64,000 nucleotides of DNA from the NCBI GenBank assembly GCA_944470555.2, contig OX104127.1, positions 25,311,661 to 25,375,660 on the forward strand, given 5' to 3'. Each line of letters starts with the position of its first letter. Within the stretch, counting starts at the first letter, position 1. This document shows positions 1 through 64,000 of the stretch, piece by piece. The notes under the pieces were generated by a model that worked only from the letters and a program-made list of their open reading frames with translations, searched no databases and had not been told where the DNA came from. Source of the stretch: Heterobilharzia americana (lineage: Eukaryota; Platyhelminthes; Trematoda; Strigeidida; Schistosomatidae). A program made the position numbers and the translations under genes.

Positions 1-1520
1 TCCAATTAGGAGGTGATATCGTTGTACTGGGGCGAGCATACATTGGATTTGAATGTTGTGTGGATGGGTGTGAGGAGAAAAACCTATCGTTTCTCCTGTA
101 GCCCCTGTTTTCATGACTATGGGAAGCGTTTGTGTTCTGAACATTCTTGCGCACGTTCCCTTTCTTTTTGCCACCTTGGTGTATGAATCCTACCTTTCCG
201 TTGGTTAGTGAGGGTGCCATAGTACTTGCTGTCATATCGGTGGACGTCGTGAGTGTGTCTGCGTAAGGAAACGGGGTCACTCTTCGAATGGCGTTATGAC
301 CATTAGGTTTAACGGTCTGAAAATAATTACTACGGGGCTGGCTAAAACGCTTCTGCGCCATTGAACTTGGCGGTGTGCTCGAACTAGGACTTTTAGGTTT
401 GGATTTTGGAAACATGGAACTTTGTGACCAAGCATTGTCGACACACCTAAAGGTCAACATCGTATTTGAGGGCGGTAAAGGCTTATCAGGGTAACTGCAC
501 CTGGGGAACGCAGGCTTCGTCGATAAACTCAGGGAAATCAGGTGCATATTGAATGTATCATTACCGTTGCCATACATATCAACATCATCTGAGAATAAAT
601 CTGCATAACTGGCGGAGATTTGACCTTCAGTTTCGGCGTTTACCACCGTGTTTGATGGTGAAACGCTGGCAACTGATGTACTTGCAACAATATGCCCAGT
701 CAGCCTTTTTTGATCTACATTTATAATGTAATCTGGTGTTAGGAGCTGACTCCTATGCGCCAGCATGCTTCGGATGGCCATTGGTTTTGATGAAGTTTCC
801 AGAGGGACTTCATAAGGTCTCGAAACAAGTGTCCGTCCTTGACATGGGGCAAGATCTGGAAGTATCCTAACATTCTCACAGCTTCTCAAGAATCTTACAG
901 ATCTCTGTGAACCACAAAAGTGTCTCGCACCAAGGAGTGAGCTGAACTAGAACAACACTGGACAAGGGTATTTGCCAGACCTCTTCCTAAGACGCCGGAC
1001 TGTGCAAACAGATTCATGCAAACCACAGGCCTGGAGGAGACCATTTTCAACACGTCTTAACGGGAAACTATCAGGGACATCGAGGACAATGGAGTTGTGC
1101 GACGAAGTCAATCGTTTTCTGGCTTCAGTGGCTACGAAGTTCACCAATGTTTCACTCTTGATGAGGTTATTTACTGATAAGTCCGTCATAGGGTTGAGTA
1201 GGCAAATCAGAGGTGTAAGACAGTCCAGTTTACGCTGAAGATCAGCAATCGCATTACTGCTGTCAACAATATTATGCTTGTTCGCAATAACACTATTATA
1301 TGCGTCAGTCATGAAGTCAGACAGATCAACATAAGGACCATTAGTAAATAAGCCATTTTCAGACCCGAGTGACGGATTCGAAACTTTTGATCTCTTAGCC
1401 TTATGGATTGGTTTGTTTATGGCAGCAATAACGTTAATCATGTTAAGGCTACAAGGCACGGACATGAAGAAGGAAAAATTTATTGTCTGACAATAAAATG
1501 GCAAGATTAGAGACTTATCT
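1..1520 (-). mobile_element. CR1/Jockey-like non-LTR retrotransposon, ORF1 part (copy A), cut by window edge
   Basis: Read on the minus strand, this stretch begins with an ORF1-like protein (947-1504) and stays largely open, with few stops, down to the window start. The part around 760-880 encodes NVRILPDL, which is NVRISPDL in copy B at about 3630-3660, and the sequence near 60-140 (gagaaaaacct) matches copy B near 2955. Copies A and B are therefore related members of one family, both on the minus strand. The RT part would lie left of the window. Assignment to a CR1/Jockey-like clade rests on the RT of copy B and is inference for copy A. Confidence 0.6.
947..1504 (-). pseudogene. ORF1-like protein of non-LTR retrotransposon copy A (truncated)
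   Basis: An open frame of 185 residues. The centre has a leucine-rich stretch (about residues 85-110) and the end carries a basic RRLRKRSG segment, as expected for a nucleic-acid-binding ORF1 protein of CR1-like elements. A stop ends the frame just after CPVLF, but the same frame continues downstream into NVRILPDL, the segment shared with copy B, so the stop is probably a nonsense mutation. No zinc knuckle is seen. The exact ORF1 family cannot be named from sequence alone, and a real host gene is unlikely given the repeat context. Confidence 0.45.
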
Positions 1521-1849
1521 GCAGCACAGATTAAAGTTATTGCTTATCTGCCAACCTCAGCTTTTGCAGTAAACTGGTAGATAAAGCAGCAAGGTGCTAC
1601 AACTTCCCGTCAAACAGTGAAGAACACTGAGGTCCAGACCAAGGTTCACGAATTGATAAAAACCAGAGACATGCAACCAGTGGCTGCGGAGAAAATGGCA
1701 GCAACAGTTAGTGGATAACGTAAATGTTTAAAAGATTTAACTTGCAGGCGAAAAGTGTAACTGTATCGTGGCCAGATTGCCAAAACACAAAAGCATGGGG
1801 AAGGCACAAAAGATGTAACGCCGATCCAGTCGTTTGGCTTGCCACTTAT

Positions 1850-2594
1850 TCTAAATGAATTCAGTTCTCGAAGGAGTGGGGGTGATGCACTTTGTCGAAG
1901 GCTTTGGTGAAACCTAAGTAAAGCGAGATAACCGTGGTTCCATAGTCTCTACTGTTAATTACACGTTCGAAGAATTCTGGGTGACGCGTGATACAAGATT
2001 TCTTAGACAGAAATGCTGCAGGAGGGTCATAAGTTTGTAATCCAAAAGGTGAGAAAAGATGGCTTTTTTCACGACTTTCTCCATTACACGCGAGGGGACA
2101 GATGCTATGTCGATGAGGTGATAATTTTCCGGGTAGGGTCCGGGGCCCTTCTTAAAGGACAGGGTAATATGACCAGTCTTCCATGGAACTGGGAAATTCA
2201 CAGAGTTCAAGGACAGGCTGAATATCTTTGCTAGCAATGTGAAGTCCACACTGCCATTTCAAATGAAAAACTCAGGTATCCCATCTACTCCCCCACTAAG
2301 AGGGGGTTCCAGTGAGTTTATTGCGTCACGTATGCTGCTTAGGTCAGACTCAACTTCCGAGATTTTACGTGCCCTAGTGTCACTGAGTGTAGCATGGCTG
2401 TGACCACAATTAGTGAAAGAAGGGCTAAACGTTCCGCTTAGTATGTCGCGTATCTCTGTAGGGTTTGTAAGAGTCTTGTTGCCCACTTTCAACATATTTA
2501 GTATGTCACTGGGTGGGAAATGCTGGTATATAGGCAAGTTCCGTAGCGTTTTATGCCGGACTACCCATTGGTGCCTCAGACGATGGCCGATCAT
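1850..2594 (-). pseudogene. Reverse transcriptase N-terminal part, dead (copy B)
   Basis: The minus strand encodes the fingers of a CR1/Jockey-type RT: the pre-RT linker with PPLSGGVDGIPEFF (2594-2259), then VPWKTGHITLSFKKG and the YHLIDIASVPSRVMEKVV block (2249-1959), and after stops the first palm block read as YLGFTKAFDKVHH (about 1930-1865). In the family this block is YLDFTKAFD; the catalytic aspartate is glycine here, so the enzyme would be inactive. A stop near 2250 and one near 1958 break the frame. No palm block with the DD pair follows, because the element is truncated. Confidence 0.7.
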
Positions 2595-3198
2595 TTATCG
2601 GCCCGGGGACGGAAGGTGTCACTATAGTATTTCTGCCACTGAATTGGCTCCCAGCTACAGTTGACAGCGGCTGACTTGAGTATGTCATCATCTGCATGGC
2701 TAGAGGTGCTATTATTTTGTGAAGCCCAAAAAGATGGGTTTTCCAGGGGGTTCCAGAGCGTAAATTCTTCACAGAAAGCTGGACAGGTGTTACGCTGGCT
2801 CTATGTCATGGCTAGGGTAGGTATAACGCCCCTTATTCCGAATGCTCAGGGGGATAGTTTCGGGTCTATTCACGCTGGGTTATGGACTAAAGTACGTTGG
2901 TGGTGCACCAGGGTTATGTTCCTGGGTATTCAGAAACTGTACAGTGGGGTGTGACGAGAAAAACCTTTCGTTGCTTCCCAAAAAACCGTATTCCCCAGTT
3001 TAAGTGGCTTGGGCTTTCTTTGATGGTACGCTTTACTTGCGCTCCCACAGCTAAACAGATGAATCGCATCATGGCCGGATGAGATCGTCTTATTTCCTCT
3101 TTCTGGGCAAGGAGTGTTTTTGTGATTATCTTTGTGTGGGAATGAACCAGCTTGAGAAAGGTTCATGCCATTGTGTGCCACCAGGCGATTGGGGGCTC

Positions 3199-3702
3199 TT
3201 AATTTCGCTGGGCAGCATTTTTTGTTGTTAAAACGCTTAGATTTCCACGACGTTGCCTTAGGGATACTGTATTCAGCAACAAGGCCGAAGAGGCGGGTTG
3301 CACAGACTGGTCTACCCATGCGGTATGAGCGGATTGACTGCCATGGGATCCTTGTGGTTTATCACTAAGATTTGTATTGTCATCTAGGTCTATGGATGTT
3401 ATATTTGTGAATGTTGGCGGTATGGAGTCTGCATTTCTTGCGCTCCCTGATGTATTTATAAGTTCTTCACTAATAACTGAGGGTGTAAGGGTCGGTGGAG
3501 TTCTAGTTAGCTCGTCACCCCCACAACTGATTAATCGCCTTCCACTCTCGGTATCTCGTGGTTTTAGCAGGATTTGGAAAGTCAGTCCACCACGGAATTT
3601 CTTTGTGCGACGCTGATAAGAGGTTAGGTCAGGAGATATCCTAACATTGCTTTGCATTGTTGTGGATGTTATAGTTCTCTGAGAGTCAGAAGTGTTTTGC
3701 AT
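3199..3702 (-). pseudogene. ORF1-like protein C-terminal part (copy B)
   Basis: An open frame of 167 residues containing NVRISPDL near residue 20, the motif shared with copy A, followed by a serine/threonine/proline-rich region (about 55-110). It lies immediately upstream, on the same strand, of the remnants of ORF2, which fits ORF1 of a two-ORF non-LTR element. No catalytic residues are expected. Function (RNA binding in the retroelement particle) is inferred from position only. Confidence 0.45.
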
Positions 3703-3825
3703 TGCTTGCGAGTTAAACTGAATAGGGTAATACGAGTAATATCGAGATGCTAACCTGGTGTTTTTGCTGATGCTGTGACAATACTTCCACTCATCCAGCT
3801 CGTAGATTTTTGCATAGTTATAAAT

Positions 3826-3935
3826 AAATAAATATCTTTATTCTCAAGTTATGAAGTTAACATGGGAGAAGCCGATTTACAGGCTTCATCAAACTGATAA
3901 CTGCAGAGAGACATAAAAGGTTTTAGCGGTATTGA
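3826..3935. repeat. AT-rich repeat tail, similar to 4838-4925
   Basis: An aataaataaat run is followed by a segment with gtta..atgg and gtttacaggcttcatc-like sequence. The same order (aat repeats, then gttacatg and agtttacaggtttgatc) occurs at 4838-4925. Two such copies suggest the 3' end of a retroelement family on the minus strand ending in a short microsatellite. The parent element is not identified. Confidence 0.4.
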
Positions 3936-5977
3936 ATGATACAGAGGGAGGACATTAGACCCCATCATGATGCCAAGCGTTCAAATGTTGTGAAAATAGC
4001 AGGAAAATATCACTTCATAGTACATACACATCATTCCGAGTTTAAGTCACTCCTGGTCACAATTCTTTCTTCACATCAAACGGCTCAACATTTGGTGTTT
4101 GCGTTGTGAGTAGTTGACATGGTTGGCCCATCTACAAGACCGAGTGTTTCGTCAAATAAACATCTATTTTAACAGTAATTCTTGTGTTCATAGATTTACT
4201 GACCAATAATAACTTACTTCAATAGTTTCAGGAATAAGCAAGTACCCATACAATCATTTAATCCAGGTGAATGTCTAAGTTCAGGCGTTTCTCACTCTTC
4301 GAGTGTTACCTCTTCCAGCAGTTCAGATTGGTAGCATTGAAAACATTTGTTGTGGTGCAAGTAATTAAAGACTGGAGTCATTGTCGTTCAACAGTGGTGA
4401 ATATTACACATGTGTAAAACCTCATAGACCTCACATTAAAGTATGCAACATTGTCAAGGAGATACATTGGCTTTAATTGACTTCTGTTAGATGGATTGAT
4501 ACAAGACAAAGTACTAGAAAAATCTGTCGCATAGCATTATTATGGATGTGTAGCCGTTAGGTAAAGTGATCTCTCGGGTTGGATTGCCTATCCAGATTTC
4601 CGCTGCATTTGTCACGGACCAGAAATCGGAGACCAGTTATTGTGCCTGAGGCTTCTTATGTGGTATTATTTGGGGTACTGGTAGGGAGGTGAGTTGGATG
4701 TGAAGCTGTTCGAGAAAGAGGAAATCAGGGAGAGCCAGTTGAATACTTTCAGCGTCAGTTTCCCGTATTACGTGCGAAGTGAGATTTCCAGTAACTTGAC
4801 ACTTTTTGTTCGACATCTATGTGTGGACAGGCTCATTAATAATAATAATAATATATTTCATACAACAAAGGTTACATGAATACGAACCAGTTTACAGGTT
4901 TGATCACTTTGGTAATGAGAGATGACTATTATGTACAATGTTATGCTATACATTAGATGCTGTGATTTATGGCATATAGGAGGTGTGTTGAAGCAGGCTC
5001 AGTTCGAAGTTGAAGATTATCCGGTCGTCGTTTGAATCATCCAATATTCTTGAGGGTGAGGCCGCATCACAGTCACAACCTCGGGGTGTGCGCGTTCGTC
5101 ATAACGTTTTGATGGCAGTATTTCCCACTGACGGATGCGATTTGTAGGATTCCATTTGAATGCAGGACTGGTTAAGTAAATCTGAAAAGTGAATGACAAA
5201 AGCGAGCAGCAGGCGAAATTTGTAACAGGAGCACAAAAGTACGCAGGAGTAGATCGACCATGATACATCTGGGTGAGTTTGTGCTGACTGTTAAACTTAC
5301 TTGAGGAAGTGTGCAGAACCAACTGTTTAGAGGTAAGCTTAGGTGGGAGAAGATGAAGGTGCGCACGACAGTAATGAAAGTCAGTCTGAAGCTGAAGATA
5401 TCACTACGAAATAGAAAGATTAGAGGACATTTGACCAGGTGTTAACCTGTTATATACCTATGTACAAGCGTATGATGAAGTTATAAACACTAAGGCGAAA
5501 TTCGTGGTTTTTTTGTTCTTTGGACCACCACCCTTTATCTGGTCACGAGGGGGATGATTATGGTGTTGCCTGTTGAGTATTACCATATCGGGTCTACCGA
5601 AACTATGTTGGTGCAGAGTACTTAGATGTAAGTACTGATGACAAAGGGCAAATAATAAAGAGTCGCATGCTATGAAAATGCACCGACAGACAGTTCTTTT
5701 ATCTTTTCGGAGTGGAGAGATTACTTTAAGGGGCGATTTTTAGGAAATAGGTGTTAAGTCGTGAGATCGGTTAGGTTGTGAAGAAAAGTAGGTTACATTT
5801 GAGTATCTAATGAGTTCACTGTAGCATATCGTGTCGCACTCCGCTTCCTGTTCACTCTTGGTCATTTTTTTTCAAAGAAATTAGATTTTAACTCAACTAT
5901 TGCGTTTAGTTTTCAGCACTGTATACTTTTGTCATTGCTGTTAGTCTCCCTCGAGTCTGCGTACCAGTAGCAACATC
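3936..5977. other. Gene-free stretch with one repeat tail (4838-4925)
   Basis: No coding region could be supported. An (AAT)n-led repeat tail at 4838-4925 resembles 3826-3935. The rest may be the 3' untranslated part of the minus-strand fragment at 5978-6205, but this cannot be shown by eye. Confidence 0.4.
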
Positions 5978-6205
5978 TTACATGGTATTACCGTTTGTGG
6001 TTTGGCCGTCAACGAATTGATGAGAATCGCTAGATGGGAGGAATTCACCAAGTAATCGTTGAAACTGGCCGAGCGAACGGCATGCTCGTATATGAGTGGG
6101 AAGTTTGTTCCACAGCACACTGTATTGCGTTATGAAAAACCTACATCGAAGTTTTGAGCGATACTTATTTATTGGGATGATGTTCTCGCTATTACGCAGA
6201 TTAAT
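5978..6205 (-). mobile_element. C-terminal scrap of CR1/Jockey-like ORF2 (copy C)
   Basis: On the minus strand the sequence encodes FFITQYSVLWNKLPTHIRAC followed by SLGQFQRLLGEFL. This is the characteristic C-terminal end of CR1/Jockey ORF2 proteins (pattern: FF...R...LWN.LP......S...F...L). The frame is open into 6364, but the upstream part belongs to the antisense of the next element, so the fragment is 5'-truncated at about 6205, where copy D begins in the opposite orientation. Confidence 0.65.
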
Positions 6206-6389
6206 TGTTGATCGAGAGGGGACGGTTTGGCAGCCGAATGTGGATCGACCACCGTTGGATGCTGGGACTCCCTCCTCCCCCCGTAACACTGCGTCACCCT
6301 TCTCGCAGAAGCCGGGCACCCGAGATAAGCCACCCCCTTTACGTGTGTCCTTGAACACTCCCAAAGTGGCCTAAGACACCCTCCTTCTC

Positions 6390-6941
6390 TTGCGACAACC
6401 GGACGCTGTTATTGTCTGCGAAACTCGGGCCAGGCCTGACAAACCATGGTCATTAAGGGAGGAGCAGAGGAAGTCAGCAGTTGAAAATCCGAACAGAAAC
6501 GACACTATAGCTGTGCATGGGATCCCAGAGCTACCTGGGGGCCGCTCAGCCAAAGATCGGTACCTCCACAACGTCCAACAATGGCAGTGGCTCTCAACCA
6601 AAGGTGGTCTCGACAGTATACCGGCGAGCAGCTCCAGTAGACTGCCAAGGCCAGCGCATCCGAAGTCCATACCTAATCCCAAACTGCTCGCCATGCAATT
6701 CGATTCACATGCCTCCCTCACAGACGTTCCACAGGCGCGGTATAATGCGGAGGATTTCACGGGCGACTCAATACTCACGTGTGAATGTAAGCCTAGATCC
6801 AAGAGACAAAAAGGGAGATGGAAGCCACAACGACCTCTGGAGTCAGTAGTTGTCACGCAGGTACTGACCAGTGAGTCAGAAACACGGAGTAAAAAAGCTC
6901 CTACTGCCACAGCCCCTACCCAAGTTGAAAATAAAAAGTAG
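6390..6941 (+). pseudogene. ORF1-like protein of copy D, frameshifted
   Basis: An open frame of 183 residues, rich in Arg, Lys, Ser and Pro, with a basic stretch KPRSKRQKGRWKPQ near residues 133-146. A second long frame at 6517-6849 overlaps it, and the early part of one and later part of the other could belong to one frameshifted protein. It lies just before the endonuclease, the usual place of ORF1. No RRM or zinc knuckle can be recognised. Confidence 0.45.
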
Positions 6942-7929
6942 AAAACGGAACGATGCCAGTCCTATGAGGACTGGCGACGATAGACACAACCACGCAAGCG
7001 TTTCCCTCGCGAAGATACACAACCAGACCTATCTTCTCATCAGGCACACTCTAACATATATGTACAGCAACGTTAGGGGACTGAGAGCGAAAATAGCAGA
7101 AATGGGGACGCTGAGTAGACGTCAGCACTCTGACATCATATTTATCACAGAATCCTGGCTCTGGCTGGACATCTCCCGAGAAGAGATGTGTGTCACTGGC
7201 ATGGAACTCTTCCACAGGGACAGAGAGCCCAGAGAAGGAGGGGGAGTGGCTCTCTACGCAAGCTCCCGATTGAGGGCAGGGGAGGTCAGCGATACCGCCT
7301 TGACCCAGCTCCCAGAATCTCTATGGTGCTACTTCACTCTTCACTGTACCAAATACCTGCTAGGAGTCATATTTCGTTCCCCCACCAGCTCTCCTACACA
7401 TGAGGAAATGGTCATCAAAGCAATCTTAACGACTTCCCGTGCAAAGTACGATTTCGTAATCATCGCTGGTGACCTCAGCGCCCCACCCATCCTCTTCGAG
7501 GCGGAGGGGAGACAAATCAGATCCTCAAATCCGAGACTAGAGAATGCAACTGAGACTGCTGGTTTCTCGGAGAAAGTGGGTGACGCCACACGCTGGGGAC
7601 CTAGCGGAAACTCATCGCGCCTTGACTACGTTCTGACGAACGACAAGCTGCTTATTGAGGATGTATGCATCCAACCAATCCCTGACTTCAGTGACCACGC
7701 AGTGGCAACCTTCTACATGATTTCTAGGGCTGCCCTGCAACCAGAGGCGCTTAACACCTTCCCCTGCTACAGCAAGGCCGACTGCGAGACCATGATGCTC
7801 ACATCTTGGCCGGTGGACTGGACTCATCTCATAATAGATGAACACTGGTTGCAGGTGAATAAAATAATTGCTGGGGCCATCAGTCATAGTGTACTGGAGG
7901 TAACACACAGACTGTCGGTGAGAACCTAA
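6871..7929 (+). pseudogene. APE-type endonuclease domain of ORF2 (copy D), active site damaged
   Basis: The 352-residue frame has the AP-endonuclease blocks of CR1/Jockey elements in order: YSNVRGLRAK (about residue 65, the Asn-containing first block), FITESWLW (about 91, the metal-binding Glu), GGGVALY (about 125), VIIAGDLSAP (about 200), RLDYVLTN (about 250) and FSDHAVATF (about 272, the catalytic Asp-His). Family members have GDFNAP in the fourth block; here FN has become LS, so the catalytic Asn is missing and the domain is probably dead. In life this domain nicks target DNA for target-primed reverse transcription. The first 60 residues overlap the ORF1-like frame. The frame ends at a stop before the RT linker. 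Confidence 0.8.
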
Positions 7930-8654
7930 TGGCCAAGGCGTGGGACAGAAAGGCTTATCCAAAGCAAGAAGCGGGCTTGGTTCAAGTGGCGTTCATCACT
8001 CAGGGACTCTGACTTTATGAACTACAAAAGGACTCGCAACTGCTGTAACATTAGAGTGCGCGGTCACAGATTCTCCTATCAGACAAACCTGGTGAGGAGG
8101 TTGCAAACCAATCCCAAAAACCTGTACCAGTTCATGTTGAAAAAGAAGTCGGCCGGCAAGGGTGTGAATCTTATCACGGAAGTGTACTAAGCAGTCTAGA
8201 GACTGCCGAGCTTCCCAGCTCACTACTCTAAGCCCCACTCGGTACCGACAACAAAACCAAGCCGACTCATTACGACACCGACCAGGTCATAAATAACGAG
8301 CACCTCTGCCATGTCTCAGTCACAGAGAAAAAAGTGTGGCAGAAACTATCTAGGTTACGTCCTGGAAAGTCCTCTGGCTGCGATGACCCGAAACCGGTGA
8401 TCCCAAAAAACTGCACCGAGGTGCTTGCAAGACCAATCTGCAACCTCTTCAAGCACTCGGTAGAGTCGTGCAAACTCCCTAAAGATTGAAGGAGTACCAT
8501 CTTGTCACCCATGTTTACGGGAGGAGACAGAAAAAGTAGTGGCAGCTACGGGCCAATTGCACTACACCCTGTGGTGTCAAAAGTGTCGGAATCCTGGTAG
8601 CTGACTCTACCTGGGAATTCCCCAACGGGGAAAACACCGTGCATTCTGCTCAGC
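7930..8654 (+). pseudogene. Linker between endonuclease and RT of copy D, interrupted
   Basis: The plus strand encodes recognisable but broken linker sequence, for example FKWRSSLRDSDFMNYKRTRN near 7980-8040 and LVRRLQTNPKNLYQFM near 8090-8135, separated by stops and frame changes. This is the stretch that normally connects endonuclease and RT in ORF2. It holds no other gene. Confidence 0.6.
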
Positions 8655-9317
8655 ATGGACTTCGTTGCGGTCGCCCACGTGCCACCAACTTACTTACCTC
8701 TTGGGACGACCGGACACTGGGCTGGGATAAGAGAACCTGTACGTGTTGTATTTCTCAACCTAGCCAAAGCATTTGACAGTGTCCCACCCACGGCCCTGCT
8801 CCATAAGATCGTATCAGCTGGCATGAGCGAACCTCTACTCTCTTGGCTCAAGGAGTACCTAGAAGGGAGGCAGTTCTCCACCAAAGTAAACAGAGTCAAG
8901 TCGGAGTGGAGACCGTTGACGTCAGGAGTATCCCGAGGAGCAATCCTAGGACCACTTCTGTTCCTCCTGTTTGTCAACGATCTGCCAGACAAAATATCCC
9001 CACCCATCCTCCTCTTCTCTGACGACATTAAAATTTGGAGGGTGGTAACGAGGAAGCTGACTGCACAGCGCTACAGAAGGACTTGCAGCAACTCAAGATC
9101 TGGTCGTCGGAAAATGGCCTCAACTTCAACGTGGAAACGTGCAAGGTACTGCACACCAGCGAATATGAAGCAAGTACGACCGGCTTCTAGTGCATGTTGG
9201 GCAACCGCGTTATCATCAGTGTCCATGGAGAAAAATTTGGGGCTCAACTTCTCCGATACCTTGAACACCAGCTCCAGCGACAACCAGAGCGAATGCCATT
9301 CTAGACTTTCAGCGTAG
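8655..9317 (+). pseudogene. Reverse transcriptase of copy D, catalytic Asp changed
   Basis: RT palm blocks are clear: VVFLNLAKAFDSV (about residue 30), then LKEYLEGR, SGVSRGAILGPLLFLLFVND (about 92-111) and LLFSDDIKIW (about 120-130). In active CR1/Jockey RTs the first block reads FLDLAKAFD; Asp is Asn here, while the DD pair of the third block is kept. After LFSDD the frame shifts and the remaining residues are out-of-frame. The RT fills the second palm position that copies RNA into DNA at the nicked target; this copy cannot be functional. Confidence 0.8.
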
Positions 9318-9337
9318 ACAGCTCGGCACCCTCACTC

Positions 9338-9700
9338 TTGAACTCTTCCTCATCATTTCAAATCCTACGTGCGGCCGCATCTGTAGGTCTTCAATACAGT
9401 GGCCCTCCAAAACTCAAAAGAGACCCTAATCTCCCTGAAAAAATGCAAAGAACCGCAACAAAATCAGTTTTGGGGCTAAGGGGGAGGAGGTATCTTGAGA
9501 GACTTAAACATCTAAACCTATTTACCCTGGGTTATCGTATGAAGAGGGGTGACCCTATTATGGCACACAGGATCGCTCATCAGGCAGACCAAGCAAACAA
9601 ATCGATTTTTCCTACAGCTCATCTATCTTTACGAGGAAACCCCATTAAGATAGCACACCAGAGGGCCAACACCATACTCAGGTCTGGCTCTTCTCACTGA
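9338..9700 (+). pseudogene. C-terminal region of ORF2, copy D
   Basis: Contains MQRTATKSVLGLRGRRYLER followed by LKHLNLFTLGYRMKRGDPIM, the conserved post-RT block of CR1/Jockey ORF2 (QR..TK...GL....Y..RL..L.L..L..RR.RGD). The final YRFKRWLDRYV segment follows in another frame near 9755-9785. The frame differs from the preceding RT, showing at least one indel between them. Confidence 0.75.
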
Positions 9701-9947
9701 GAGTAAGTGCTTTATGGACTGATTTACCGCGGCATATCGTTATAGCTCCCCTGTCTACCGATTTAAGAGATGGTTAGACAGATATGTCACCCCGCATGGT
9801 CTGCCACGGGCGTACTCAGGTAGTCACAAACCTTGCTAGACCTAAACTCCCTCCTACCTACCACTCATTATCTCTCTTCTCAATACACCTACATTACCTA
9901 CAAGTTCTTCTGTAGGAGATAAACCCATGTTTGCATTCGCTCAATTC

Positions 9948-10060
9948 CCACACACTTTTCTCTCTCCTTTATTTCTCTTTCTCACCCCTCCTTTTCTTCT
10001 TTTCCTTTTTCTCTTCCCTTATTTTCTTTTTCTTCTTCATTCTTTTATTGCTACCTTGCT
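9948..10060 (+). repeat. Pyrimidine-rich low-complexity tract
   Basis: About 110 bases composed almost wholly of T and C (ctttctc, ctttttct units). It lies after copy D's coding part and may be its 3' UTR. Confidence 0.7.
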
Positions 10061-10579
10061 AGCCTCTTTCAGGTACCTACACAGGTAGGGGTTACAGCAG
10101 TCCTCTAAACTTCCCGGCAACACGTAGCTCCCCAATCACTCTACAAATTACAACTTACTAACCTACAAAACATCCACTTCACCGGGGCTAAAAGCAAGAA
10201 AGCAGAAGGAACTTCCTCGTGCACTGCAGTAGTGAACCGAACAACTCAAACCAAGCCCTAAGAATTAGACGCGAGAGATCAGGAAAGCCCCATGGGATCC
10301 AGAAAGTTCCGCTTTCCTAGACTTAGATGATCTACTGGGGCCAGGTCTCAGCTGGGCACCGTTGATGGACACGACCCTTCAGACGGTAGAAATAACACTG
10401 TGATTCCACAGCCAACCGAGAAGTTGCATTCTTCCTGCCTCAGTCCAGTCACACGTAAGCTTGTATGGCGTAAACGGTCACCTTGAGATCAATGGAAGGT
10501 CACTAATGCTTGTTTTGGGTGAAAAAAAATTACGAAAAGGTCAGCGACAGGAATTATAGAGTGAACAACCAGACACATC
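10061..10579. other. Gene-free stretch between two retroelement copies
   Basis: GC content is higher than in the unique regions, similar to the flanking elements, so this is probably untranslated retroelement sequence. No domain can be recognised in any frame. Confidence 0.4.
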
Positions 10580-11620
10580 TGTGTAGCATCCTGGATGGGA
10601 ATCATGGGGCACTATACTCACTGATGAGGCAGAAGAGTAACAGCTCACTCAACATACAGACTAACACTTCCGAAGTATAGACCGATCCTCATACTCTCCG
10701 CAGCTGTGAAGGTTATGGAAAAGCTAACAATGACTAATTTCATGAATAATTAGTTGGGGAGCTGATGTTTAAAGACTGTCAACACGGGTTTTTACCTGGA
10801 AGGTCACGTGAGGTCAACTTTTGGATAGCTTTGAATAACTGGACTTTCTGTTGGGCAGAAAAAGCCCATTCACGTTGGCTTACTTGACTTTGCTAATGCC
10901 TCTAACGAGGCAAATCATGATATCCTGCGCAAGAATATTCAGCTTGTGGGTGTGCGCGAAGCTACTAAGTTAGCTTTAAGATTATCTTTATACTAGGTTG
11001 AAACAGGTTAAAGATGGCTCCTCTTCGTCTAACTGGCTGCTGATGCTGAGCAATGTGCCTTAAGGTTCTACTCGCTGGCTCACTACTACTTCTTGCCCTT
11101 ATCGGTGACCCACAGGGATCTCTCAACTCTCGCTCACTATCATACGCTAAAGATCGGAAGATCTGCAGGGAAATATAGTAGCCAACAGGTATTTCAGTCC
11201 TCCAGTAGGACGTTTCCTAGGTTATGAATTGGACAGCTGGGAACTTGGACCCCCTCAACTTTGAGAAATATGGAATAATGATGGTTGTTCATGTTCTTAT
11301 TCGTCTGGTGAAATGAATATCTTCCACTCAAATGTTGAAAAAGGTCTAGAAGTTACTTTAAGTGACACAATTGAAGCTTTGGTTCACTGTCACATGCCAG
11401 CCAACAAAGTCTACAGAACCCCAAGACTTCTTTCGCGAACTTTAAGAATTCTAACTACTGCCCTTCTAGCCACAGTGTATAGGCCTAAGATTCGTCATTA
11501 TCTCTGAAGAAACCCGCCCATGATATCACCATGCTTCAGGAAGAACGTTTCCATCCTGGAACAGGTTCAGAGAAGAGTTAAGAATAAGTGATTGAGTTAC
11601 GTTACAAACCGTACCTAATC
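10580..11620 (+). mobile_element. Degenerate CR1-like RT remnant (copy E)
   Basis: Broken reading on the plus strand gives YRPILILSAAVKVMEKLTM (about 10678-10735), then VGLLDFANASNEANHDIL (about 10877-10930, matching the DFAKAFD..NHD block), and later VEKGLEVTLSDTIE and VHCHMPANKVYRTPRLLSRT (11335-11440), followed by ILEQVQRRVK (about 11552-11580). These are the ordered RT and post-RT blocks of CR1-type ORF2. The AKAFD block is ANASN here, and numerous stops show long decay. The frame 11313-11507 is part of it. Confidence 0.7.
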
Positions 11621-14600
11621 ACTTAGTTTCTCTTATATTGCAATTGGTACAATACTGGAGGATCCGCTGGTCCAGTTGGGTTTCTCGTAACCTGGAAGTC
11701 AAGAGTAATTATTCTAAACCAAGAACGTATTCTAAGACAGATGTAGAATCCAAGGAACCATCTTTTATTGGTTTCACAAGAAGAAGTCTAGAGTGTGTTG
11801 TGCATGTCATTGTAATTTTCAAAAGTACCCTGAAATCTGTGACTAACTGTAATAAAAACTTTAAAGATAAATCATACCCCATTTCACGCGACTGACTAGA
11901 TTGTCAAACCGGAATAACATGTTTCCTAGCAAATTTCAGTGAAATGTTTGAGTATTTTTTAAAGCTTGAATTAGTATTCAGTGTAAGAGAAGCGGGTCCT
12001 TCTAGTATCTACGAGAGGCGCGCTTTTAAAGGAGCCTCTGTTATGGGCGGAGTTTCGTTTCGGAATGCCCTATTTAATGACATATGCTTACAAAAGAATA
12101 AGAATACTAGAAGTTTGTCGGCCTAGAATTTCACAGAGGTAGGTTTTTTTCACTTCAGGAAACATATGCATGGTAAATGTGTTTGTATAAGCTTGCTAAC
12201 TGTTATTTCCAAGTAATGGAGCTTTTATTTTTCTGCTTAATAAGTGCAACACATTTTAGTGGTCATGTACCTCCGCTTAACTTTTTGCTCCATGTCGTGG
12301 GAAATGTCTTTATGGATATACGTTAGTTACGCAGATCATTGTCTAAACAGAATTTTGTTTAGATTTTGAAGTCATTTTGAGTTTAGTGTGTTATATTGAC
12401 GGTCCTTTCGAACTTATAACAGCCGAGAGTTTCTCCGTACTTCAATAACGTGAGGTGTGTTATTGTCGTTGAAATCAATCAAACCGAGTCTGCATATGTA
12501 ACCTAGTAGAGTGGATAAGTAATGTCGAGTTTGAGCGATCCGCTCATCGATCTAAACTTTTTGTACTACTACTGATCCAACGGGTGTTAATCTTATTTTG
12601 TCCAGGCATGCATTTGATATGATGAAGAGAATCTGAATTTGAAATGATAGTTTCACTCTTATTATCAAGCTTGTAAGTTTCTATTTACTTGAAAATACCC
12701 AAGTTTGGGGGAGTTGTGTAATAAGAACTGATAACTTAGTTCATCAATTGACTGTCTACGGTATCACAACTCTAACCTCCTAATTCTCAACGTTTCACTT
12801 TAAGTGAACTAAAAGTCCCTTTTACATCACACAAAGCGAACAACCAAGACGTATGTTTTCTTTCCAAATTGCTCTCGTCTTGTTTACTTGTTCTTTAATA
12901 AGTAGAACTTCGAAAGCTAAATGCTAACGTTTCAAATCCAACTTCTAGACCTTGATGGCGAATCCCCTTTCTTTAAATCAAACTGGTAAGGTGTACCAAA
13001 AATGATCGTAATTACCTAGTCGTTGGCAGCTCTTCTTTTGCACCACAAACACTAAATTTAGAGGAAACTTGTGTTATTTTACATTTGAAAGAACAAAGGC
13101 TCTGTAATTCTTATCTTGCCAAAAGTCATTGAGTGACTTGCTTCTGATTGATCATTTCAAGGGCGTCAGAATTCTTCGACATCTACATCTTTCAGTAAAT
13201 TAGAGAAGTGAATATGCCACGAAAACTCGCAAACTGTATTGTTCAGGATGTGTGCATCACTGGTAAGTTCTGGAGTGCATCTAGATCAAATAGGTCATTA
13301 CATTTTTTCGATTTCAATCTGCAGAATTGGTGGCCATGAATGCAAATGCGGTTGCGTAGTCTAACTAGTGAGCTTCAAGTTTCACGATGTACGATAAGTT
13401 GGTGAGATTTTCGATACCGAATAATGAGACGATTGGATTAGAGGTGCATTTACGTTTGCTTAAGTATTGATAAACGTTTTGTTTGATATAATCTTATTGC
13501 CTGTCATTCATTATTAGTAAGTTGGCATGCCTAATTTTCACGTTAAATGCTTATTTATGACATCTTGCGTACGTAACTATGAACTTTTCATCTTTGATTA
13601 ACAGATATAAATGTTATAAAGGATACTGTGTCCAAGTATCATTACTTATTACGTCCACTTGCGTAACCCTTAATCATATAGTCACGTTGTATAAATTTGC
13701 AAAGTATCCATTACCATTTCGTTTCTTTTCATAACATTATACGTACTTTAATATATTCTCGTCTTGTCAATCTTATGAAATTTCTGTCGCAGGTCCTTTG
13801 ATTGTTCGTGACTAGTTGTCTAAAGTGGGAAATCGTGTAGTCACTAGTAGTGTTGAAAGTAGAAAGTTATAAATCTGTACTGATTGAGATAACTAGGACG
13901 TGTTATTTGTTGCTAATCACTGTTTACCCACAAAATATCAAGTAGGATTAATTTAGAGGACTAAGGGCCTTCAAACCAATAAGAAACACCAATCTGCACA
14001 ACTACTGGCTGCTAATCTGAGCCATGTAAGAAAGTGTACATAACCTATCTGGTGCTCCTAAAATGTTGCTTTCAGTGATGCTTTAAGCTTAGTCACTTGC
14101 AAAATGTATCTTATTCCTACGTATTTATTAGACCGTACCGTTTACAAACAAATTCACTCGATCTAACTGCGAACAGCGTCACAGGTTCCTACTATGATTT
14201 GGTGCCATTATGATTATCAAGTTGACTCGAGCTATACTTACGTACTTCCACTATCGACCTAAAAATAATGATGATTCGTGGAAAGTTAAGCCTTACCAAG
14301 AGAGCTTAATGCAACCAAACACAACAGCTATTGTATTTTTCTTTTTCTGAGGACTGTCCAGAATTTAAGTTCATCAGTGGTTTTCAGAAATCGTATTCGG
14401 TGGTAAATCCTTGTTGGATAACTTTTCGAAAGAATGAAAATGAACACAAGAAAGTGACAGCAAGCAGTTCATTCACTAGGCTGTACAGCCGCATTTATGT
14501 GCAATTTTTTGGTCAATATATTTGAAAACATTTAGTTAAGCAATGATACAAGCAAAGCACTACATGTAAAAATCGTTTTCATCCCAAAACAATCAAAGTA

Positions 14601-14639
14601 TTTATGACTTGAGAAGAAATCAAAAGGCATAATAACAAG
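11621..14639. other. Intergenic DNA, no supported feature
   Basis: AT-rich sequence without recognised domains, long open frames or repeats. Two short open frames (11638-11895 and 11944-12126) have no recognisable content. Upstream non-coding exons of the kinase gene at 16707 could lie here, but no first exon can be identified from sequence alone. Confidence 0.4.
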
Positions 14640-15470
14640 AAAAGTTAAATTGTTATGACCTGAAGGTGCTGTATTGCTTAGATTAGTGAGTATTGTTCAG
14701 GATATAGAAATCAAGTAAGGATGATTAGATTTGAATAACATGACAAAATTCTGAATGAATGAACTGTTATCAAGGTTGATATAGGAACAAGGGATAGTTG
14801 ATAATATACATGAAATGAATGGGATGAAAGATTTAGAAGGGGGAGGGGAACGCTAAAGATCGAGACCATAAAACGATCAAGTGTTGAAGAAGTCTCTTTC
14901 GTATGCATAGCTCTGGCTATTCTGTTTGGATTGCAAAAGCTTCAGCACTGCGAAAGAGGCGGATCCTCACTGACTTTGGCAGGTTTCTTTTCAATTTGTA
15001 GATAACTTTGAGAGAGTTGAAATTGAATGACCAGTATCGACTAAGTGTTACATTATTGCACTTCTCACAGATCCGCTACTACCTCTTTGTAGCTATGCAA
15101 AATAATGTTCTTGAACCCTTCCTGACTGGATCTGCGTGGAACGAGCTATATACCTCGCTCCACAAAAGGAAGTAAACTGATACACACAGGTGGCCAGATA
15201 CGTGATCTTGTTTCTCAGGTTATTGCTAGGTAAAGAGCTACCAGAAATCAATAATCCAAGTTGAAACCCTTCTCTTTTGGTTGTTAGCAGTTGAATCACC
15301 TTTGAAGTGAAGATTCGTATGCAGCATCACTTTCGGTGCAGAAATTAAGTCAAATATTGGTGGTTTCAGCTTGCTGTTTTTATCTATGGACCGCGATAAA
15401 CATCTGTTTTTGACCAGAATGTTTCTTAGAATACTTATCACTTCATATGTAGCATCTGGGCTGTAAATGC
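14640..15470 (-). mobile_element. Penelope-like element remnant: RT tail and GIY-YIG-type endonuclease
   Basis: On the minus strand, 15441 to 15238 encodes SILRNILVKNRCLSRSIDKN, the post-RT segment seen in the other Penelope-like copy at 48490-48630 (VLKNILIENEFPPHFIDKN). Next comes VYQFTSFCGARYIARSTQ and VQEHYFA (about 15180-15095), which matches the cysteine-flanked start of a GIY-YIG endonuclease (pattern: Y.F.CSCG..YIGR....L..R..EH.P). One of the cysteines and the Gly of YIGR are changed. The rest (to 14640) is the C-terminal part with stops. The element is 5'-truncated and dead. Confidence 0.7.
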
Positions 15471-16087
15471 GTCGAGGTCTAGTAGCAAGTGATATACCTA
15501 AATTTCTCTTCTGATATTTTTGCCAACATGCTAAAAAGACTGAAAAACAATCATTTAGTTAACAAAAATTCTTATGGGAGCATTAAACCAACAAGTAGAG
15601 CAAATCTTCAACAAGGCAGCACTGCAAATGCTTAATTTTCACGTATATTCTGCAGGGCTAGTCAAACGGTAATGTCGAAAACATTGTTGAATGGTTTCCT
15701 TTCACAGTGCATAGAATATCTCATTTTAATTCCACTTTATGAATCAAACCTTAGCCAATCGTACGCTACCGTTGTTCTTCACACAATAACAATAATATAC
15801 AGTGCAGACTGAACCTGTACATGTTTGTCGGGCTATGCCCGCTGATAGTAATCGTAATCGCCAAAATAAAAGTAGTACCACACAGCAAGCTAGTAAAGGT
15901 TTATTTGTTGAGCTATAAAACGTGTTTTCATGATTTATGTTTCTCTTCGATTACCTAGGTGGAAACAGGTAGGAAGAGGCTGAAACTTGATACGCTGCTT
16001 TCAAGTTGAATGTTTAAGCTAATGAACTACATCTCCATTTTCCTATTATTTTTTGGTAAAAATACTCATACCAACAAAAGTAGTTAT
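15471..16087. other. Intergenic or 5' intron DNA, no supported feature
   Basis: AT-rich, with no coding signal. A short perfect inverted repeat (cgggctatgcccg, near 15829-15841) is the only structure noticed. Confidence 0.4.
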
Positions 16088-16172
16088 ATAAGTAAGTTTT
16101 AATATTATCCCAGTGTCTTTAGAAAATCGAAAAGATTTTCCAAACCCGCTGGGATTATACTAAAACTTACCT
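16088..16172. repeat. 85-bp imperfect hairpin upstream of the kinase gene
   Basis: The left arm 16090-16113 (aagtaagttttaatattatc plus ccag) and the right arm 16149-16172 are inverted copies with about three mismatches in 24 positions. Between them a second pair, gaaaatc (16122-16128) and gattttc (16134-16140), extends the fold. It could be a tiny foldback element or a structured RNA in a 5' intron; neither can be decided here. Confidence 0.7.
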
Positions 16173-16684
16173 ATGTAATAAATCAACCTAATTCGGCGCT
16201 CAACTTCTTTCAGGACATTTGTAGTAACTATGGCCTGGATGTTTGTAAGTAGTTATTACCAGTTCTATGACTTACTAATCGAACTTTTGGGAGTGATAGT
16301 CTGATTAATGTACAGTCCTAGATACTTTGACCTGACTGGATCAGTATGATAAGCGTACTTGCAAAATAATCAATAAGTCAAAATGTGTTGTGGCATTACT
16401 ACCTATCGGTTCAATTTGCTATGCCCCATATCAGCGTATCCAGCGAGAACGTTTTATATTTTGGAAAGTTGATGATCATTTTAAGGGATAACGTTTTCTA
16501 AGGTTTTTAAAACCTTCAGATTCACAACCGTTAGTGTTCTTCACTTAAAAATAAGTTTGTTACTAATGGAATTTATTTAGATCTTTTACTGTGCAACTAA
16601 TGTATAACTGATTATTCTTATGTGATTTTCCTGTCATCGTCTACCCATTGCACATCTTACATAACCACGTAGAAATTTGTATAA

Positions 16685-16703
16685 TTTTTCTATTTTCTCC
16701 TAG
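16685..16703 (+). promoter_or_regulatory. Splice acceptor in front of the kinase start codon
   Basis: A T-rich pyrimidine tract (tttttctattttctcc) ends in TAG at 16701-16703, and the ATG follows after only three bases (gca). This makes the coding sequence start at the beginning of an exon. The acceptor may join a non-coding cis exon or a trans-spliced leader, both known in schistosomes. Confidence 0.65.
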
Positions 16704-16706
16704 GCA

Positions 16707-18896
16707 ATGTGCGACAAACCTTTTTTCTATAACCCCGACATCGACACAAAGATTGCTGGTCTATATGATTTACAACATACTATCGGACGTGGACATTATG
16801 CAGTCGTAAAACAGGCACGCCATGTGTTCACGGGTGAGAAGGTTGCTGTAAAAGTAATCGATAAAACTAAACTGGATAATATTTCCCGAGATCATCTGTT
16901 TCAGGAAGTTGTGTGCATGAAACTTGTTCAACATCCCAATGTAGTCAGATTATATGAAGTTATCGACACACCAACTAAGTTGTACCTTGTCCTCGAGCTG
17001 GGAGATGGGGGAGATTTGTATGATTACATAACAAGTCATGGTGATGGTCTTAGTGAAAAAGTTGCAAAACGGTATTTTCGCCAGATAGTTACTGCTATTG
17101 CCTATTGCCATAAGTTGAGAGTGGTTCACCGAGATCTAAAGCCAGAAAATGTGGTATTTTTCGAGAAGTTAGGTTTGGTAAAACTGACGGATTTTGGATT
17201 TAGCAATAGGTTTATTCCTGGCACACATTTGGATACAGCCTGTGGTTCTTTAGCTTATTCTGCTCCGGAAATATTGCTTGGCGATTCGTATGATGCCCCA
17301 AAAGTGGATATTTGGTCTCTGGGTGTGATATTGTATATGCTCGTTAGCGGAAGTCTTCCATTTCAAGAAACAAATGATAGTGAAACATTGACAAAAATCA
17401 TGGACTGCGACTATTCTATGCCTTCACATCTGTCACCAGAATGTAAGCGGCTAATATCTCGTTTGTTGATACGTGATCCACAAAAACGCGCTCATCTTGA
17501 TGATATCGTACAGGATGATTGGTTGAGAATTGACGGCGAGGACTTACCTATTGAGTTATTTTCTGTCCCATTAATATCACGTGAACATCTTTCGTTTGAA
17601 GATCATATGGAAATTTTATCCAAAATGGCTGAGGGTAAATTAGCATCTGTGGAAGAAATACAATCTACTTTAGATCGCAATGAATATAATCACATAGCGG
17701 CTACATATTATTTACTTGCTGAACGTAAACTAAAACGTAACTACATCGAAGAATATAAACGATTAGTAAATCAATCCCAGTTGCTTGAGAAAAGAAAACA
17801 ACAGGAACAGCAAAAGTGCATCAACTGTGCTTTTGCACTGTCTGAAAACTCCAAACAGGGACAAAGTGCTGAGAACAGTAATGCTGCTAAATCTCTACTA
17901 AATAATGTGATAGGTTCAGGTGCTGGAGCATCTACATCACGTATTTTGAACTCTTTAGTTCCATCAAATGTTGAGGATCGAGTGAGACGTTTCAGTATGA
18001 TTTTAGAAGATGAAGAAGAAGAGGAAGAAAGTAAAGGCTCCCCAGTAGTTTCCTCATTATTTGGTAAGTGCGCTACAAGTATGAATGATTCGGTAAGTGG
18101 AGTTGGCGATTCGGGTGGTGTTCACTCTTATCTTGCTGATACATCAGAAGAAGCGATGTTGGAAGAGGAAGAAGAAGAACTTGCTACCGTAGCAGGATTG
18201 GTATGTGTTCGGTCTGAGCTCTTAACTGAGCAGATGGCTAATAATGTGTTGAGTATATCGGAGTCCGAATGCGTGCCGCATGCCTCTGGCTCTGTAGTAC
18301 CGACTCGCCCCTGTTCAAGAACAAGTGGTTCTGGTGCTGAAGCGTCTGATGGCGCGGAGTCAGATGTCTCTCTTAGTCCTTGGACTGCAGGTGGGGCAAG
18401 TTTTGTTAATTCCTTGAATCGTATTACTTCTACAACACGTTCCCTACCACCTGTTGATATCAGGAGGAAGCACCCCTACAGAAAAGCTTTTGTATCACAT
18501 CGTCCCCTTACCACCGTAAAGAGTAGTCCACAACTTTTAAAACATATTGCTGAAGAAGATTGGAATAGTACTAATTCTTTCGAAACTAATGGTTCCTTCA
18601 ATTTGGATAAAGGTAGGAAGAAACTAGATGAATGCCGTACTCAAAATCCGTCTGCTTATTCAACAGCTGAAGATGGAGTAGCGATTCGATCTTTGCGTAG
18701 TTCCTATAATCTGTATCGTAGCATCAGGTATGTGGATGATCAACTAATTGGATTGAAACCTACAAGTTCGTCTGGCACTGCGACACAACAAACATATTCT
18801 GGAGCTCACAGTCCTGCATGGACACGGAGATTTTTAATACCCCTGTCTCGTCTCGCCCGGCAAGTATTGGTAGTTGGAATGCTGTGCTCAATATGA
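16707..18896 (+). CDS. SNRK: SNF-related serine/threonine kinase (SNRK), kinase and UBA-like part
   Basis: The 729-residue frame begins with a complete AMPK-family kinase domain: glycine loop GRGHYAVV (27-34), VAVK with Lys49, Glu67 in helix C, HRDLKPEN (141-148), DFG (162-164), and [14 protein letters not shown] (175-188). Thr177 in this T-loop is the site phosphorylated by LKB1 in the family. [16 protein letters not shown] and [12 protein letters not shown] are as in animal SNRK. A UBA-like segment with [18 protein letters not shown] (325-342) follows, again diagnostic for SNRK. The rest is low-complexity Ser-rich sequence with two acidic runs near 433 and 485. All catalytic residues are present. 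The start is chosen because it is the first ATG after a splice acceptor. From about 18830 the reading leaves this frame: the last 20 or so residues are probably not native, and the protein continues in the frame of 18818-20692. The kinase acts in the cytoplasm or nucleus; substrates in flukes are unknown. Confidence 0.93.
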
Positions 18897-20692
18897 GCTT
18901 ACTGAGCGAGCAGCGTCGCCCATCATTTTGTTCTTCTCCTGTTGAGCACCAAACGGGTGGTGTTAGTCGAAGGAAAGTTCTTTATTTAAATCATGGTCAA
19001 AACCCACACTTGTTTAGCAGAAGCGTTACTGCCGACCGAAGATGCAGTGGACCTCCGGGTTTATTGTTAGCTGTTTCAGGTATGTATCATTTGGGTTCGA
19101 TTGCTCCACTACCTAGCCGTTCAGGCTCAGATACCTCATTTTTAGATCGTGATTCGAATCCTTTACCTGCTACAATCGAGAACCCATTTCCTACGGAAGA
19201 CTCTTCGGTTCTCGCAGGAGAATTATGCCTTCAAAATGGGACTAGGTGTTCTGACGCCTCCAAAGAAATAAGTGATCTTCAGAGAAATAACCCTCGTTAT
19301 CTTATATCTTCAGTTTCCGGTGTGAGCAGAAGAGGTTCCACTATATCTCCTCATCGTGCTCTTAGTACTTCCCGTAAAACTGCTAGCTGGTGTAGCTCTG
19401 CACCTATTTTGTGCGAAACATCTGAACAACCACACTTGACGTGTGTGCCGTCAAATGGCCACGGATTGACAGTCATATCACCCGAAAGCAACTGTCAGTT
19501 GAGCAGTTCAAATGCGATTCGGGAGCAATGTACGCCGATACGTGAAGAGGATGATGAGGCAGCGCGCTCTGGAGAATCTCCTTTGTATAAAACATATGAC
19601 TTTTTAACTGGTTTAGGTAATCGAAGGAGGTCTGAATCTTCTAGTATGCAAACAAACTCAGCTATTTTCACAGCTTCTAATATAGCTCGTGTTGCATTCG
19701 CCACTTTGGCTGAGTCAGAATCAACATCAACTATTAGTCAGTTGCCAAATATAGGCTCCTATCCGAACCACTGTGGTGATGCTATGCAAAATGGAAGTGG
19801 TTCGCGATGCACTACATCCAATTTTTCACTAAGCTCCTTGGCAACGAGTTTACGAGATTCACGCTATATGATTGACATAATACGAGGAACATTCGAGTTA
19901 CAGTGTCAGTATAATCGTAGGTTTACAAATTCTATTGCAGGAGTTAGCAGTGGAGAATATAACTCCGATCGAGCTAGTACCTCTACATCGATGCGTAGCC
20001 TTACTGCTATATCTGAAAGCTTTTTTATGAATAATCAATTGAAAGACGACTTTATTCCACGTGATTCACACAAATTCCCTCTATATGATGGAAACCTGTC
20101 ACATCTTTCTCCAGAATCTATATCAAAAGCTTCGTCTACTTCCCATACAGTAACACATCCTGTGAATGCTTCCTTCAATTCAGATTCAGTCGGTAAAAGT
20201 TCATCTCAGTTGACTAGAATCAGCTTACCAGCTAATATAACTGAAGCACCCAACACAGAAGTTATCACATCAACCAGTCCTGTTTTAGATAGCAATGTGG
20301 GCAACTTTTCCTCTTCTTTTTCTCTTGAACAAAATTCACCGATAAGATTTGGGAATTTTTCTCATAACAATCATAGAAATGGATCCTGTAAATCTACTAA
20401 TCACTCAAATATTATGCCCAAGTATTCTCCACATATGTTATCAGAAGTTGAATTACCTAAGAATTCGAATTCCAAATGTATTTTAGACAAAGATTACAGT
20501 ATAGTGGTAAATATGAGTCAACAGATCAATAATAATAACAATGACAATAATACTATAAATAACTCTGAGATATTCAGTAGTGGAGCAGTCAACTATTGGA
20601 CGCATAAAACCAATGGACCGAATCACAAGCAAGTATCACCTTTAGCTTTTGGAAAACATAAAGCTAGACTAACTTGTTGCTCACTTTCATGA
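18818..20692 (+). CDS. SNRK: SNRK, C-terminal continuation in a shifted frame
   Basis: A 624-residue frame overlaps the end of the kinase frame (open from 18740) and runs to a stop at 20690-20692. It has no catalytic domain; it is Ser/Thr/Asn-rich, with [15 protein letters not shown] at the start, RRRSESSS near residue 268 and an asparagine run near 570. Its composition is like the C-terminal half of the upstream frame, and a gap-free frame of 1.9 kb in AT-rich DNA is strong evidence of coding. The first residues line up with the end of the kinase frame if one base is missing in the run of five T at 18831-18835. Joined, the protein would be about 1330 residues, much longer than human SNRK (765). 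An alternative is splicing: a good donor-like site CAG/GTATGT lies at 18725-18733. Transcript data would decide. Confidence 0.8.
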
Positions 20693-21675
20693 AATTAACT
20701 TAAAAGAGGATAACAATCCTGTCTGTCTTCCATCACATACTTATGTGTATATTTACGTTGGCTCCCAATTGGATAAATTGCATCTTAGAAAGTCATAGTT
20801 GACCTATCATAGTTTTTTCCCATATCATAATTTCGATTATTTTGCATTGCCAGTCTTATTTCTAGTATGTAGCAATGCTTTTCAGCTTTTGTATGTATTA
20901 TGATACTTGTTACATAGTAACAGTACACTTTTTCGTCATTTCTTAAGTCTTTGTTGTCATGATCTATTATCTTAACTATATAGACCATGATGCTGCTTTT
21001 ATCATTAGCATGCATTCATTCAATTAGCTTATCATCAATGTATATGATGCATTGGCGTATAAATACTCTTGCACATACACAACAGAATATTTCAGTTCAT
21101 CAATATCTATGTATCTATCATATTGTTGTATCACTAACTTTTTCAACAGTAGTTTAAGCAAAACATGGGTGATAGCAATAATAGATCAGTGTTCTCTATT
21201 TATTGTGATTGCTTTTCATTCTTTCACCAGTAGTGTTGAGCATTTTATTCTTGGAAACTCGGTTTTTTTTAAACTTTATTCTATTGTGTATATGTGTGTA
21301 CCGCATATCATGGACGCAGGCATAATTTATGCTATACACACTCAGATATTGTCAACTTTTTCCCTTCTTGTCTATTCTCTTTCTTTTTTTGTTGTTGACC
21401 ATTCTACTGTAAATACACGTGTTTTATATCATCTAGTCAAATATTATAATTGAATTGAGCACTATCCAACTGTGTCCTTCTTTTTATCTATCTCTCCATT
21501 TACCTTTCTGTGTAAATATTTATATCGTTTGTCTTTATCATAATCCCGGTTGATTTTATTTTAGCTTGCTTTTCAAAGCTTATATATAAAACGCATAATA
21601 CTGATGTATTATTCATGTGACTTGTGTTTACTTGAATTTAAAGATGAGAAGATCATTTCACTATTCACTTATTTA

Positions 21676-21732
<57 letters not shown>

Positions 21733-21843
21733 GTATATAATAACATTAATACATTTACTTATCTAATCATCATACGTATGCTTATCTGATATATTGTTTA
21801 AGTTAATTCTGATATAAATTTTAATTACACTCTGGTTAATAAA
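20693..21843 (+). other. Probable 3' UTR of SNRK, with candidate AATAAA signal
   Basis: Very AT-rich sequence follows the stop. A canonical AATAAA hexamer is at 21838-21843. An open frame of 133 residues at 21052-21453 is low-complexity and is judged accidental. The true cleavage site is unknown. Confidence 0.4.
21676..21729. repeat. (TA)n microsatellite
   Basis: About 54 bases of uninterrupted TA dinucleotides inside the probable 3' UTR region. Confidence 0.95.
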
Positions 21844-22359
21844 AGTCATAGTTACTAGATTGACGAGTTGGTGGTAATCACTTCACCACTTAAATGTCAT
21901 TTATCAATTGAAATGGTTTTTGGTAGACGTTTCAAAGATAGGCTAGTCATCATATTCGCTTGTGTATATGTAAAGATGTACCGGAGATGATGATGTATAT
22001 ATTGTTATGAAACGTCATACATCGTCATCCTCAACGGATTGATAATGTTCTTACTTTTGATCTAGAATTCTCTGAAAGATTTCAACGTTGTCAATTTCAT
22101 CCTGTCAGTTGTGTACACTAATTGTTTATGTTTGTGTATAAATAGGTGTTTTTGAAAGATTTAACAGAAAGAGATAGAAAGATATCTGCCAGTGATTTTT
22201 AATCATTGAGTAATGGGAGTGTATTATACACTTGCCTAAAGAGCTAATTTCCCGTGGAGCTAAATATGGACAGTAAAGACTTATCTAATGCTTTTCATAC
22301 AATCATGTACTTTTGTATGGACGAAATGCACTCAGCTATCTTGTGCACGTCCGTGTAGT

Positions 22360-22505
22360 AGGTGGTGGGTTACACTTATTGTATGAGGGCTAATGATGAT
22401 ACTACCTGGCTGCCCAAACCTTGGTAGGTAGAGCAGGACTCGAACTCATGACCCAATGGTTGATAATCATATCCCTAAATCACTGAATCATAGCTCCGTA
22501 TAAAA
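22360..22505 (-). repeat. tRNA-like SINE fragment
   Basis: On the minus strand the sequence contains gggtcatgagttcgagtcc, a Pol III B box of tRNA type, preceded by an A-box-like segment and followed by a non-tRNA body. It resembles the heads of the hammerhead SINEs but has no recognisable hammerhead. Confidence 0.5.
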
Positions 22506-22852
22506 AAAGCTTCATGCGGTATCTTTGATTGAACTCCAGGTGATTTTTCTAAAGATATATACAGGAAAAGTATTTTTAGTATGCGGTAACTCCAGTATCG
22601 AGTGCTTTGTCCACTTCACTACTGTTAACTTTCTAGATACTCAAGTTACACGTTGTTTAGTGATTGCTGAATTTAACTTGTTTTCTAAAGTAATTTGTGA
22701 TACTATTTGATATTACTGGCACGGTTAAAGACAGTTGTATGACTCTTCAACTTGGCATATACGAAACGCCTTCAGTATGTATACGTTTCTTATTGGATAC
22801 ATTTTTCTTGATGCAAATCATTATGTATCTATTTTGAGGTTAATGGGGATTT

Positions 22853-23200
22853 TTTTCAAGGTAGTATTCATAACGGACTGAAATCAGTTGGAGAACCGTT
22901 AAAAACCTGGGAACACTGGACAGCTGTTTCGTCCTAGTGTAGGACTCTTCAACAGTGCGCAACCACCACCCCGACTCTCCAGGGACCGAACTCAAGACCT
23001 TCAGGTTCCACGGCGAACGCATTAACAATTCATCCAATGGGTCGGGTTGAGTTCATTGCTTCTGTCAATTCGCGACATAACGCAACTATCACGCAAGGTC
23101 TTCAGATGGCATCCGTTCCCCTTCCGAGTAGTTGACCCCACAGGTCACGACTTCTCATTAGAACTCCCGGATACCCATCTGGAAGCATGACACTAAGAAG
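22853..23200 (-). repeat. H1 hammerhead SINE
   Basis: On the minus strand: a body segment (23080-23200), a tRNA-like head with B-box-like sequence (23000-23040) and the hammerhead arm (22853-22960) ending in actgaaatc..cgttatgaatac, the H1 end. The hammerhead is at 22914-22959. Confidence 0.7.
22914..22959 (-). ncRNA. Hammerhead ribozyme motif, one core change
   Basis: Stem I gcactg/cagtgt, core TTGAAGA instead of CTGANGA (first C changed to T), stem II GTCC/GGAC, GAAA intact, short palindromic stem III CAGCTG and GTC cleavage triplet. Activity is expected to be reduced or lost by the core change. Confidence 0.65.
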
Positions 23201-23553
23201 CATTATATAGTAATGTATTTGGAGGTTAGTGGGGATTTGCTTCCCATAAGATTTGTTGCTTTACCCTAGTTTGGCTCTACTCAGCACACAGTAAGTCTTG
23301 TCTTCAGCCTTTAGAAAGCTGAGGTTGCAAAGATTTGAGCTTGCGTTACTAAGTTGTAACAGTTATTATCGGGTAGTTGTCTAAAATTTTAGTTGGCAGT
23401 ATTTTTAATAGTAAAACCAAGTGGTGTGAGTCCAAATTTCAAAGGGGAACCCAACTTTACGGAGTTTCAAATGGTTAATTAGAAGCTTGAAACCTTGTTT
23501 CAATTTAACAGTTTTGTATCTCTGTAGACCTTGTAGTTTTAAACTCCTTTACA

Positions 23554-23554
<1 letters not shown>

Positions 23555-23636
<82 letters not shown>
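23555..23636. repeat. (TA)n microsatellite
   Basis: Eighty-two bases of TA dinucleotides without interruption. Confidence 0.95.
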
Positions 23637-23639
<3 letters not shown>

Positions 23640-23769
23640 CCGAAGTTCTAATGAAAATCGTGACCCTTGGGGTAAACCAAGTTGGATATGAGGATAAATA
23701 CTTTACAAAAACAATGGATAATTATTGGGTTATATCGTGAATTGACAGGAGTAAGAGAATGTGGACTAT

Positions 23770-23915
23770 CAGATTTCAACCCATTGGCTGAATAGTTGAA
23801 GTGCTCGGGTCGAGACCTAGTAGTTTCGAGTTTTATCCCTCGCAGGATCATAGGTGTGCACTACTGAGTCCCATACTTGGACAAGGCAGATGTCCAGTGC
23901 TCTCAGCTTTTAAAC
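23770..23915 (+). repeat. H1 hammerhead SINE, degenerate
   Basis: tRNA-like head (cccattggctgaatagtt, then gtttcgag-like B box) followed by gtgcactactgagtcccata and ggcagatgtccagtgctc. The order equals the H1 plus-strand arm, but three bases of the hammerhead core are missing, so it cannot fold as a ribozyme. Confidence 0.6.
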
Positions 23916-23919
23916 GGCT

Positions 23920-25150
23920 TGCCAACCGATGTCAACTGGTGACGACTGTTATTGTGTCCAACATCCTAGGACCCATAATTATCCGATGCCTAACTGGAGC
24001 TCGAGAAAACCAGGCAGGTTTTAGACCTGGACGAGGGTGCATCAGTCGTATTTTTACCCTATGACAGGTTCTGGAACATATGCATACCTACGGGCCAGCT
24101 ACCGACACCTGCCATATTTCTTGATTTGGAGGTGGCATTTGACTCGACTGTGAGGTGTTGTGGCAGTGTCTGACTATTTTGTAAGAATCGAGTAAGTATG
24201 TAACGCTAATCAAAGATCTCTACTCGAATTCACGCTGCTGTAGTGGAGAGTTGTTATGCGAATTGATGACAACTAGTGGTGTCCAGTAGGGCTGCTGACT
24301 GTTATCGTCTGTATTTAACTTCGTTATTGACGTATTAACAGATTTAAGGTTAGGTATGTCTGACTTCATAGAGATTCGCCCACTCCGTGCAGGTCATCCG
24401 GTTGACTTGGAGTACGCAAACGATATTGTCTTGCTAGGTGAAGACACTGAAAAAATTCAGTCTTCTCAACGCGTTGCGAATACGTTTGGCATGCGTTTCG
24501 CACCAGTCAAATGTATGATGATGCTCCAGGACTAGTCTTCTGCAAGTACTCCCAGGTTATTGATAGAGAGTGAAGTACCTGGATGTATGGACCAATCCAC
24601 TTACTTGGAGACTTGCATCAGCGTGATGGAGTTGGTCGCTGATGAAATCTTAGCTCGGTTGCAGAAGGCCCGATTGATATTTGTCTAGTTGCTTCACTTA
24701 AGGTGCCGACTGGCGAGACATTCAACTATCTTTCACATGAAGCGTATACTGCGCTGCACGGTGGCCTGTCTTGTTGTACGACTGTGAGACAAGGCTGTTG
24801 AAAGTAGTTGACATGAAGCGGTTACTAGATTTTGATCAGCGATGTCTTGGTAGCACTGTGTGAGCGACGTTGAGGGCAAGTGAAGAGTACTAGGCAAGGC
24901 GATTGATGGGGTTGTGAACCTTAGTCGACTGACGTGCCATGAACATGTACTGCATGTGCCTAGCCACCGCTTAACTCGAAGTGCCATACTAGGAGAAGTT
25001 GGACTAGGTTGGGAGAGGGTTCAGGGTGGCGATAGTCGATGAAATTCCTAACTGCTAGTCTGAGCCGTCCAGGAAGATGTTGACTACCTAGCTAGAATTC
25101 TCGAGATAACAAGAATCAGTGGTTGAAAACTATTGGTGAAATGCCTGAAG
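23920..25150 (+). mobile_element. RTE-type non-LTR retrotransposon remnant, RT to C-terminus
   Basis: The plus strand encodes ENQAGFRPGRGCISRIFTL (about 24005-24060), then HPVDLEYANDIVLLGEDTEK (about 24398-24455; YANDI stands where active copies have YADDI) and, in broken frames, VVNLSRLTCHEHVLHVPSHRL (about 24913-24975). These are the consecutive blocks of RT and the conserved tail of RTE-like elements common in schistosomes. The DD pair is ND, and stops interrupt all frames. The 5' part (endonuclease) is absent. Confidence 0.75.
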
Positions 25151-25157
25151 ATCGGTC

Positions 25158-26192
25158 ACAATTACTATTATTTATCCTTTGGGTTCCTAGTGAACACAAG
25201 GCTTCAGTAGCACATCACCATTTCACTCTGTTCTCTGCAGCCTTTTCAACCTGGCTCCACGACTGCCTGTAAGCTTTCATTTCATCCTCACACCATCTCC
25301 TTCATGTCACCGTCGGAAGTCTAATTCGTCGTTTTCCATTTGGGTTCCACTCGACGGCTTGGCCTGACGCGTGTTCTCAAATCGTCTTCTCAGTGCATGC
25401 CCAATTCAACCCATCTCCACTTTCTTCTGCATATTTGTTGGGTGATAGGTTATTGGTTGGTTGGTTCGTTGCCAGCCAGTGTTCTTTTTGCTTGTTGTTC
25501 TTATTCGAGCCATCTGATCTCCATCTTCAGTATCGAGCGAGCGTAGGCGGCAGCTGTTGATGTATGTCTGCAGTTTGTTGGAAATGCTTTTCGTAACGCA
25601 CCAAGTCTGTGAACCATCACAGAAGCACTGACATTACTGTTAAAAATCCGGATCTTGCTCTCTGTGCTGAATGGAGTGTAGTGCAGAGGATCTCCTCAGT
25701 GATGAAAGCCTGTCTTGCTTTTCCGATCCTGTCTCTGACATCCTCATCTGCGCCTGTAGTTAAAACGATGCTACCTAGGCAGGTGGGTGAAAGAGACAAC
25801 TTCCCTTCGATTTCTCCCGTTGATGGTGATTGGTGCTTTTTGTTGTTATTGTTGTTGGTTAGGTATCTTCATTACACCTGTCTTCTCTACGTTCACCTGA
25901 AGTCCCGTGTTCTTCGCTGCCTCGTCTCTTCGAACAAATTGTTGGTTTTCGCCTGTAGATCTTCGAGTTTGTGTGACAAGACATCAAACATAAATCATCA
26001 CCAGCGAAATCCAAATCATCTAGGGTCTTCTCATCGGTCAGAAAGCGCATGCCCATCTTTTCACTCCTCGCAGTTTTTTGCATGATCCAGTCTGGTCAAC
26101 CATAATCATAAAGATCAGGTAGCCTTGTCTTACTCCTATCTTCACTTTGAAGGCATCACTGAGCTTTCCATTGTAAATCACTTGGCATATAG
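25158..26192 (-). mobile_element. SR2/RTE-like retrotransposon 3' part, running into the assembly gap
   Basis: Minus strand: CQVIYNGKLSDAFKVKIGVR (26190-26100) is the RT segment that appears at 41380-41440 in the RTE copy on the plus strand; LDDLDFAGDDLCLMS (about 26020-25975) is the catalytic palm block with an extra Gly; the rest follows the tail of the same family down to an (AAT)n-like end at about 25158. It abuts the end of the RTE remnant at 23920-25150. Its 5' part is in the N gap. Confidence 0.75.
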
Positions 26193-26692
26193 NNNNNNNN
26201 NNNNNNNNNNNNNNNNNNNNNNNNNNNNNNNNNNNNNNNNNNNNNNNNNNNNNNNNNNNNNNNNNNNNNNNNNNNNNNNNNNNNNNNNNNNNNNNNNNNN
26301 NNNNNNNNNNNNNNNNNNNNNNNNNNNNNNNNNNNNNNNNNNNNNNNNNNNNNNNNNNNNNNNNNNNNNNNNNNNNNNNNNNNNNNNNNNNNNNNNNNNN
26401 NNNNNNNNNNNNNNNNNNNNNNNNNNNNNNNNNNNNNNNNNNNNNNNNNNNNNNNNNNNNNNNNNNNNNNNNNNNNNNNNNNNNNNNNNNNNNNNNNNNN
26501 NNNNNNNNNNNNNNNNNNNNNNNNNNNNNNNNNNNNNNNNNNNNNNNNNNNNNNNNNNNNNNNNNNNNNNNNNNNNNNNNNNNNNNNNNNNNNNNNNNNN
26601 NNNNNNNNNNNNNNNNNNNNNNNNNNNNNNNNNNNNNNNNNNNNNNNNNNNNNNNNNNNNNNNNNNNNNNNNNNNNNNNNNNNNNNNNNNNN
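26193..26692. other. Assembly gap (500 N)
   Basis: Exactly 500 N. The round number suggests a placeholder rather than a measured gap. Retroelement sequence enters it from the left. Confidence 0.99.
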
Positions 26693-26824
26693 CAGATATA
26701 CATAGAAATAAATTATCAAGATCCATAAACAATATTCTTTGCTGCTCATTTAAAAATCATGCCCCCAGTCAGAAACTCAATTGTCAGTAGTCAAAGGATG
26801 AGCTAAAGTATTGAGGTACATTAG

Positions 26825-26985
26825 TGTGTGCATACCAGTTTACTTGTTCTTGTGGAGCTGAGTACATCAGCCGTACTGTTCGCCAGCTTATACGATACTT
26901 CCGTGAACACTATCCAACAAGAGCAGAACGGAAGTGCATCGTTAGCTCAGGACACTTAGCTCCTTTCCATAAGTCCTTCAAAATT
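26825..26985 (+). mobile_element. GIY-YIG endonuclease fragment of a Penelope-like element
   Basis: Plus strand reads AYQFTCSCGAEYISRTVRQL followed by IRYFREHYPTRAERKCIVSS and a stop at 26989. The CSCG..YI.R pattern and REHYP fit the start of the GIY-YIG domain used by Penelope-like elements to cut target DNA. The usual YIGR is YISR. The copy is a short fragment beside the assembly gap. Confidence 0.7.
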
Positions 26986-27439
26986 CTGTGAAGTGCAAAC
27001 AAGTCACCTAAAAGGAGAGAAGCGGAGCTAAAGCATTAGCAGTTCAAAACTTCAAACCATCACTGTGTATGTCCAACTTCTTCCTTGGGCATGGCCGTTA
27101 TAGAATATCGATCACTTTCGATAACTCCCAAATGACGTAACTCTTTTTATTTCGTAATCGCATTGTTTATTTTCACATTACATAACTTCCTTTTTTGACG
27201 CGATTTATAATAAACTTTGACAGCAACTTACTCTGGAGTGCTCTTTGCTTTCCACCACATATTCACAAATGTACAGCTAAGAGGATGATTTCGTTGAAGC
27301 GAAAAATTTTTCTTCACTGCAATCGTCTTCTAAGTTTTTCTATGATCAAATGGGATTGTTTTCACAAAGCTAATTGGTGAAATGCAGCCGAACGGCTCAA
27401 GGATAACGTGGCTACTATGACACCTGGTGATTCAGGTCG

Positions 27440-27800
27440 TCATTTGGCAGGAATTTTCAGGGTGGTACTGATCATGAACTAACATCAACTGGGTAACTAT
27501 AGAAAACCTAAGGGGAATGGATAGCTGCTTCGTCATAGAATCAGCCCCCTCAGTAGTGTGTACCAACCATCCTGAAGAGAATAAACCTAGTACCTTCATG
27601 TCCCACGCCGAGCATATTACCAACTAGCCAATAGGTCGGCTTCCAGTGGATCATATTTTCCCATTCCTTTCAGTTCACAATTTAACGCGATCATTACCCA
27701 GTATCATCAGTTGGCCTCCACTTCACTTCCAACTTGGTCAACCCTACTGGTCACAGCTTTCTTTTAGAACTTCAAGAAATCCCTCTCAAAGGATGTTTGT
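27440..27800 (-). repeat. H1 SINE, degenerate
   Basis: Minus-strand order as in 22853-23200: body segment (27690-27800, with ggcctccacttcacttcc), tRNA-like part (27590-27640) and a decayed arm (27455-27570) with ggatagctgcttcgtc in place of the hammerhead. No functional core. Confidence 0.6.
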
Positions 27801-28389
27801 AACGTGGAATGGATAGTAATTCAATTTGAAGGGTTGTGGCAACCGATTAATTTCAACTTGGTATAAAGTCATAAGTTCGCACTGCTGGAGAGTATGAGAT
27901 CAGGATGAAACATTTCTTTGGTGCTTCTTGGTTTTAAGTGGTCTCCCAGCTATATGTTTACATTATCCCTCTATATAAGATAGCCATTTTAAAAAAACCA
28001 TTCCTATCTTCCTTAACAGTCATTATGACATTTTCAGCGCACTGTATAAGTGACCGTTTGCTTATAAATAAACATAAACAAAAATACTGGCTTCCTGGTT
28101 CTATGAGACTGACATAACTACCAAAGTTATATCATTTATCGCACATATTTCAAGAAGCACTAATGATTGCCCATTTACAGTTTTCCTTCTAAACTGATTG
28201 ATCTGATAAAGATAAACTGTTAACATAAAAACCATGGAAAACTATGTCGATAACTGAAATTTAGGGCTGTAGGTCTAATAATTAAACCATTCCTATTAAG
28301 ATGATGTGGTTTTCGTTTCTGATAATCATATTTTCATGTTATCTATTCGCACAGTGATTGATGTAGTTTGAAGTTTATTAGGATTTTAT

Positions 28390-28622
28390 TTTCAAAGTTG
28401 CAGTCATTACAGACTGATATCAGTAGGGGAACTATTGAAAATCTGGTAGTGCTAAGAAGCTGTTTCATTCTAATGTGGTCTTTAGTCCGATCCGTGGCAG
28501 GCTTGTGGGTGCATACTGTTGAGGAGTTTCATACTGCGACGAAACATCTATCAGGCACTCCCAGGTTTTCAGTGGTTCTCCATGTGATGTTAGTCTGTGA
28601 TGAATACAACTTTAAAGATAAA
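28390..28622. repeat. H1 SINE inverted pair (foldback), degenerate
   Basis: The left arm 28390-28480 (gcagtcattacagactgatatcag ... gaagctgtttcatt) is an inverted copy of the right arm 28505-28622 (ggaggagtttcatactg ... gatgttagtctgtgatgaat). The right arm has a hammerhead-like order with core TTGAGGA and intact GAAA but weak stem II. Little of the tRNA-like centre remains. Confidence 0.6.
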
Positions 28623-29062
28623 CACTGATGGTTTTTTTATATTCACGTTATCAACACCCTTTGATGAGAATGTTTATGTTAATCAAATGAAATCTACGGT
28701 CTTCTGTTTATCTTATTGTTCTAAATTGGATAAGGATTTTATAAGGTACACTTCTAGTAGTGGATAAGTTCAATAGTTAAGAAAATGTAGAGTAATCATG
28801 TGATGTTAGAATAAACAAATGAATACTGTTTAAGTAAAACAGAGCAAATTAATTTGAAAACAATAAAAGGACACTTGTATTCTTTCCAATAAATGGTCGG
28901 TAGATTTAAACCCAGTAAATTCTACTTTTACTGACTATGCAGAAGCTTAAACGTCATAAGGATTTTTGCTGATTACGTAGTAACAAAACTTTGTAAGACC
29001 CATTACAAAAGTTAAAATACCTTAGAATACAATAATTTGGTTGGTTTCAGCTATCAGAAGAA

Positions 29063-29215
29063 TCCAAGAAGCGCGTTTTGTCCTACTTGGAACTCGTCAG
29101 CCGGATGTACCTGCACCTCAGAGATGTCGTGCTCACTGAGACTCGAACCTCGTACCCATCACTTCAAATGCCAAGGCGTTATCCACTATGCCAAGGAAGA
29201 ACGATAGCCGCTTCT
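29063..29215 (-). repeat. H2 (Sm-alpha-like) hammerhead SINE
   Basis: Minus strand: tRNA-like head with gttcgagtctcagtgagc, then ggtacatccggctgacgagtt and ggacaaaacgcg. The core CTGACGA, stem I and stem II are fine, but GAAA is AAAA (the G of the core is lost), so cleavage is unlikely. Confidence 0.7.
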
Positions 29216-29954
29216 TGTATAATGGGTAGTAGTCATTACTATTTATTAACATACTTGTTATTCTCCTTCATTTTATTGGATCGGACAATAACAAGTATAT
29301 CAATAAATACTTATACCTTAGAATACAGTTAAAATGAATGCAGGGATGATATTGTATTAACTTTGGTTATTGCATTTCAAGACAATGGAGTAATGAGAAG
29401 TTAATAGGAATAAAGGAACAATCTCAGTAGATGATAATATTAGTAATGAACAAAAAGAGGAAGGAAAATGTGTACTATTTGGACTTATGAACCAGAGTAT
29501 ATTCATTCAACTAAATTTAATTATTCCACCTATATGTGATCCTTGTTTGGATGGCTATAAAATACCATGAGTTTCATTTCTATTTGATGACTGAAATTTT
29601 AATTCAGTATGCTTATTTTGTCATGTTTAAGGGTTGTCATCTTTTATACCTCGTTAGGCTAGTTGTTAGTATCGTCTAGGATTTGAGTAAATCCATGTGA
29701 TGATTACCGCATAATTATTTACATATGTTCTATGAGGAAACACTCAGACAAGAACGGTACACTTTCTGTTATGCATGTTACTTCTTGACATCTTGCTGTC
29801 AGGTTTGCATTTTTAACGTCTACTTTGCATCGACTAATTTCTTCATGGTAGTTATTGAGAATTTTTCACAGTTCTTTGTAAATTCGGAACTACTAGCAGT
29901 CGACGTTAGTAGTAAGAGACTGTATGCGACCTATGTGTTTAGGAGTAAAGCATA

Positions 29955-30260
29955 GTTGAGCTAACTAGTACTTGGGAACAAGCATATACATTATGCCATC
30001 CATTAACTAACATATTTAATAGATCATTTTCAGAAAGCAACGTACCAGCTGCCTGGAAAGATATTATAATAGTCCCATACCTAAGTGTGTGATTGTAGGA
30101 GCATGTTTGAAATTCCATCTGACTGCAGTTACTTCTCCCTTCTTGAAAATAATGGAAAAGCCAATGAATACATGTGCTTCAACTCTCACTGAAGGTTTTT
30201 GGAGGTCCTAAACAATTTGTCTACAAAAGCAAAAGAAGCACTGTCTTATGTTACAATATT
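29955..30260 (+). mobile_element. CR1-like RT fragment, degenerate
   Basis: The plus strand encodes ALTYIFNRSFSESNVPAAWK followed by DIIIVPYL (about 29990-30090), the segment before the RT palm in CR1/Jockey elements (pattern: LT.IFN.S......P..WK.A.V.P..K). Further translation is broken; LKVFGGPKQFVYKSKRST at 30183-30240 may be the next block. Confidence 0.55.
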
Positions 30261-32509
30261 CTCCTCTTTTGTTCCCCTTTATTCTTTTCTGGTTTCCTGA
30301 AAAAAGACTATGCTATATTGCATAGAACTTTGGAGATTGTCATAAGAACTATTTAGTGGTGTACCTCTAAACTTTCTAGTTATAAACAAACATCTTAAAT
30401 CATGTAAACATCTGTAACGAGTTATTTTATCGTATGATCAGAGTCCTCTTCACTTCAAGCTTTCTACATGTCGGTCATCAGAAAATGCAAAGAGCAAGTA
30501 TATAAGACTTTATGCCCGTACTACGAGATATAAAAACTCTACAATACCGTACTTAGCTCGTCTCCTGTACGATAACAAAAGTATTACAAATGAACTAACT
30601 AATCAACTTCTGTTTTTGAAAGTAAACTAACTGATGAGTACACAGCATGTTATGACTTATGTACTATGAATCTAATTGTTAGTTTGATTGTCTACCTAAT
30701 TCTGCATCCTGAAGAAATTTGTAGATGGAGTAAGTATTCTTATCTTTTATGTGTAATTTATACTTTTATTTCATTTTGTTGTGTATGCATATACACTGTT
30801 TCTGTCCAACTGATACTCTATGGCATACTGAAACTTCTGTTCAGTATTCCCGAAATGCTTTTCAGGATAAAGCCGTTTTTATTTTGAAGAAAATCATAAT
30901 GAAGAATGACTTAATAACTTAATCGACCATAACCCTATCAAAAATACTACTGGTTAGTATACAAATGAATAATCAGTCTAGTGGCTTACCCTCAGACTTT
31001 GTTATTGACTAATTTTTCTATTAAATATGATCTAGCCTGAAAAATTATACAATCCAGAATTGTTACATGTCTCAATTTCCCTCTCAATTCTTTTTATTTT
31101 TATCATCAACAATTGCCTACCCAAACTCCTATGAAATGTATTCAGTCTACCGTTTATCTTACTTTGAATTAAATGATTCTCCAGTTTAGGTTGCATGTCA
31201 TTCCTTGTCGTCGTAGCATTTTCAATGGTCGAGTCGAAATAACACAATTAGGAATTAGTAAAGATATTTCTATCAAAATCGAATAACTGTTTAGCTCTTT
31301 CCAGATGTAATCCACCTTCAAATCTATATTTTATTGCAGAGGATGCAAGAGATTTTCAGTTACATAATTCTTACTTTTTTTCAGTTGTAGACACATAACT
31401 GACTCAAATAAAGTTCATATATTAAATAGTTATCAGCTTCTACATATCCACCTCAGCATTGTATAAAAGTAACACGACGTGTTTAAAGCTCCAATCAGTT
31501 TGATCGTGTAGATTTTTACCCAATAACTACAGCTGGTGGCAACTAGGAAAAGGCAGTTGTCGCAGACACACACAAACGCACAGAAGAAAAGTGTCTTTTC
31601 TAGTTTGAAATTCTGATATCCATCTGAGTCCGCCTTACTTGACGTTCTGCTTAAGTGCCTATATTGTCAGCTATTGCAGTGATAATTCTGCTTCTGGCCT
31701 TTTCAGGTAACTTATGTAGCATCATGTAGAGCTGATTCTTTGCACTCAGCGAAATCTTACGTATGATTAAGCAAGGGAAAACTAAAATGCAAATTGCAGC
31801 AATTCACAATACCTTCAGTTTTATTACTGAACTGTATAGTTGACTGGAGTACTTTTAACCGACATCCTGTTAGTTACTCCCTCCTAAGACGGGTTATTCA
31901 AGTCTCAGTCACCATATTCATGTTCACGGAAAGCATCCATCATCTTTGAAGCTATTATGATGTCTGTTATCTGGATTAGTAGTTATTGTCAGTAGTTAAA
32001 GTTTCAACATGAAGCTGACAGTGTTGTTTGAGAAGACTAGAAGTGCTATTTCTTAAATTTAAATCACTTTTAACTGACTTAATTAGTTGAAGGTGTCCTG
32101 CTAAAGAAATGAGTGACAACGAGGAAAGCTTAAAAAGAAGAAAAACAATAAATTTTGCGAAAAAATTGTCTATTTTATGAGGCATTTAGGTGGTAAATGC
32201 TTATTTCTCTGCTGTACATAATTATATGTGAAAAATGAATAGTTGTACAACATAATTAAATACTGCACTTATCGTAAGTAACCTTGGTTATTGCTATAAA
32301 CTATAGGTAATCGATACCTTGTGACACAATTTAGTAGTAAAGTCTCAATTACTATCTAATCATTAAAACATAACGACATTGATAAATATCCTGGATGAAT
32401 AGTCTCACAGATATCAAGCACGAATTTAAGAAAATTTATTTAAACCAGTAGAACATAAATTGCTAGCTGACTCTATGATACTGTATCCGAAAATTGAAGG
32501 AAAACTGAC
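30261..32509. other. Intergenic DNA, no supported feature
   Basis: AT-rich. Short open frames at 30666-30887, 31032-31247 and 31976-32185 have no recognisable domain. No repeat family was matched by eye. Confidence 0.4.
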
Positions 32510-33500
32510 TCATCTCATTCCAAGTGTCCTTGATCATGCAACAAACGGTGACGACCGAGAAGATGGGCATACGCTGGACTGAGAAAATGATCCTAGAAGA
32601 CTTGGATTTCGCCGGTGACTTGTGTCTCATATCACACAAACTTGAAGATCTACAGGCAAAAACTAACAACTTGGCAGAAGAAGCGAGACAGCGAACACGG
32701 GACTTCAAGTGAACGTAGAGAAGACAGAGGTGATGAAGATACCCAACAAACACCACCACCACCACCACGAACAACAACAACAACAAGCTCCAATCACCAT
32801 CATCATTGAGAGAAACTTGAAGGAAGTAGCCTCTTTCACCTACTCACTTAGGCAGCACTGTCTCAACTACAGGCGGCACAGACGATGATGTCAAAGCTAG
32901 CCAGGATCGGAAAGACAGCAAGACAGGCGTTCATTAACCTGAAAGTAGTGTGGAGATCTCCTCCACTGCACTCAGTATGTGGAACGATATCCATATTTTC
33001 AACACCAATGTCAGTCAAGTCAGTGCTTCTGTATGGTTCAGAGACTTGGCGAGTTACGAAAAGCATTTCCAACAAACTACAGATATGCATGACATCAACA
33101 GCTGCCGCCCACGCTTCCCCGATATCGAAGAAGGAGATCAGATGTCCAGAATAATAAGAATAAGCAAGAAGAAACTCTGGCTGACCCCACAACAAACCAA
33201 CCAAGAAGCTATCGCTCAACCAATGTGTAGAAGGAAGTGGGGGTGGATTGGGCATGCACTGAGAAGGCCAACTGAGGACATCACGCGTCAGGCCAGGCCC
33301 TCTATTGGAACCCCGATGGAAAACGGCGAGTTGGGCGTCCGAGGTGGAGGTGACATGGAGATCATGTGAGGAAGAAATGAGAGCATATGGGCAGTCGTGG
33401 AGCTAGGTTCGGAAGATTACAGAGAAGAGAGTGAAATGGAGGCGTGCTACTGAAGCGGTATTTTCTACTAGGAACCCATGGGTCAAATAATAAATATAAA
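32510..33500 (+). mobile_element. SR2/RTE-like retrotransposon, 5'-truncated copy (R1)
   Basis: Plus strand: LEDLDFAGDLCLISHKLEDL (32597-32655; the DD pair is GD), then VEKTEVMKIPN followed by a run of six His and a Gln run (about 32718-32790), RNLKEVASFTYSLR, KARQAFINLK, NTNVSQVSASV and REDLAS-like remnants, KWGWIGHALRRPTEDITRQA (33237-33297), to aggaacccatgggtcaaataataaat at the end. This is the RT thumb and tail of the same family as 39165-42490. Multiple frameshifts; dead. 5' truncation is typical of target-primed insertion. Confidence 0.8.
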
Positions 33501-34747
33501 AATAATCCGAGTGTCATCAGCTGTACAATGTAGTTCAGTGACAATAGCGATGGGGTTTAAATCTCTAAGGTGATATCACTTCCTTCAAACTTGTAAATAC
33601 TTCTAGCTGATGAATTCCAACAACTGTAAAACTTAAGTGCAGAAGAGTTTTTTAGCGATTTTCTCAACAACAAAAAACAATCACATTGATCAGTGTGTAC
33701 CATGATTGTGAAAGGAAGATGAATAGAATTCAATCTGAGTTTAGGACGAAACAACACGAAGTTGATTACTCTTCAGTGGCAAAATGATGATTCTTATAAA
33801 TCTATTTCAAAATCACCTTAAAGAAGTCGGGGTAATATGACGATATTGAGATCTATTCTCAGGCTATATCTGTTCAGATTTACGAAGATATGAATGCACA
33901 GGCTGATTATACTTCCTAGCATCTAAACCCATCTTAAAACAGTGATGAACATTAGTTCAGAGAAGGATGTATTTACTAGTGGAATGAAGTCAGTGTGTAG
34001 AGGATGAGTGTAAGACTTAGTTGAATAAATATGGTTGAACTATTTTTCACATGATGCGTACTCGTTCACTTTTGCATAAAGACCTTAATAGTTCAGGCCC
34101 ATTGATGAATGTTTAATCAACTGTATATTTCTGGAGTTAATCAATTCATTTTTTAACAGCATATTACTTTTTAAAATCATTCCCTTCAACCCTGTATCTA
34201 GCAATATTCTCTCTAAAACATGTAGGTGATCAATGACCATCTATCCTACTTGCCTACTTTCTTGAATGCATTAATAAATTGGTCATAGCGTTTTACATAC
34301 TTGGATGTTTGCATCCTTCATGGTGAGATAGAGATGAAAACAGAATAGTGATAACAGCTTTACTCCACTATTTAAAATAGTCAGGATCACGAAGTGTCCA
34401 TTTGATCTACATTTTGTTTTAGAGTTTTGATAATCTTTACCTTGGAAGATTTTAAATTCAGAACACATTTGTTTGAAAATACTACTGTAGATACAACTAA
34501 ATATTCAATGAATGACTGATAGTCAAGTAGTATCAGATGTCATTTGAACTGCATGATAACCAAAAGTGAGTAAGCATCATTGCTGCAGACTTTGATATGC
34601 TGGAAAACATTTCAGTTCATGAGAGGATTACTTACTGTCTGTCTACTTCAGTGACTTCGTCTGCATCAACCCTTGAGGAGGTGAAGTGTTTTAAATCCAC
34701 ACGAATTTCTGAAGGTTATCGTGATTTTCATAACTACTTATATTTAA
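33501..34747. other. Intergenic DNA, no supported feature
   Basis: AT-rich with short accidental frames only; no repeat recognised. Confidence 0.4.
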
Positions 34748-35395
34748 ATTAGTATTCGCCACAGACTGACACCAATTGGAGAACCACTGAAAACCTGGGA
34801 GCATTGCACAGCCATTTCATCCAAGTATGCTACTCCTCAGTAGTACGCACCCACGATGTCCCAAAGGAAGGAAGTTTGTACCTTCAGATTTCACGACAGA
34901 CACGTTAACCGTTCAGCCATTGGGTTGGAGTTCACTAGTTCACAGTCTCTTCTTTCTGTCAGTTCGCAATATAGAACGACTACTAACTGAAGAATGAAAT
35001 TCTTGTTAGCATCAAAATGCATTACCCCTTTGTGCTGATTGGTGAAATGCTTAGAGATGGATATCCCGAAGTTTTATTGAGAAACCATGACTAGTTGGGT
35101 CAACCAGTCGGTTGTGAAGTGAATGTCAACTGAAGACCTTAGTGGATAGTTGCGTTACGTCATGAATTGACCGAAGTGAGGAACTGAAGAACACTGAACT
35201 TCGGTACATTGTTTGAAAGATTAACGTATTCGTCATGAAATCTGAAGATCCTAGATTCAATATTTTATGGGTCCGTTAATGCATACTGCTGAGGATTCCA
35301 GTACTAGGACGAAACATCTCTTCAGTGCTCCCAGGTTTTCACTAGTTCTCTAACTGATGCCAATCCATGATGAATACTACCGTAAAAGTAGAATC
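34748..35395. repeat. H1 SINE inverted pair with body segments (648 bp foldback)
   Basis: The left copy (34748-35000, minus) and right copy (35090-35395, plus) each contain the H1 end (attcgccacagactgacacc / gatgccaatccatgatgaat), a hammerhead arm, the tRNA-like part and part of the body. Left hammerhead (about 34793-34845): core CTGAGGA and GAAA intact, but cleavage triplet GTG. Right hammerhead (35281-35330): core CTGAGGA and GAAA intact, with a weakened stem II. Confidence 0.65.
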
Positions 35396-36224
35396 CGTAT
35401 TGACCTAAAAATTATTTTATTGTCGAGTTTAAGAATTGTTAGGTGAGGAGGCGAAGACACCTTTCTTCAAATGTTTAAATGCGTGAGCTTCAATCCTGAT
35501 GAATCAGGCTAGAAAAAGAATCCTAGTCCCAGTGAACCTATGGTCTTTGTTACTGTTGTTTCACTTTCAATTTGATCAACTGATTTCGTGTCGAGTAGTC
35601 TAGAGATTTTCCTACTACTATTCAACACGCTCCTTAAATATTGAAAGCCAAATGGAAGTTAGAACATTTCCAGAAACCTGTAAGATTCGGATGAAGCAAC
35701 CAATAAACAAACCTACAACGATACAGAGAACTTACAGTACATGGGAAGGAGGTTGTTACCTAAATCAATAACCAATCCTAATATCGACAACAAAGAACAT
35801 GATTTAACATGAATAAGAATCGTTCTACAGAAAGCCAGTATACAACTTGAGGTCAAGTAGGTCAAAGTATCATGAAGCCATTTTCTTCCGCTTACATTAG
35901 AAGTACAGCAAAACCTTTACGGAACCTAGAATGACTCAATACGTTGTGAAGTTAACGCTAATCTGACACCCATACCTTCATGACTAGATAGGGATGAGAA
36001 TTTTAATAATTATCGCTTTAATTTATGAATAACTGTTGTAGGTATGAGGATCTGGAAGACGGAAGCATCAGAGGGAAAGTTGAGCTGATTAGTTAGTAAA
36101 TAAAATATGATTTAGTGACAAAAATTATAGGTGGTGGTAAACACTGTCCAAAGGAGAAAGTAAAACAAAGTAGGAACCGATGCAGATGGGGTAGTGGAAA
36201 GGTATTATAGTTTGAGGATTTACT
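35396..36224. other. Intergenic DNA, no supported feature
   Basis: AT-rich; no domain or repeat recognised. Confidence 0.4.
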
Positions 36225-36431
36225 GATTTTTAAAACGTACTCATCACAGACTGACTTCAGTTTTAGAACTACTGAAAATCTAGAAGCTCTCCTCAGTAGC
36301 CTTCTCCCACAACACTACTAAGGATGGAACCCAGGACATTCATGTCTCAAAGCAAGCATACCACCAACCAGCCACCAGATTGGAGTCCAATGGTCCACAG
36401 TTTCCTACTTCTGTCAGCTCGTGATACAAAG
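36225..36431 (-). repeat. H1 SINE, degenerate
   Basis: Minus strand: the H1 end (actcatcacagactgacttc), a damaged arm without the stem II of the hammerhead, and a tRNA-like part near 36345-36400 (accagattggagtcc). It runs directly into repeat X. Confidence 0.55.
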
Positions 36432-36960
36432 TGATAATGGCGGCCTGCTTGAACCTTGGGCTACCAAATTTATCCACCGAGGATCTTTCATCACATTCTT
36501 TCCTTTCAATTTGGTTAACCATTTAAATAAGACCTTTGAACGTATCATTTATGCATGAACATTTTAAAAATGTTTCCAACTCTCCATTTCTCCAGTCAAT
36601 AACAAAGCAGAGAAAAAATGTCACATTATAGACTTTTTGGTACAAAAACGTTTATTATATTTCTATCCATAAGGTGCTTAGCTTGAGTTGCAGATTTTTG
36701 TACTGTCTGAATGAACCACCACCACCACCATCAAAATTACACTTGTATTTCTTTCTGTTGATCCTTCATTATGGACCAGCCTCCTATCCAGAACTAGCTG
36801 CCTATTTCACCTAATTGCCTTGAATACTGTTTTGATTAACATCATTCCGATGCAATGATCATTTCATCTGAAAGTATTGTTATGGGGAGAAATTATTGAA
36901 GAATTAAATGCTGAGAATTCCATACCGTTATACAGATTGTTGGGAATCAAGTGATTGCTA
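36432..36960 (-). repeat. Unclassified repeat X, copy 1
   Basis: This segment is an inverted copy of 58690-59262. Shared landmarks include a GGT/ACC triplet run (36717-36732), gatcctcag/ggatctttcatc and cctaattgccttgaatactg. On the minus strand it encodes NNNSNHLIPNNLYNGMEFSA, similar to residues encoded at 58704-58790. It may be the retroposed 3' end of an unknown gene. Confidence 0.6.
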
Positions 36961-36961
36961 T

Positions 36962-37166
36962 TATTATTATAAATGTCATTAGTTGGCATCCACTTTACAT
37001 CGGACTTGTTTGACTCGACGGGTTATCACTTCCCACTTGATCTTTGGGATTACATCTCAGCAGTGCACACGGTTGAGGAAACCTATACTGGGAAGAAACT
37101 AGTGTCCATTGTTCCTAGGTTTTTAGTGGTTCACCAATTGATGTCATTTTGTGATGAATACACATT
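36962..37166 (+). repeat. H1 SINE, degenerate, plus orientation
   Basis: Body segment (tggcatccactttacatcgg) then the arm gtgcacacggttgagg ... agaaactagtgtccattgtt and the H1 end (gatgtcattttgtgatgaat). The hammerhead core is lost. It ends exactly where the large palindrome begins. Confidence 0.6.
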
Positions 37167-37223
37167 TCAAGTTGTTATTCATCGCAGACTGACATCAATT
37201 GGAGGAACAAAGGAAACCTGGGA

Positions 37224-37269
37224 GCACTGGATAGCTGTTTCGTCCTAGTATAGGACTCCTCAGCAATGC
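37224..37269 (-). ncRNA. Hammerhead ribozyme, core intact
   Basis: Minus strand: stem I gcattg/cagtgc (one G-U pair), core CTGAGGA, stem II GTCC/GGAC, GAAA and cleavage triplet ATC. The outer pair of stem III is C-A instead of C-G, so stem III is weaker than in the plus-strand partner. Core fully consensus. Confidence 0.75.
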
Positions 37270-37519
37270 GCGCCTACCACCACGCACCACAGAGATCGAA
37301 CCCGTGACCTTCCGGTTCCGCGGCCAGAGCATTACCATTGAGCCACTGGGTCAGAATCCAATGCTCCATATTGCCAACTTCTGTTAGCTCACTGTATAGT
37401 GCAACCAGAAGTTGGCAATATGAAGCATTGGATTCTGACCCAGTGGCTCGATGGTAGCGCACTGGCAGCGGAACTCGAAGGTCACGGGTTCGACCTCTGT
37501 AGGGCGGGGTCGTGGGTGC

Positions 37520-37565
37520 GCACTGCTGACGAGTCCCGTACTAGGACGAAACAGCTGTCCAGTGC
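37520..37565 (+). ncRNA. Hammerhead ribozyme, fully consensus
   Basis: Stem I gcactg (37520-37525) pairs with cagtgc (37560-37565). Core CTGACGA (37526-37532), stem II GTCC/GGAC with a seven-base loop (37533-37547), GAAA (37548-37551), very short stem III CAGCTG and cleavage after GTC at 37559. Every invariant base of the hammerhead core is present. The tiny self-complementary stem III is like that of the known schistosome hammerheads, which may work as dimers. Confidence 0.85.
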
Positions 37566-37621
37566 TCCCAGGTTTTCTTCGTTCCTCCAGCTGATGTCAG
37601 TCTACGATGAATAACAACTTG

Positions 37622-39050
37622 AACTATATTCAAATCTACACAATTCCCTCAGAATACACATTTCCCTATCCATATGCAACACGAAGAATAAAAACGCTAG
37701 CAGTTGTTCTAACGAGAACAACAAACAATTCACAGCATGAATTTACCTCCTATAGGGTGATGAATGATGAAACTAATCTCTATTTTATATTAATTTTATG
37801 TATTTTTTTCCATATTTCACCTTGGCATAGCAATAAAGTTGGCTGGGGTCAGAATTACACCCTGTTAGTAGATTTTAACTAGACGAATTAACGTTGAATT
37901 TTTTAGAATTATTGTTTAATGTCTATTCGACTGTAGATAATAAGCATTTACTATTTTCTAAAAGTAATAACTTATTAGTCATTCATCCGTTAATCACTGA
38001 ATGGTTGAAAATTTATTGAAAAGGTAAATAAAGCGAAAATGAATGAAATGAACTGAAACCAGTTGGCGTAGTTAACAATATACACACAGTCCATTTCCTT
38101 TCTATAACTTATTGAAAAGATGATGAAATGGGAGATGTGATTGTTTCATTAAACTATCAGTAAACGAAATAATGTCAAAATATTTAAATCAATAAAACGT
38201 CATGTGTTTTTATACAATTAAAATGAAGAACAGTTGTGCATCACTTATTCATCGGTTAGTTAGTCAAGAGAACTGAACTGTTTAAAACGTTTTGAGCTAC
38301 GGTTTTTATTAGTTGATCAATAGGGGGAGGGGATCAGTATGGATTCTGCCAAAATTAAGGAGTATTCTATTAATTTATGTTTGAAACCAGCAACGACAGG
38401 GTCTGCAGTACGGTGGTGTATCAAATGAGCTACGAGAAAAGCTTTCTATTTCACTGTATTCACTAAAGGTTTTACTCTCTACTGCCATGTGAATTCATGA
38501 GGTGTTACTTTCACTGTACTTGAATTAGAGAGAGGGGGGAATATCGTATTGATAATCAGTTTGACTGTCTGTGATAGCTGTAGTTTGGCAAACTACTATT
38601 GATATTGGGTAATGATTGAAGGTGAAATGAAAATATGAGCTACGAGAGGATTTGAACGAGTCTGCTAAAAGATAGCTATTTTGGATAGTCAACTTGATGA
38701 AATTTATGTTAGCTGTATTGAGTCAATGTTAATATGGACCCTCATGGAAGTGATATTTAGGTGAGTATTCTTTATGCAGTCCAATTTTGCGATGACATGC
38801 TTTTGAATTATCAGTATTACTCAGATTATTCAGAATATGTGTTGTAAAAATGAAATAAATCATCATGAGATGAAATACTTAATAGTAGTCAATAGGTAAA
38901 AAAGATCTTGCATTGCCTTCGAATTGCTCAAGCTGTCACTTTTCGATGAGTTCAAAAGAAGAAGATAATTACCAATTTATATTGCTCTTATAATTAGTGA
39001 TATTTCTGCATTTCACCTTTTCAAAAATATTCTTATCACATTAATTTTAT
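37622..39050. other. Intergenic DNA with a faint tRNA-like SINE trace (38590-38690)
   Basis: No coding signal. At 38600-38665 the order atgattgaaggtgaaatgaa, then ggatttgaacgagtc resembles the minus-strand SINE at 57030-57160. Confidence 0.4.
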
Positions 39051-39051
39051 T

Positions 39052-39160
39052 TTTAGGTAGTATTCATCGTAGACTGACATCAGTTGGAGAGGAATTAAAA
39101 AGTTAAGAGCACTGAATAGCTATTTCATCCCACTATGGGACTCCTTAACCTCGCCTGGTT
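39052..39160 (-). repeat. H1 SINE arm, partial
   Basis: Minus strand H1 end (tagtattcatcgtagactga plus catcagttgg) and a decayed hammerhead (ctgaatagctatttcatccc). The tRNA-like part is missing; the RTE element at 39165 follows at once and may have inserted here. Confidence 0.65.
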
Positions 39161-39347
39161 AACTAGTTTACTAGTTACTAGCCGGTCCTAAGCCCGAGTA
39201 AAGAGGGAAGATTGGGCATAGGGCTAGCAACCACACCCCGTAAAAAAAATCTAACCGCTAAGGAAACTTCAAAGCACAAACAAAATATTAAAAAAAATAA
39301 AAACAAAATTATTCCTCACTGGAATCGGAGAGGCGAAATGACACCAG

Positions 39348-40180
39348 TTGGTGAAAGCCTTCGGGAAGCCAGTTGGCCGATCTGTCTTCTCTCCCTCGAT
39401 GAAAGCGAAAGTAAACGTGGGGACATGGAATGTCCATACCATGTTTGAACTCAGCAAGGCAGCCCAGTCTGCAAACGAGATGAAGAGGTATCACATTGAA
39501 GTTCTAGGAATTTGCAATAGCAGATGGAATGGGAGTGGACTCTACAAACTGTCAACTGGAGAATCAATAATCTACTCCGATATTGTCACCCAGATGACAA
39601 CCACGAGCACAGCACACTGAGTTATGGAGTGGCTATCATGATGTCCCCAACAGCATCGAAGGCTCTCATGCAGTGGGAACCAATCTCCTCCTGCAGGATC
39701 ACGACAGCAATATTCAACTCAAAAGGAAGGAAGGTCACAATCATACAATGCTACGCCCCAAACCTACAAATAATGCAGAGCAAGAGAAAAAGGAGTAATT
39801 CCACAGACAACTTCAATCAACACTGAACAAGACCTCAGTTGGCGATATCAAAATTCATTCTAATAGGCAACATGAATGCCAAACTGGGAGGGGACAACAC
39901 GGGAAGAGAACTAACCATGGGTAGAGAGGTGCTAGGTGAAATGAATGAGAATGGAGAATTGTTTGCAGAATTCTGTGCATTCAACGATTTGGTTTAAGCA
40001 CAAGGATACCCACAAAGCGACATGGATTTCACCAGATGGACACACTACACTTAAAATCAGATCGACTTTATCTCAATCTCAAGAAAATGGAGAGGCAGTC
40101 AGCCTACTTGACACAAGGTCAAGAAGAGGAGCAGATGTAGGTTCAGACCACTCACTGTCTAGTGAAAGGAACCTTCCAAA
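39348..40180 (+). pseudogene. RTE endonuclease domain (R2), broken
   Basis: VNVGTWNVHTM (about 39415-39447) is the first APE block. VLGICNSRWNGSG follows (about 39502-39540); in the family this reads GI.E.RW, so the metal-binding Glu is Asn here. LSYGVAIMMS (39618-39650) and VTIIQCYAPN (39737-39765) match the next blocks, then IGNMNAKLGGDNTGRE (39861-39910; family GDMNAK, Asp changed to Asn) and KDTHKATWISPDG (about 40000-40040). At least three frame changes occur. The domain would have nicked target DNA. Confidence 0.75.
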
Positions 40181-40840
40181 TCAACTTAAAAGCCTTCAAG
40201 GAAGCTGGTGATAGACCTCAGTTCAAGTACAATACTCGGAAACTGAAGGACGAAACTACAAAGGAGATCTTCACGGCAGCCAGCCATCAAGACAAAATGG
40301 GAGATATCGAGGAACACCCGTGAAGAAACCTGTGTGGAAGAACACTGGAAGTCTTTGAGGGAGATGTGGAAAGAAACCTGCATAACCATGTTAAGAAGGA
40401 AGAAGAAAGAAGATAAGGAATGGATCTCGATGGATACATGGAAACTGAAAGAGGAGAGGAGGATGGTGAAGCAGAAGATAAACCGGTGCAAGGATAAACA
40501 ACGAGGAAAGGATCTGAGTACAATGTATAAAACACTACACTGGACAAAGAAGTAAAAAAGAGTGGGCGCAAAGAAAAAAACGCTTCTACGACGCATTGGC
40601 AAGTGAAGCAGAACAGGCTGCAGGTAAGAGAGACCTGACGACATTGTATCAAATAACCAGGTTGCTATCTGGGAAGAAATCAACGCAGACGAAGCCAAAA
40701 AAAAATGACGACGGAAATTTAATTACGAAAGAAGAGAAACAAAGGAAACGATGGGTTGACCACTTCAAGAAGCTCTTGAATAGACCACCACCTGCACTTC
40801 GTCCAGAAATACCACCTGCAGCCCAGCCGCTGAACTACAA

Positions 40841-41600
40841 GTGAACATAAATCCTCCAACAAAAGTGGAAGTCCTGAACGCCATGAAGCTACTGAAATGT
40901 GGGAAAGCAGCAGGACCAAATAAAAGTACCGCCGGATGCACTGAAAGCAGACGCGGACAGTGGACAACAGCAGACATGCTCACACCACACCACTATTGCA
41001 GAAGGTGTGGAAGGAAGAGAAGGTACCTGCCCATTGATTGGAAGAAGGGTTACCTTGTCAAACTCCCGAAGAAGGGAGACCTCGGTGTTTGCAAGTACTG
41101 GAGAGGAATCACTCTCCTGTCCACCCAGAGCAAGCAAAATATGAAGCCGCATCATCCTGGAGAGGCTAAAGGATGCACTGGATTCAAAACTACGACCGGA
41201 ATAGGCAGGCTTCAGTAAGTACAAATCATGTGCAGACCAAATTACAACGCTTCGCATCATCATAGAACAGGGTACAGAATGGCAGTCAACCCTCTACCTC
41301 AACTTCATCGACTTTGAGAAAGCTTTCGACAGCGTCGACTGAGAGGTAATTTGGAAGCTGCATATGAAGACGCCACATGCCAAGTAATTCACAATGGGAA
41401 GCTCAGTGATGCTTTTGAAGTAAAGACAAGAGTAGGACAAGGCTGTTTACTATCACCCATGATATTCCTGATTGAGGTGAAATGGATCATGCAGCAGACA
41501 ATAGTGGGGAGCGAGAAGAGGGGGAAACGCTGTCTGGACTGCGGAAGAGAACCTAGAAGACTTGGATTTCGCCGATGACTCGTGTCTCATATCACACAAA
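40841..41600 (+). pseudogene. RTE reverse transcriptase (R2), broken
   Basis: Blocks seen: PPTKVEVLNAMKLLKCGKAA (40853-40915), YLPIDWKKGYLVKLPKKGDL (41022-41082) with YWRGITLLS (about 41098-41125), LNFIDFEKAFDSVD (41300-41340, catalytic Asp kept), ATCQVIHNGKLSDAFEVKTR and VGQGCLLSPMIF (41375-41470), and DLDFADDSCLIS (41556-41592, DD pair kept). The catalytic residues survive, but stops (after FDSVD, and in the DFADD frame) and several frameshifts prevent a full protein. Confidence 0.8.
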
Positions 41601-42410
41601 CTCGAAGATCTACAGGCAAAAACTAACAACTTGGCAGAAGAAGCGAGACAGCGAACACGGGACTTCAAGTGAACGTAGAGAAGATAGAGGTGATGAAGAT
41701 ACCCAACAAACACCACCACCACCACCACGAACAACAACAACAACAAGCTCCAATCACCATCATCATTGGGAGAAACTTGAAGGAAGTAGCCTCTTTCAAC
41801 TACTCACTTAGGCAGCACTGTCTCAACTACAGGCGGCACAGGCACAGACGACAACGTCGAGGCCAGCCAGGATCGGAAAGACAGCAAGACAGGCGTTCAT
41901 TAACCTGAAAGTAGTGTGGAGATCTCCTCCACTGCACTCAGTATGTGGAACGATATCCATATTTTCAGCACTAACGTCAATCAAGTCAGTGCTTCTGTAT
42001 GGTTCAGAGACTTGGCGAGTTACGAAGGGCATTTCCAATAAACCCTAGACATTCATCAACAACTGTCTACTCTGGCTTGTTACTGAAGATCGGCTGACCG
42101 GAAAGAATGAGCAACAAGGGACTCTTGGAACGAACCAACCAAGAACCTATCACCCAACAGATATGTAGAAGGAAGTGGAGATGAATTGGACATACACTGA
42201 GAAGACTGACTGGGGACATCACGCATCAGGCAAGGTTGTTGAGTGGAACCCCGATGGGAAGCGATGAGTTGGGCGTCCGAGGTGGGGGTGACATGGAGGA
42301 GATCGTGAGAGGAGGAAATGAGAGGTTGTGGGCTGTTGTGGAGCCAGGTTGAAAAGATTTCAGAGAACATAGCGCATCGGAGACGTGGTACTTAAGCCCT
42401 ATGTTCCATT
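41600..42410 (+). pseudogene. RTE post-RT tail (R2) with in-frame His/Gln expansion
   Basis: VEKIEVMKIPNK is followed by six His codons (CAC) and an EQQQQQ run (41711-41750), then RNLKEVASFNYSLRQHC. Related members lack or shorten this run. The tail ends in LGTQGT before the (AAT)n tract. This section is nearly identical to 45134-45467 on the minus strand. Confidence 0.7.
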
Positions 42411-42426
42411 AGGAACCCAAGGGACA

Positions 42427-42450
42427 AATAATAATAATAATAATAATAAC

Positions 42451-42487
<37 letters not shown>
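42427..42487. repeat. (AAT)n microsatellite, RTE tail
   Basis: About twenty AAT repeats with one C change, at the 3' end of the RTE copy. Short microsatellite tails are typical for RTE elements. Confidence 0.9.
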
Positions 42488-42620
42488 GGACTTCTTACCT
42501 ATACGTCTCCCCCACCTCGCAGGGAATCGAACTCAAGACTACCAGGTTCCACGGTGAGCACGTTAACCACTCAGCCACTGGGTTACAGTTCAATGGTTCA
42601 TAGTTTTCTACTTTTGAATT
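42488..42620 (-). repeat. H1 SINE fragment, tRNA-like head
   Basis: Minus strand: ccagtggctgagtggttaac, an A-box-like segment, and ttgagttcgattccctgc, a B box. The hammerhead arm is absent beyond 42488, where the RTE tail stands. Confidence 0.65.
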
Positions 42621-42809
42621 CATCACTTGAACCTCTAAAACACTTACTGCTACCTTAAAAAGCTCACCATAAAATGTTTAAGTATTTGTTATAATCATTA
42701 TTTACTTATTTATTCAGGTTGTGTGCAGCTGATGAAAACCTATGAAGTAAAGTGATACCATCTTACTCGGCAAATGGTGTTTTTGGTATAATTGTTTCTA
42801 TACCATACC

Positions 42810-43115
42810 GTCGTTGATTGGAATGAACTGATCGGTCTCCATTGACATATGGGTTCCTGTGAGGATGCCTAGATATTACCCGTGCTCCAGTGATAGTAAT
42901 GCTGGATAGTGGCTAGCAATGTAATCCGTGATGAGCATTTCGTCTTATTTGCGACTCGTCAGTTGGATGTACCTGCTTCCCGGTGAGTGATGTTTTTCCC
43001 ACTGGGATTCGGACTCGGGAGCAATCGTCTCAAATACCAAAGTATTACCCACTACACCACCCAGCCGTGATAGCGACTTCTTGTGGATTCCACTGCTAGT
43101 TGCTATCCATCATTA
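42810..43115 (-). repeat. H2 (Sm-alpha-like) hammerhead SINE
   Basis: Minus strand: tRNA-like head with A box (tggtgtagtgggtaat) and B box (cgagtccgaatcc), then cactcaccgggaagcaggta and the hammerhead (42924-42968), and a long H2 end (to 42810) with ggcatcctcacaggaaccca. The short tandem end tggattccactgctag at 43090-43105 is repeated in inverted form near 42905-42928. Confidence 0.75.
42924..42968 (-). ncRNA. Hammerhead ribozyme, core intact (H2)
   Basis: Minus strand: core CTGACGA, stem II GTC/GAC with AT-rich loop, GAAA, stem III TGCTCA and cleavage triplet ATC, all consistent. Stem I has four pairs (ATCC/GGAT) and two mismatches next to the core, so folding may be weak. Confidence 0.65.
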
Positions 43116-43384
43116 CTAAAATGGTGTTTCTATTAAGTCATTCAGTATCAAAATAATTGAAGTCATAGAGAATATTCATGATATTTTATCAAGAATTAAA
43201 TTTCAATGGTTCAAAAAGTCATAACTCTCAGCCTTGACTCCAGTTTGAATTTCAAAACCTAAAATCACAATTTTAACGCGAAATTGTAAAGTCTAATCCA
43301 TACCTTGGTTCATCAGTTTAATCTTCTCAACACTGTACTACTTCATAAAAAAACATATATTTCCCCCGAAGTCAACTGGATGCA

Positions 43385-43765
43385 GGCAGTTGGCGAGAAG
43401 CCAAGAACCAACGTTTTGTGCTTTCTGGCACTCATCAGCGTGGCTTATCTGCACCCTTGAAGGAACTGATGTCCCTTGTGATACTCAGTTATCAGTCAAT
43501 GTACATGATCCAATCCAACAGGAGGTCAGTCTCTGTCCGGATGGCTTAGTGGTAAGATTTCCAACTGCAGCACTGGGTGACACGGGTTTGAAACTCAGGT
43601 AGAACATCTGTTCCGTAGCGGTTGCAGATAAGCTTTGGTGGCGAGTACCGAAAAGCACAAAGCCTAGGCCAAACAGGACTTCCTGCCGGTTGCCTAGATC
43701 CAGTTAACATATATCTCGGTGCACTGCGATGGTGACCCTCCTAGGCTGATGGCCACATTGTAAAA
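43385..43765. repeat. H3 SINE inverted pair with hammerhead-like arms
   Basis: Left arm (minus, about 43390-43465): agataagccacgctgatgag then tgccagaaagcacaaaac; core CTGATGA and stem II GTGC/GCAC are right, GAAA is AAAA. Right arm (plus, 43625-43665): agataagctttggtggcgag then taccgaaaagcacaaagcc, the same order in opposite direction. Between them is a tRNA-like centre with A box (ggcttagtggtaagat) and B box (ggtttgaaact) at 43540-43600. Confidence 0.6.
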
Positions 43766-44546
43766 TCATTGATAGGATTCGATTAGCAATTAGAACTAAA
43801 CAACACAAAGTTCGTTACGTTCCAGTGCTCAATCAATGTATACGTTTTTCTAGTTCTTCACTGGTCACTTTAATGACAATAGTTAACTTTAATTTACTGT
43901 TTTAAATGTTCGAAATCACATTGCTTATTTCTTACCTGAAAAACGAGTGTTATTATCTGTTTTCATGCAATAATGGCAATTCAAAGTTGAATATGTATAC
44001 ATGTACCGGTTTACCGAGTTAAGGTTCGATTCCGTGCCACGGCATTCGGCGGTTATTCTTGACAACTGCAAAACTAAAAAAGGAACTGATGTTCAGTAGT
44101 CTTTGGCTTTCAGCGGTTTCCTAGTTAGCATCGGTTTCTCATGAAAAACTGCCTTAATGTGGATTATTTCTCTATTGGTCAGTCAAGTAAGTGATACTTC
44201 AAAATGCGCATGAAGGAAGAGCTTTTGTGAGTGCGTCTGTTGATCAGATTAATGATCAGATCTCAGAGTAAATCAATATTAAGCAACGACTCGAATGCTC
44301 ACCAAAACTAATAAACGCTTATAAGGTGGGTATCAACGGAAGCTTTGAGGACAGGTACTGATTTACAATGCATAACTTTGTATTTTGGTGCATATCTATC
44401 TTTTGGTTTCTTTGAATATTGCAACCAGTGAAACTTAATTTCACTTTTCTTGTGTGATCATTAGATTTTGGCTATCTGCGCATAGCCTAAAAATTCACAC
44501 AACCAATTGAAACCCTTTGTTTCAACTTTAGGTGACCATCAAGATT
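43766..44546. other. Intergenic DNA, no gene
   Basis: AT-rich. A tRNA-type B box (ggttcgattcc, 44023-44033) suggests one more SINE fragment on the plus strand; nothing else is recognised. Confidence 0.4.
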
Positions 44547-45645
44547 GGCTGAAAGCTATTATTATTATTATTTGTCCTTTGGATTCCTAGTGGAACATAC
44601 CGCTTCAGTAGCACTTCTCCATCCCACTCTGTTCTCTACAATATTTTCAAACAGGCTCCACAACAGCCTAGAAGCTCTTATTTCTTCCTCACACCATCCC
44701 TTCCATGTCACCCTCGCCTTGGACGCCCAACTCATCGTTTCCCCTTTGGATTCCATCAGAGCGCCTGGCCTGGATTCACCTGGAGTGTGGTGTCCCGAAA
44801 TGGTCTTCTCAGTCTATGTCCAATCCAATCCATCTTCACTTTTTTCTGAATACTTGTTGGGTGATAGGTTCTTGGTTGGTCCGTTGTGGGGTAAGCCAGA
44901 GTTCCTTCTTGCTTATTCTTATTATTCTGGACATCTGATCTCCATCTTCGCTATCGAGTGAGCGTGGGAGGCAGCTGTTGATGTCATGCATATCTGTAGT
45001 TTGTTGGAAATGCCCTTCGTAACTCGCCAAGTCTCTGAACCATACAGAAGCACTGACTTGATTGACGTTAGTGCTGAAAATATGGATATCGTTCCACATA
45101 CTGAGTGCAGTGGAGGAGATCTCCACACTACTTTCAGGTTAATGAACGCCTGTCTTGCTGTCTTTCCGATCCTGGCTGGCCTCGACGTTGTCGTCTGTGC
45201 CTGTGCCGCCTGTAGTTGAGACAGTGCTGCCTAAGTGAGTAGTTGAAAGAGGCTACTTCCTTCAAGTTTCTCCCAATGATGATGGTGATTGGAGCTTGTT
45301 GTTGTTGTTGTTCGTGGTGGTGGTGGTGGTGTTTGTTGGGTATCTTCATCACCTCTATCTTCTCTACGTTCACTTGAAGTCCCGTGTTCGCTGTCTCGCT
45401 TCTTCTGCCAAGTTGTTAGTTTTTGCCTGTAGATCTTCGAGTTTGTGTGATATGAGACACGAGTCATCGGCGAAATCCAAGTCTTCTAGGTTCTCTTCCG
45501 CAGTCCAGACAGCGTTTCCCCCTCTTCTCGCTCCCCACTATTGTCTGCTGCATGATCCATTTCACCTCAATCAGGAATATCATGGGTGATAGTAAACAGC
45601 CTTGTCCTACTCTTGTCTTTACTTCAAAAGCACCATTGAGCAATT
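44547..45645 (-). mobile_element. SR2/RTE-like retrotransposon 3' part (R3), near-identical inverted copy of R2
   Basis: Minus strand from about 45645 (GKLSDAF-type RT segment, truncated) through DLDFADDSCLIS (about 45480-45450), the His/Gln expansion (45290-45335) and tail to the (AAT)n end at 44547-44575. The open frames at 45134-45373 and 45231-45467 encode exactly the same residues as 41669-41908 and 41575-41811. The copies differ more toward the 3' end (44560-45000). It is 5'-truncated. Confidence 0.85.
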
Positions 45646-46044
45646 TCTTTACTGACGCTACTATTATACAAGTGTTAGATTCATCCTACAGTCTGCCGTA
45701 TCCCTGGTAACTATCAGATTTCTCTGAAATATTTAGTGCGAAGAACTTTCGATATACAAAGTAGATACGTACAATAGGTGCATTAGATTTACTAAAAGTG
45801 TATCAATTAATATGCCCTGAAAAAAGATTAAATTCAAAAATAACTTGTGAAAATCACTAGTCAAAAGAATACAGTACAATAAACTGGATGGTTGTAGAAA
45901 GCTGTTGTATGAGATTAAGGGTTCGACAATTTCTGGGGACATACGATTTACTTTTCTGAGAAGAACCTTGGAGATATTTAATGGTGACTGTATTTGAATA
46001 TTATACTGATCTTAGTTATATTGTGTTCCCTCATGATTAACAAT
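45646..46044. other. Intergenic DNA, no supported feature
   Basis: AT-rich; no coding or repeat signal recognised. Confidence 0.4.
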
Positions 46045-46115
46045 CCAGCTGAGAGAACACAATGCAACCAAGACCATCCACCTAAGCTACAAATATTCTC
46101 TACTATTATATTGAT
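46045..46115 (-). repeat. Fragment of the Penelope-like terminal repeat
   Basis: The sequence agagaacacaatgcaaccaa then gaccatccacctaagctaca plus aatattct matches 54182-54232 at the inner end of the right inverted repeat of the Penelope-like element at 52915-54640. It is probably a solo end. Confidence 0.55.
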
Positions 46116-46121
46116 CTTGGT

Positions 46122-46240
46122 GGCTAGGAGTGGAATCCAGGATGTGTGTTTCCCCTGTTTGGACTCATCAGCTGGATGTACCTGCATCTCAGTGAGTGAT
46201 GTTGTTCCCACTGAGACTCGAACCGTGTACCCACCTCTTC
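46122..46240 (-). repeat. H2 hammerhead SINE, short
   Basis: Minus strand: B box (ggttcgagtctcagtggga), then gtacatccagctgatgagtc and a shortened stem II before GAAA (46132-46179). Stem I (ATCCAG/CTGGAT) and core CTGATGA are perfect; stem II lost its last bases (GGG for GGAC), and stem III is unpaired. Confidence 0.65.
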
Positions 46241-46584
46241 TTGTTCCTGAATTTCGACTGGAAGTTTCCCAAATACACACTGCGACTATTCAGTCCATTT
46301 CTAGCCCTACAATCGACCCAGCATTTCTCCTTGGAGTATTCTGTATTCACAACCTAATATTGACCTCTTAGCTAATTTAAGGCTCATTTGTTTGTTTGTT
46401 ATTACTATAAATCTGATGGTACAGGTACTGAAAATCATTCGTTGAAAAGAAAATTCACTCATATTGTCACAATATTTAGATAGAGATTTTGCACCCATAA
46501 TTTCGTTTACTCCCGTTACCAATTACCTGCATACATAACCTTCTTTTCTGTAACAATCCATGTATCTACTGTTATTGCTTGTAA

Positions 46585-46870
46585 GACACCGTCGTTGACT
46601 GGACCGAATTGATCAGTCTCTGTTGGCATATGGGCTCCTGTGCGGATGCTTCGATATTGCCTGTGTTTTGATTATAGTAATGATGGATAGTGGCTAGCAG
46701 TGGTGTAGTGGGTAACGCTCTGGCGTTTGAAACGATCGCTCCCGAGTCCGAGTCTCGGTGGGAACAAAATCACTCACTGGGAGGCAGGTACATCCAGCTG
46801 TCGAGTCTCAAATAGGACGAAATGAGCATCCTGGATTCCACTGCTAGCCACTGCCCATCATTACTATACA
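46585..46870 (+). repeat. H2 hammerhead SINE with short inverted left end
   Basis: A left segment (46665-46705, gatggatagtggctagcag) is an inverted copy of the right end (ctgctagccactgcccatca, 46841-46860). Between them: A box (tggtgtagtgggtaacgc), B box (cgagtccgagtctcg) and the hammerhead at 46792-46836. The upstream part 46585-46665 repeats the H2 end seen at 42840 and 61640. Confidence 0.7.
46792..46836 (+). ncRNA. Hammerhead ribozyme motif, one core change (H2)
   Basis: Stem I ATCCAG/CTGGAT perfect, core CTGTCGA (A changed to T against CTGANGA), stem II GTCT/GGAC, GAAA, stem III TGAGCA and cleavage triplet ATC. Likely inactive because of the core change. Confidence 0.65.
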
Positions 46871-47520
46871 TTATCCATGTATCTAATCAGATTATTATTA
46901 TTATTGATAAGTGCCTTTTCGCCGAAGAACTCTGTTTCATGATATTTGCAAATGTATGAAGTATCTAAAGTGACTTTTATAACTAATAAAAACTGGTAAA
47001 GGAAAACAATGGTCTGATTTAGTCAACTGATTCTTGAATGATAACGTTTCACTGAAGATAACTGACAAACAAAATTTTCATATCCATTTACAGAGTAATA
47101 AAGTCAAGATAATTGCTTCCTATCACATTGTGTCATTTCATTCATAGTAATTCAGTATACACCAACCACTTGTTACAGTAATCTCAGATTAAATCCAAGC
47201 TTTAGTTTTCATGAATTGCATTGATGTGTGAGTAGAATATGCTCATCAAGTTGTAATTCGCTATTGAATGGTTTTAAATGGTGAACCTAGCTTTTTACTT
47301 ATAAATACTTATCAAGAAGCTGTATGTGTACCCTTGACTACTCTGTAGCCAATAGCTTTTTCAGCTGAATTTAGTAACCTTGACTAATTGCGTAAAAGGT
47401 CAAACTGTCTCACAGGTGAATATCTGGCAGTAAGGTTTGCTTTCTAATATCATAGGCGGAAGGTACTTATTTCAGTAAAGTGTTCACAATAAATGTTATT
47501 CTATCGTATACATTTCCAAA

Positions 47521-47802
47521 ATGCTCTACAGTGAACAAGTAAATACAGGGATAAGAGTTCGTGTTGGAGAAAAACTTGGACTGATGAAGAAGTCGAGTCA
47601 ACAGCCTACCAGCTTTGTAATGACAAAAACTGGAGACTTCTACTCAGATCATCCCATCAAACCTACTTGTGTGGCAATTGAGGTGGCCTTCAATGGCCAA
47701 ATGAATAAGAACACCGAAACAATTTTATCCTATGCCTTATCGAATTCAGAAGGACAGACAGTTCTTCCCACTGCTGAAAATCTCCCACATTTCGTCTCGT
47801 AA
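47521..47802 (+). CDS. Hypothetical 93-residue open frame
   Basis: An open frame with normal, not AT-driven, composition (for example VRVGEKLGLMKKSSQQPTSF and HPIKPTCVAIEVAFNGQ). No family was recognised and no splice sites are obvious. It lies in repeat-free DNA between SINEs. It may be an exon, a decayed gene or chance. Confidence 0.25.
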   Translation: MLYSEQVNTGIRVRVGEKLGLMKKSSQQPTSFVMTKTGDFYSDHPIKPTCVAIEVAFNGQMNKNTETILSYALSNSEGQTVLPTAENLPHFVS

Positions 47803-47994
47803 TGTAAAGATTTTACTAGCTGTTGAACTACTAGTTATCAATATCTTCAGACGAACACTTTACATTTGCTACTGACACCAATAGAAGGTCAGAATAATTC
47901 TTCTGGGTTTCAACTTAACTTTGTGATTGCAAACGCAAACATATAATCAATGTAGGAAATAGAAAGTACTTATAAATCTAAATATAAAGGTTTA

Positions 47995-48085
47995 GACATG
48001 GTTAGTATCTCAATGAACCGAAGGGTCTGGGTTCGAAACCCGCTCCACTGACCGAGTTTTACGCAGTAGAAGTAGCGCCATTAAT
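47995..48085 (+). repeat. tRNA-like SINE head
   Basis: Contains tggttagtatctcaatga (A-box-like) and gggttcgaaacccgc (B box, perfect). No CCA-compatible acceptor stem is formed, so it is not a tRNA gene. Confidence 0.55.
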
Positions 48086-48439
48086 CTTCACATAGGTATA
48101 GCTGGTTGCCTACTGCATTAATTTACTCATGGTTGATGAATGTATTTCAGCATTTTTCCAAAGTAGTTTTTAAAATAAACATCTAGTGACTCACAGGTGT
48201 TGCTTCATCAGGAACATTAATGTAGCCACTGTTTGCAAATGGTGAGAAGAAATCAGTAGATAGCTCAATATTTATTTTGTGCTTGATGACACTTATCAGT
48301 GAAGTGTATCTGTAATCCCATGAGAACAGATGCTCTTCTTAAGGTCTAAACTTGTGTTACGAAAGGCTGTTATCAAATATGTAAATCTGACAAGAACAGC
48401 TGATGGAACGTTAAGTAGATCAATTCACAGAAAATCAAT

Positions 48440-49160
48440 GTAGAATGGTCAACTGACGGACTTTAGTAGCTGGATCCATGTGAGTCGTAAGCGAAATCTG
48501 ATCATATCTCTTACCACTCGCATTAGACCAACTTCCAGTCCTATTGCGTTAGAAGAGGAAATTTTCGTCCTAAAGAACATCTTGATTGAAAATGAATTCC
48601 CACCACACTTCATAGACAAAAATATCAAACCTAAACCTTGCAAAGAGAACCTTAGCACTATGTCAAAAGGACACTTTATATGAATCTAAACTTCAAAAAT
48701 GATTCTGCCACTAAGACTCCGAAAGGGAGGATATCAAACACTCTCAGAAGAACATTCTTTGCATCAAAGCTGAGACTAGTATTCTGTTGCCCCCCAATGA
48801 TTTCTCATAACTCAAAGGAGAAACTTTCACATTTGACCACTTCTATGTACATATATTAGTTCACCTACTCTTGTTAAACCAGGTATATAGGTCTTTCGAT
48901 GCTACTGTTATCCCGTGTGGTTAAAAACGGGTAACAATGGAACGATAAGGAATGCTATAACTGAACACATTTTGAACATGAATCATCTTACCTCAAAAAC
49001 CTCCTAGTTCAAAGTCATATAAAAAGTGAAAATAAACCTTCCAAAAGCTAGATATCTTCATATTCTCTGCATTGCCGAAGCTCTTGTCATCCATGTAGAG
49101 AAGCCTAAACTGTGTGCACAAAAGAATATTGTTCAACCACTCCTCCTTTCTTGATCTCAG
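48440..49160 (+). mobile_element. Penelope-like element remnant: RT tail and endonuclease
   Basis: Plus strand: RKRNLIISLTTRIRPTSSP followed by EEIFVLKNILIENEFPPHFI and DKNIKPKP (48483-48640) is the post-RT segment of Penelope-like elements (family: NILI.NGYP..FI). A decayed GIY-YIG part follows with TRYIGL (about 48880) and later stops. It shares the segment with the minus-strand copy at 14640-15470. Confidence 0.7.
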
Positions 49161-49914
49161 TTTTCAGTCTTTGAAATCTCCTCTACCTCCTCCTTTTCTT
49201 TTCATTTTTCGGTTTTGACAATATTCACTTCTTAAGTAATTTGCTGCTCATTCTTGGTGCTATGCTCTTTCTGATCACAATTCAGTTTCCAATTATGTTG
49301 TCATGTTATTAAACTTCTTGTCCAAACTTATTCTGATTAATATTCGCAAGTCATCAGTTTTTTTATATTTTAACGACAGCTTATTTATTGACCCTATTTA
49401 TGTTGCCTGCGGTGCTTGACAAACCATTTTTAACTATCAAATTCTTACACTAGAAAAATGTATAAATTTGTGATTGTACAGCTTTGAAAATGAAATCACC
49501 GAAAACAGACTCTTCGCTTAAATACTTGTTCTTCGTTCACATTTGTTACCATTACTTCTGGATTGCATTGGAATGCATTCAGCACTTGGAACTGAACAGA
49601 ATGACTTTCGTCACTTTCTAACAGTGGATAAATATGTAAATAATATTTTTTTGGACCTGTTGAGTGATTATCGATAGTGTGCTGTTCATATCATCCACTG
49701 AATTTATCTCCTCCAACTTTTCATTGATATATGTCCACTTAGTATAAGTGTAATCATACGAGATGTCAAAAATTAGAAGTAAAATCTGTTATCTATGTCA
49801 GTAAGTGATGAATGAAATAAGTTTCTTTTCCATGGAAATCCACCAGGGAAGAGAAACTAATATTGTTTAACTGTATTCTAGTTCAACACTTGTAATTTAT
49901 TATTGCCATAGTGA
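49161..49914. other. Gene-free stretch
   Basis: AT-rich; may include the 3' end of the Penelope-like copy. Nothing else is seen. Confidence 0.35.
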
Positions 49915-50110
49915 GCCGAATTGCCTGATCTCTGTTGGGTTCCCATGTGGATGCCTCGATACTTCTGAATATTCGTGATGGTGTTTTGATCTTGGTGATT
50001 AGCAGTGGACTCAGGACGTGCGTTTCATCTTATTTAGGACTCGTCAGCCGGACATACCTTTTCCCCGGTGAGTGGCGTTGTTCCCAGTGAGACTCAAAGC
50101 CAGTAACTGT
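49915..50110 (-). repeat. H2 hammerhead SINE
   Basis: Minus strand: partial B box (gagtctcactgggaac), then tatgtccggctgacgagtcc and gatgaaacgcacgtcc (50010-50053). The core CTGACGA and GAAA are intact with GTC cleavage triplet, but stem I (GTCCGG against CTGAGT) no longer pairs well. The H2 end runs to 49915. Confidence 0.65.
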
Positions 50111-50339
50111 CAGGTAAAAAGGTGCATTCAACATCAAATCAACAAGTGGAGATATTAGATGGGCACATATACAAACAAACAAATGGATTAAAAAGACGCT
50201 TTTTGTTTCAATGCAGTGATGCTTTAAACCAAAGTAGCTTAGTTTATAATGAAATTATTCGTGACGATCAGAAGTTACCTACAAGATTAGTTACGCAGAT
50301 GTCAATCAAATATATATCAACCTGGGGTTTCACTGCAGT
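50111..50339 (+). other. Short unidentified open frame (50122-50349)
   Basis: Encodes HSTSNQQVEILDGHIYKQTN and further residues. No family recognised; it may be a fragment of the segment that follows. Confidence 0.2.
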
Positions 50340-51200
50340 TCTTGTCTAAGCTCCAAGTTCCAGGCCGGTTTTCAGATCTATAGACGTTCCAATACAAATC
50401 TAGTGGGTTCGTCCTCCCGCCTATTAGGAAACATCCAAGCAAGCCATCTGCATGGAGACGAACACTCAAGCCAGAGCATTTTGTTAACTTCTCTTCAAGT
50501 TGATCAGTCCTATCTCAGTACCCCCCCCAGCTGTTGAGTTTCAACGCATCCATATTTCCCAGGTGATCGGTTTTTTGATCGTAATCACCTCCCAGTGGGC
50601 AGACGTATATGGGACCTGCCTCACTGAAGTCTCCACAACTGGGAAGACTTGACTACAGCTCATCTTCCCAAGAAAGCGTTTTTGTCCAGGTGTTCTGACC
50701 TGCGAACGCATTGTGCCGACAAATGCATTCTGGTAGCTGCCTTCGGGCAACTGAAATACAACCATAGTTTGGGTTAATGACCTCACCATTCTGGCCCAAA
50801 TTTCGCTTGCCTTCTCAAGCTAAGAATACACCCATAACTGGGGACTGCTTCAAAAATATAACAATTAGGAAACTGGATTCACCTTATCTTTCGGTTGCAA
50901 TGCACCTAGTGCACTAGGCAGAACACTGACAGCTTGCAAAACTCCCTGTGCTTTGGAGACCTGAGCCACTAATCTTGCGTATATACGATATTGTATTCGC
51001 CAAGTCAACTTGATAGTATATTGGGTGATATCTAGTGATGCTAAAAAAGGCCAGCAGTCGTACGGAACTAGGCTCGATCCAAAATCTTTTGAGCACAGAA
51101 TACCCCCCAATTTTCACGAGCCAGAAATACAAACCCAGCACCATGTAGCCGCATGGTGTAGAGCTTCTTTACATTAATGCCTTGATACTTAACTATGGAG
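50340..51200. other. GC-richer unidentified segment with broken coding-like frames
   Basis: Base composition differs from its surroundings. Frames at 50541-50789 (minus), 50865-51110 (minus) and 50914-51144 (minus) have protein-like composition (for example VVFQLPEGSYQNAFVGTMRS) but no recognised domain. A C8-9 run is at 50521-50528. It is probably a decayed mobile element or pseudogene. Confidence 0.35.
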
Positions 51201-51344
51201 CGGATCTATGTTGCCTCAAAAGAAGCATAGGTACTCTCCCTTAAACATCGTAGCTTGGCTTATGATGAAATGACTCATGACAGGTTTCTATACGAAGCTA
51301 GGAAGTCACAATACTCCTTGAATATTCATTATGTCGTAGATTAA

Positions 51345-51725
51345 TTGGTGGTGGCTAAAAGTAGGACCCACAACGCGTGTTTCATCCTATTCGGGGTTCT
51401 TCAGTGAGTGATAATTTTCTCACTGAAACTCGAGGCCAGTGGCCACCGCCCCAAGCGCCAAGGCGTTATCTACTGGACCACTGAGGCATGACAGCCAATG
51501 TAACAGCAGGAAACCACAAGAATCAATAAACAACAGACACCCTTCTAAAAAAGGGTGGCTTTCACATCTCAGTGGCCCAGTTGATGACGTTTTGGAGTTT
51601 GAAAAGGTGGTTACTGGGTTCAAGTGTCACTGGGAAAATCATCACTCATAAGGGTGTAGGCATATCCAGGTGACGAGTCTCAAATAAGATGAAACTTGCG
51701 TCCTGGATTTCACTGCTACTCATCA
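51345..51725. repeat. H2 SINE inverted pair (foldback)
   Basis: Left copy (minus, 51345-51495) and right copy (plus, 51555-51725) are inverted to each other. Left: tRNA-like head with A box (tggtccagtagataacgcc) and damaged hammerhead. Right: ccagttgatgacgttttgga head, B box (gggttcaagtgtc), hammerhead 51663-51708 with core GTGACGA, GAAA and perfect stem I. Neither core is intact. Confidence 0.7.
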
Positions 51726-52356
51726 TCGAGTAAACTACAATTATCATCCTCAACCTTAGCTACAAATCTATTCTACTATCTCAGTCTTTTGTTCTGCCTC
51801 TGATTCGGCACCGTTTTTGCTATTTTAAAATCCAATGTTATGTATTCTTTTTGAGTGAATCTTTACCAGTCGACTGTCATCACATACGACATTGCTACGT
51901 ATACTGCTGATATGCATTCTTATAAGTAGCTCTCACTACATAGTTTGTATGAATTGTCACTTGATAATTTCAATAAAAACCTACTAAACACCCCTATTCT
52001 GAATGGCTGGCTTTTATTCATTGTACATATGCCGTAATATCAAATGTTACCTTCCGCACCCATTAAAAGTTCTCTATGTTGTTAAGTTTATATAGGAGTA
52101 GTCTGTGAGATAACAGTCGGCCTCTTGCGTATTCCTCTATGTACGGATGTCAACATTGGCTAGTGTATATGCATACTTAAACAGAACTGTGATATCTGTA
52201 CTGGCTAAATGAGTTTAGATACTAGCTGACTTTATGGCCCCTAGTCTCTTGCTAACCTAATGCAGTAAGCCAAATCGCAACAAATTTAATTCTGTTGTTT
52301 GATTATGATTCCTAGCAATTAACAAATAACTAACTGCCCATCTACTCGCCAACCCA

Positions 52357-52471
52357 CGTACCTACCTACCTACCTACGTGCCTACCTACCTACCTGCCTA
52401 CCTACCTACCTACCTACCTACCCACCTACCTACCTACCTACTTACCTACCTACCTACCTACCTACCTACCT
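52357..52471. repeat. (CTAC)n tetranucleotide microsatellite
   Basis: About 28 units of CTAC with few changes. The open frame through it is an artefact of the repeat. Confidence 0.95.
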
Positions 52472-52914
52472 CATCATCATCACATGATTTTAGCTCAGAG
52501 AACCGAGGTGAACATACCCATAAAATAGTGAAAATTGATACTTTCACAAATATTACTTTGACTACTTCGTCTTTTGTATCTGATCATATTATCCCTTGAG
52601 TAAAAAAAGGAATAAAGCTATATGAAACCAAAATGAAAGATTTATACTACTCATAAATGTGTTTACACTAGAGAATAAATGCTGATTTGTTCGACAAAAC
52701 ATTCGCATACAGTCAGGAAACTTGTAGGATACAATATCAAGTTAAAGAAAAGATGGTGACAAGTTCATTGGACGTGAATATTGATTGACAGATGCACAAA
52801 ACATAACCAAGGTGAACTCAGTAGTAATTAGTTAAAGATGTTTCCTTCAAAATTGTATCAGGAAAAATGAAGTTTACCAGCGAAATTGATATTACACACA
52901 ACGATATGGTTTTA

Positions 52915-54640
52915 TTGACTAAATGATGTCTCGAACAGAATTTACTTCTGAAATTTATATCAAAAGGATCGTACCTGTCTTAGTTCTTCATAGTTCTAAC
53001 ACTTTTATATTATTTGATTTAACTGACAGGAGAATTCCACATAAATCTAGAGTCGATGTTAAATCCCTCCTAATACATGTGTTGGACGATGAGTTGGTAG
53101 AGAGAGACTCATTGATCAACCAATTTCTCCACTAAGCTACAATAATCTTCAGGACTGTCAGTCTTGGTTGTGTTATGTTCTCTGAGCCAAGTTGTTTAGT
53201 CGTGGAGCTTTCATCATCTTGCTAGACGACATCATCAGGACTAACTTCAGTATGGAAAGAGTTGCCAATATCAATATCAAATTCACAACGGAGAAGGAGT
53301 CAAACAACTAACTATTATTCCTAGATGTTTTAGTCAGTATGGAAAATGGCGGGAAAATGGAAACTCAAGTTTGCCGGAAGCCAACACACTCTGATCAAAT
53401 CCTCAGCTACAATAGCCACAACCCAACGACACACAAAATCAGTTGCGTGCAGACTCTATTCAAAAGAGCGAGAACACACGCAGTACAACAACTTCACTGA
53501 GAAACGAAGAAAATTACTTCATGTCCATTCCAAAGAAGAATGGCTACCCACAAAGCTTCATTAGAAGATGCCTATACCGTACAGCATCATCTACAAAGTT
53601 ATCAACAGAAGTCAACAAATGCTTCATCCTACCATACATAACGAATTTATCAGAGATCATGACAAGAATTACTGAAACCACTGGGAATTGGTGCGGTTCA
53701 TAAACCAACAACTCCCTTCAAACCCTACTATGCAGACCAAAGCACGCAATAACCAAAGAAGACAAACCAAATATCATTCACAAAATCAACTGCAATAAGT
53801 TTGATCAACACTACATTGGACAAAGTGGTAGCCTCTGTCCACCTTCCTCTTATATAAACGCCAATTGACGATTAAACTTTACGACATCTCATCTCATCAG
53901 TCAGCAATCCATAGATGTATAGACATAGACCCAATGTAGCAAGCAATAAGGAGAATGGTAAACGACGAAAAGGTCAGCAGTCAAGCAGAAATACAGGCAA
54001 AAGGAAAATCTATGCAGTCAACGACATAACAATCAAAGGAAACAACCAATCACAAACCAGTTCGTCAGGTCAAGCTAATAAGTAACTCATGGAGAGATAT
54101 TGACAGCTCACTTCATACTGAAATTAGTGCTGAAGATGTCATCTAGAAAGACGATTAAAGCTCCACGACTAAACAACCAAGCTCAGAGAACATAATGACG
54201 TGAAGACCATCCACTTGAGCTACAAATATTCCCCACCATTTGAAAATCATACGGACTGTCAGTCTGTACCATTCAATCACATGGTTTTGTTTTATTGTAT
54301 CCGTAACTATGATTAGAGTTTCGTCTAGATTACTCATCTTGGTAGGGTCTACCGCTCTAGACTTAGCCAGATTCCTATGTTCTATTGATCTCATCAACCC
54401 CATCCTAACGATTAATTTAGCTAAGTGGCGAAGGAGGTCGATCATTGAATCTCTACTCATTAACTCAAGGCCTAACATGTGTAACATGAGTGACCTAACA
54501 CTGATTGCAAAAATGTGAGAGGTCATTCTACAAATCAAATCAAAGAATATAAAAGCAGTAAAACTATGAAATACTAAGACATGAAGTTGTGTGATTCCTT
54601 TGATATGAATATGAGAAATAAACCGTGCTTGCAAAGTTAT
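52915..54640 (+). mobile_element. Penelope-like element flanked by inverted terminal repeats
   Basis: The left end 52915-53265 and right end 54105-54640 are inverted copies: translated in corresponding frames they give VLVLHSSNTFILFDLTDRR on the left (plus) and VLVFHSFTAFIFFDLICRM on the right (minus). The inner ends share gttgtttagtcgtggagctt. Between them lie RT and endonuclease remnants on the plus strand. Terminal repeats in inverted order are known for Penelope-like elements. The right end has about 190 extra bases. Confidence 0.7.
53260..54150 (+). pseudogene. Penelope-like RT C-terminus and endonuclease, broken
   Basis: Plus strand: LLFLDVLVSMENGGKMET then VCRKPTHSDQILSYNSHNP (53312-53415), the block after the RT palm (family: FLD..V....Y.KPTHTD.YL...S.HP). 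KNGYPQSFIRRCLY and ILPYITNLSEIMTRITE follow in another frame (53545-53680), and DQHYIGQSGSLCPP (about 53803-53845) marks the GIY-YIG start. At least two frameshifts and several stops. Confidence 0.75.
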
Positions 54641-54839
54641 CTAGTGAATAATACTGGATTACTGTATGCTATATCAAATAGACTAATCTAATATGAAGTT
54701 ACACTCTACGACTATTTTTTATGACACTCGTAATTTCCCGTTGCTGTACAGGGCGGAATTGCTCGACCTCTGCTGTTGACAGATAGGTTTCTATGTGGAT
54801 GACTCGATACTGCCAGATATTCAGGATCTTATATTCATG

Positions 54840-55070
54840 TTGGTGACTAGCAGCGGGATCCAGTATTAGCTTTTCGTCCCATTTAAGACCCTTCAGCCTG
54901 TAATCGTGCCTTGGTGGATAGCACTTTGACGTTTGAAGCGATGGGTACTGGGTTCGAGTCTCAGTGGGAACAACATCACTGACTGAGGTGCAAGTACATC
55001 TAAACGACGAGTCATAAGTAGGACAAAACACACGTCCTGGATTCCTGTGCTAGTCACCAGTATGAATATA
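54840..55070. repeat. H2 SINE inverted pair (foldback), partial left arm
   Basis: The left arm 54843-54899 carries a minus-strand hammerhead remnant (core CTGAAGG, stem II GTC/GAC, GAAA). A tRNA-like centre follows with A box (tggtggatagcactttg) and B box (gggttcgagtctc), then the right arm (54985-55070) with core CGACGA and AAAA for GAAA. Both motifs are dead. Confidence 0.65.
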
Positions 55071-55271
55071 ACGCCCCAACACATTGTCCAAAGTCTGTAC
55101 TTACCTTACTGTTTACACCTATTCTTAATAACTTCATGAAACTCATTATGTAATATGATGCATATCACTAGCGAAACAGAATATATTTGATTATTTTTGT
55201 CACAGGATGAAAAGATGATTTCATATTTAGCCAAGAAAGCAAACATTAAATCAAACAATAAAATAACAAGT
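55071..55271. other. Intergenic DNA, no supported feature
   Basis: AT-rich, nothing recognised. Confidence 0.3.
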
Positions 55272-55577
55272 TGTTATTCATCGTAGACTGACATCAGTTA
55301 AAAGAATAAAAGAAACCTAGGAGCACTGGACAGCTGTTTCGTCCTAGTATGGGACTCCCCAGCAGTGCGCACAGAAGTTGGGGATATGGAGCATTGGATT
55401 CTGACCCAGCGGCTCAATGGTAACGCGCTGGCCACGGAACCCGAAGGTGGTGGGTTCGACCCCCCGAGTGGTCGGGGGTGCGTACTGCCAAGGAGTCCCA
55501 TACCAGGACGAAACAGCTGTCCAGTGCTCCCAGGTTTCCTTTGTTCCTCCAACTGATGTCAGTCTATGATGAATAAC
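55272..55577. repeat. H1 SINE inverted pair (foldback)
   Basis: The left arm 55272-55373 is an inverted copy of the right arm 55478-55577; the tRNA-like centre is present once (55374-55477) with A box (cggctcaatggtaacgcgct) and B box (gggttcgacccc). Left hammerhead 55323-55368 (minus): core CTGGGGA, all stems perfect. Right hammerhead 55482-55527 (plus): core CCAAGGA, all stems good. Both have GAAA and GTC, but changed first core strands. Confidence 0.8.
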
Positions 55578-57029
55578 AGCTTGAAATATTTCCAAATCTC
55601 CACAACTCCCTCAAAATTCAATAAAATAACAGCTCAATTTCTCTTAAAATGTTTGAACCCTTAAAAGCGTAGAAGATGATGGTGAGGATATCACATCATC
55701 AGAGCCAAGAATGTGCTGCAAAGTTGGTTTATATACGGAATACAAGATCTTCTTATGCAATCGCAGATGACTTCACCATCCAAAAATGCTTTTAAAAGAT
55801 ACCGAAGATGGTAACAATTTATACTATAAGTTGATTCCATCAAAAAATAATGCAAGCAAGACAGACGCACCAAGGCATAAGAACCATTCAACAGTAGTGC
55901 TAAGTTTAAGAATGCTTGGGCACTTTTATGCTCAAGATGAGAACTTCAGGGAAGAAAGCCAATCTTATAAGCTCTACTGAGTTTTAGGAATATGTCTTGT
56001 TTCGCTCTGCAGACTATGTTATATTCAAACTTGTTAAATTTTAACTCCTTCAGACTTTTTCTTTTATCACAAACAAGTTGGTTACATGTGCTCATTCAGT
56101 CACCTGCTTATATTTTCCTTCTTTCTTTTTTCTTCCCCGACTAAAATACATTTTCCTACACTTTACTAGCTGATAACTCACGTGTAGGCTGAACGTTAAT
56201 CTAATACGTAAATGACGTTGGATTTCCATGTTAAATTTGACTATACTGTGGATTATAGTTTAGCAAAATAGACTACAGCTTCCGACCTCATTACCTTCTG
56301 TGAAAAAGTTGTCACTGAACTTTTTATGTATAAATTTATAGCTTCATTATTATTGTGACCTAAAGTGTAATACTGTTACAACACAATCGTCGAATAACAC
56401 CGAATATTCGACGCCATGATTCGTTACTCAGATAGCAGGCGGCAAGAACAAACAAAATTATTAGCCGTATAGGTAACAGACTAAAATTGTATGGTATTTA
56501 TAACATCTGTCATGGGATTGATGAAACAACCAATAGGATGCATTGAAATAATCTGTTTATGAGAATATCGATTTGTCATTATTAATAATGTAGTAAGTAA
56601 AATCTAATTATTTACAAAAAGTAATAAAACTAAACGACATGGCTATCAAATAATACTACTTATCGTTTTGTAGGTTCTCTGAGAAATAATCACACCTGTG
56701 GTCTTAATTACACTCCTGATAGTTCAACCCATTAGCTGAAATCTAAAAGTACCACAGAGCTAATCAACTGAGGAATTCATGTTTTTAGGAAATATTACGT
56801 TTTCACTGTCACCACTTCATTATGTCTGTTTGAAAGATGAAACCATAATACATTTTAACAATTTATCATTTACACAAATTTTAAAAAGTTTCATAGAGCC
56901 AACTAAAGGGTTACAAAAGTAGAAATTGTGATTGATTAGAAAGAAAAATGATAGAGGTATGTTGAAGTACCAATCAAGATTTGATTCAGAAAGCCAACAA
57001 GTTACTGGTACCTATAAAACGATTTATAC
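55578..57029. other. Intergenic DNA, no supported gene
   Basis: AT-rich. An open frame at 55786-55980 (64 residues) has protein-like composition but no recognised family. No repeats were matched. Confidence 0.35.
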
Positions 57030-57160
57030 TGGATGATGATTGAAGCTGAACTGAAAATTTGAACCGCGGTCGGACTCGAATCAGCGATCACCGGGTTTCC
57101 GACCGGGTGGTGTAATAACTAAGCTACAATGCCTAGATTCATGCAAAGAGCATTTTAACG
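57030..57160 (-). repeat. tRNA-like SINE head
   Basis: Minus strand: gtagcttagttattacacca (A box), ctgattcgagtccgac (B box). Ends do not form an acceptor stem, so it is not a tRNA gene. The flank tgatgattgaagctgaactg recurs near 38600, marking a separate SINE family without a visible hammerhead. Confidence 0.55.
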
Positions 57161-57594
57161 AAATATACTAGTATAGAACCTAAGTAGCTAGAAATCACTT
57201 AGGCCAGCTGATTAACTTCACTAGCCAGATCACAGCGATTTAAACACTGGACAGTCATTTTGTTCGTTAGGGGTCGGGATCATGAACGTTGTAGCCAGAG
57301 ACGAATTACTTCAGATCACCTGCATCTTACTTGCTGACTTGGATGGGTCAGTAAACCTAAAACAGGATGATCAATTTGGCAGATGATTTGCAAACTGCAC
57401 CTTGCATGTTGACATTTATCGTGGCTAATTAAGCTTTTCCAACTACCCGATTGTCGCGTCTACACAGATTTCATTGGGATCTACTGACTAGTCAAAACAA
57501 CCGGGTGTAATCCCAGACAGAAATAAAGATATTATTACTGAAAAAGTTTAGTCATTAGAAACCACTGGGGGTTGATCTTTAGATTTTGCATGTT

Positions 57595-57735
57595 GTAAGT
57601 ATGAATGGTGATGATAATAATAGTAATACTACTAATAACAATAACATTAATAGTAGTAGTAAATGCTCTATTCCAAATAATATGTATGATACAGCATGGG
57701 ATTCTCAGCATATGATTTTTCTGCACATTCACTCG
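57595..57735 (+). repeat. Repeat X, partial copy 3
   Basis: An (AAT)-rich run then CSIPNNMYDTAWDS in translation matches FIPSNMYDSVEFPA at 58738-58785. The sequence aataatatgtatgat is shared. Short fragment only. Confidence 0.55.
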
Positions 57736-58564
57736 CATTTTTAGAAAGCTGTCACTATTTACATATCAGTTTTGAAGGCGTTTCCTTCCAGAGTATTTCA
57801 ATTCTCAGGAGAATAAGGCTACCACAAACCTGGAAACTTTGAAATTATTGAAAAAAGTTGCAGGGTTACGTTACACACTTTTTCAAACCACACTCCAAGA
57901 TGTATCTGCAGCCTAAACAAAGTTCATTTTGTTCCATATTTGAAATAATATTGTACAATGCTACAGTCATAAATACACGCTACTCTAGAACTACTTGGAC
58001 AGTTACTTATCAGTCAACCATAAAATTTAAGTGTTGGCACAAATCAGGCACATGATATCCATGATTTGACGTATTCGGTGTGTTGACATTGAAGTTGAAT
58101 ATAGCCTGACTGACATTAATGGTCCTTATTTTATTCAGATAAATATAAAAACATTACAATAAATGAATAAATTAATCAAGACTGTGCTCAAACTTACTCA
58201 CACCTCCAAGTGTTTGTACTGAACAGTGACCAGTTATGTCAGTAACGCCATATGGAGCATACATGACAACATGCCGGATACCGATGTCGACATTCACTCT
58301 AATCGTACACTTAATCTTGCCTTATTCAGACTTGTATTTCACTTGATTGAATTGATGTGGTGACTGGGTGGTTTGTCAAGTGTACTCTACGTAATTAAAC
58401 AATCTGTTTGTGATTGACTCGAAATGGACAAGTTAAACTGCAGTTAGATGCAGTTTACTAGCACAAACCGTGGTTACCATGACTTCATAAATACTAAAAG
58501 TAACAATTCTGCATCAGTAGAAGTATCCAGTAGTTCATCAAATAGAGGAGGAATAAAGTACTAA

Positions 58565-58882
58565 GTGGAGAGAGATACTGAATTTCAATTTGCTTGTAAT
58601 ATACGCCTTCTTACTGACACAGCTTCCCATTACTGTATCACGTGTATGAACAATACCATTAAAGCAGGTTTAGAATTTAGCGGTATATTCAAAGATAGGA
58701 TCATGATATCTAACAATAATAACAATCATAATTATGATCATTTCATTCCAAGCAATATGTATGACAGTGTGGAATTCCCAGCATGTAATTCTCCAACAAA
58801 TTCACTCCCACAACATTACTTTCAGACGACATGGTTATTGCATCAGAATGATGTCAATAATAACAGTATTCAAGGCAATTAG
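58565..58882 (+). pseudogene. 105-residue open frame ending in repeat X (copy 2), unknown family
   Basis: The frame has an asparagine run (residues 50-55), FIPSNMYDSVEFPACNSP (about 60-77), and ends LHQNDVNNNSIQGN before a stop at 58880-58882. The copies at 36432-36960 and 57595-57735 encode related residues in the same order, and the last bases with the stop (caaggcaattag) are also kept in copy 1. This suggests the C-terminus of a real protein that was copied about the genome. No function is recognised. Confidence 0.35.
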
Positions 58883-59262
58883 GTGAAATAGGCAAATAGT
58901 TCTGGATGGGAGACTGGTCCATAATGAAGAATCAACAGAAAGAAATACAAGTGTAATTTCGGTGGTGGTGGTGGTTCATTCAGACAGTACAAAAATCTGC
59001 AACTCAAGCTAACCACCTGATGGATAGAAATATATTGCACTTTCTGCACGGAAAAGTCCATTTCCATACAACGTAAGATGTTTTCCCTGTTTTGTTATTG
59101 ACTCGAGAAAGAGGGAGTTGGAAACGGTTTAAAAGTGTGCGAGAATACATAATATGTTCAAAGGATATTATTTAAATGATTGAAGGAAGTTGAAAGGGAA
59201 GAATTCGATGAAAGATCCTCAGTGGATAAATTTGCTAGCCCATGGTTCATTCAGGCCGAGGA
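58690..59262 (+). repeat. Unclassified repeat X, copy 2
   Basis: Inverted copy of 36432-36960: the coding-like end, a conserved downstream part with a GGT run (58963-58975), ttgttattgactcgagaaag and gatgaaagatcctcagtgga follow in the same order. Identity by eye is moderate, so it is an old duplication. Confidence 0.6.
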
Positions 59263-59429
59263 CCATACATACCACATTTAACCCCGTGATTTGTCAATCA
59301 GTAATCCGAATCAAATATTTTTTAATCCGTGTGTAAATCAGAGTCATCTTTCACTTCAAACGCAGAGTGTAGGTTGAACTACTCAATCTCTGTTAGCCGA
59401 TGCGTTCTTAGACAGGAGCATTATATTCT

Positions 59430-59605
59430 TGTCTGCTGGATGACTAGCAGGGGAAAGTGGAACATGAGTTTCATCCTATTTAGAACCCATAAGCTGGATG
59501 TAACCGCATCCTAGCAGGTGATATTGTTCTCACTGTGACTCGAACTCACTAGCAATCGCTTCAAATACCAAAGCTTTATACATTGTAGGCCACTGGGATC
59601 GACTG
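59430..59605 (-). repeat. H2 SINE, degenerate
   Basis: Minus strand: tRNA-like head with B box (gagttcgagtcacagtgag), gttacatccagcttatgggt and gatgaaactcatgttcc. The core reads CTTATGG, so the hammerhead is lost; stem I left side and GAAA remain. Confidence 0.6.
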
Positions 59606-61634
59606 ATATCACTTTTACAAGTTTACTTTTTTACACCTGAATAAACTCTCACTGAATCATACCATCCATTCAGTTGAGACTTTGAAAAATACTATCACAC
59701 ATTCCATAGAGTCAAGGTCTTCAAAATACAAAACTTTTCTGATGTGAGAACATTTTAAAAATTATCCTGTATATTTCTAAAAGTACTGATTCAGAAAAAA
59801 ACAGCCACTAGGGTAAATGTAAGCAACTAAAATTTACATGTAAGAAATAATAAACTTTTCTTATTTATATTTCCCCCTTTTTGTTTGTTGATAAAATCAC
59901 ATGATTTATTTTTAATTATGCATTCCTTTAGTATAGATTAAATCATTTCATGGTATCCAAATATGAGAATAAGGGTTTATTGTAAAAAGAAATTTAGTAC
60001 GATTTATGAATAAGAATAAGATATGTATCACCGAAGAAGAAATGCCTTTTCTCAGTCGACACTATCGAATGCCTTTCAAAATCGATGAACTTGTGGTAAA
60101 GGTTTAACTCCCATTCTTTGCTCCTCACCTATAATGCTGTTATATTACAAGAGTTTCAAGGTTAATTTTCATAAACATCTAGAATGCATATCTTGTAATT
60201 AGTCGTTGAATCATGTTTCATAGCGTATTTATTAAACTTTCAGTGTTCCATATGATCATTCAAGAATTTGACTTGATAATCAAGTTTCAGCCTGTCAACG
60301 TATCTGATAAACAAACCAATAGTCAGCTAACCATTGCACAGATATAATTTCTTTACTTGACTGATAAGAAAGCTAAAATTTTGAAGTTTCCCTTGTTACC
60401 AGGCCTTTTTTACACTGTTATAGTAGGATAAAATAGTGAAAGACTGACAAGTTGACTGGTTATTGACATTAACAGATGTGATATACTGACGAAATATACC
60501 CTTTATTCATGACTAAGAACAAGACATGTATCACCGAAGAAGAAATGTTTCTTTTCAATAACTTATCATTATCAAGCTGCAAAGTAGAATTTATACTCGG
60601 TAAAATGATAGATAATTGCACTAAAATGTTGCTCAGTCAATATGCAAAGTATACAGTAGGTGGTGGTATTTATTCAAGTTGAAGAGATAGAAAATCGGTC
60701 ACTGAATAAGGAATAACGAATTGATAACAAGTGGTGAGATAAATAGGCCGACAAAGAATTGTAAAACGGTGATAATTAAGCTGAAACATGTAAGATAGGT
60801 CAATGAATAAGGAATGAATTGATGATATTAAATAGTGAAATATGGGTCAAATGTTGTCAATGAAGTGAAAATTGGTGATAATGATGATGATAATACAAGA
60901 GAAGTATACCAAAGTGAAGTGAAATGAAATTGACAAAATCACCAAAATGAATAGTTAAGACCATGGTAGAGAAAGTGGTTTCCCAAAACGTTTTTGAATG
61001 CAAAGTTGGGAAGTGATGGAAACGTAAACCTTTGGAGTAGTTCAATTCAGTTTTGTAACTTACTTTAAAGCATGAATCTCTGGATGGTGAATGATCTAAT
61101 TCAACTAGTTGTGCACATATGGATGAAGTCGTTTCCCATGCTCACCTTTGTCAAGCCGAACCGAGTAATGTTCAGCTACACGTTTTCGGAGGGCCAGCTT
61201 ATAACGTCCAATATAGTCAGCTCCACAGGAGCATGTGAACTTGCAGATACAATTTAATGTCTGCTTACATTTAGCCATTTCTAGAAAATGCCAAATGTAT
61301 CAAGGTTTATCGAGACAGCGAATATTTGCAACGCACACACCTGAAAATTCACTGCATAAATCTAGTCGAGATTGTTGCATCAAGTTATAGAGCTGTCGTT
61401 TCCACGTGGACACTCTTGTTTACAATTTCATATCTAAGTTGGTTTTCGTCAAAGATACTACTACTGAATGACTTCAGTTGTTAGAAACCACTTAAGCTAA
61501 CATGTAGATGTCACCAGCCAGCCAGATCAGAATTACCTAAACACTAGACTGTCGTTCCTTTATTTTGGAGTCAAGCTAATCAGTACTGCATCCAGACAAA
61601 TTCAACTTATCATACCGTAGTTGATTGGACCGAA
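59606..61634. other. Intergenic DNA with short direct repeats
   Basis: No gene. The stretch gtatcaccgaagaagaaatg occurs at 60023-60042 and again at 60518-60537 within slightly longer similar segments (about 40 bases). Near 60690-60850 two loosely similar segments with actgaataaggaataac or aatgaataaggaatgaattg lie about 100 bases apart. Confidence 0.5.
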
Positions 61635-61639
61635 TTGAT

Positions 61640-62130
61640 CGGTCTCTATTGGCATATGGGCTCCTTTGGGGATGCCTAAATATTGCCTGCGTTGTAATTA
61701 TATTAATGATGGATCGTGACTAATAGTAGAATCCACGATGAGCATTTCGTCCTATTTGGGACTTGTCGGCTGGATGTACCTGCTTCCCAGTGAGTGATGT
61801 TGTTCCCACTGGGATTCGGACTCAGGAGCGATCGCTTCAAACGCCAATGCGTTACCCGCTACACCACTGAGCCACGATGGCTACTTCTTGTGCTACGGGT
61901 ATAGTTTTAGTATGATTGTTTTTACACCATACCCTCGTCAATTGGAGTGGCTATCGTGGCTGGGTGGTGTAGTGGGTAACGCATTGGCGTTTGAAGCCAT
62001 CGCCCCTGAGTCCGAATCCCAGTGGGAACAATATCACTCACTGGGAAGCGGGTACATTCAGCCGACAAGTCACAAATAGGACGAAATGCTCATCCTGTAT
62101 TCCAATGTTAGCCACGATCCATCATTAACT
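61640..62130. repeat. H2 SINE inverted pair (foldback)
   Basis: The left copy (minus, 61700-61880) and right copy (plus, 61945-62125) each have a complete tRNA-like head (A box tggtgtagcgggtaacgc or tggtgtagtgggtaacgc; B box cctgagtccgaatccc) and a hammerhead arm. Both hammerheads have the same changed core CCGACAA, with stem II GTCC/GGAC or near, GAAA and ATC. The H2 end extends to 61640. Confidence 0.8.
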
Positions 62131-64000
62131 CATTAGTAATGCTTCTATGGAAGTCGAATGCATTATAAGGGTTATTTGGCAACATAGAATGTCTACTTCT
62201 AAACAATAAGAATGAAACAATGAACTGAAATGACTTGAAAAAGGTATCACTTAGTTGTCATTTGATCTTGTAGATATGTGATTTTGGTTACTACCAAGGT
62301 AGAGTAACTTATTGCTACGGAATAAGTGATTTGAAAATCTTTCTTGAACACTCTACTTGAGAGTATCGATATTAGTTTCAATATTTGCTCTGTCTTTGTA
62401 GATACTACCCTTTCACTCTGTATAATCGATATATTATTATCATGCCATTTGGATATCTTCTTTCACGTAACACACTTATCATGTGTCTTTATTTTGATTG
62501 AGACTTGTCATTAATGCTTCATTCTTTTTATCGTATGATGTTAGATAGTTGACAATATGGCGTCGTTTTACTATTCTCGACAGTTTTGTTTAGCTCAACT
62601 GAAGGTTGAGTTGTGAAGTGACTGTTGGTCGCTTGACTTTTAACTAGAAAGGTTAATTGATTGATTTGGTTCTTGTAGATAGAGTTTTAATCCCATTTTG
62701 TTGGGAATATTCTTGTTGATTCTCAGGTACTTAACAATTGTTTTTGGTTAATCAATTTTTTGTTGTATGGTACTTATTCTGCACCACAGAAATCTTTGGA
62801 CTGTGTAGTTGCCCTGAGGTACTTTCATAATTTTGATATAACAGGTTATTGTTTAATAACATCACAGATTTATAACGTCAAATCATGTTTTAACATTGTT
62901 GAAACCTAATTTTTGACTGTGGGTAACTGGAAAAAGTTTGGGAAACTATACAGTAGAACACAGTAAATTATCTGGATCGCGTTAGCTAGGTTCCGTTGAA
63001 TCATTTCCTGCTTTCAGACTGAAATACACTGGTCATACCAAAACATGCTACTTGTCTATAAAATTCCAGACTTGTTTTGAACCAGTATGAAGAAAAATCC
63101 ATGTACCAAGTGAAATCACCAATGAACGGTTGGAAATGAGCGGAGATGCACTCAGCTTCCATAAGGTAAGCCAATCTACTTACTAGATCATCTCACGCTA
63201 ACAAATGAATATAAGCCTATCTTTTCTAATCGCTTGTGTTCCCCACGGTCACTAATTTCGTATTCTTGGTTTTATTTGTTGAATTGCTCAATAACAGGAT
63301 AAATAACAAAGATTCTAAAAAATTTCTTGTCAATTAATCACAAATGATAAATGGTTAATTCAGTTATCATTATTTATTAACAATACAAGGAATAAAATGT
63401 GAATATACTAACCATGTAATCTGCATATGCCTAAAAACTCCGCCTTTAGTAGTTGTTAATCATAAACATATAAAGGTTTTAAGAAAATTTATGATTAGTA
63501 TAAATTTCTAGTTTATGTTGCATGTGCAGTTTTAAAACAAGCTAGAATATTATAAGTAATAAATAATTTCACATAGTTTATAGGCCAGATTATTGACAGA
63601 TAATCGTTGAAGTAGAAGGGTGATCATTATTGAAATGACTCATACTTTTCGAATGATAGACTAAATAGTCAATATTCAATTTATTCAAACAAAGTTCAGT
63701 GTTCAATTTTAAAAAAGTAGCGTTATTCTTAGCTATTTACTAATTTATTTCATTGAAAGGCAAAGGAAAAAAAAGGAATAATAAACGCTTCTGATTGACT
63801 TAACATAAAAAAGAATAACCCAAATTTTAAAGACATACTGAAAACGGGATAATTCAGAATCTCTTCTTCATATTATTGAATAATGACTAATTAAATGTTC
63901 TCTATTATGGTAAGGAATTCGCAGTTATCAGTCTAGATGCCGCCATAATAAATTTCAAATTTTGTATAGATTCTGATACCTAAATTACTACTTTATACTG
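62131..64000. other. Intergenic DNA, no supported feature
   Basis: AT-rich, free of long open frames, recognised domains or matched repeats. A gene running out of the window cannot be excluded. Confidence 0.4.

Follow-up and report, generated by a model that had tools for sequence, protein, structure and literature searches.

What sort of event leaves two mirror copies of a SINE at a single genomic site? The question is raised by a palindrome near 37 kb of the stretch of Heterobilharzia americana DNA analysed here, which is 64,000 nt in its entirety ('the window' in what follows). An initial annotation had described this palindrome as two inverted copies of a tRNA-headed SINE, with an intact hammerhead on each strand. 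As argued below, the reading moderately favoured is that the palindrome arose in a single insertion, with both strands serving as primers and two RNAs as templates, and with the enzyme probably of the Penelope-like (PLE) type.

Layout of the 37-kb palindrome

The palindrome is confirmed as a genuine feature of the sequence. A repeat search pairs 37166-37388 with 37401-37623 at 88% complementarity, and the two arms proper (Table 1), both of them full length and both including the 3' region, are 88.5% identical, with each beginning at its 5' end with CAGAAG. The description as two inverted, tRNA-headed SINE copies is borne out. The 454-bp palindrome likewise lies where it had been placed, but what had been described as a 24-base loop is a spacer of 22 nt. 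Nor is 37621 the end of the structure, as had been supposed, for the plus arm reaches 37651, i.e., 31 nt past the minus arm's stopping point. A 13-bp repeat abuts both arms directly, enclosing the pair as one block. The left copy of that repeat overlaps the tail of an older family-A fragment, 37062-37161, and this fragment is taken to be the target of the 37-kb insertion.

Table 1. Features of the 37-kb palindrome, the other tight head-to-head pairs, and PLE remnants, in positions of the window
Feature	Position	Strand	Details
Target-site duplication, left copy	37156-37168		13 bp, GAATACACATTTC
Minus arm, family-A hammerhead SINE	37169-37383	-	stops at short 3' site (...AACAACTT)
Hammerhead type I	37224-37269	-	34.7 bits (gathering score 34); ATC triplet, C.A mismatch in stem III
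Spacer between head-to-head 5' ends	37384-37405		22 nt; 5' ends CAGAAGTTGG
Plus arm, family-A hammerhead SINE	37406-37651	+	stops at long 3' site (...ATTCCCTCA)
Hammerhead type I	37520-37565	+	45.6 bits (gathering score 34); predicted cut 37559/37560
One-sided 3' tail of plus arm	37621-37651	+	31 nt; minus arm without tail
Target-site duplication, right copy	37652-37664		13 bp, GAATACACATTTC
Second family-A pair	55256-55631		CAATAAAATAACA at 55256-55268 and 55619-55631
Arms of second family-A pair	55269-55371, 55372-55618	-, +	minus arm stops short near hammerhead's 5' edge; plus arm full
Older family-A pair	28384-28645		arms 28394-28478 (-) and 28483-28623 (+); imperfect repeat, 10/11
Family-B pair (Sm-alpha-like)	46556-46885		ATCCATGTATCTA at 46556-46568 and 46873-46885; hammerhead in plus arm, only the tail in minus arm
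Family-B pair	42772-43129		AAATGGTGTTT at 42772 and 43119; full minus arm with long tail, plus arm reduced to its tail
Family-B pair	61582-62145		hammerhead in both arms; weak repeat, 9/11
Family-B head-to-head pair	54726-55072		minus arm begins near hammerhead; no duplication found
Family-B head-to-head pair	51339-51732		54-nt spacer; no duplication found
PLE remnant, RT C-terminal part, two frames	53273-53670	+	tblastn stretch at 53.3 kb, E 1e-11
PLE GIY-YIG endonuclease remnant	61141-61326	-	tblastn E 0.002
Weaker PLE remnant	48381-48647	+	tblastn E 1e-4

Hammerheads and promoters

The Rfam model Hammerhead_1 is matched 11 times in the whole window. Both motifs of the 37-kb palindrome exceed the RF00163 gathering cut-off of 34, the minus motif barely so, and the expectation of a hammerhead core in each arm is upheld by this covariance-model check (45.6 and 34.7 bits). 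The stronger claim of an intact hammerhead on each strand holds for the plus arm, which has all of its core bases and all of its stems, but not for the minus arm, in which the core bases are kept while ATC in place of GTC gives rise to a C.A mismatch in the 2-bp stem III. With the hammerhead fold imposed, the plus motif has a calculated energy of -8.6 versus -3.5 kcal/mol for the minus motif, i.e., the latter is weaker by about 5; the unconstrained minimum-energy fold of plus and minus motif alike is something other than a hammerhead. The minus hammerhead would, on these predicted folds, probably be weak as a ribozyme.

Relative to the consensus, the A and B boxes show 0 and 1 mismatches in the minus arm and 1 and 1 in the plus arm. 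That is, the boxes are divergent in direction and within 0-1 mismatch of that consensus, as anticipated for tRNA-like promoters that point outward. The B boxes of family B are weak by the same standard (2-3 mismatches), and ARAGORN found no tRNA.

The double form might itself be a mobile or functional unit, with a read-through hairpin RNA either feeding small-RNA silencing or moving as a unit. The read-through RNA (483 nt) has a predicted fold of -373.9 kcal/mol, with 84% of its bases paired. The internal promoters point outward, however, so that a transcript of the unit would need an outside promoter. Nor are the two young family-A pairs, at 37 and 55 kb, mutual copies. Compared over the region common to all, any two of the four young arms are 87.5-89.6% identical, that is, they are star-like, and 0 sites divide them 2:2, from which it follows that neither pair was copied along with the other from one master pair. 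Given those sites and the unlike junctions, copying of the pair as a unit is rejected for these two young pairs, and as an explanation of the double form the mobile unit is deemed highly improbable.

Recurrence of the double form

Profiles for nhmmer were built for two families, A and B, the latter Sm-alpha-like, and gave 17 A and 15 B matches. Thirty of these were kept after removal of one B match (E 0.087) and of one A match, 46699-46823, that fell within a B copy. Among tight same-family neighbours (up to 75 nt apart) of these 30 copies there are 8 head-to-head pairs, 1 tail-to-tail pair, and 0 head-to-tail pairs. The head-to-head loci are at 28, 37, and 55 kb in family A and at 42, 46, 51, 54, and 61 kb in family B. 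The double form had been viewed as a single oddity, a view that these 8 tight pairs in two SINE families do not sustain; it is instead a real, recurrent insertion form of known elements in this window, all pair counts being those of one 64-kb window. The initial annotation, which had a hairpin RNA in mind, mentioned neither these further pairs nor the duplications nor the difference in 3' ends between arms. Pattern scans of viral contigs and genome contigs gave 0 matches.

Might the arms be two independent insertions, head to head by accident? The window is dense in these SINEs, and SINE copies do land on one another, as seen with the older fragment that holds the left 37-kb repeat. Random placement, however, gave a mean of 0.39 head-to-head pairs and a maximum of 5, with 8 or more reached in 0 of 20,000 trials, while randomizing orientation at the observed places reached 8 in 1 of 20,000, these nulls being uncorrected for any bias from profiles that had as their source the arms of five pairs (37 and 55 kb in A; 42, 46, and 61 kb in B) and that may favour the detection of arms. 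Chance neighbours are rejected on the basis of the random placements. At four loci, furthermore, one exact repeat encloses the whole pair, which also speaks against independent insertions, and these accordingly are considered very unlikely.

Palindromes can be mis-assembled. With several independent pairs, having different junctions, diverged arms, and duplications of their own, an assembly artefact is rejected and its likelihood negligible.

Duplications around whole pairs

Exact repeats of 11-13 bp enclose 4 of the 8 tight pairs, that is, repeats of 13 bp at 37, 55, and 46 kb and of 11 bp at 42 kb. Two further pairs have imperfect repeats, at 28 kb (10/11) and at 61 kb (9/11), with the score of the latter barely over that of the chance-level matches which were all that the flank search gave at 51 and 54 kb, i.e., at the two pairs having no duplication. 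As a control, an exact 13-mer was common to 23 of 20,000 random flank pairs with windows of the size used at 37 and 55 kb, and to 1 of 20,000 pairs with 25-nt windows, the 46-kb repeat having come from windows larger than those in this control. In random 45x35 windows a score of at least 10 was seen in 0 of 300, the 42-kb repeat scoring 11. For the more widely spaced pairs of family A (23 and 35 kb) and for the 27.4/28.6 combination, no enclosing duplication was found.

Eight single copies were tested for repeats as well. An exact repeat of 15 bp was found at 29 kb and one of 16/17 at 23 kb (two overlapping rows), both in copies with a longer 5' leader, and no convincing duplication was found at 27, 36, 39, 46.1, 50, or 59 kb. 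The 29-kb copy, a family-B element at 29017-29327, has in addition to its 15-bp repeat a 70-nt fold-back of its own on its 5' side (29240-29309). In the 23-kb copy, a family-A element at 22836-23238, the 5' leader is 160 nt long, is absent in young copies, and is partly common to 35012-35223.

Unequal 3' ends

The two arms of an exact-repeat pair stop at different 3' sites, here called short and long. In positions of the family references, the short end is at 28 (37 kb) and 27 (55 kb) in family A and at 26 (46 kb) and 24 (42 kb) in family B, while the corresponding long ends are at 59 and 64 and at 130 and 125. The one-sided tail is thus 31 nt (37 kb) and 37 nt (55 kb) in the young A pairs and about 100 nt in family B. 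As these references were drawn from these same copies, the argument rests on end points rather than on match scores. The weakly anchored pairs have short and long ends in the same direction: at 28 kb one arm has a short end at 28 and the other reaches 35 plus 15 unaligned bases, i.e., a diverged tail longer by about 22 nt, and at 61 kb the values are 21 plus 7 unaligned versus 111 plus 21 unaligned. The 23-kb single copy stops near the short site (position 32), and the tail of the 29-kb single copy aligned poorly. Counted from the predicted hammerhead cut, the long end of the young A pairs is 92 nt further on at 37 kb and 97 nt at 55 kb. The family-A tail reads MNNNL and might conceivably be the beginning of a PLE reading frame.

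These ends bear on the possibility of snap-back, in which one cDNA folds back and primes its own copy, resulting in an inverted repeat. Self-priming has been proposed for rotifer Penelope elements, and PLE head-to-head inverted structures with junction palindromes have been reported (both in the extract of PMC3846280); the 55-kb junction is itself an 8-bp palindrome, GTGCGCAC. From snap-back one would expect the same 3' end in both arms, but the arms end differently in the 4 exact-repeat pairs as well as in the 2 weakly anchored ones. One would expect also that arms be identical at birth, whereas divergence between arms is 11-12% and yet the three exact 13-bp duplications agree at 39/39 positions. 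The chance of such identity at 88% is about 0.7%, by a hand calculation that is biased in that exact repeats were what was sought, and with the arm overlap at 46 kb being small. Snap-back is, in sum, quite unlikely.

Where the arms meet, both are full at 37, 51, and 61 kb. At 55 and 54 kb one arm breaks off close to the 5' edge of the hammerhead, and at 28 kb within it. At 42 and 46 kb one arm is reduced to its tail and starts, as judged by eye, no more than about 4 and 7 nt away from the predicted hammerhead cut. That 2 of 5 shortened arms start near this predicted cut, small numbers though these are, hints at hammerhead-cut RNAs as templates.

Proposed two-strand priming and a probable PLE link

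The head-to-head arrangement, the one repeat around the pair, the two alternative 3' ends, and the recurrence in two families are observed. A single event of the favoured kind, with priming from both strands, could proceed as follows. An endonuclease would nick both target strands about 13 nt apart, and each resulting free 3' end would prime reverse transcription on its own SINE RNA, with the short internal site as the starting point for one cDNA and the long site for its counterpart. These cDNAs would then converge and their ends be joined, at times before one of them had reached the 5' end of its RNA, with fill-in of the staggered break giving rise to the duplication. Hammerhead cleavage would separate the head of the RNA from the region in which reverse transcription starts, but need not be required for insertion. 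Tentatively, the arms that consist of a tail alone (42 and 46 kb) could stem from RNAs cut by the hammerhead.

This two-strand, two-start scheme resembles what is reported for a PLE protein, making a PLE of the fluke the likeliest supplier of the enzyme. In work with a PLE protein purified from a lizard element, both strands were cut as well as extended, and two internal start sites define a tail of 30-40 nt (PMC11167929). Those start sites are 111-118 nt into the ORF and the hammerhead cut is at 26 nt, i.e., the sites are 85-92 nt past the cut (PMC11167929), as compared with the 92 and 97 nt of the SINE long ends. A rotifer PLE, in turn, has inverted pLTRs, mostly head to head, with a 31-bp tail on one copy and a 9-bp duplication around the whole (extract of PMC3846280). 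The young A pairs carry this PLE-type insertion signature, that is, head-to-head copies within one duplication and a one-sided tail of 30-40 nt. Less in keeping with a PLE are the family-B ends, about 100 nt apart and so outside of 30-40 nt, and the roughly 22-nt A tail at 28 kb. In the lizard assay, too, start sites did not differ between top and bottom strands (PMC11167929), whereas in the SINE pairs each strand seemingly has its own site.

The window itself holds PLE remnants (Table 1). Among 113 candidates for one RT fragment of the window, 1 had E <= 1, namely P0121 (685 aa, E 8e-6), which has RVT_1 and PF26215 domains as well as GIY-YIG-like text and which served as the tblastn query against the window. 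PF26215 is a domain that we take to be a mark of Penelope-like proteins. No intact PLE was found in the window, nor any reading frame with RT plus GIY-YIG inside the 37-kb pair; when the PLE region was scanned with Pfam, the single match was sub-threshold and irrelevant. It is from the likeness in insertion structure, and not from a sequence common to a PLE and the SINE tails, that we infer a PLE as the probable enzyme source for the SINE pairs. Put more broadly, it is a plausible but still tentative proposition that the hammerhead SINEs of schistosomes owe their movement to a PLE enzyme which acts in trans on both nicked strands, with two separate RNAs and two different internal start sites, so as to leave two mirror copies per event.

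Weak matches to the GIY-YIG part of PLEs occur also at 15072-15215 and 26818-26931. Continuation of the 54-kb B arm into a PLE frame was considered but unsupported, as the 161-aa frame in question (54155-54640) had 154 word-sharing candidates, 0 of them with E <= 1, and the PLE-like stretch is too close to the hammerhead.

SINEs with a tRNA head are usually mobilized by LINEs, and the same double insertion could in principle be the work of a LINE enzyme, either through some variety of twin priming or with both nicks used as primers. In twin priming, one RNA is copied in two separate portions. Inverted insertions are reported to result from L1 twin priming, and LINE-type endonuclease and RVT_1 domains are present at 6.9-9.3 kb of the window. 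At 37 kb, however, both arms are full length and both hold the 3' region, contrary to LINE twin priming, and the tail signature is reported to be unique to PLEs (PMC11167929). Near the LINE domains there is no nhmmer match to a SINE profile, with the LINE 3' ends undelimited, and among nhmmer matches in the window there is no retroelement partner that shares the SINE 3' end. A LINE enzyme is viewed overall as an unlikely source of the pairs.

Relation to known elements

The Sm-alpha and Sj-alpha SINEs of schistosomes are, like the elements here, dispersed and SINE-like, with a type I hammerhead (extract of PMC8490949), and for family B, scores against the Rfam type I model reach 56 bits. For Sm-alpha and Sj-alpha neither a double head-to-head form nor a two-ended 3' tail is found among the matches listed, so far as extracts of those sources go, and for head-to-head double hammerhead-SINE insertions generally there are none in the literature among the matches listed, in titles and abstract openings. 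For W-elements, what is mentioned is inverted repeats inside the element and not double insertions (extract of PMC8490949). The initial annotation's remark that the inverted double form is not a described standard one is consequently fair for hammerhead SINEs, among the literature matches listed, but the same layout has been described for PLEs (extract of PMC3846280).

PLEs (Penelope/Poseidon, Perere-10 clade) share with the pairs considered here the head-to-head copies in one insertion, the optional one-sided tail of 30-40 nt, the one duplication around the whole, and a hammerhead that is upstream of the start site (extracts of PMC3846280 and PMC11167929). Unlike PLEs, the SINE is non-coding and has a tRNA-like head, and the two ends in family B are separated by their own, greater distance. 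Animal non-LTR retrozymes, as with the SINEs here, are short non-coding repeats with type I hammerheads (extract of PMC7229834). Retrozymes, however, are arranged in tandem, head to tail, and give rise to circular RNAs, while none of the 30 copies here has a head-to-tail neighbour at a distance of up to 75 nt.

PLEs have been named a strong candidate for mobilizer of retrozymes (extract of PMC7229834); that paper never uses the word 'inverted' in its main text. Animal hammerhead repeats are described as having no conserved motif that would betray the mobilizing reverse transcriptase (extract of PMC7761336). If double insertions recur and their 3' ends fall at two defined sites, that would be such a revealing mark, and the question of the mobilizer would become testable by genome counts. 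The double form would then, if the proposed scheme is true, be a fingerprint that names the long-sought mobilizer of animal hammerhead elements, and the pairs would offer natural records of the both-strand priming that has been reported in vitro for one PLE protein (PMC11167929).

Other features of the window

A repeat of about 1.0-1.1 kb is present in four copies that are 71-88% identical (41401-42442, 44557-45641, 32532-33499, and 25161-26188). Two copies form an inverted pair about 2.1 kb apart, and two have reverse-transcriptase-like text, with an FADD motif at 41568 and 45474. About 500 N at 26193-26705 apparently represent a gap or mask. Another palindrome, of 95 nt (16084-16178), is 78% self-complementary and is outside of the hammerhead-SINE matches. 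Long open frames extend over 16704-20692, the first of which (16704-18893) has a protein kinase domain with SNRK-type relatives; among named relatives Opisthorchis viverrini has the top score (65% over 89%), and Schistosoma margrebowiei has the top identity (97% over 37%), in keeping with a schistosomatid fluke as host.
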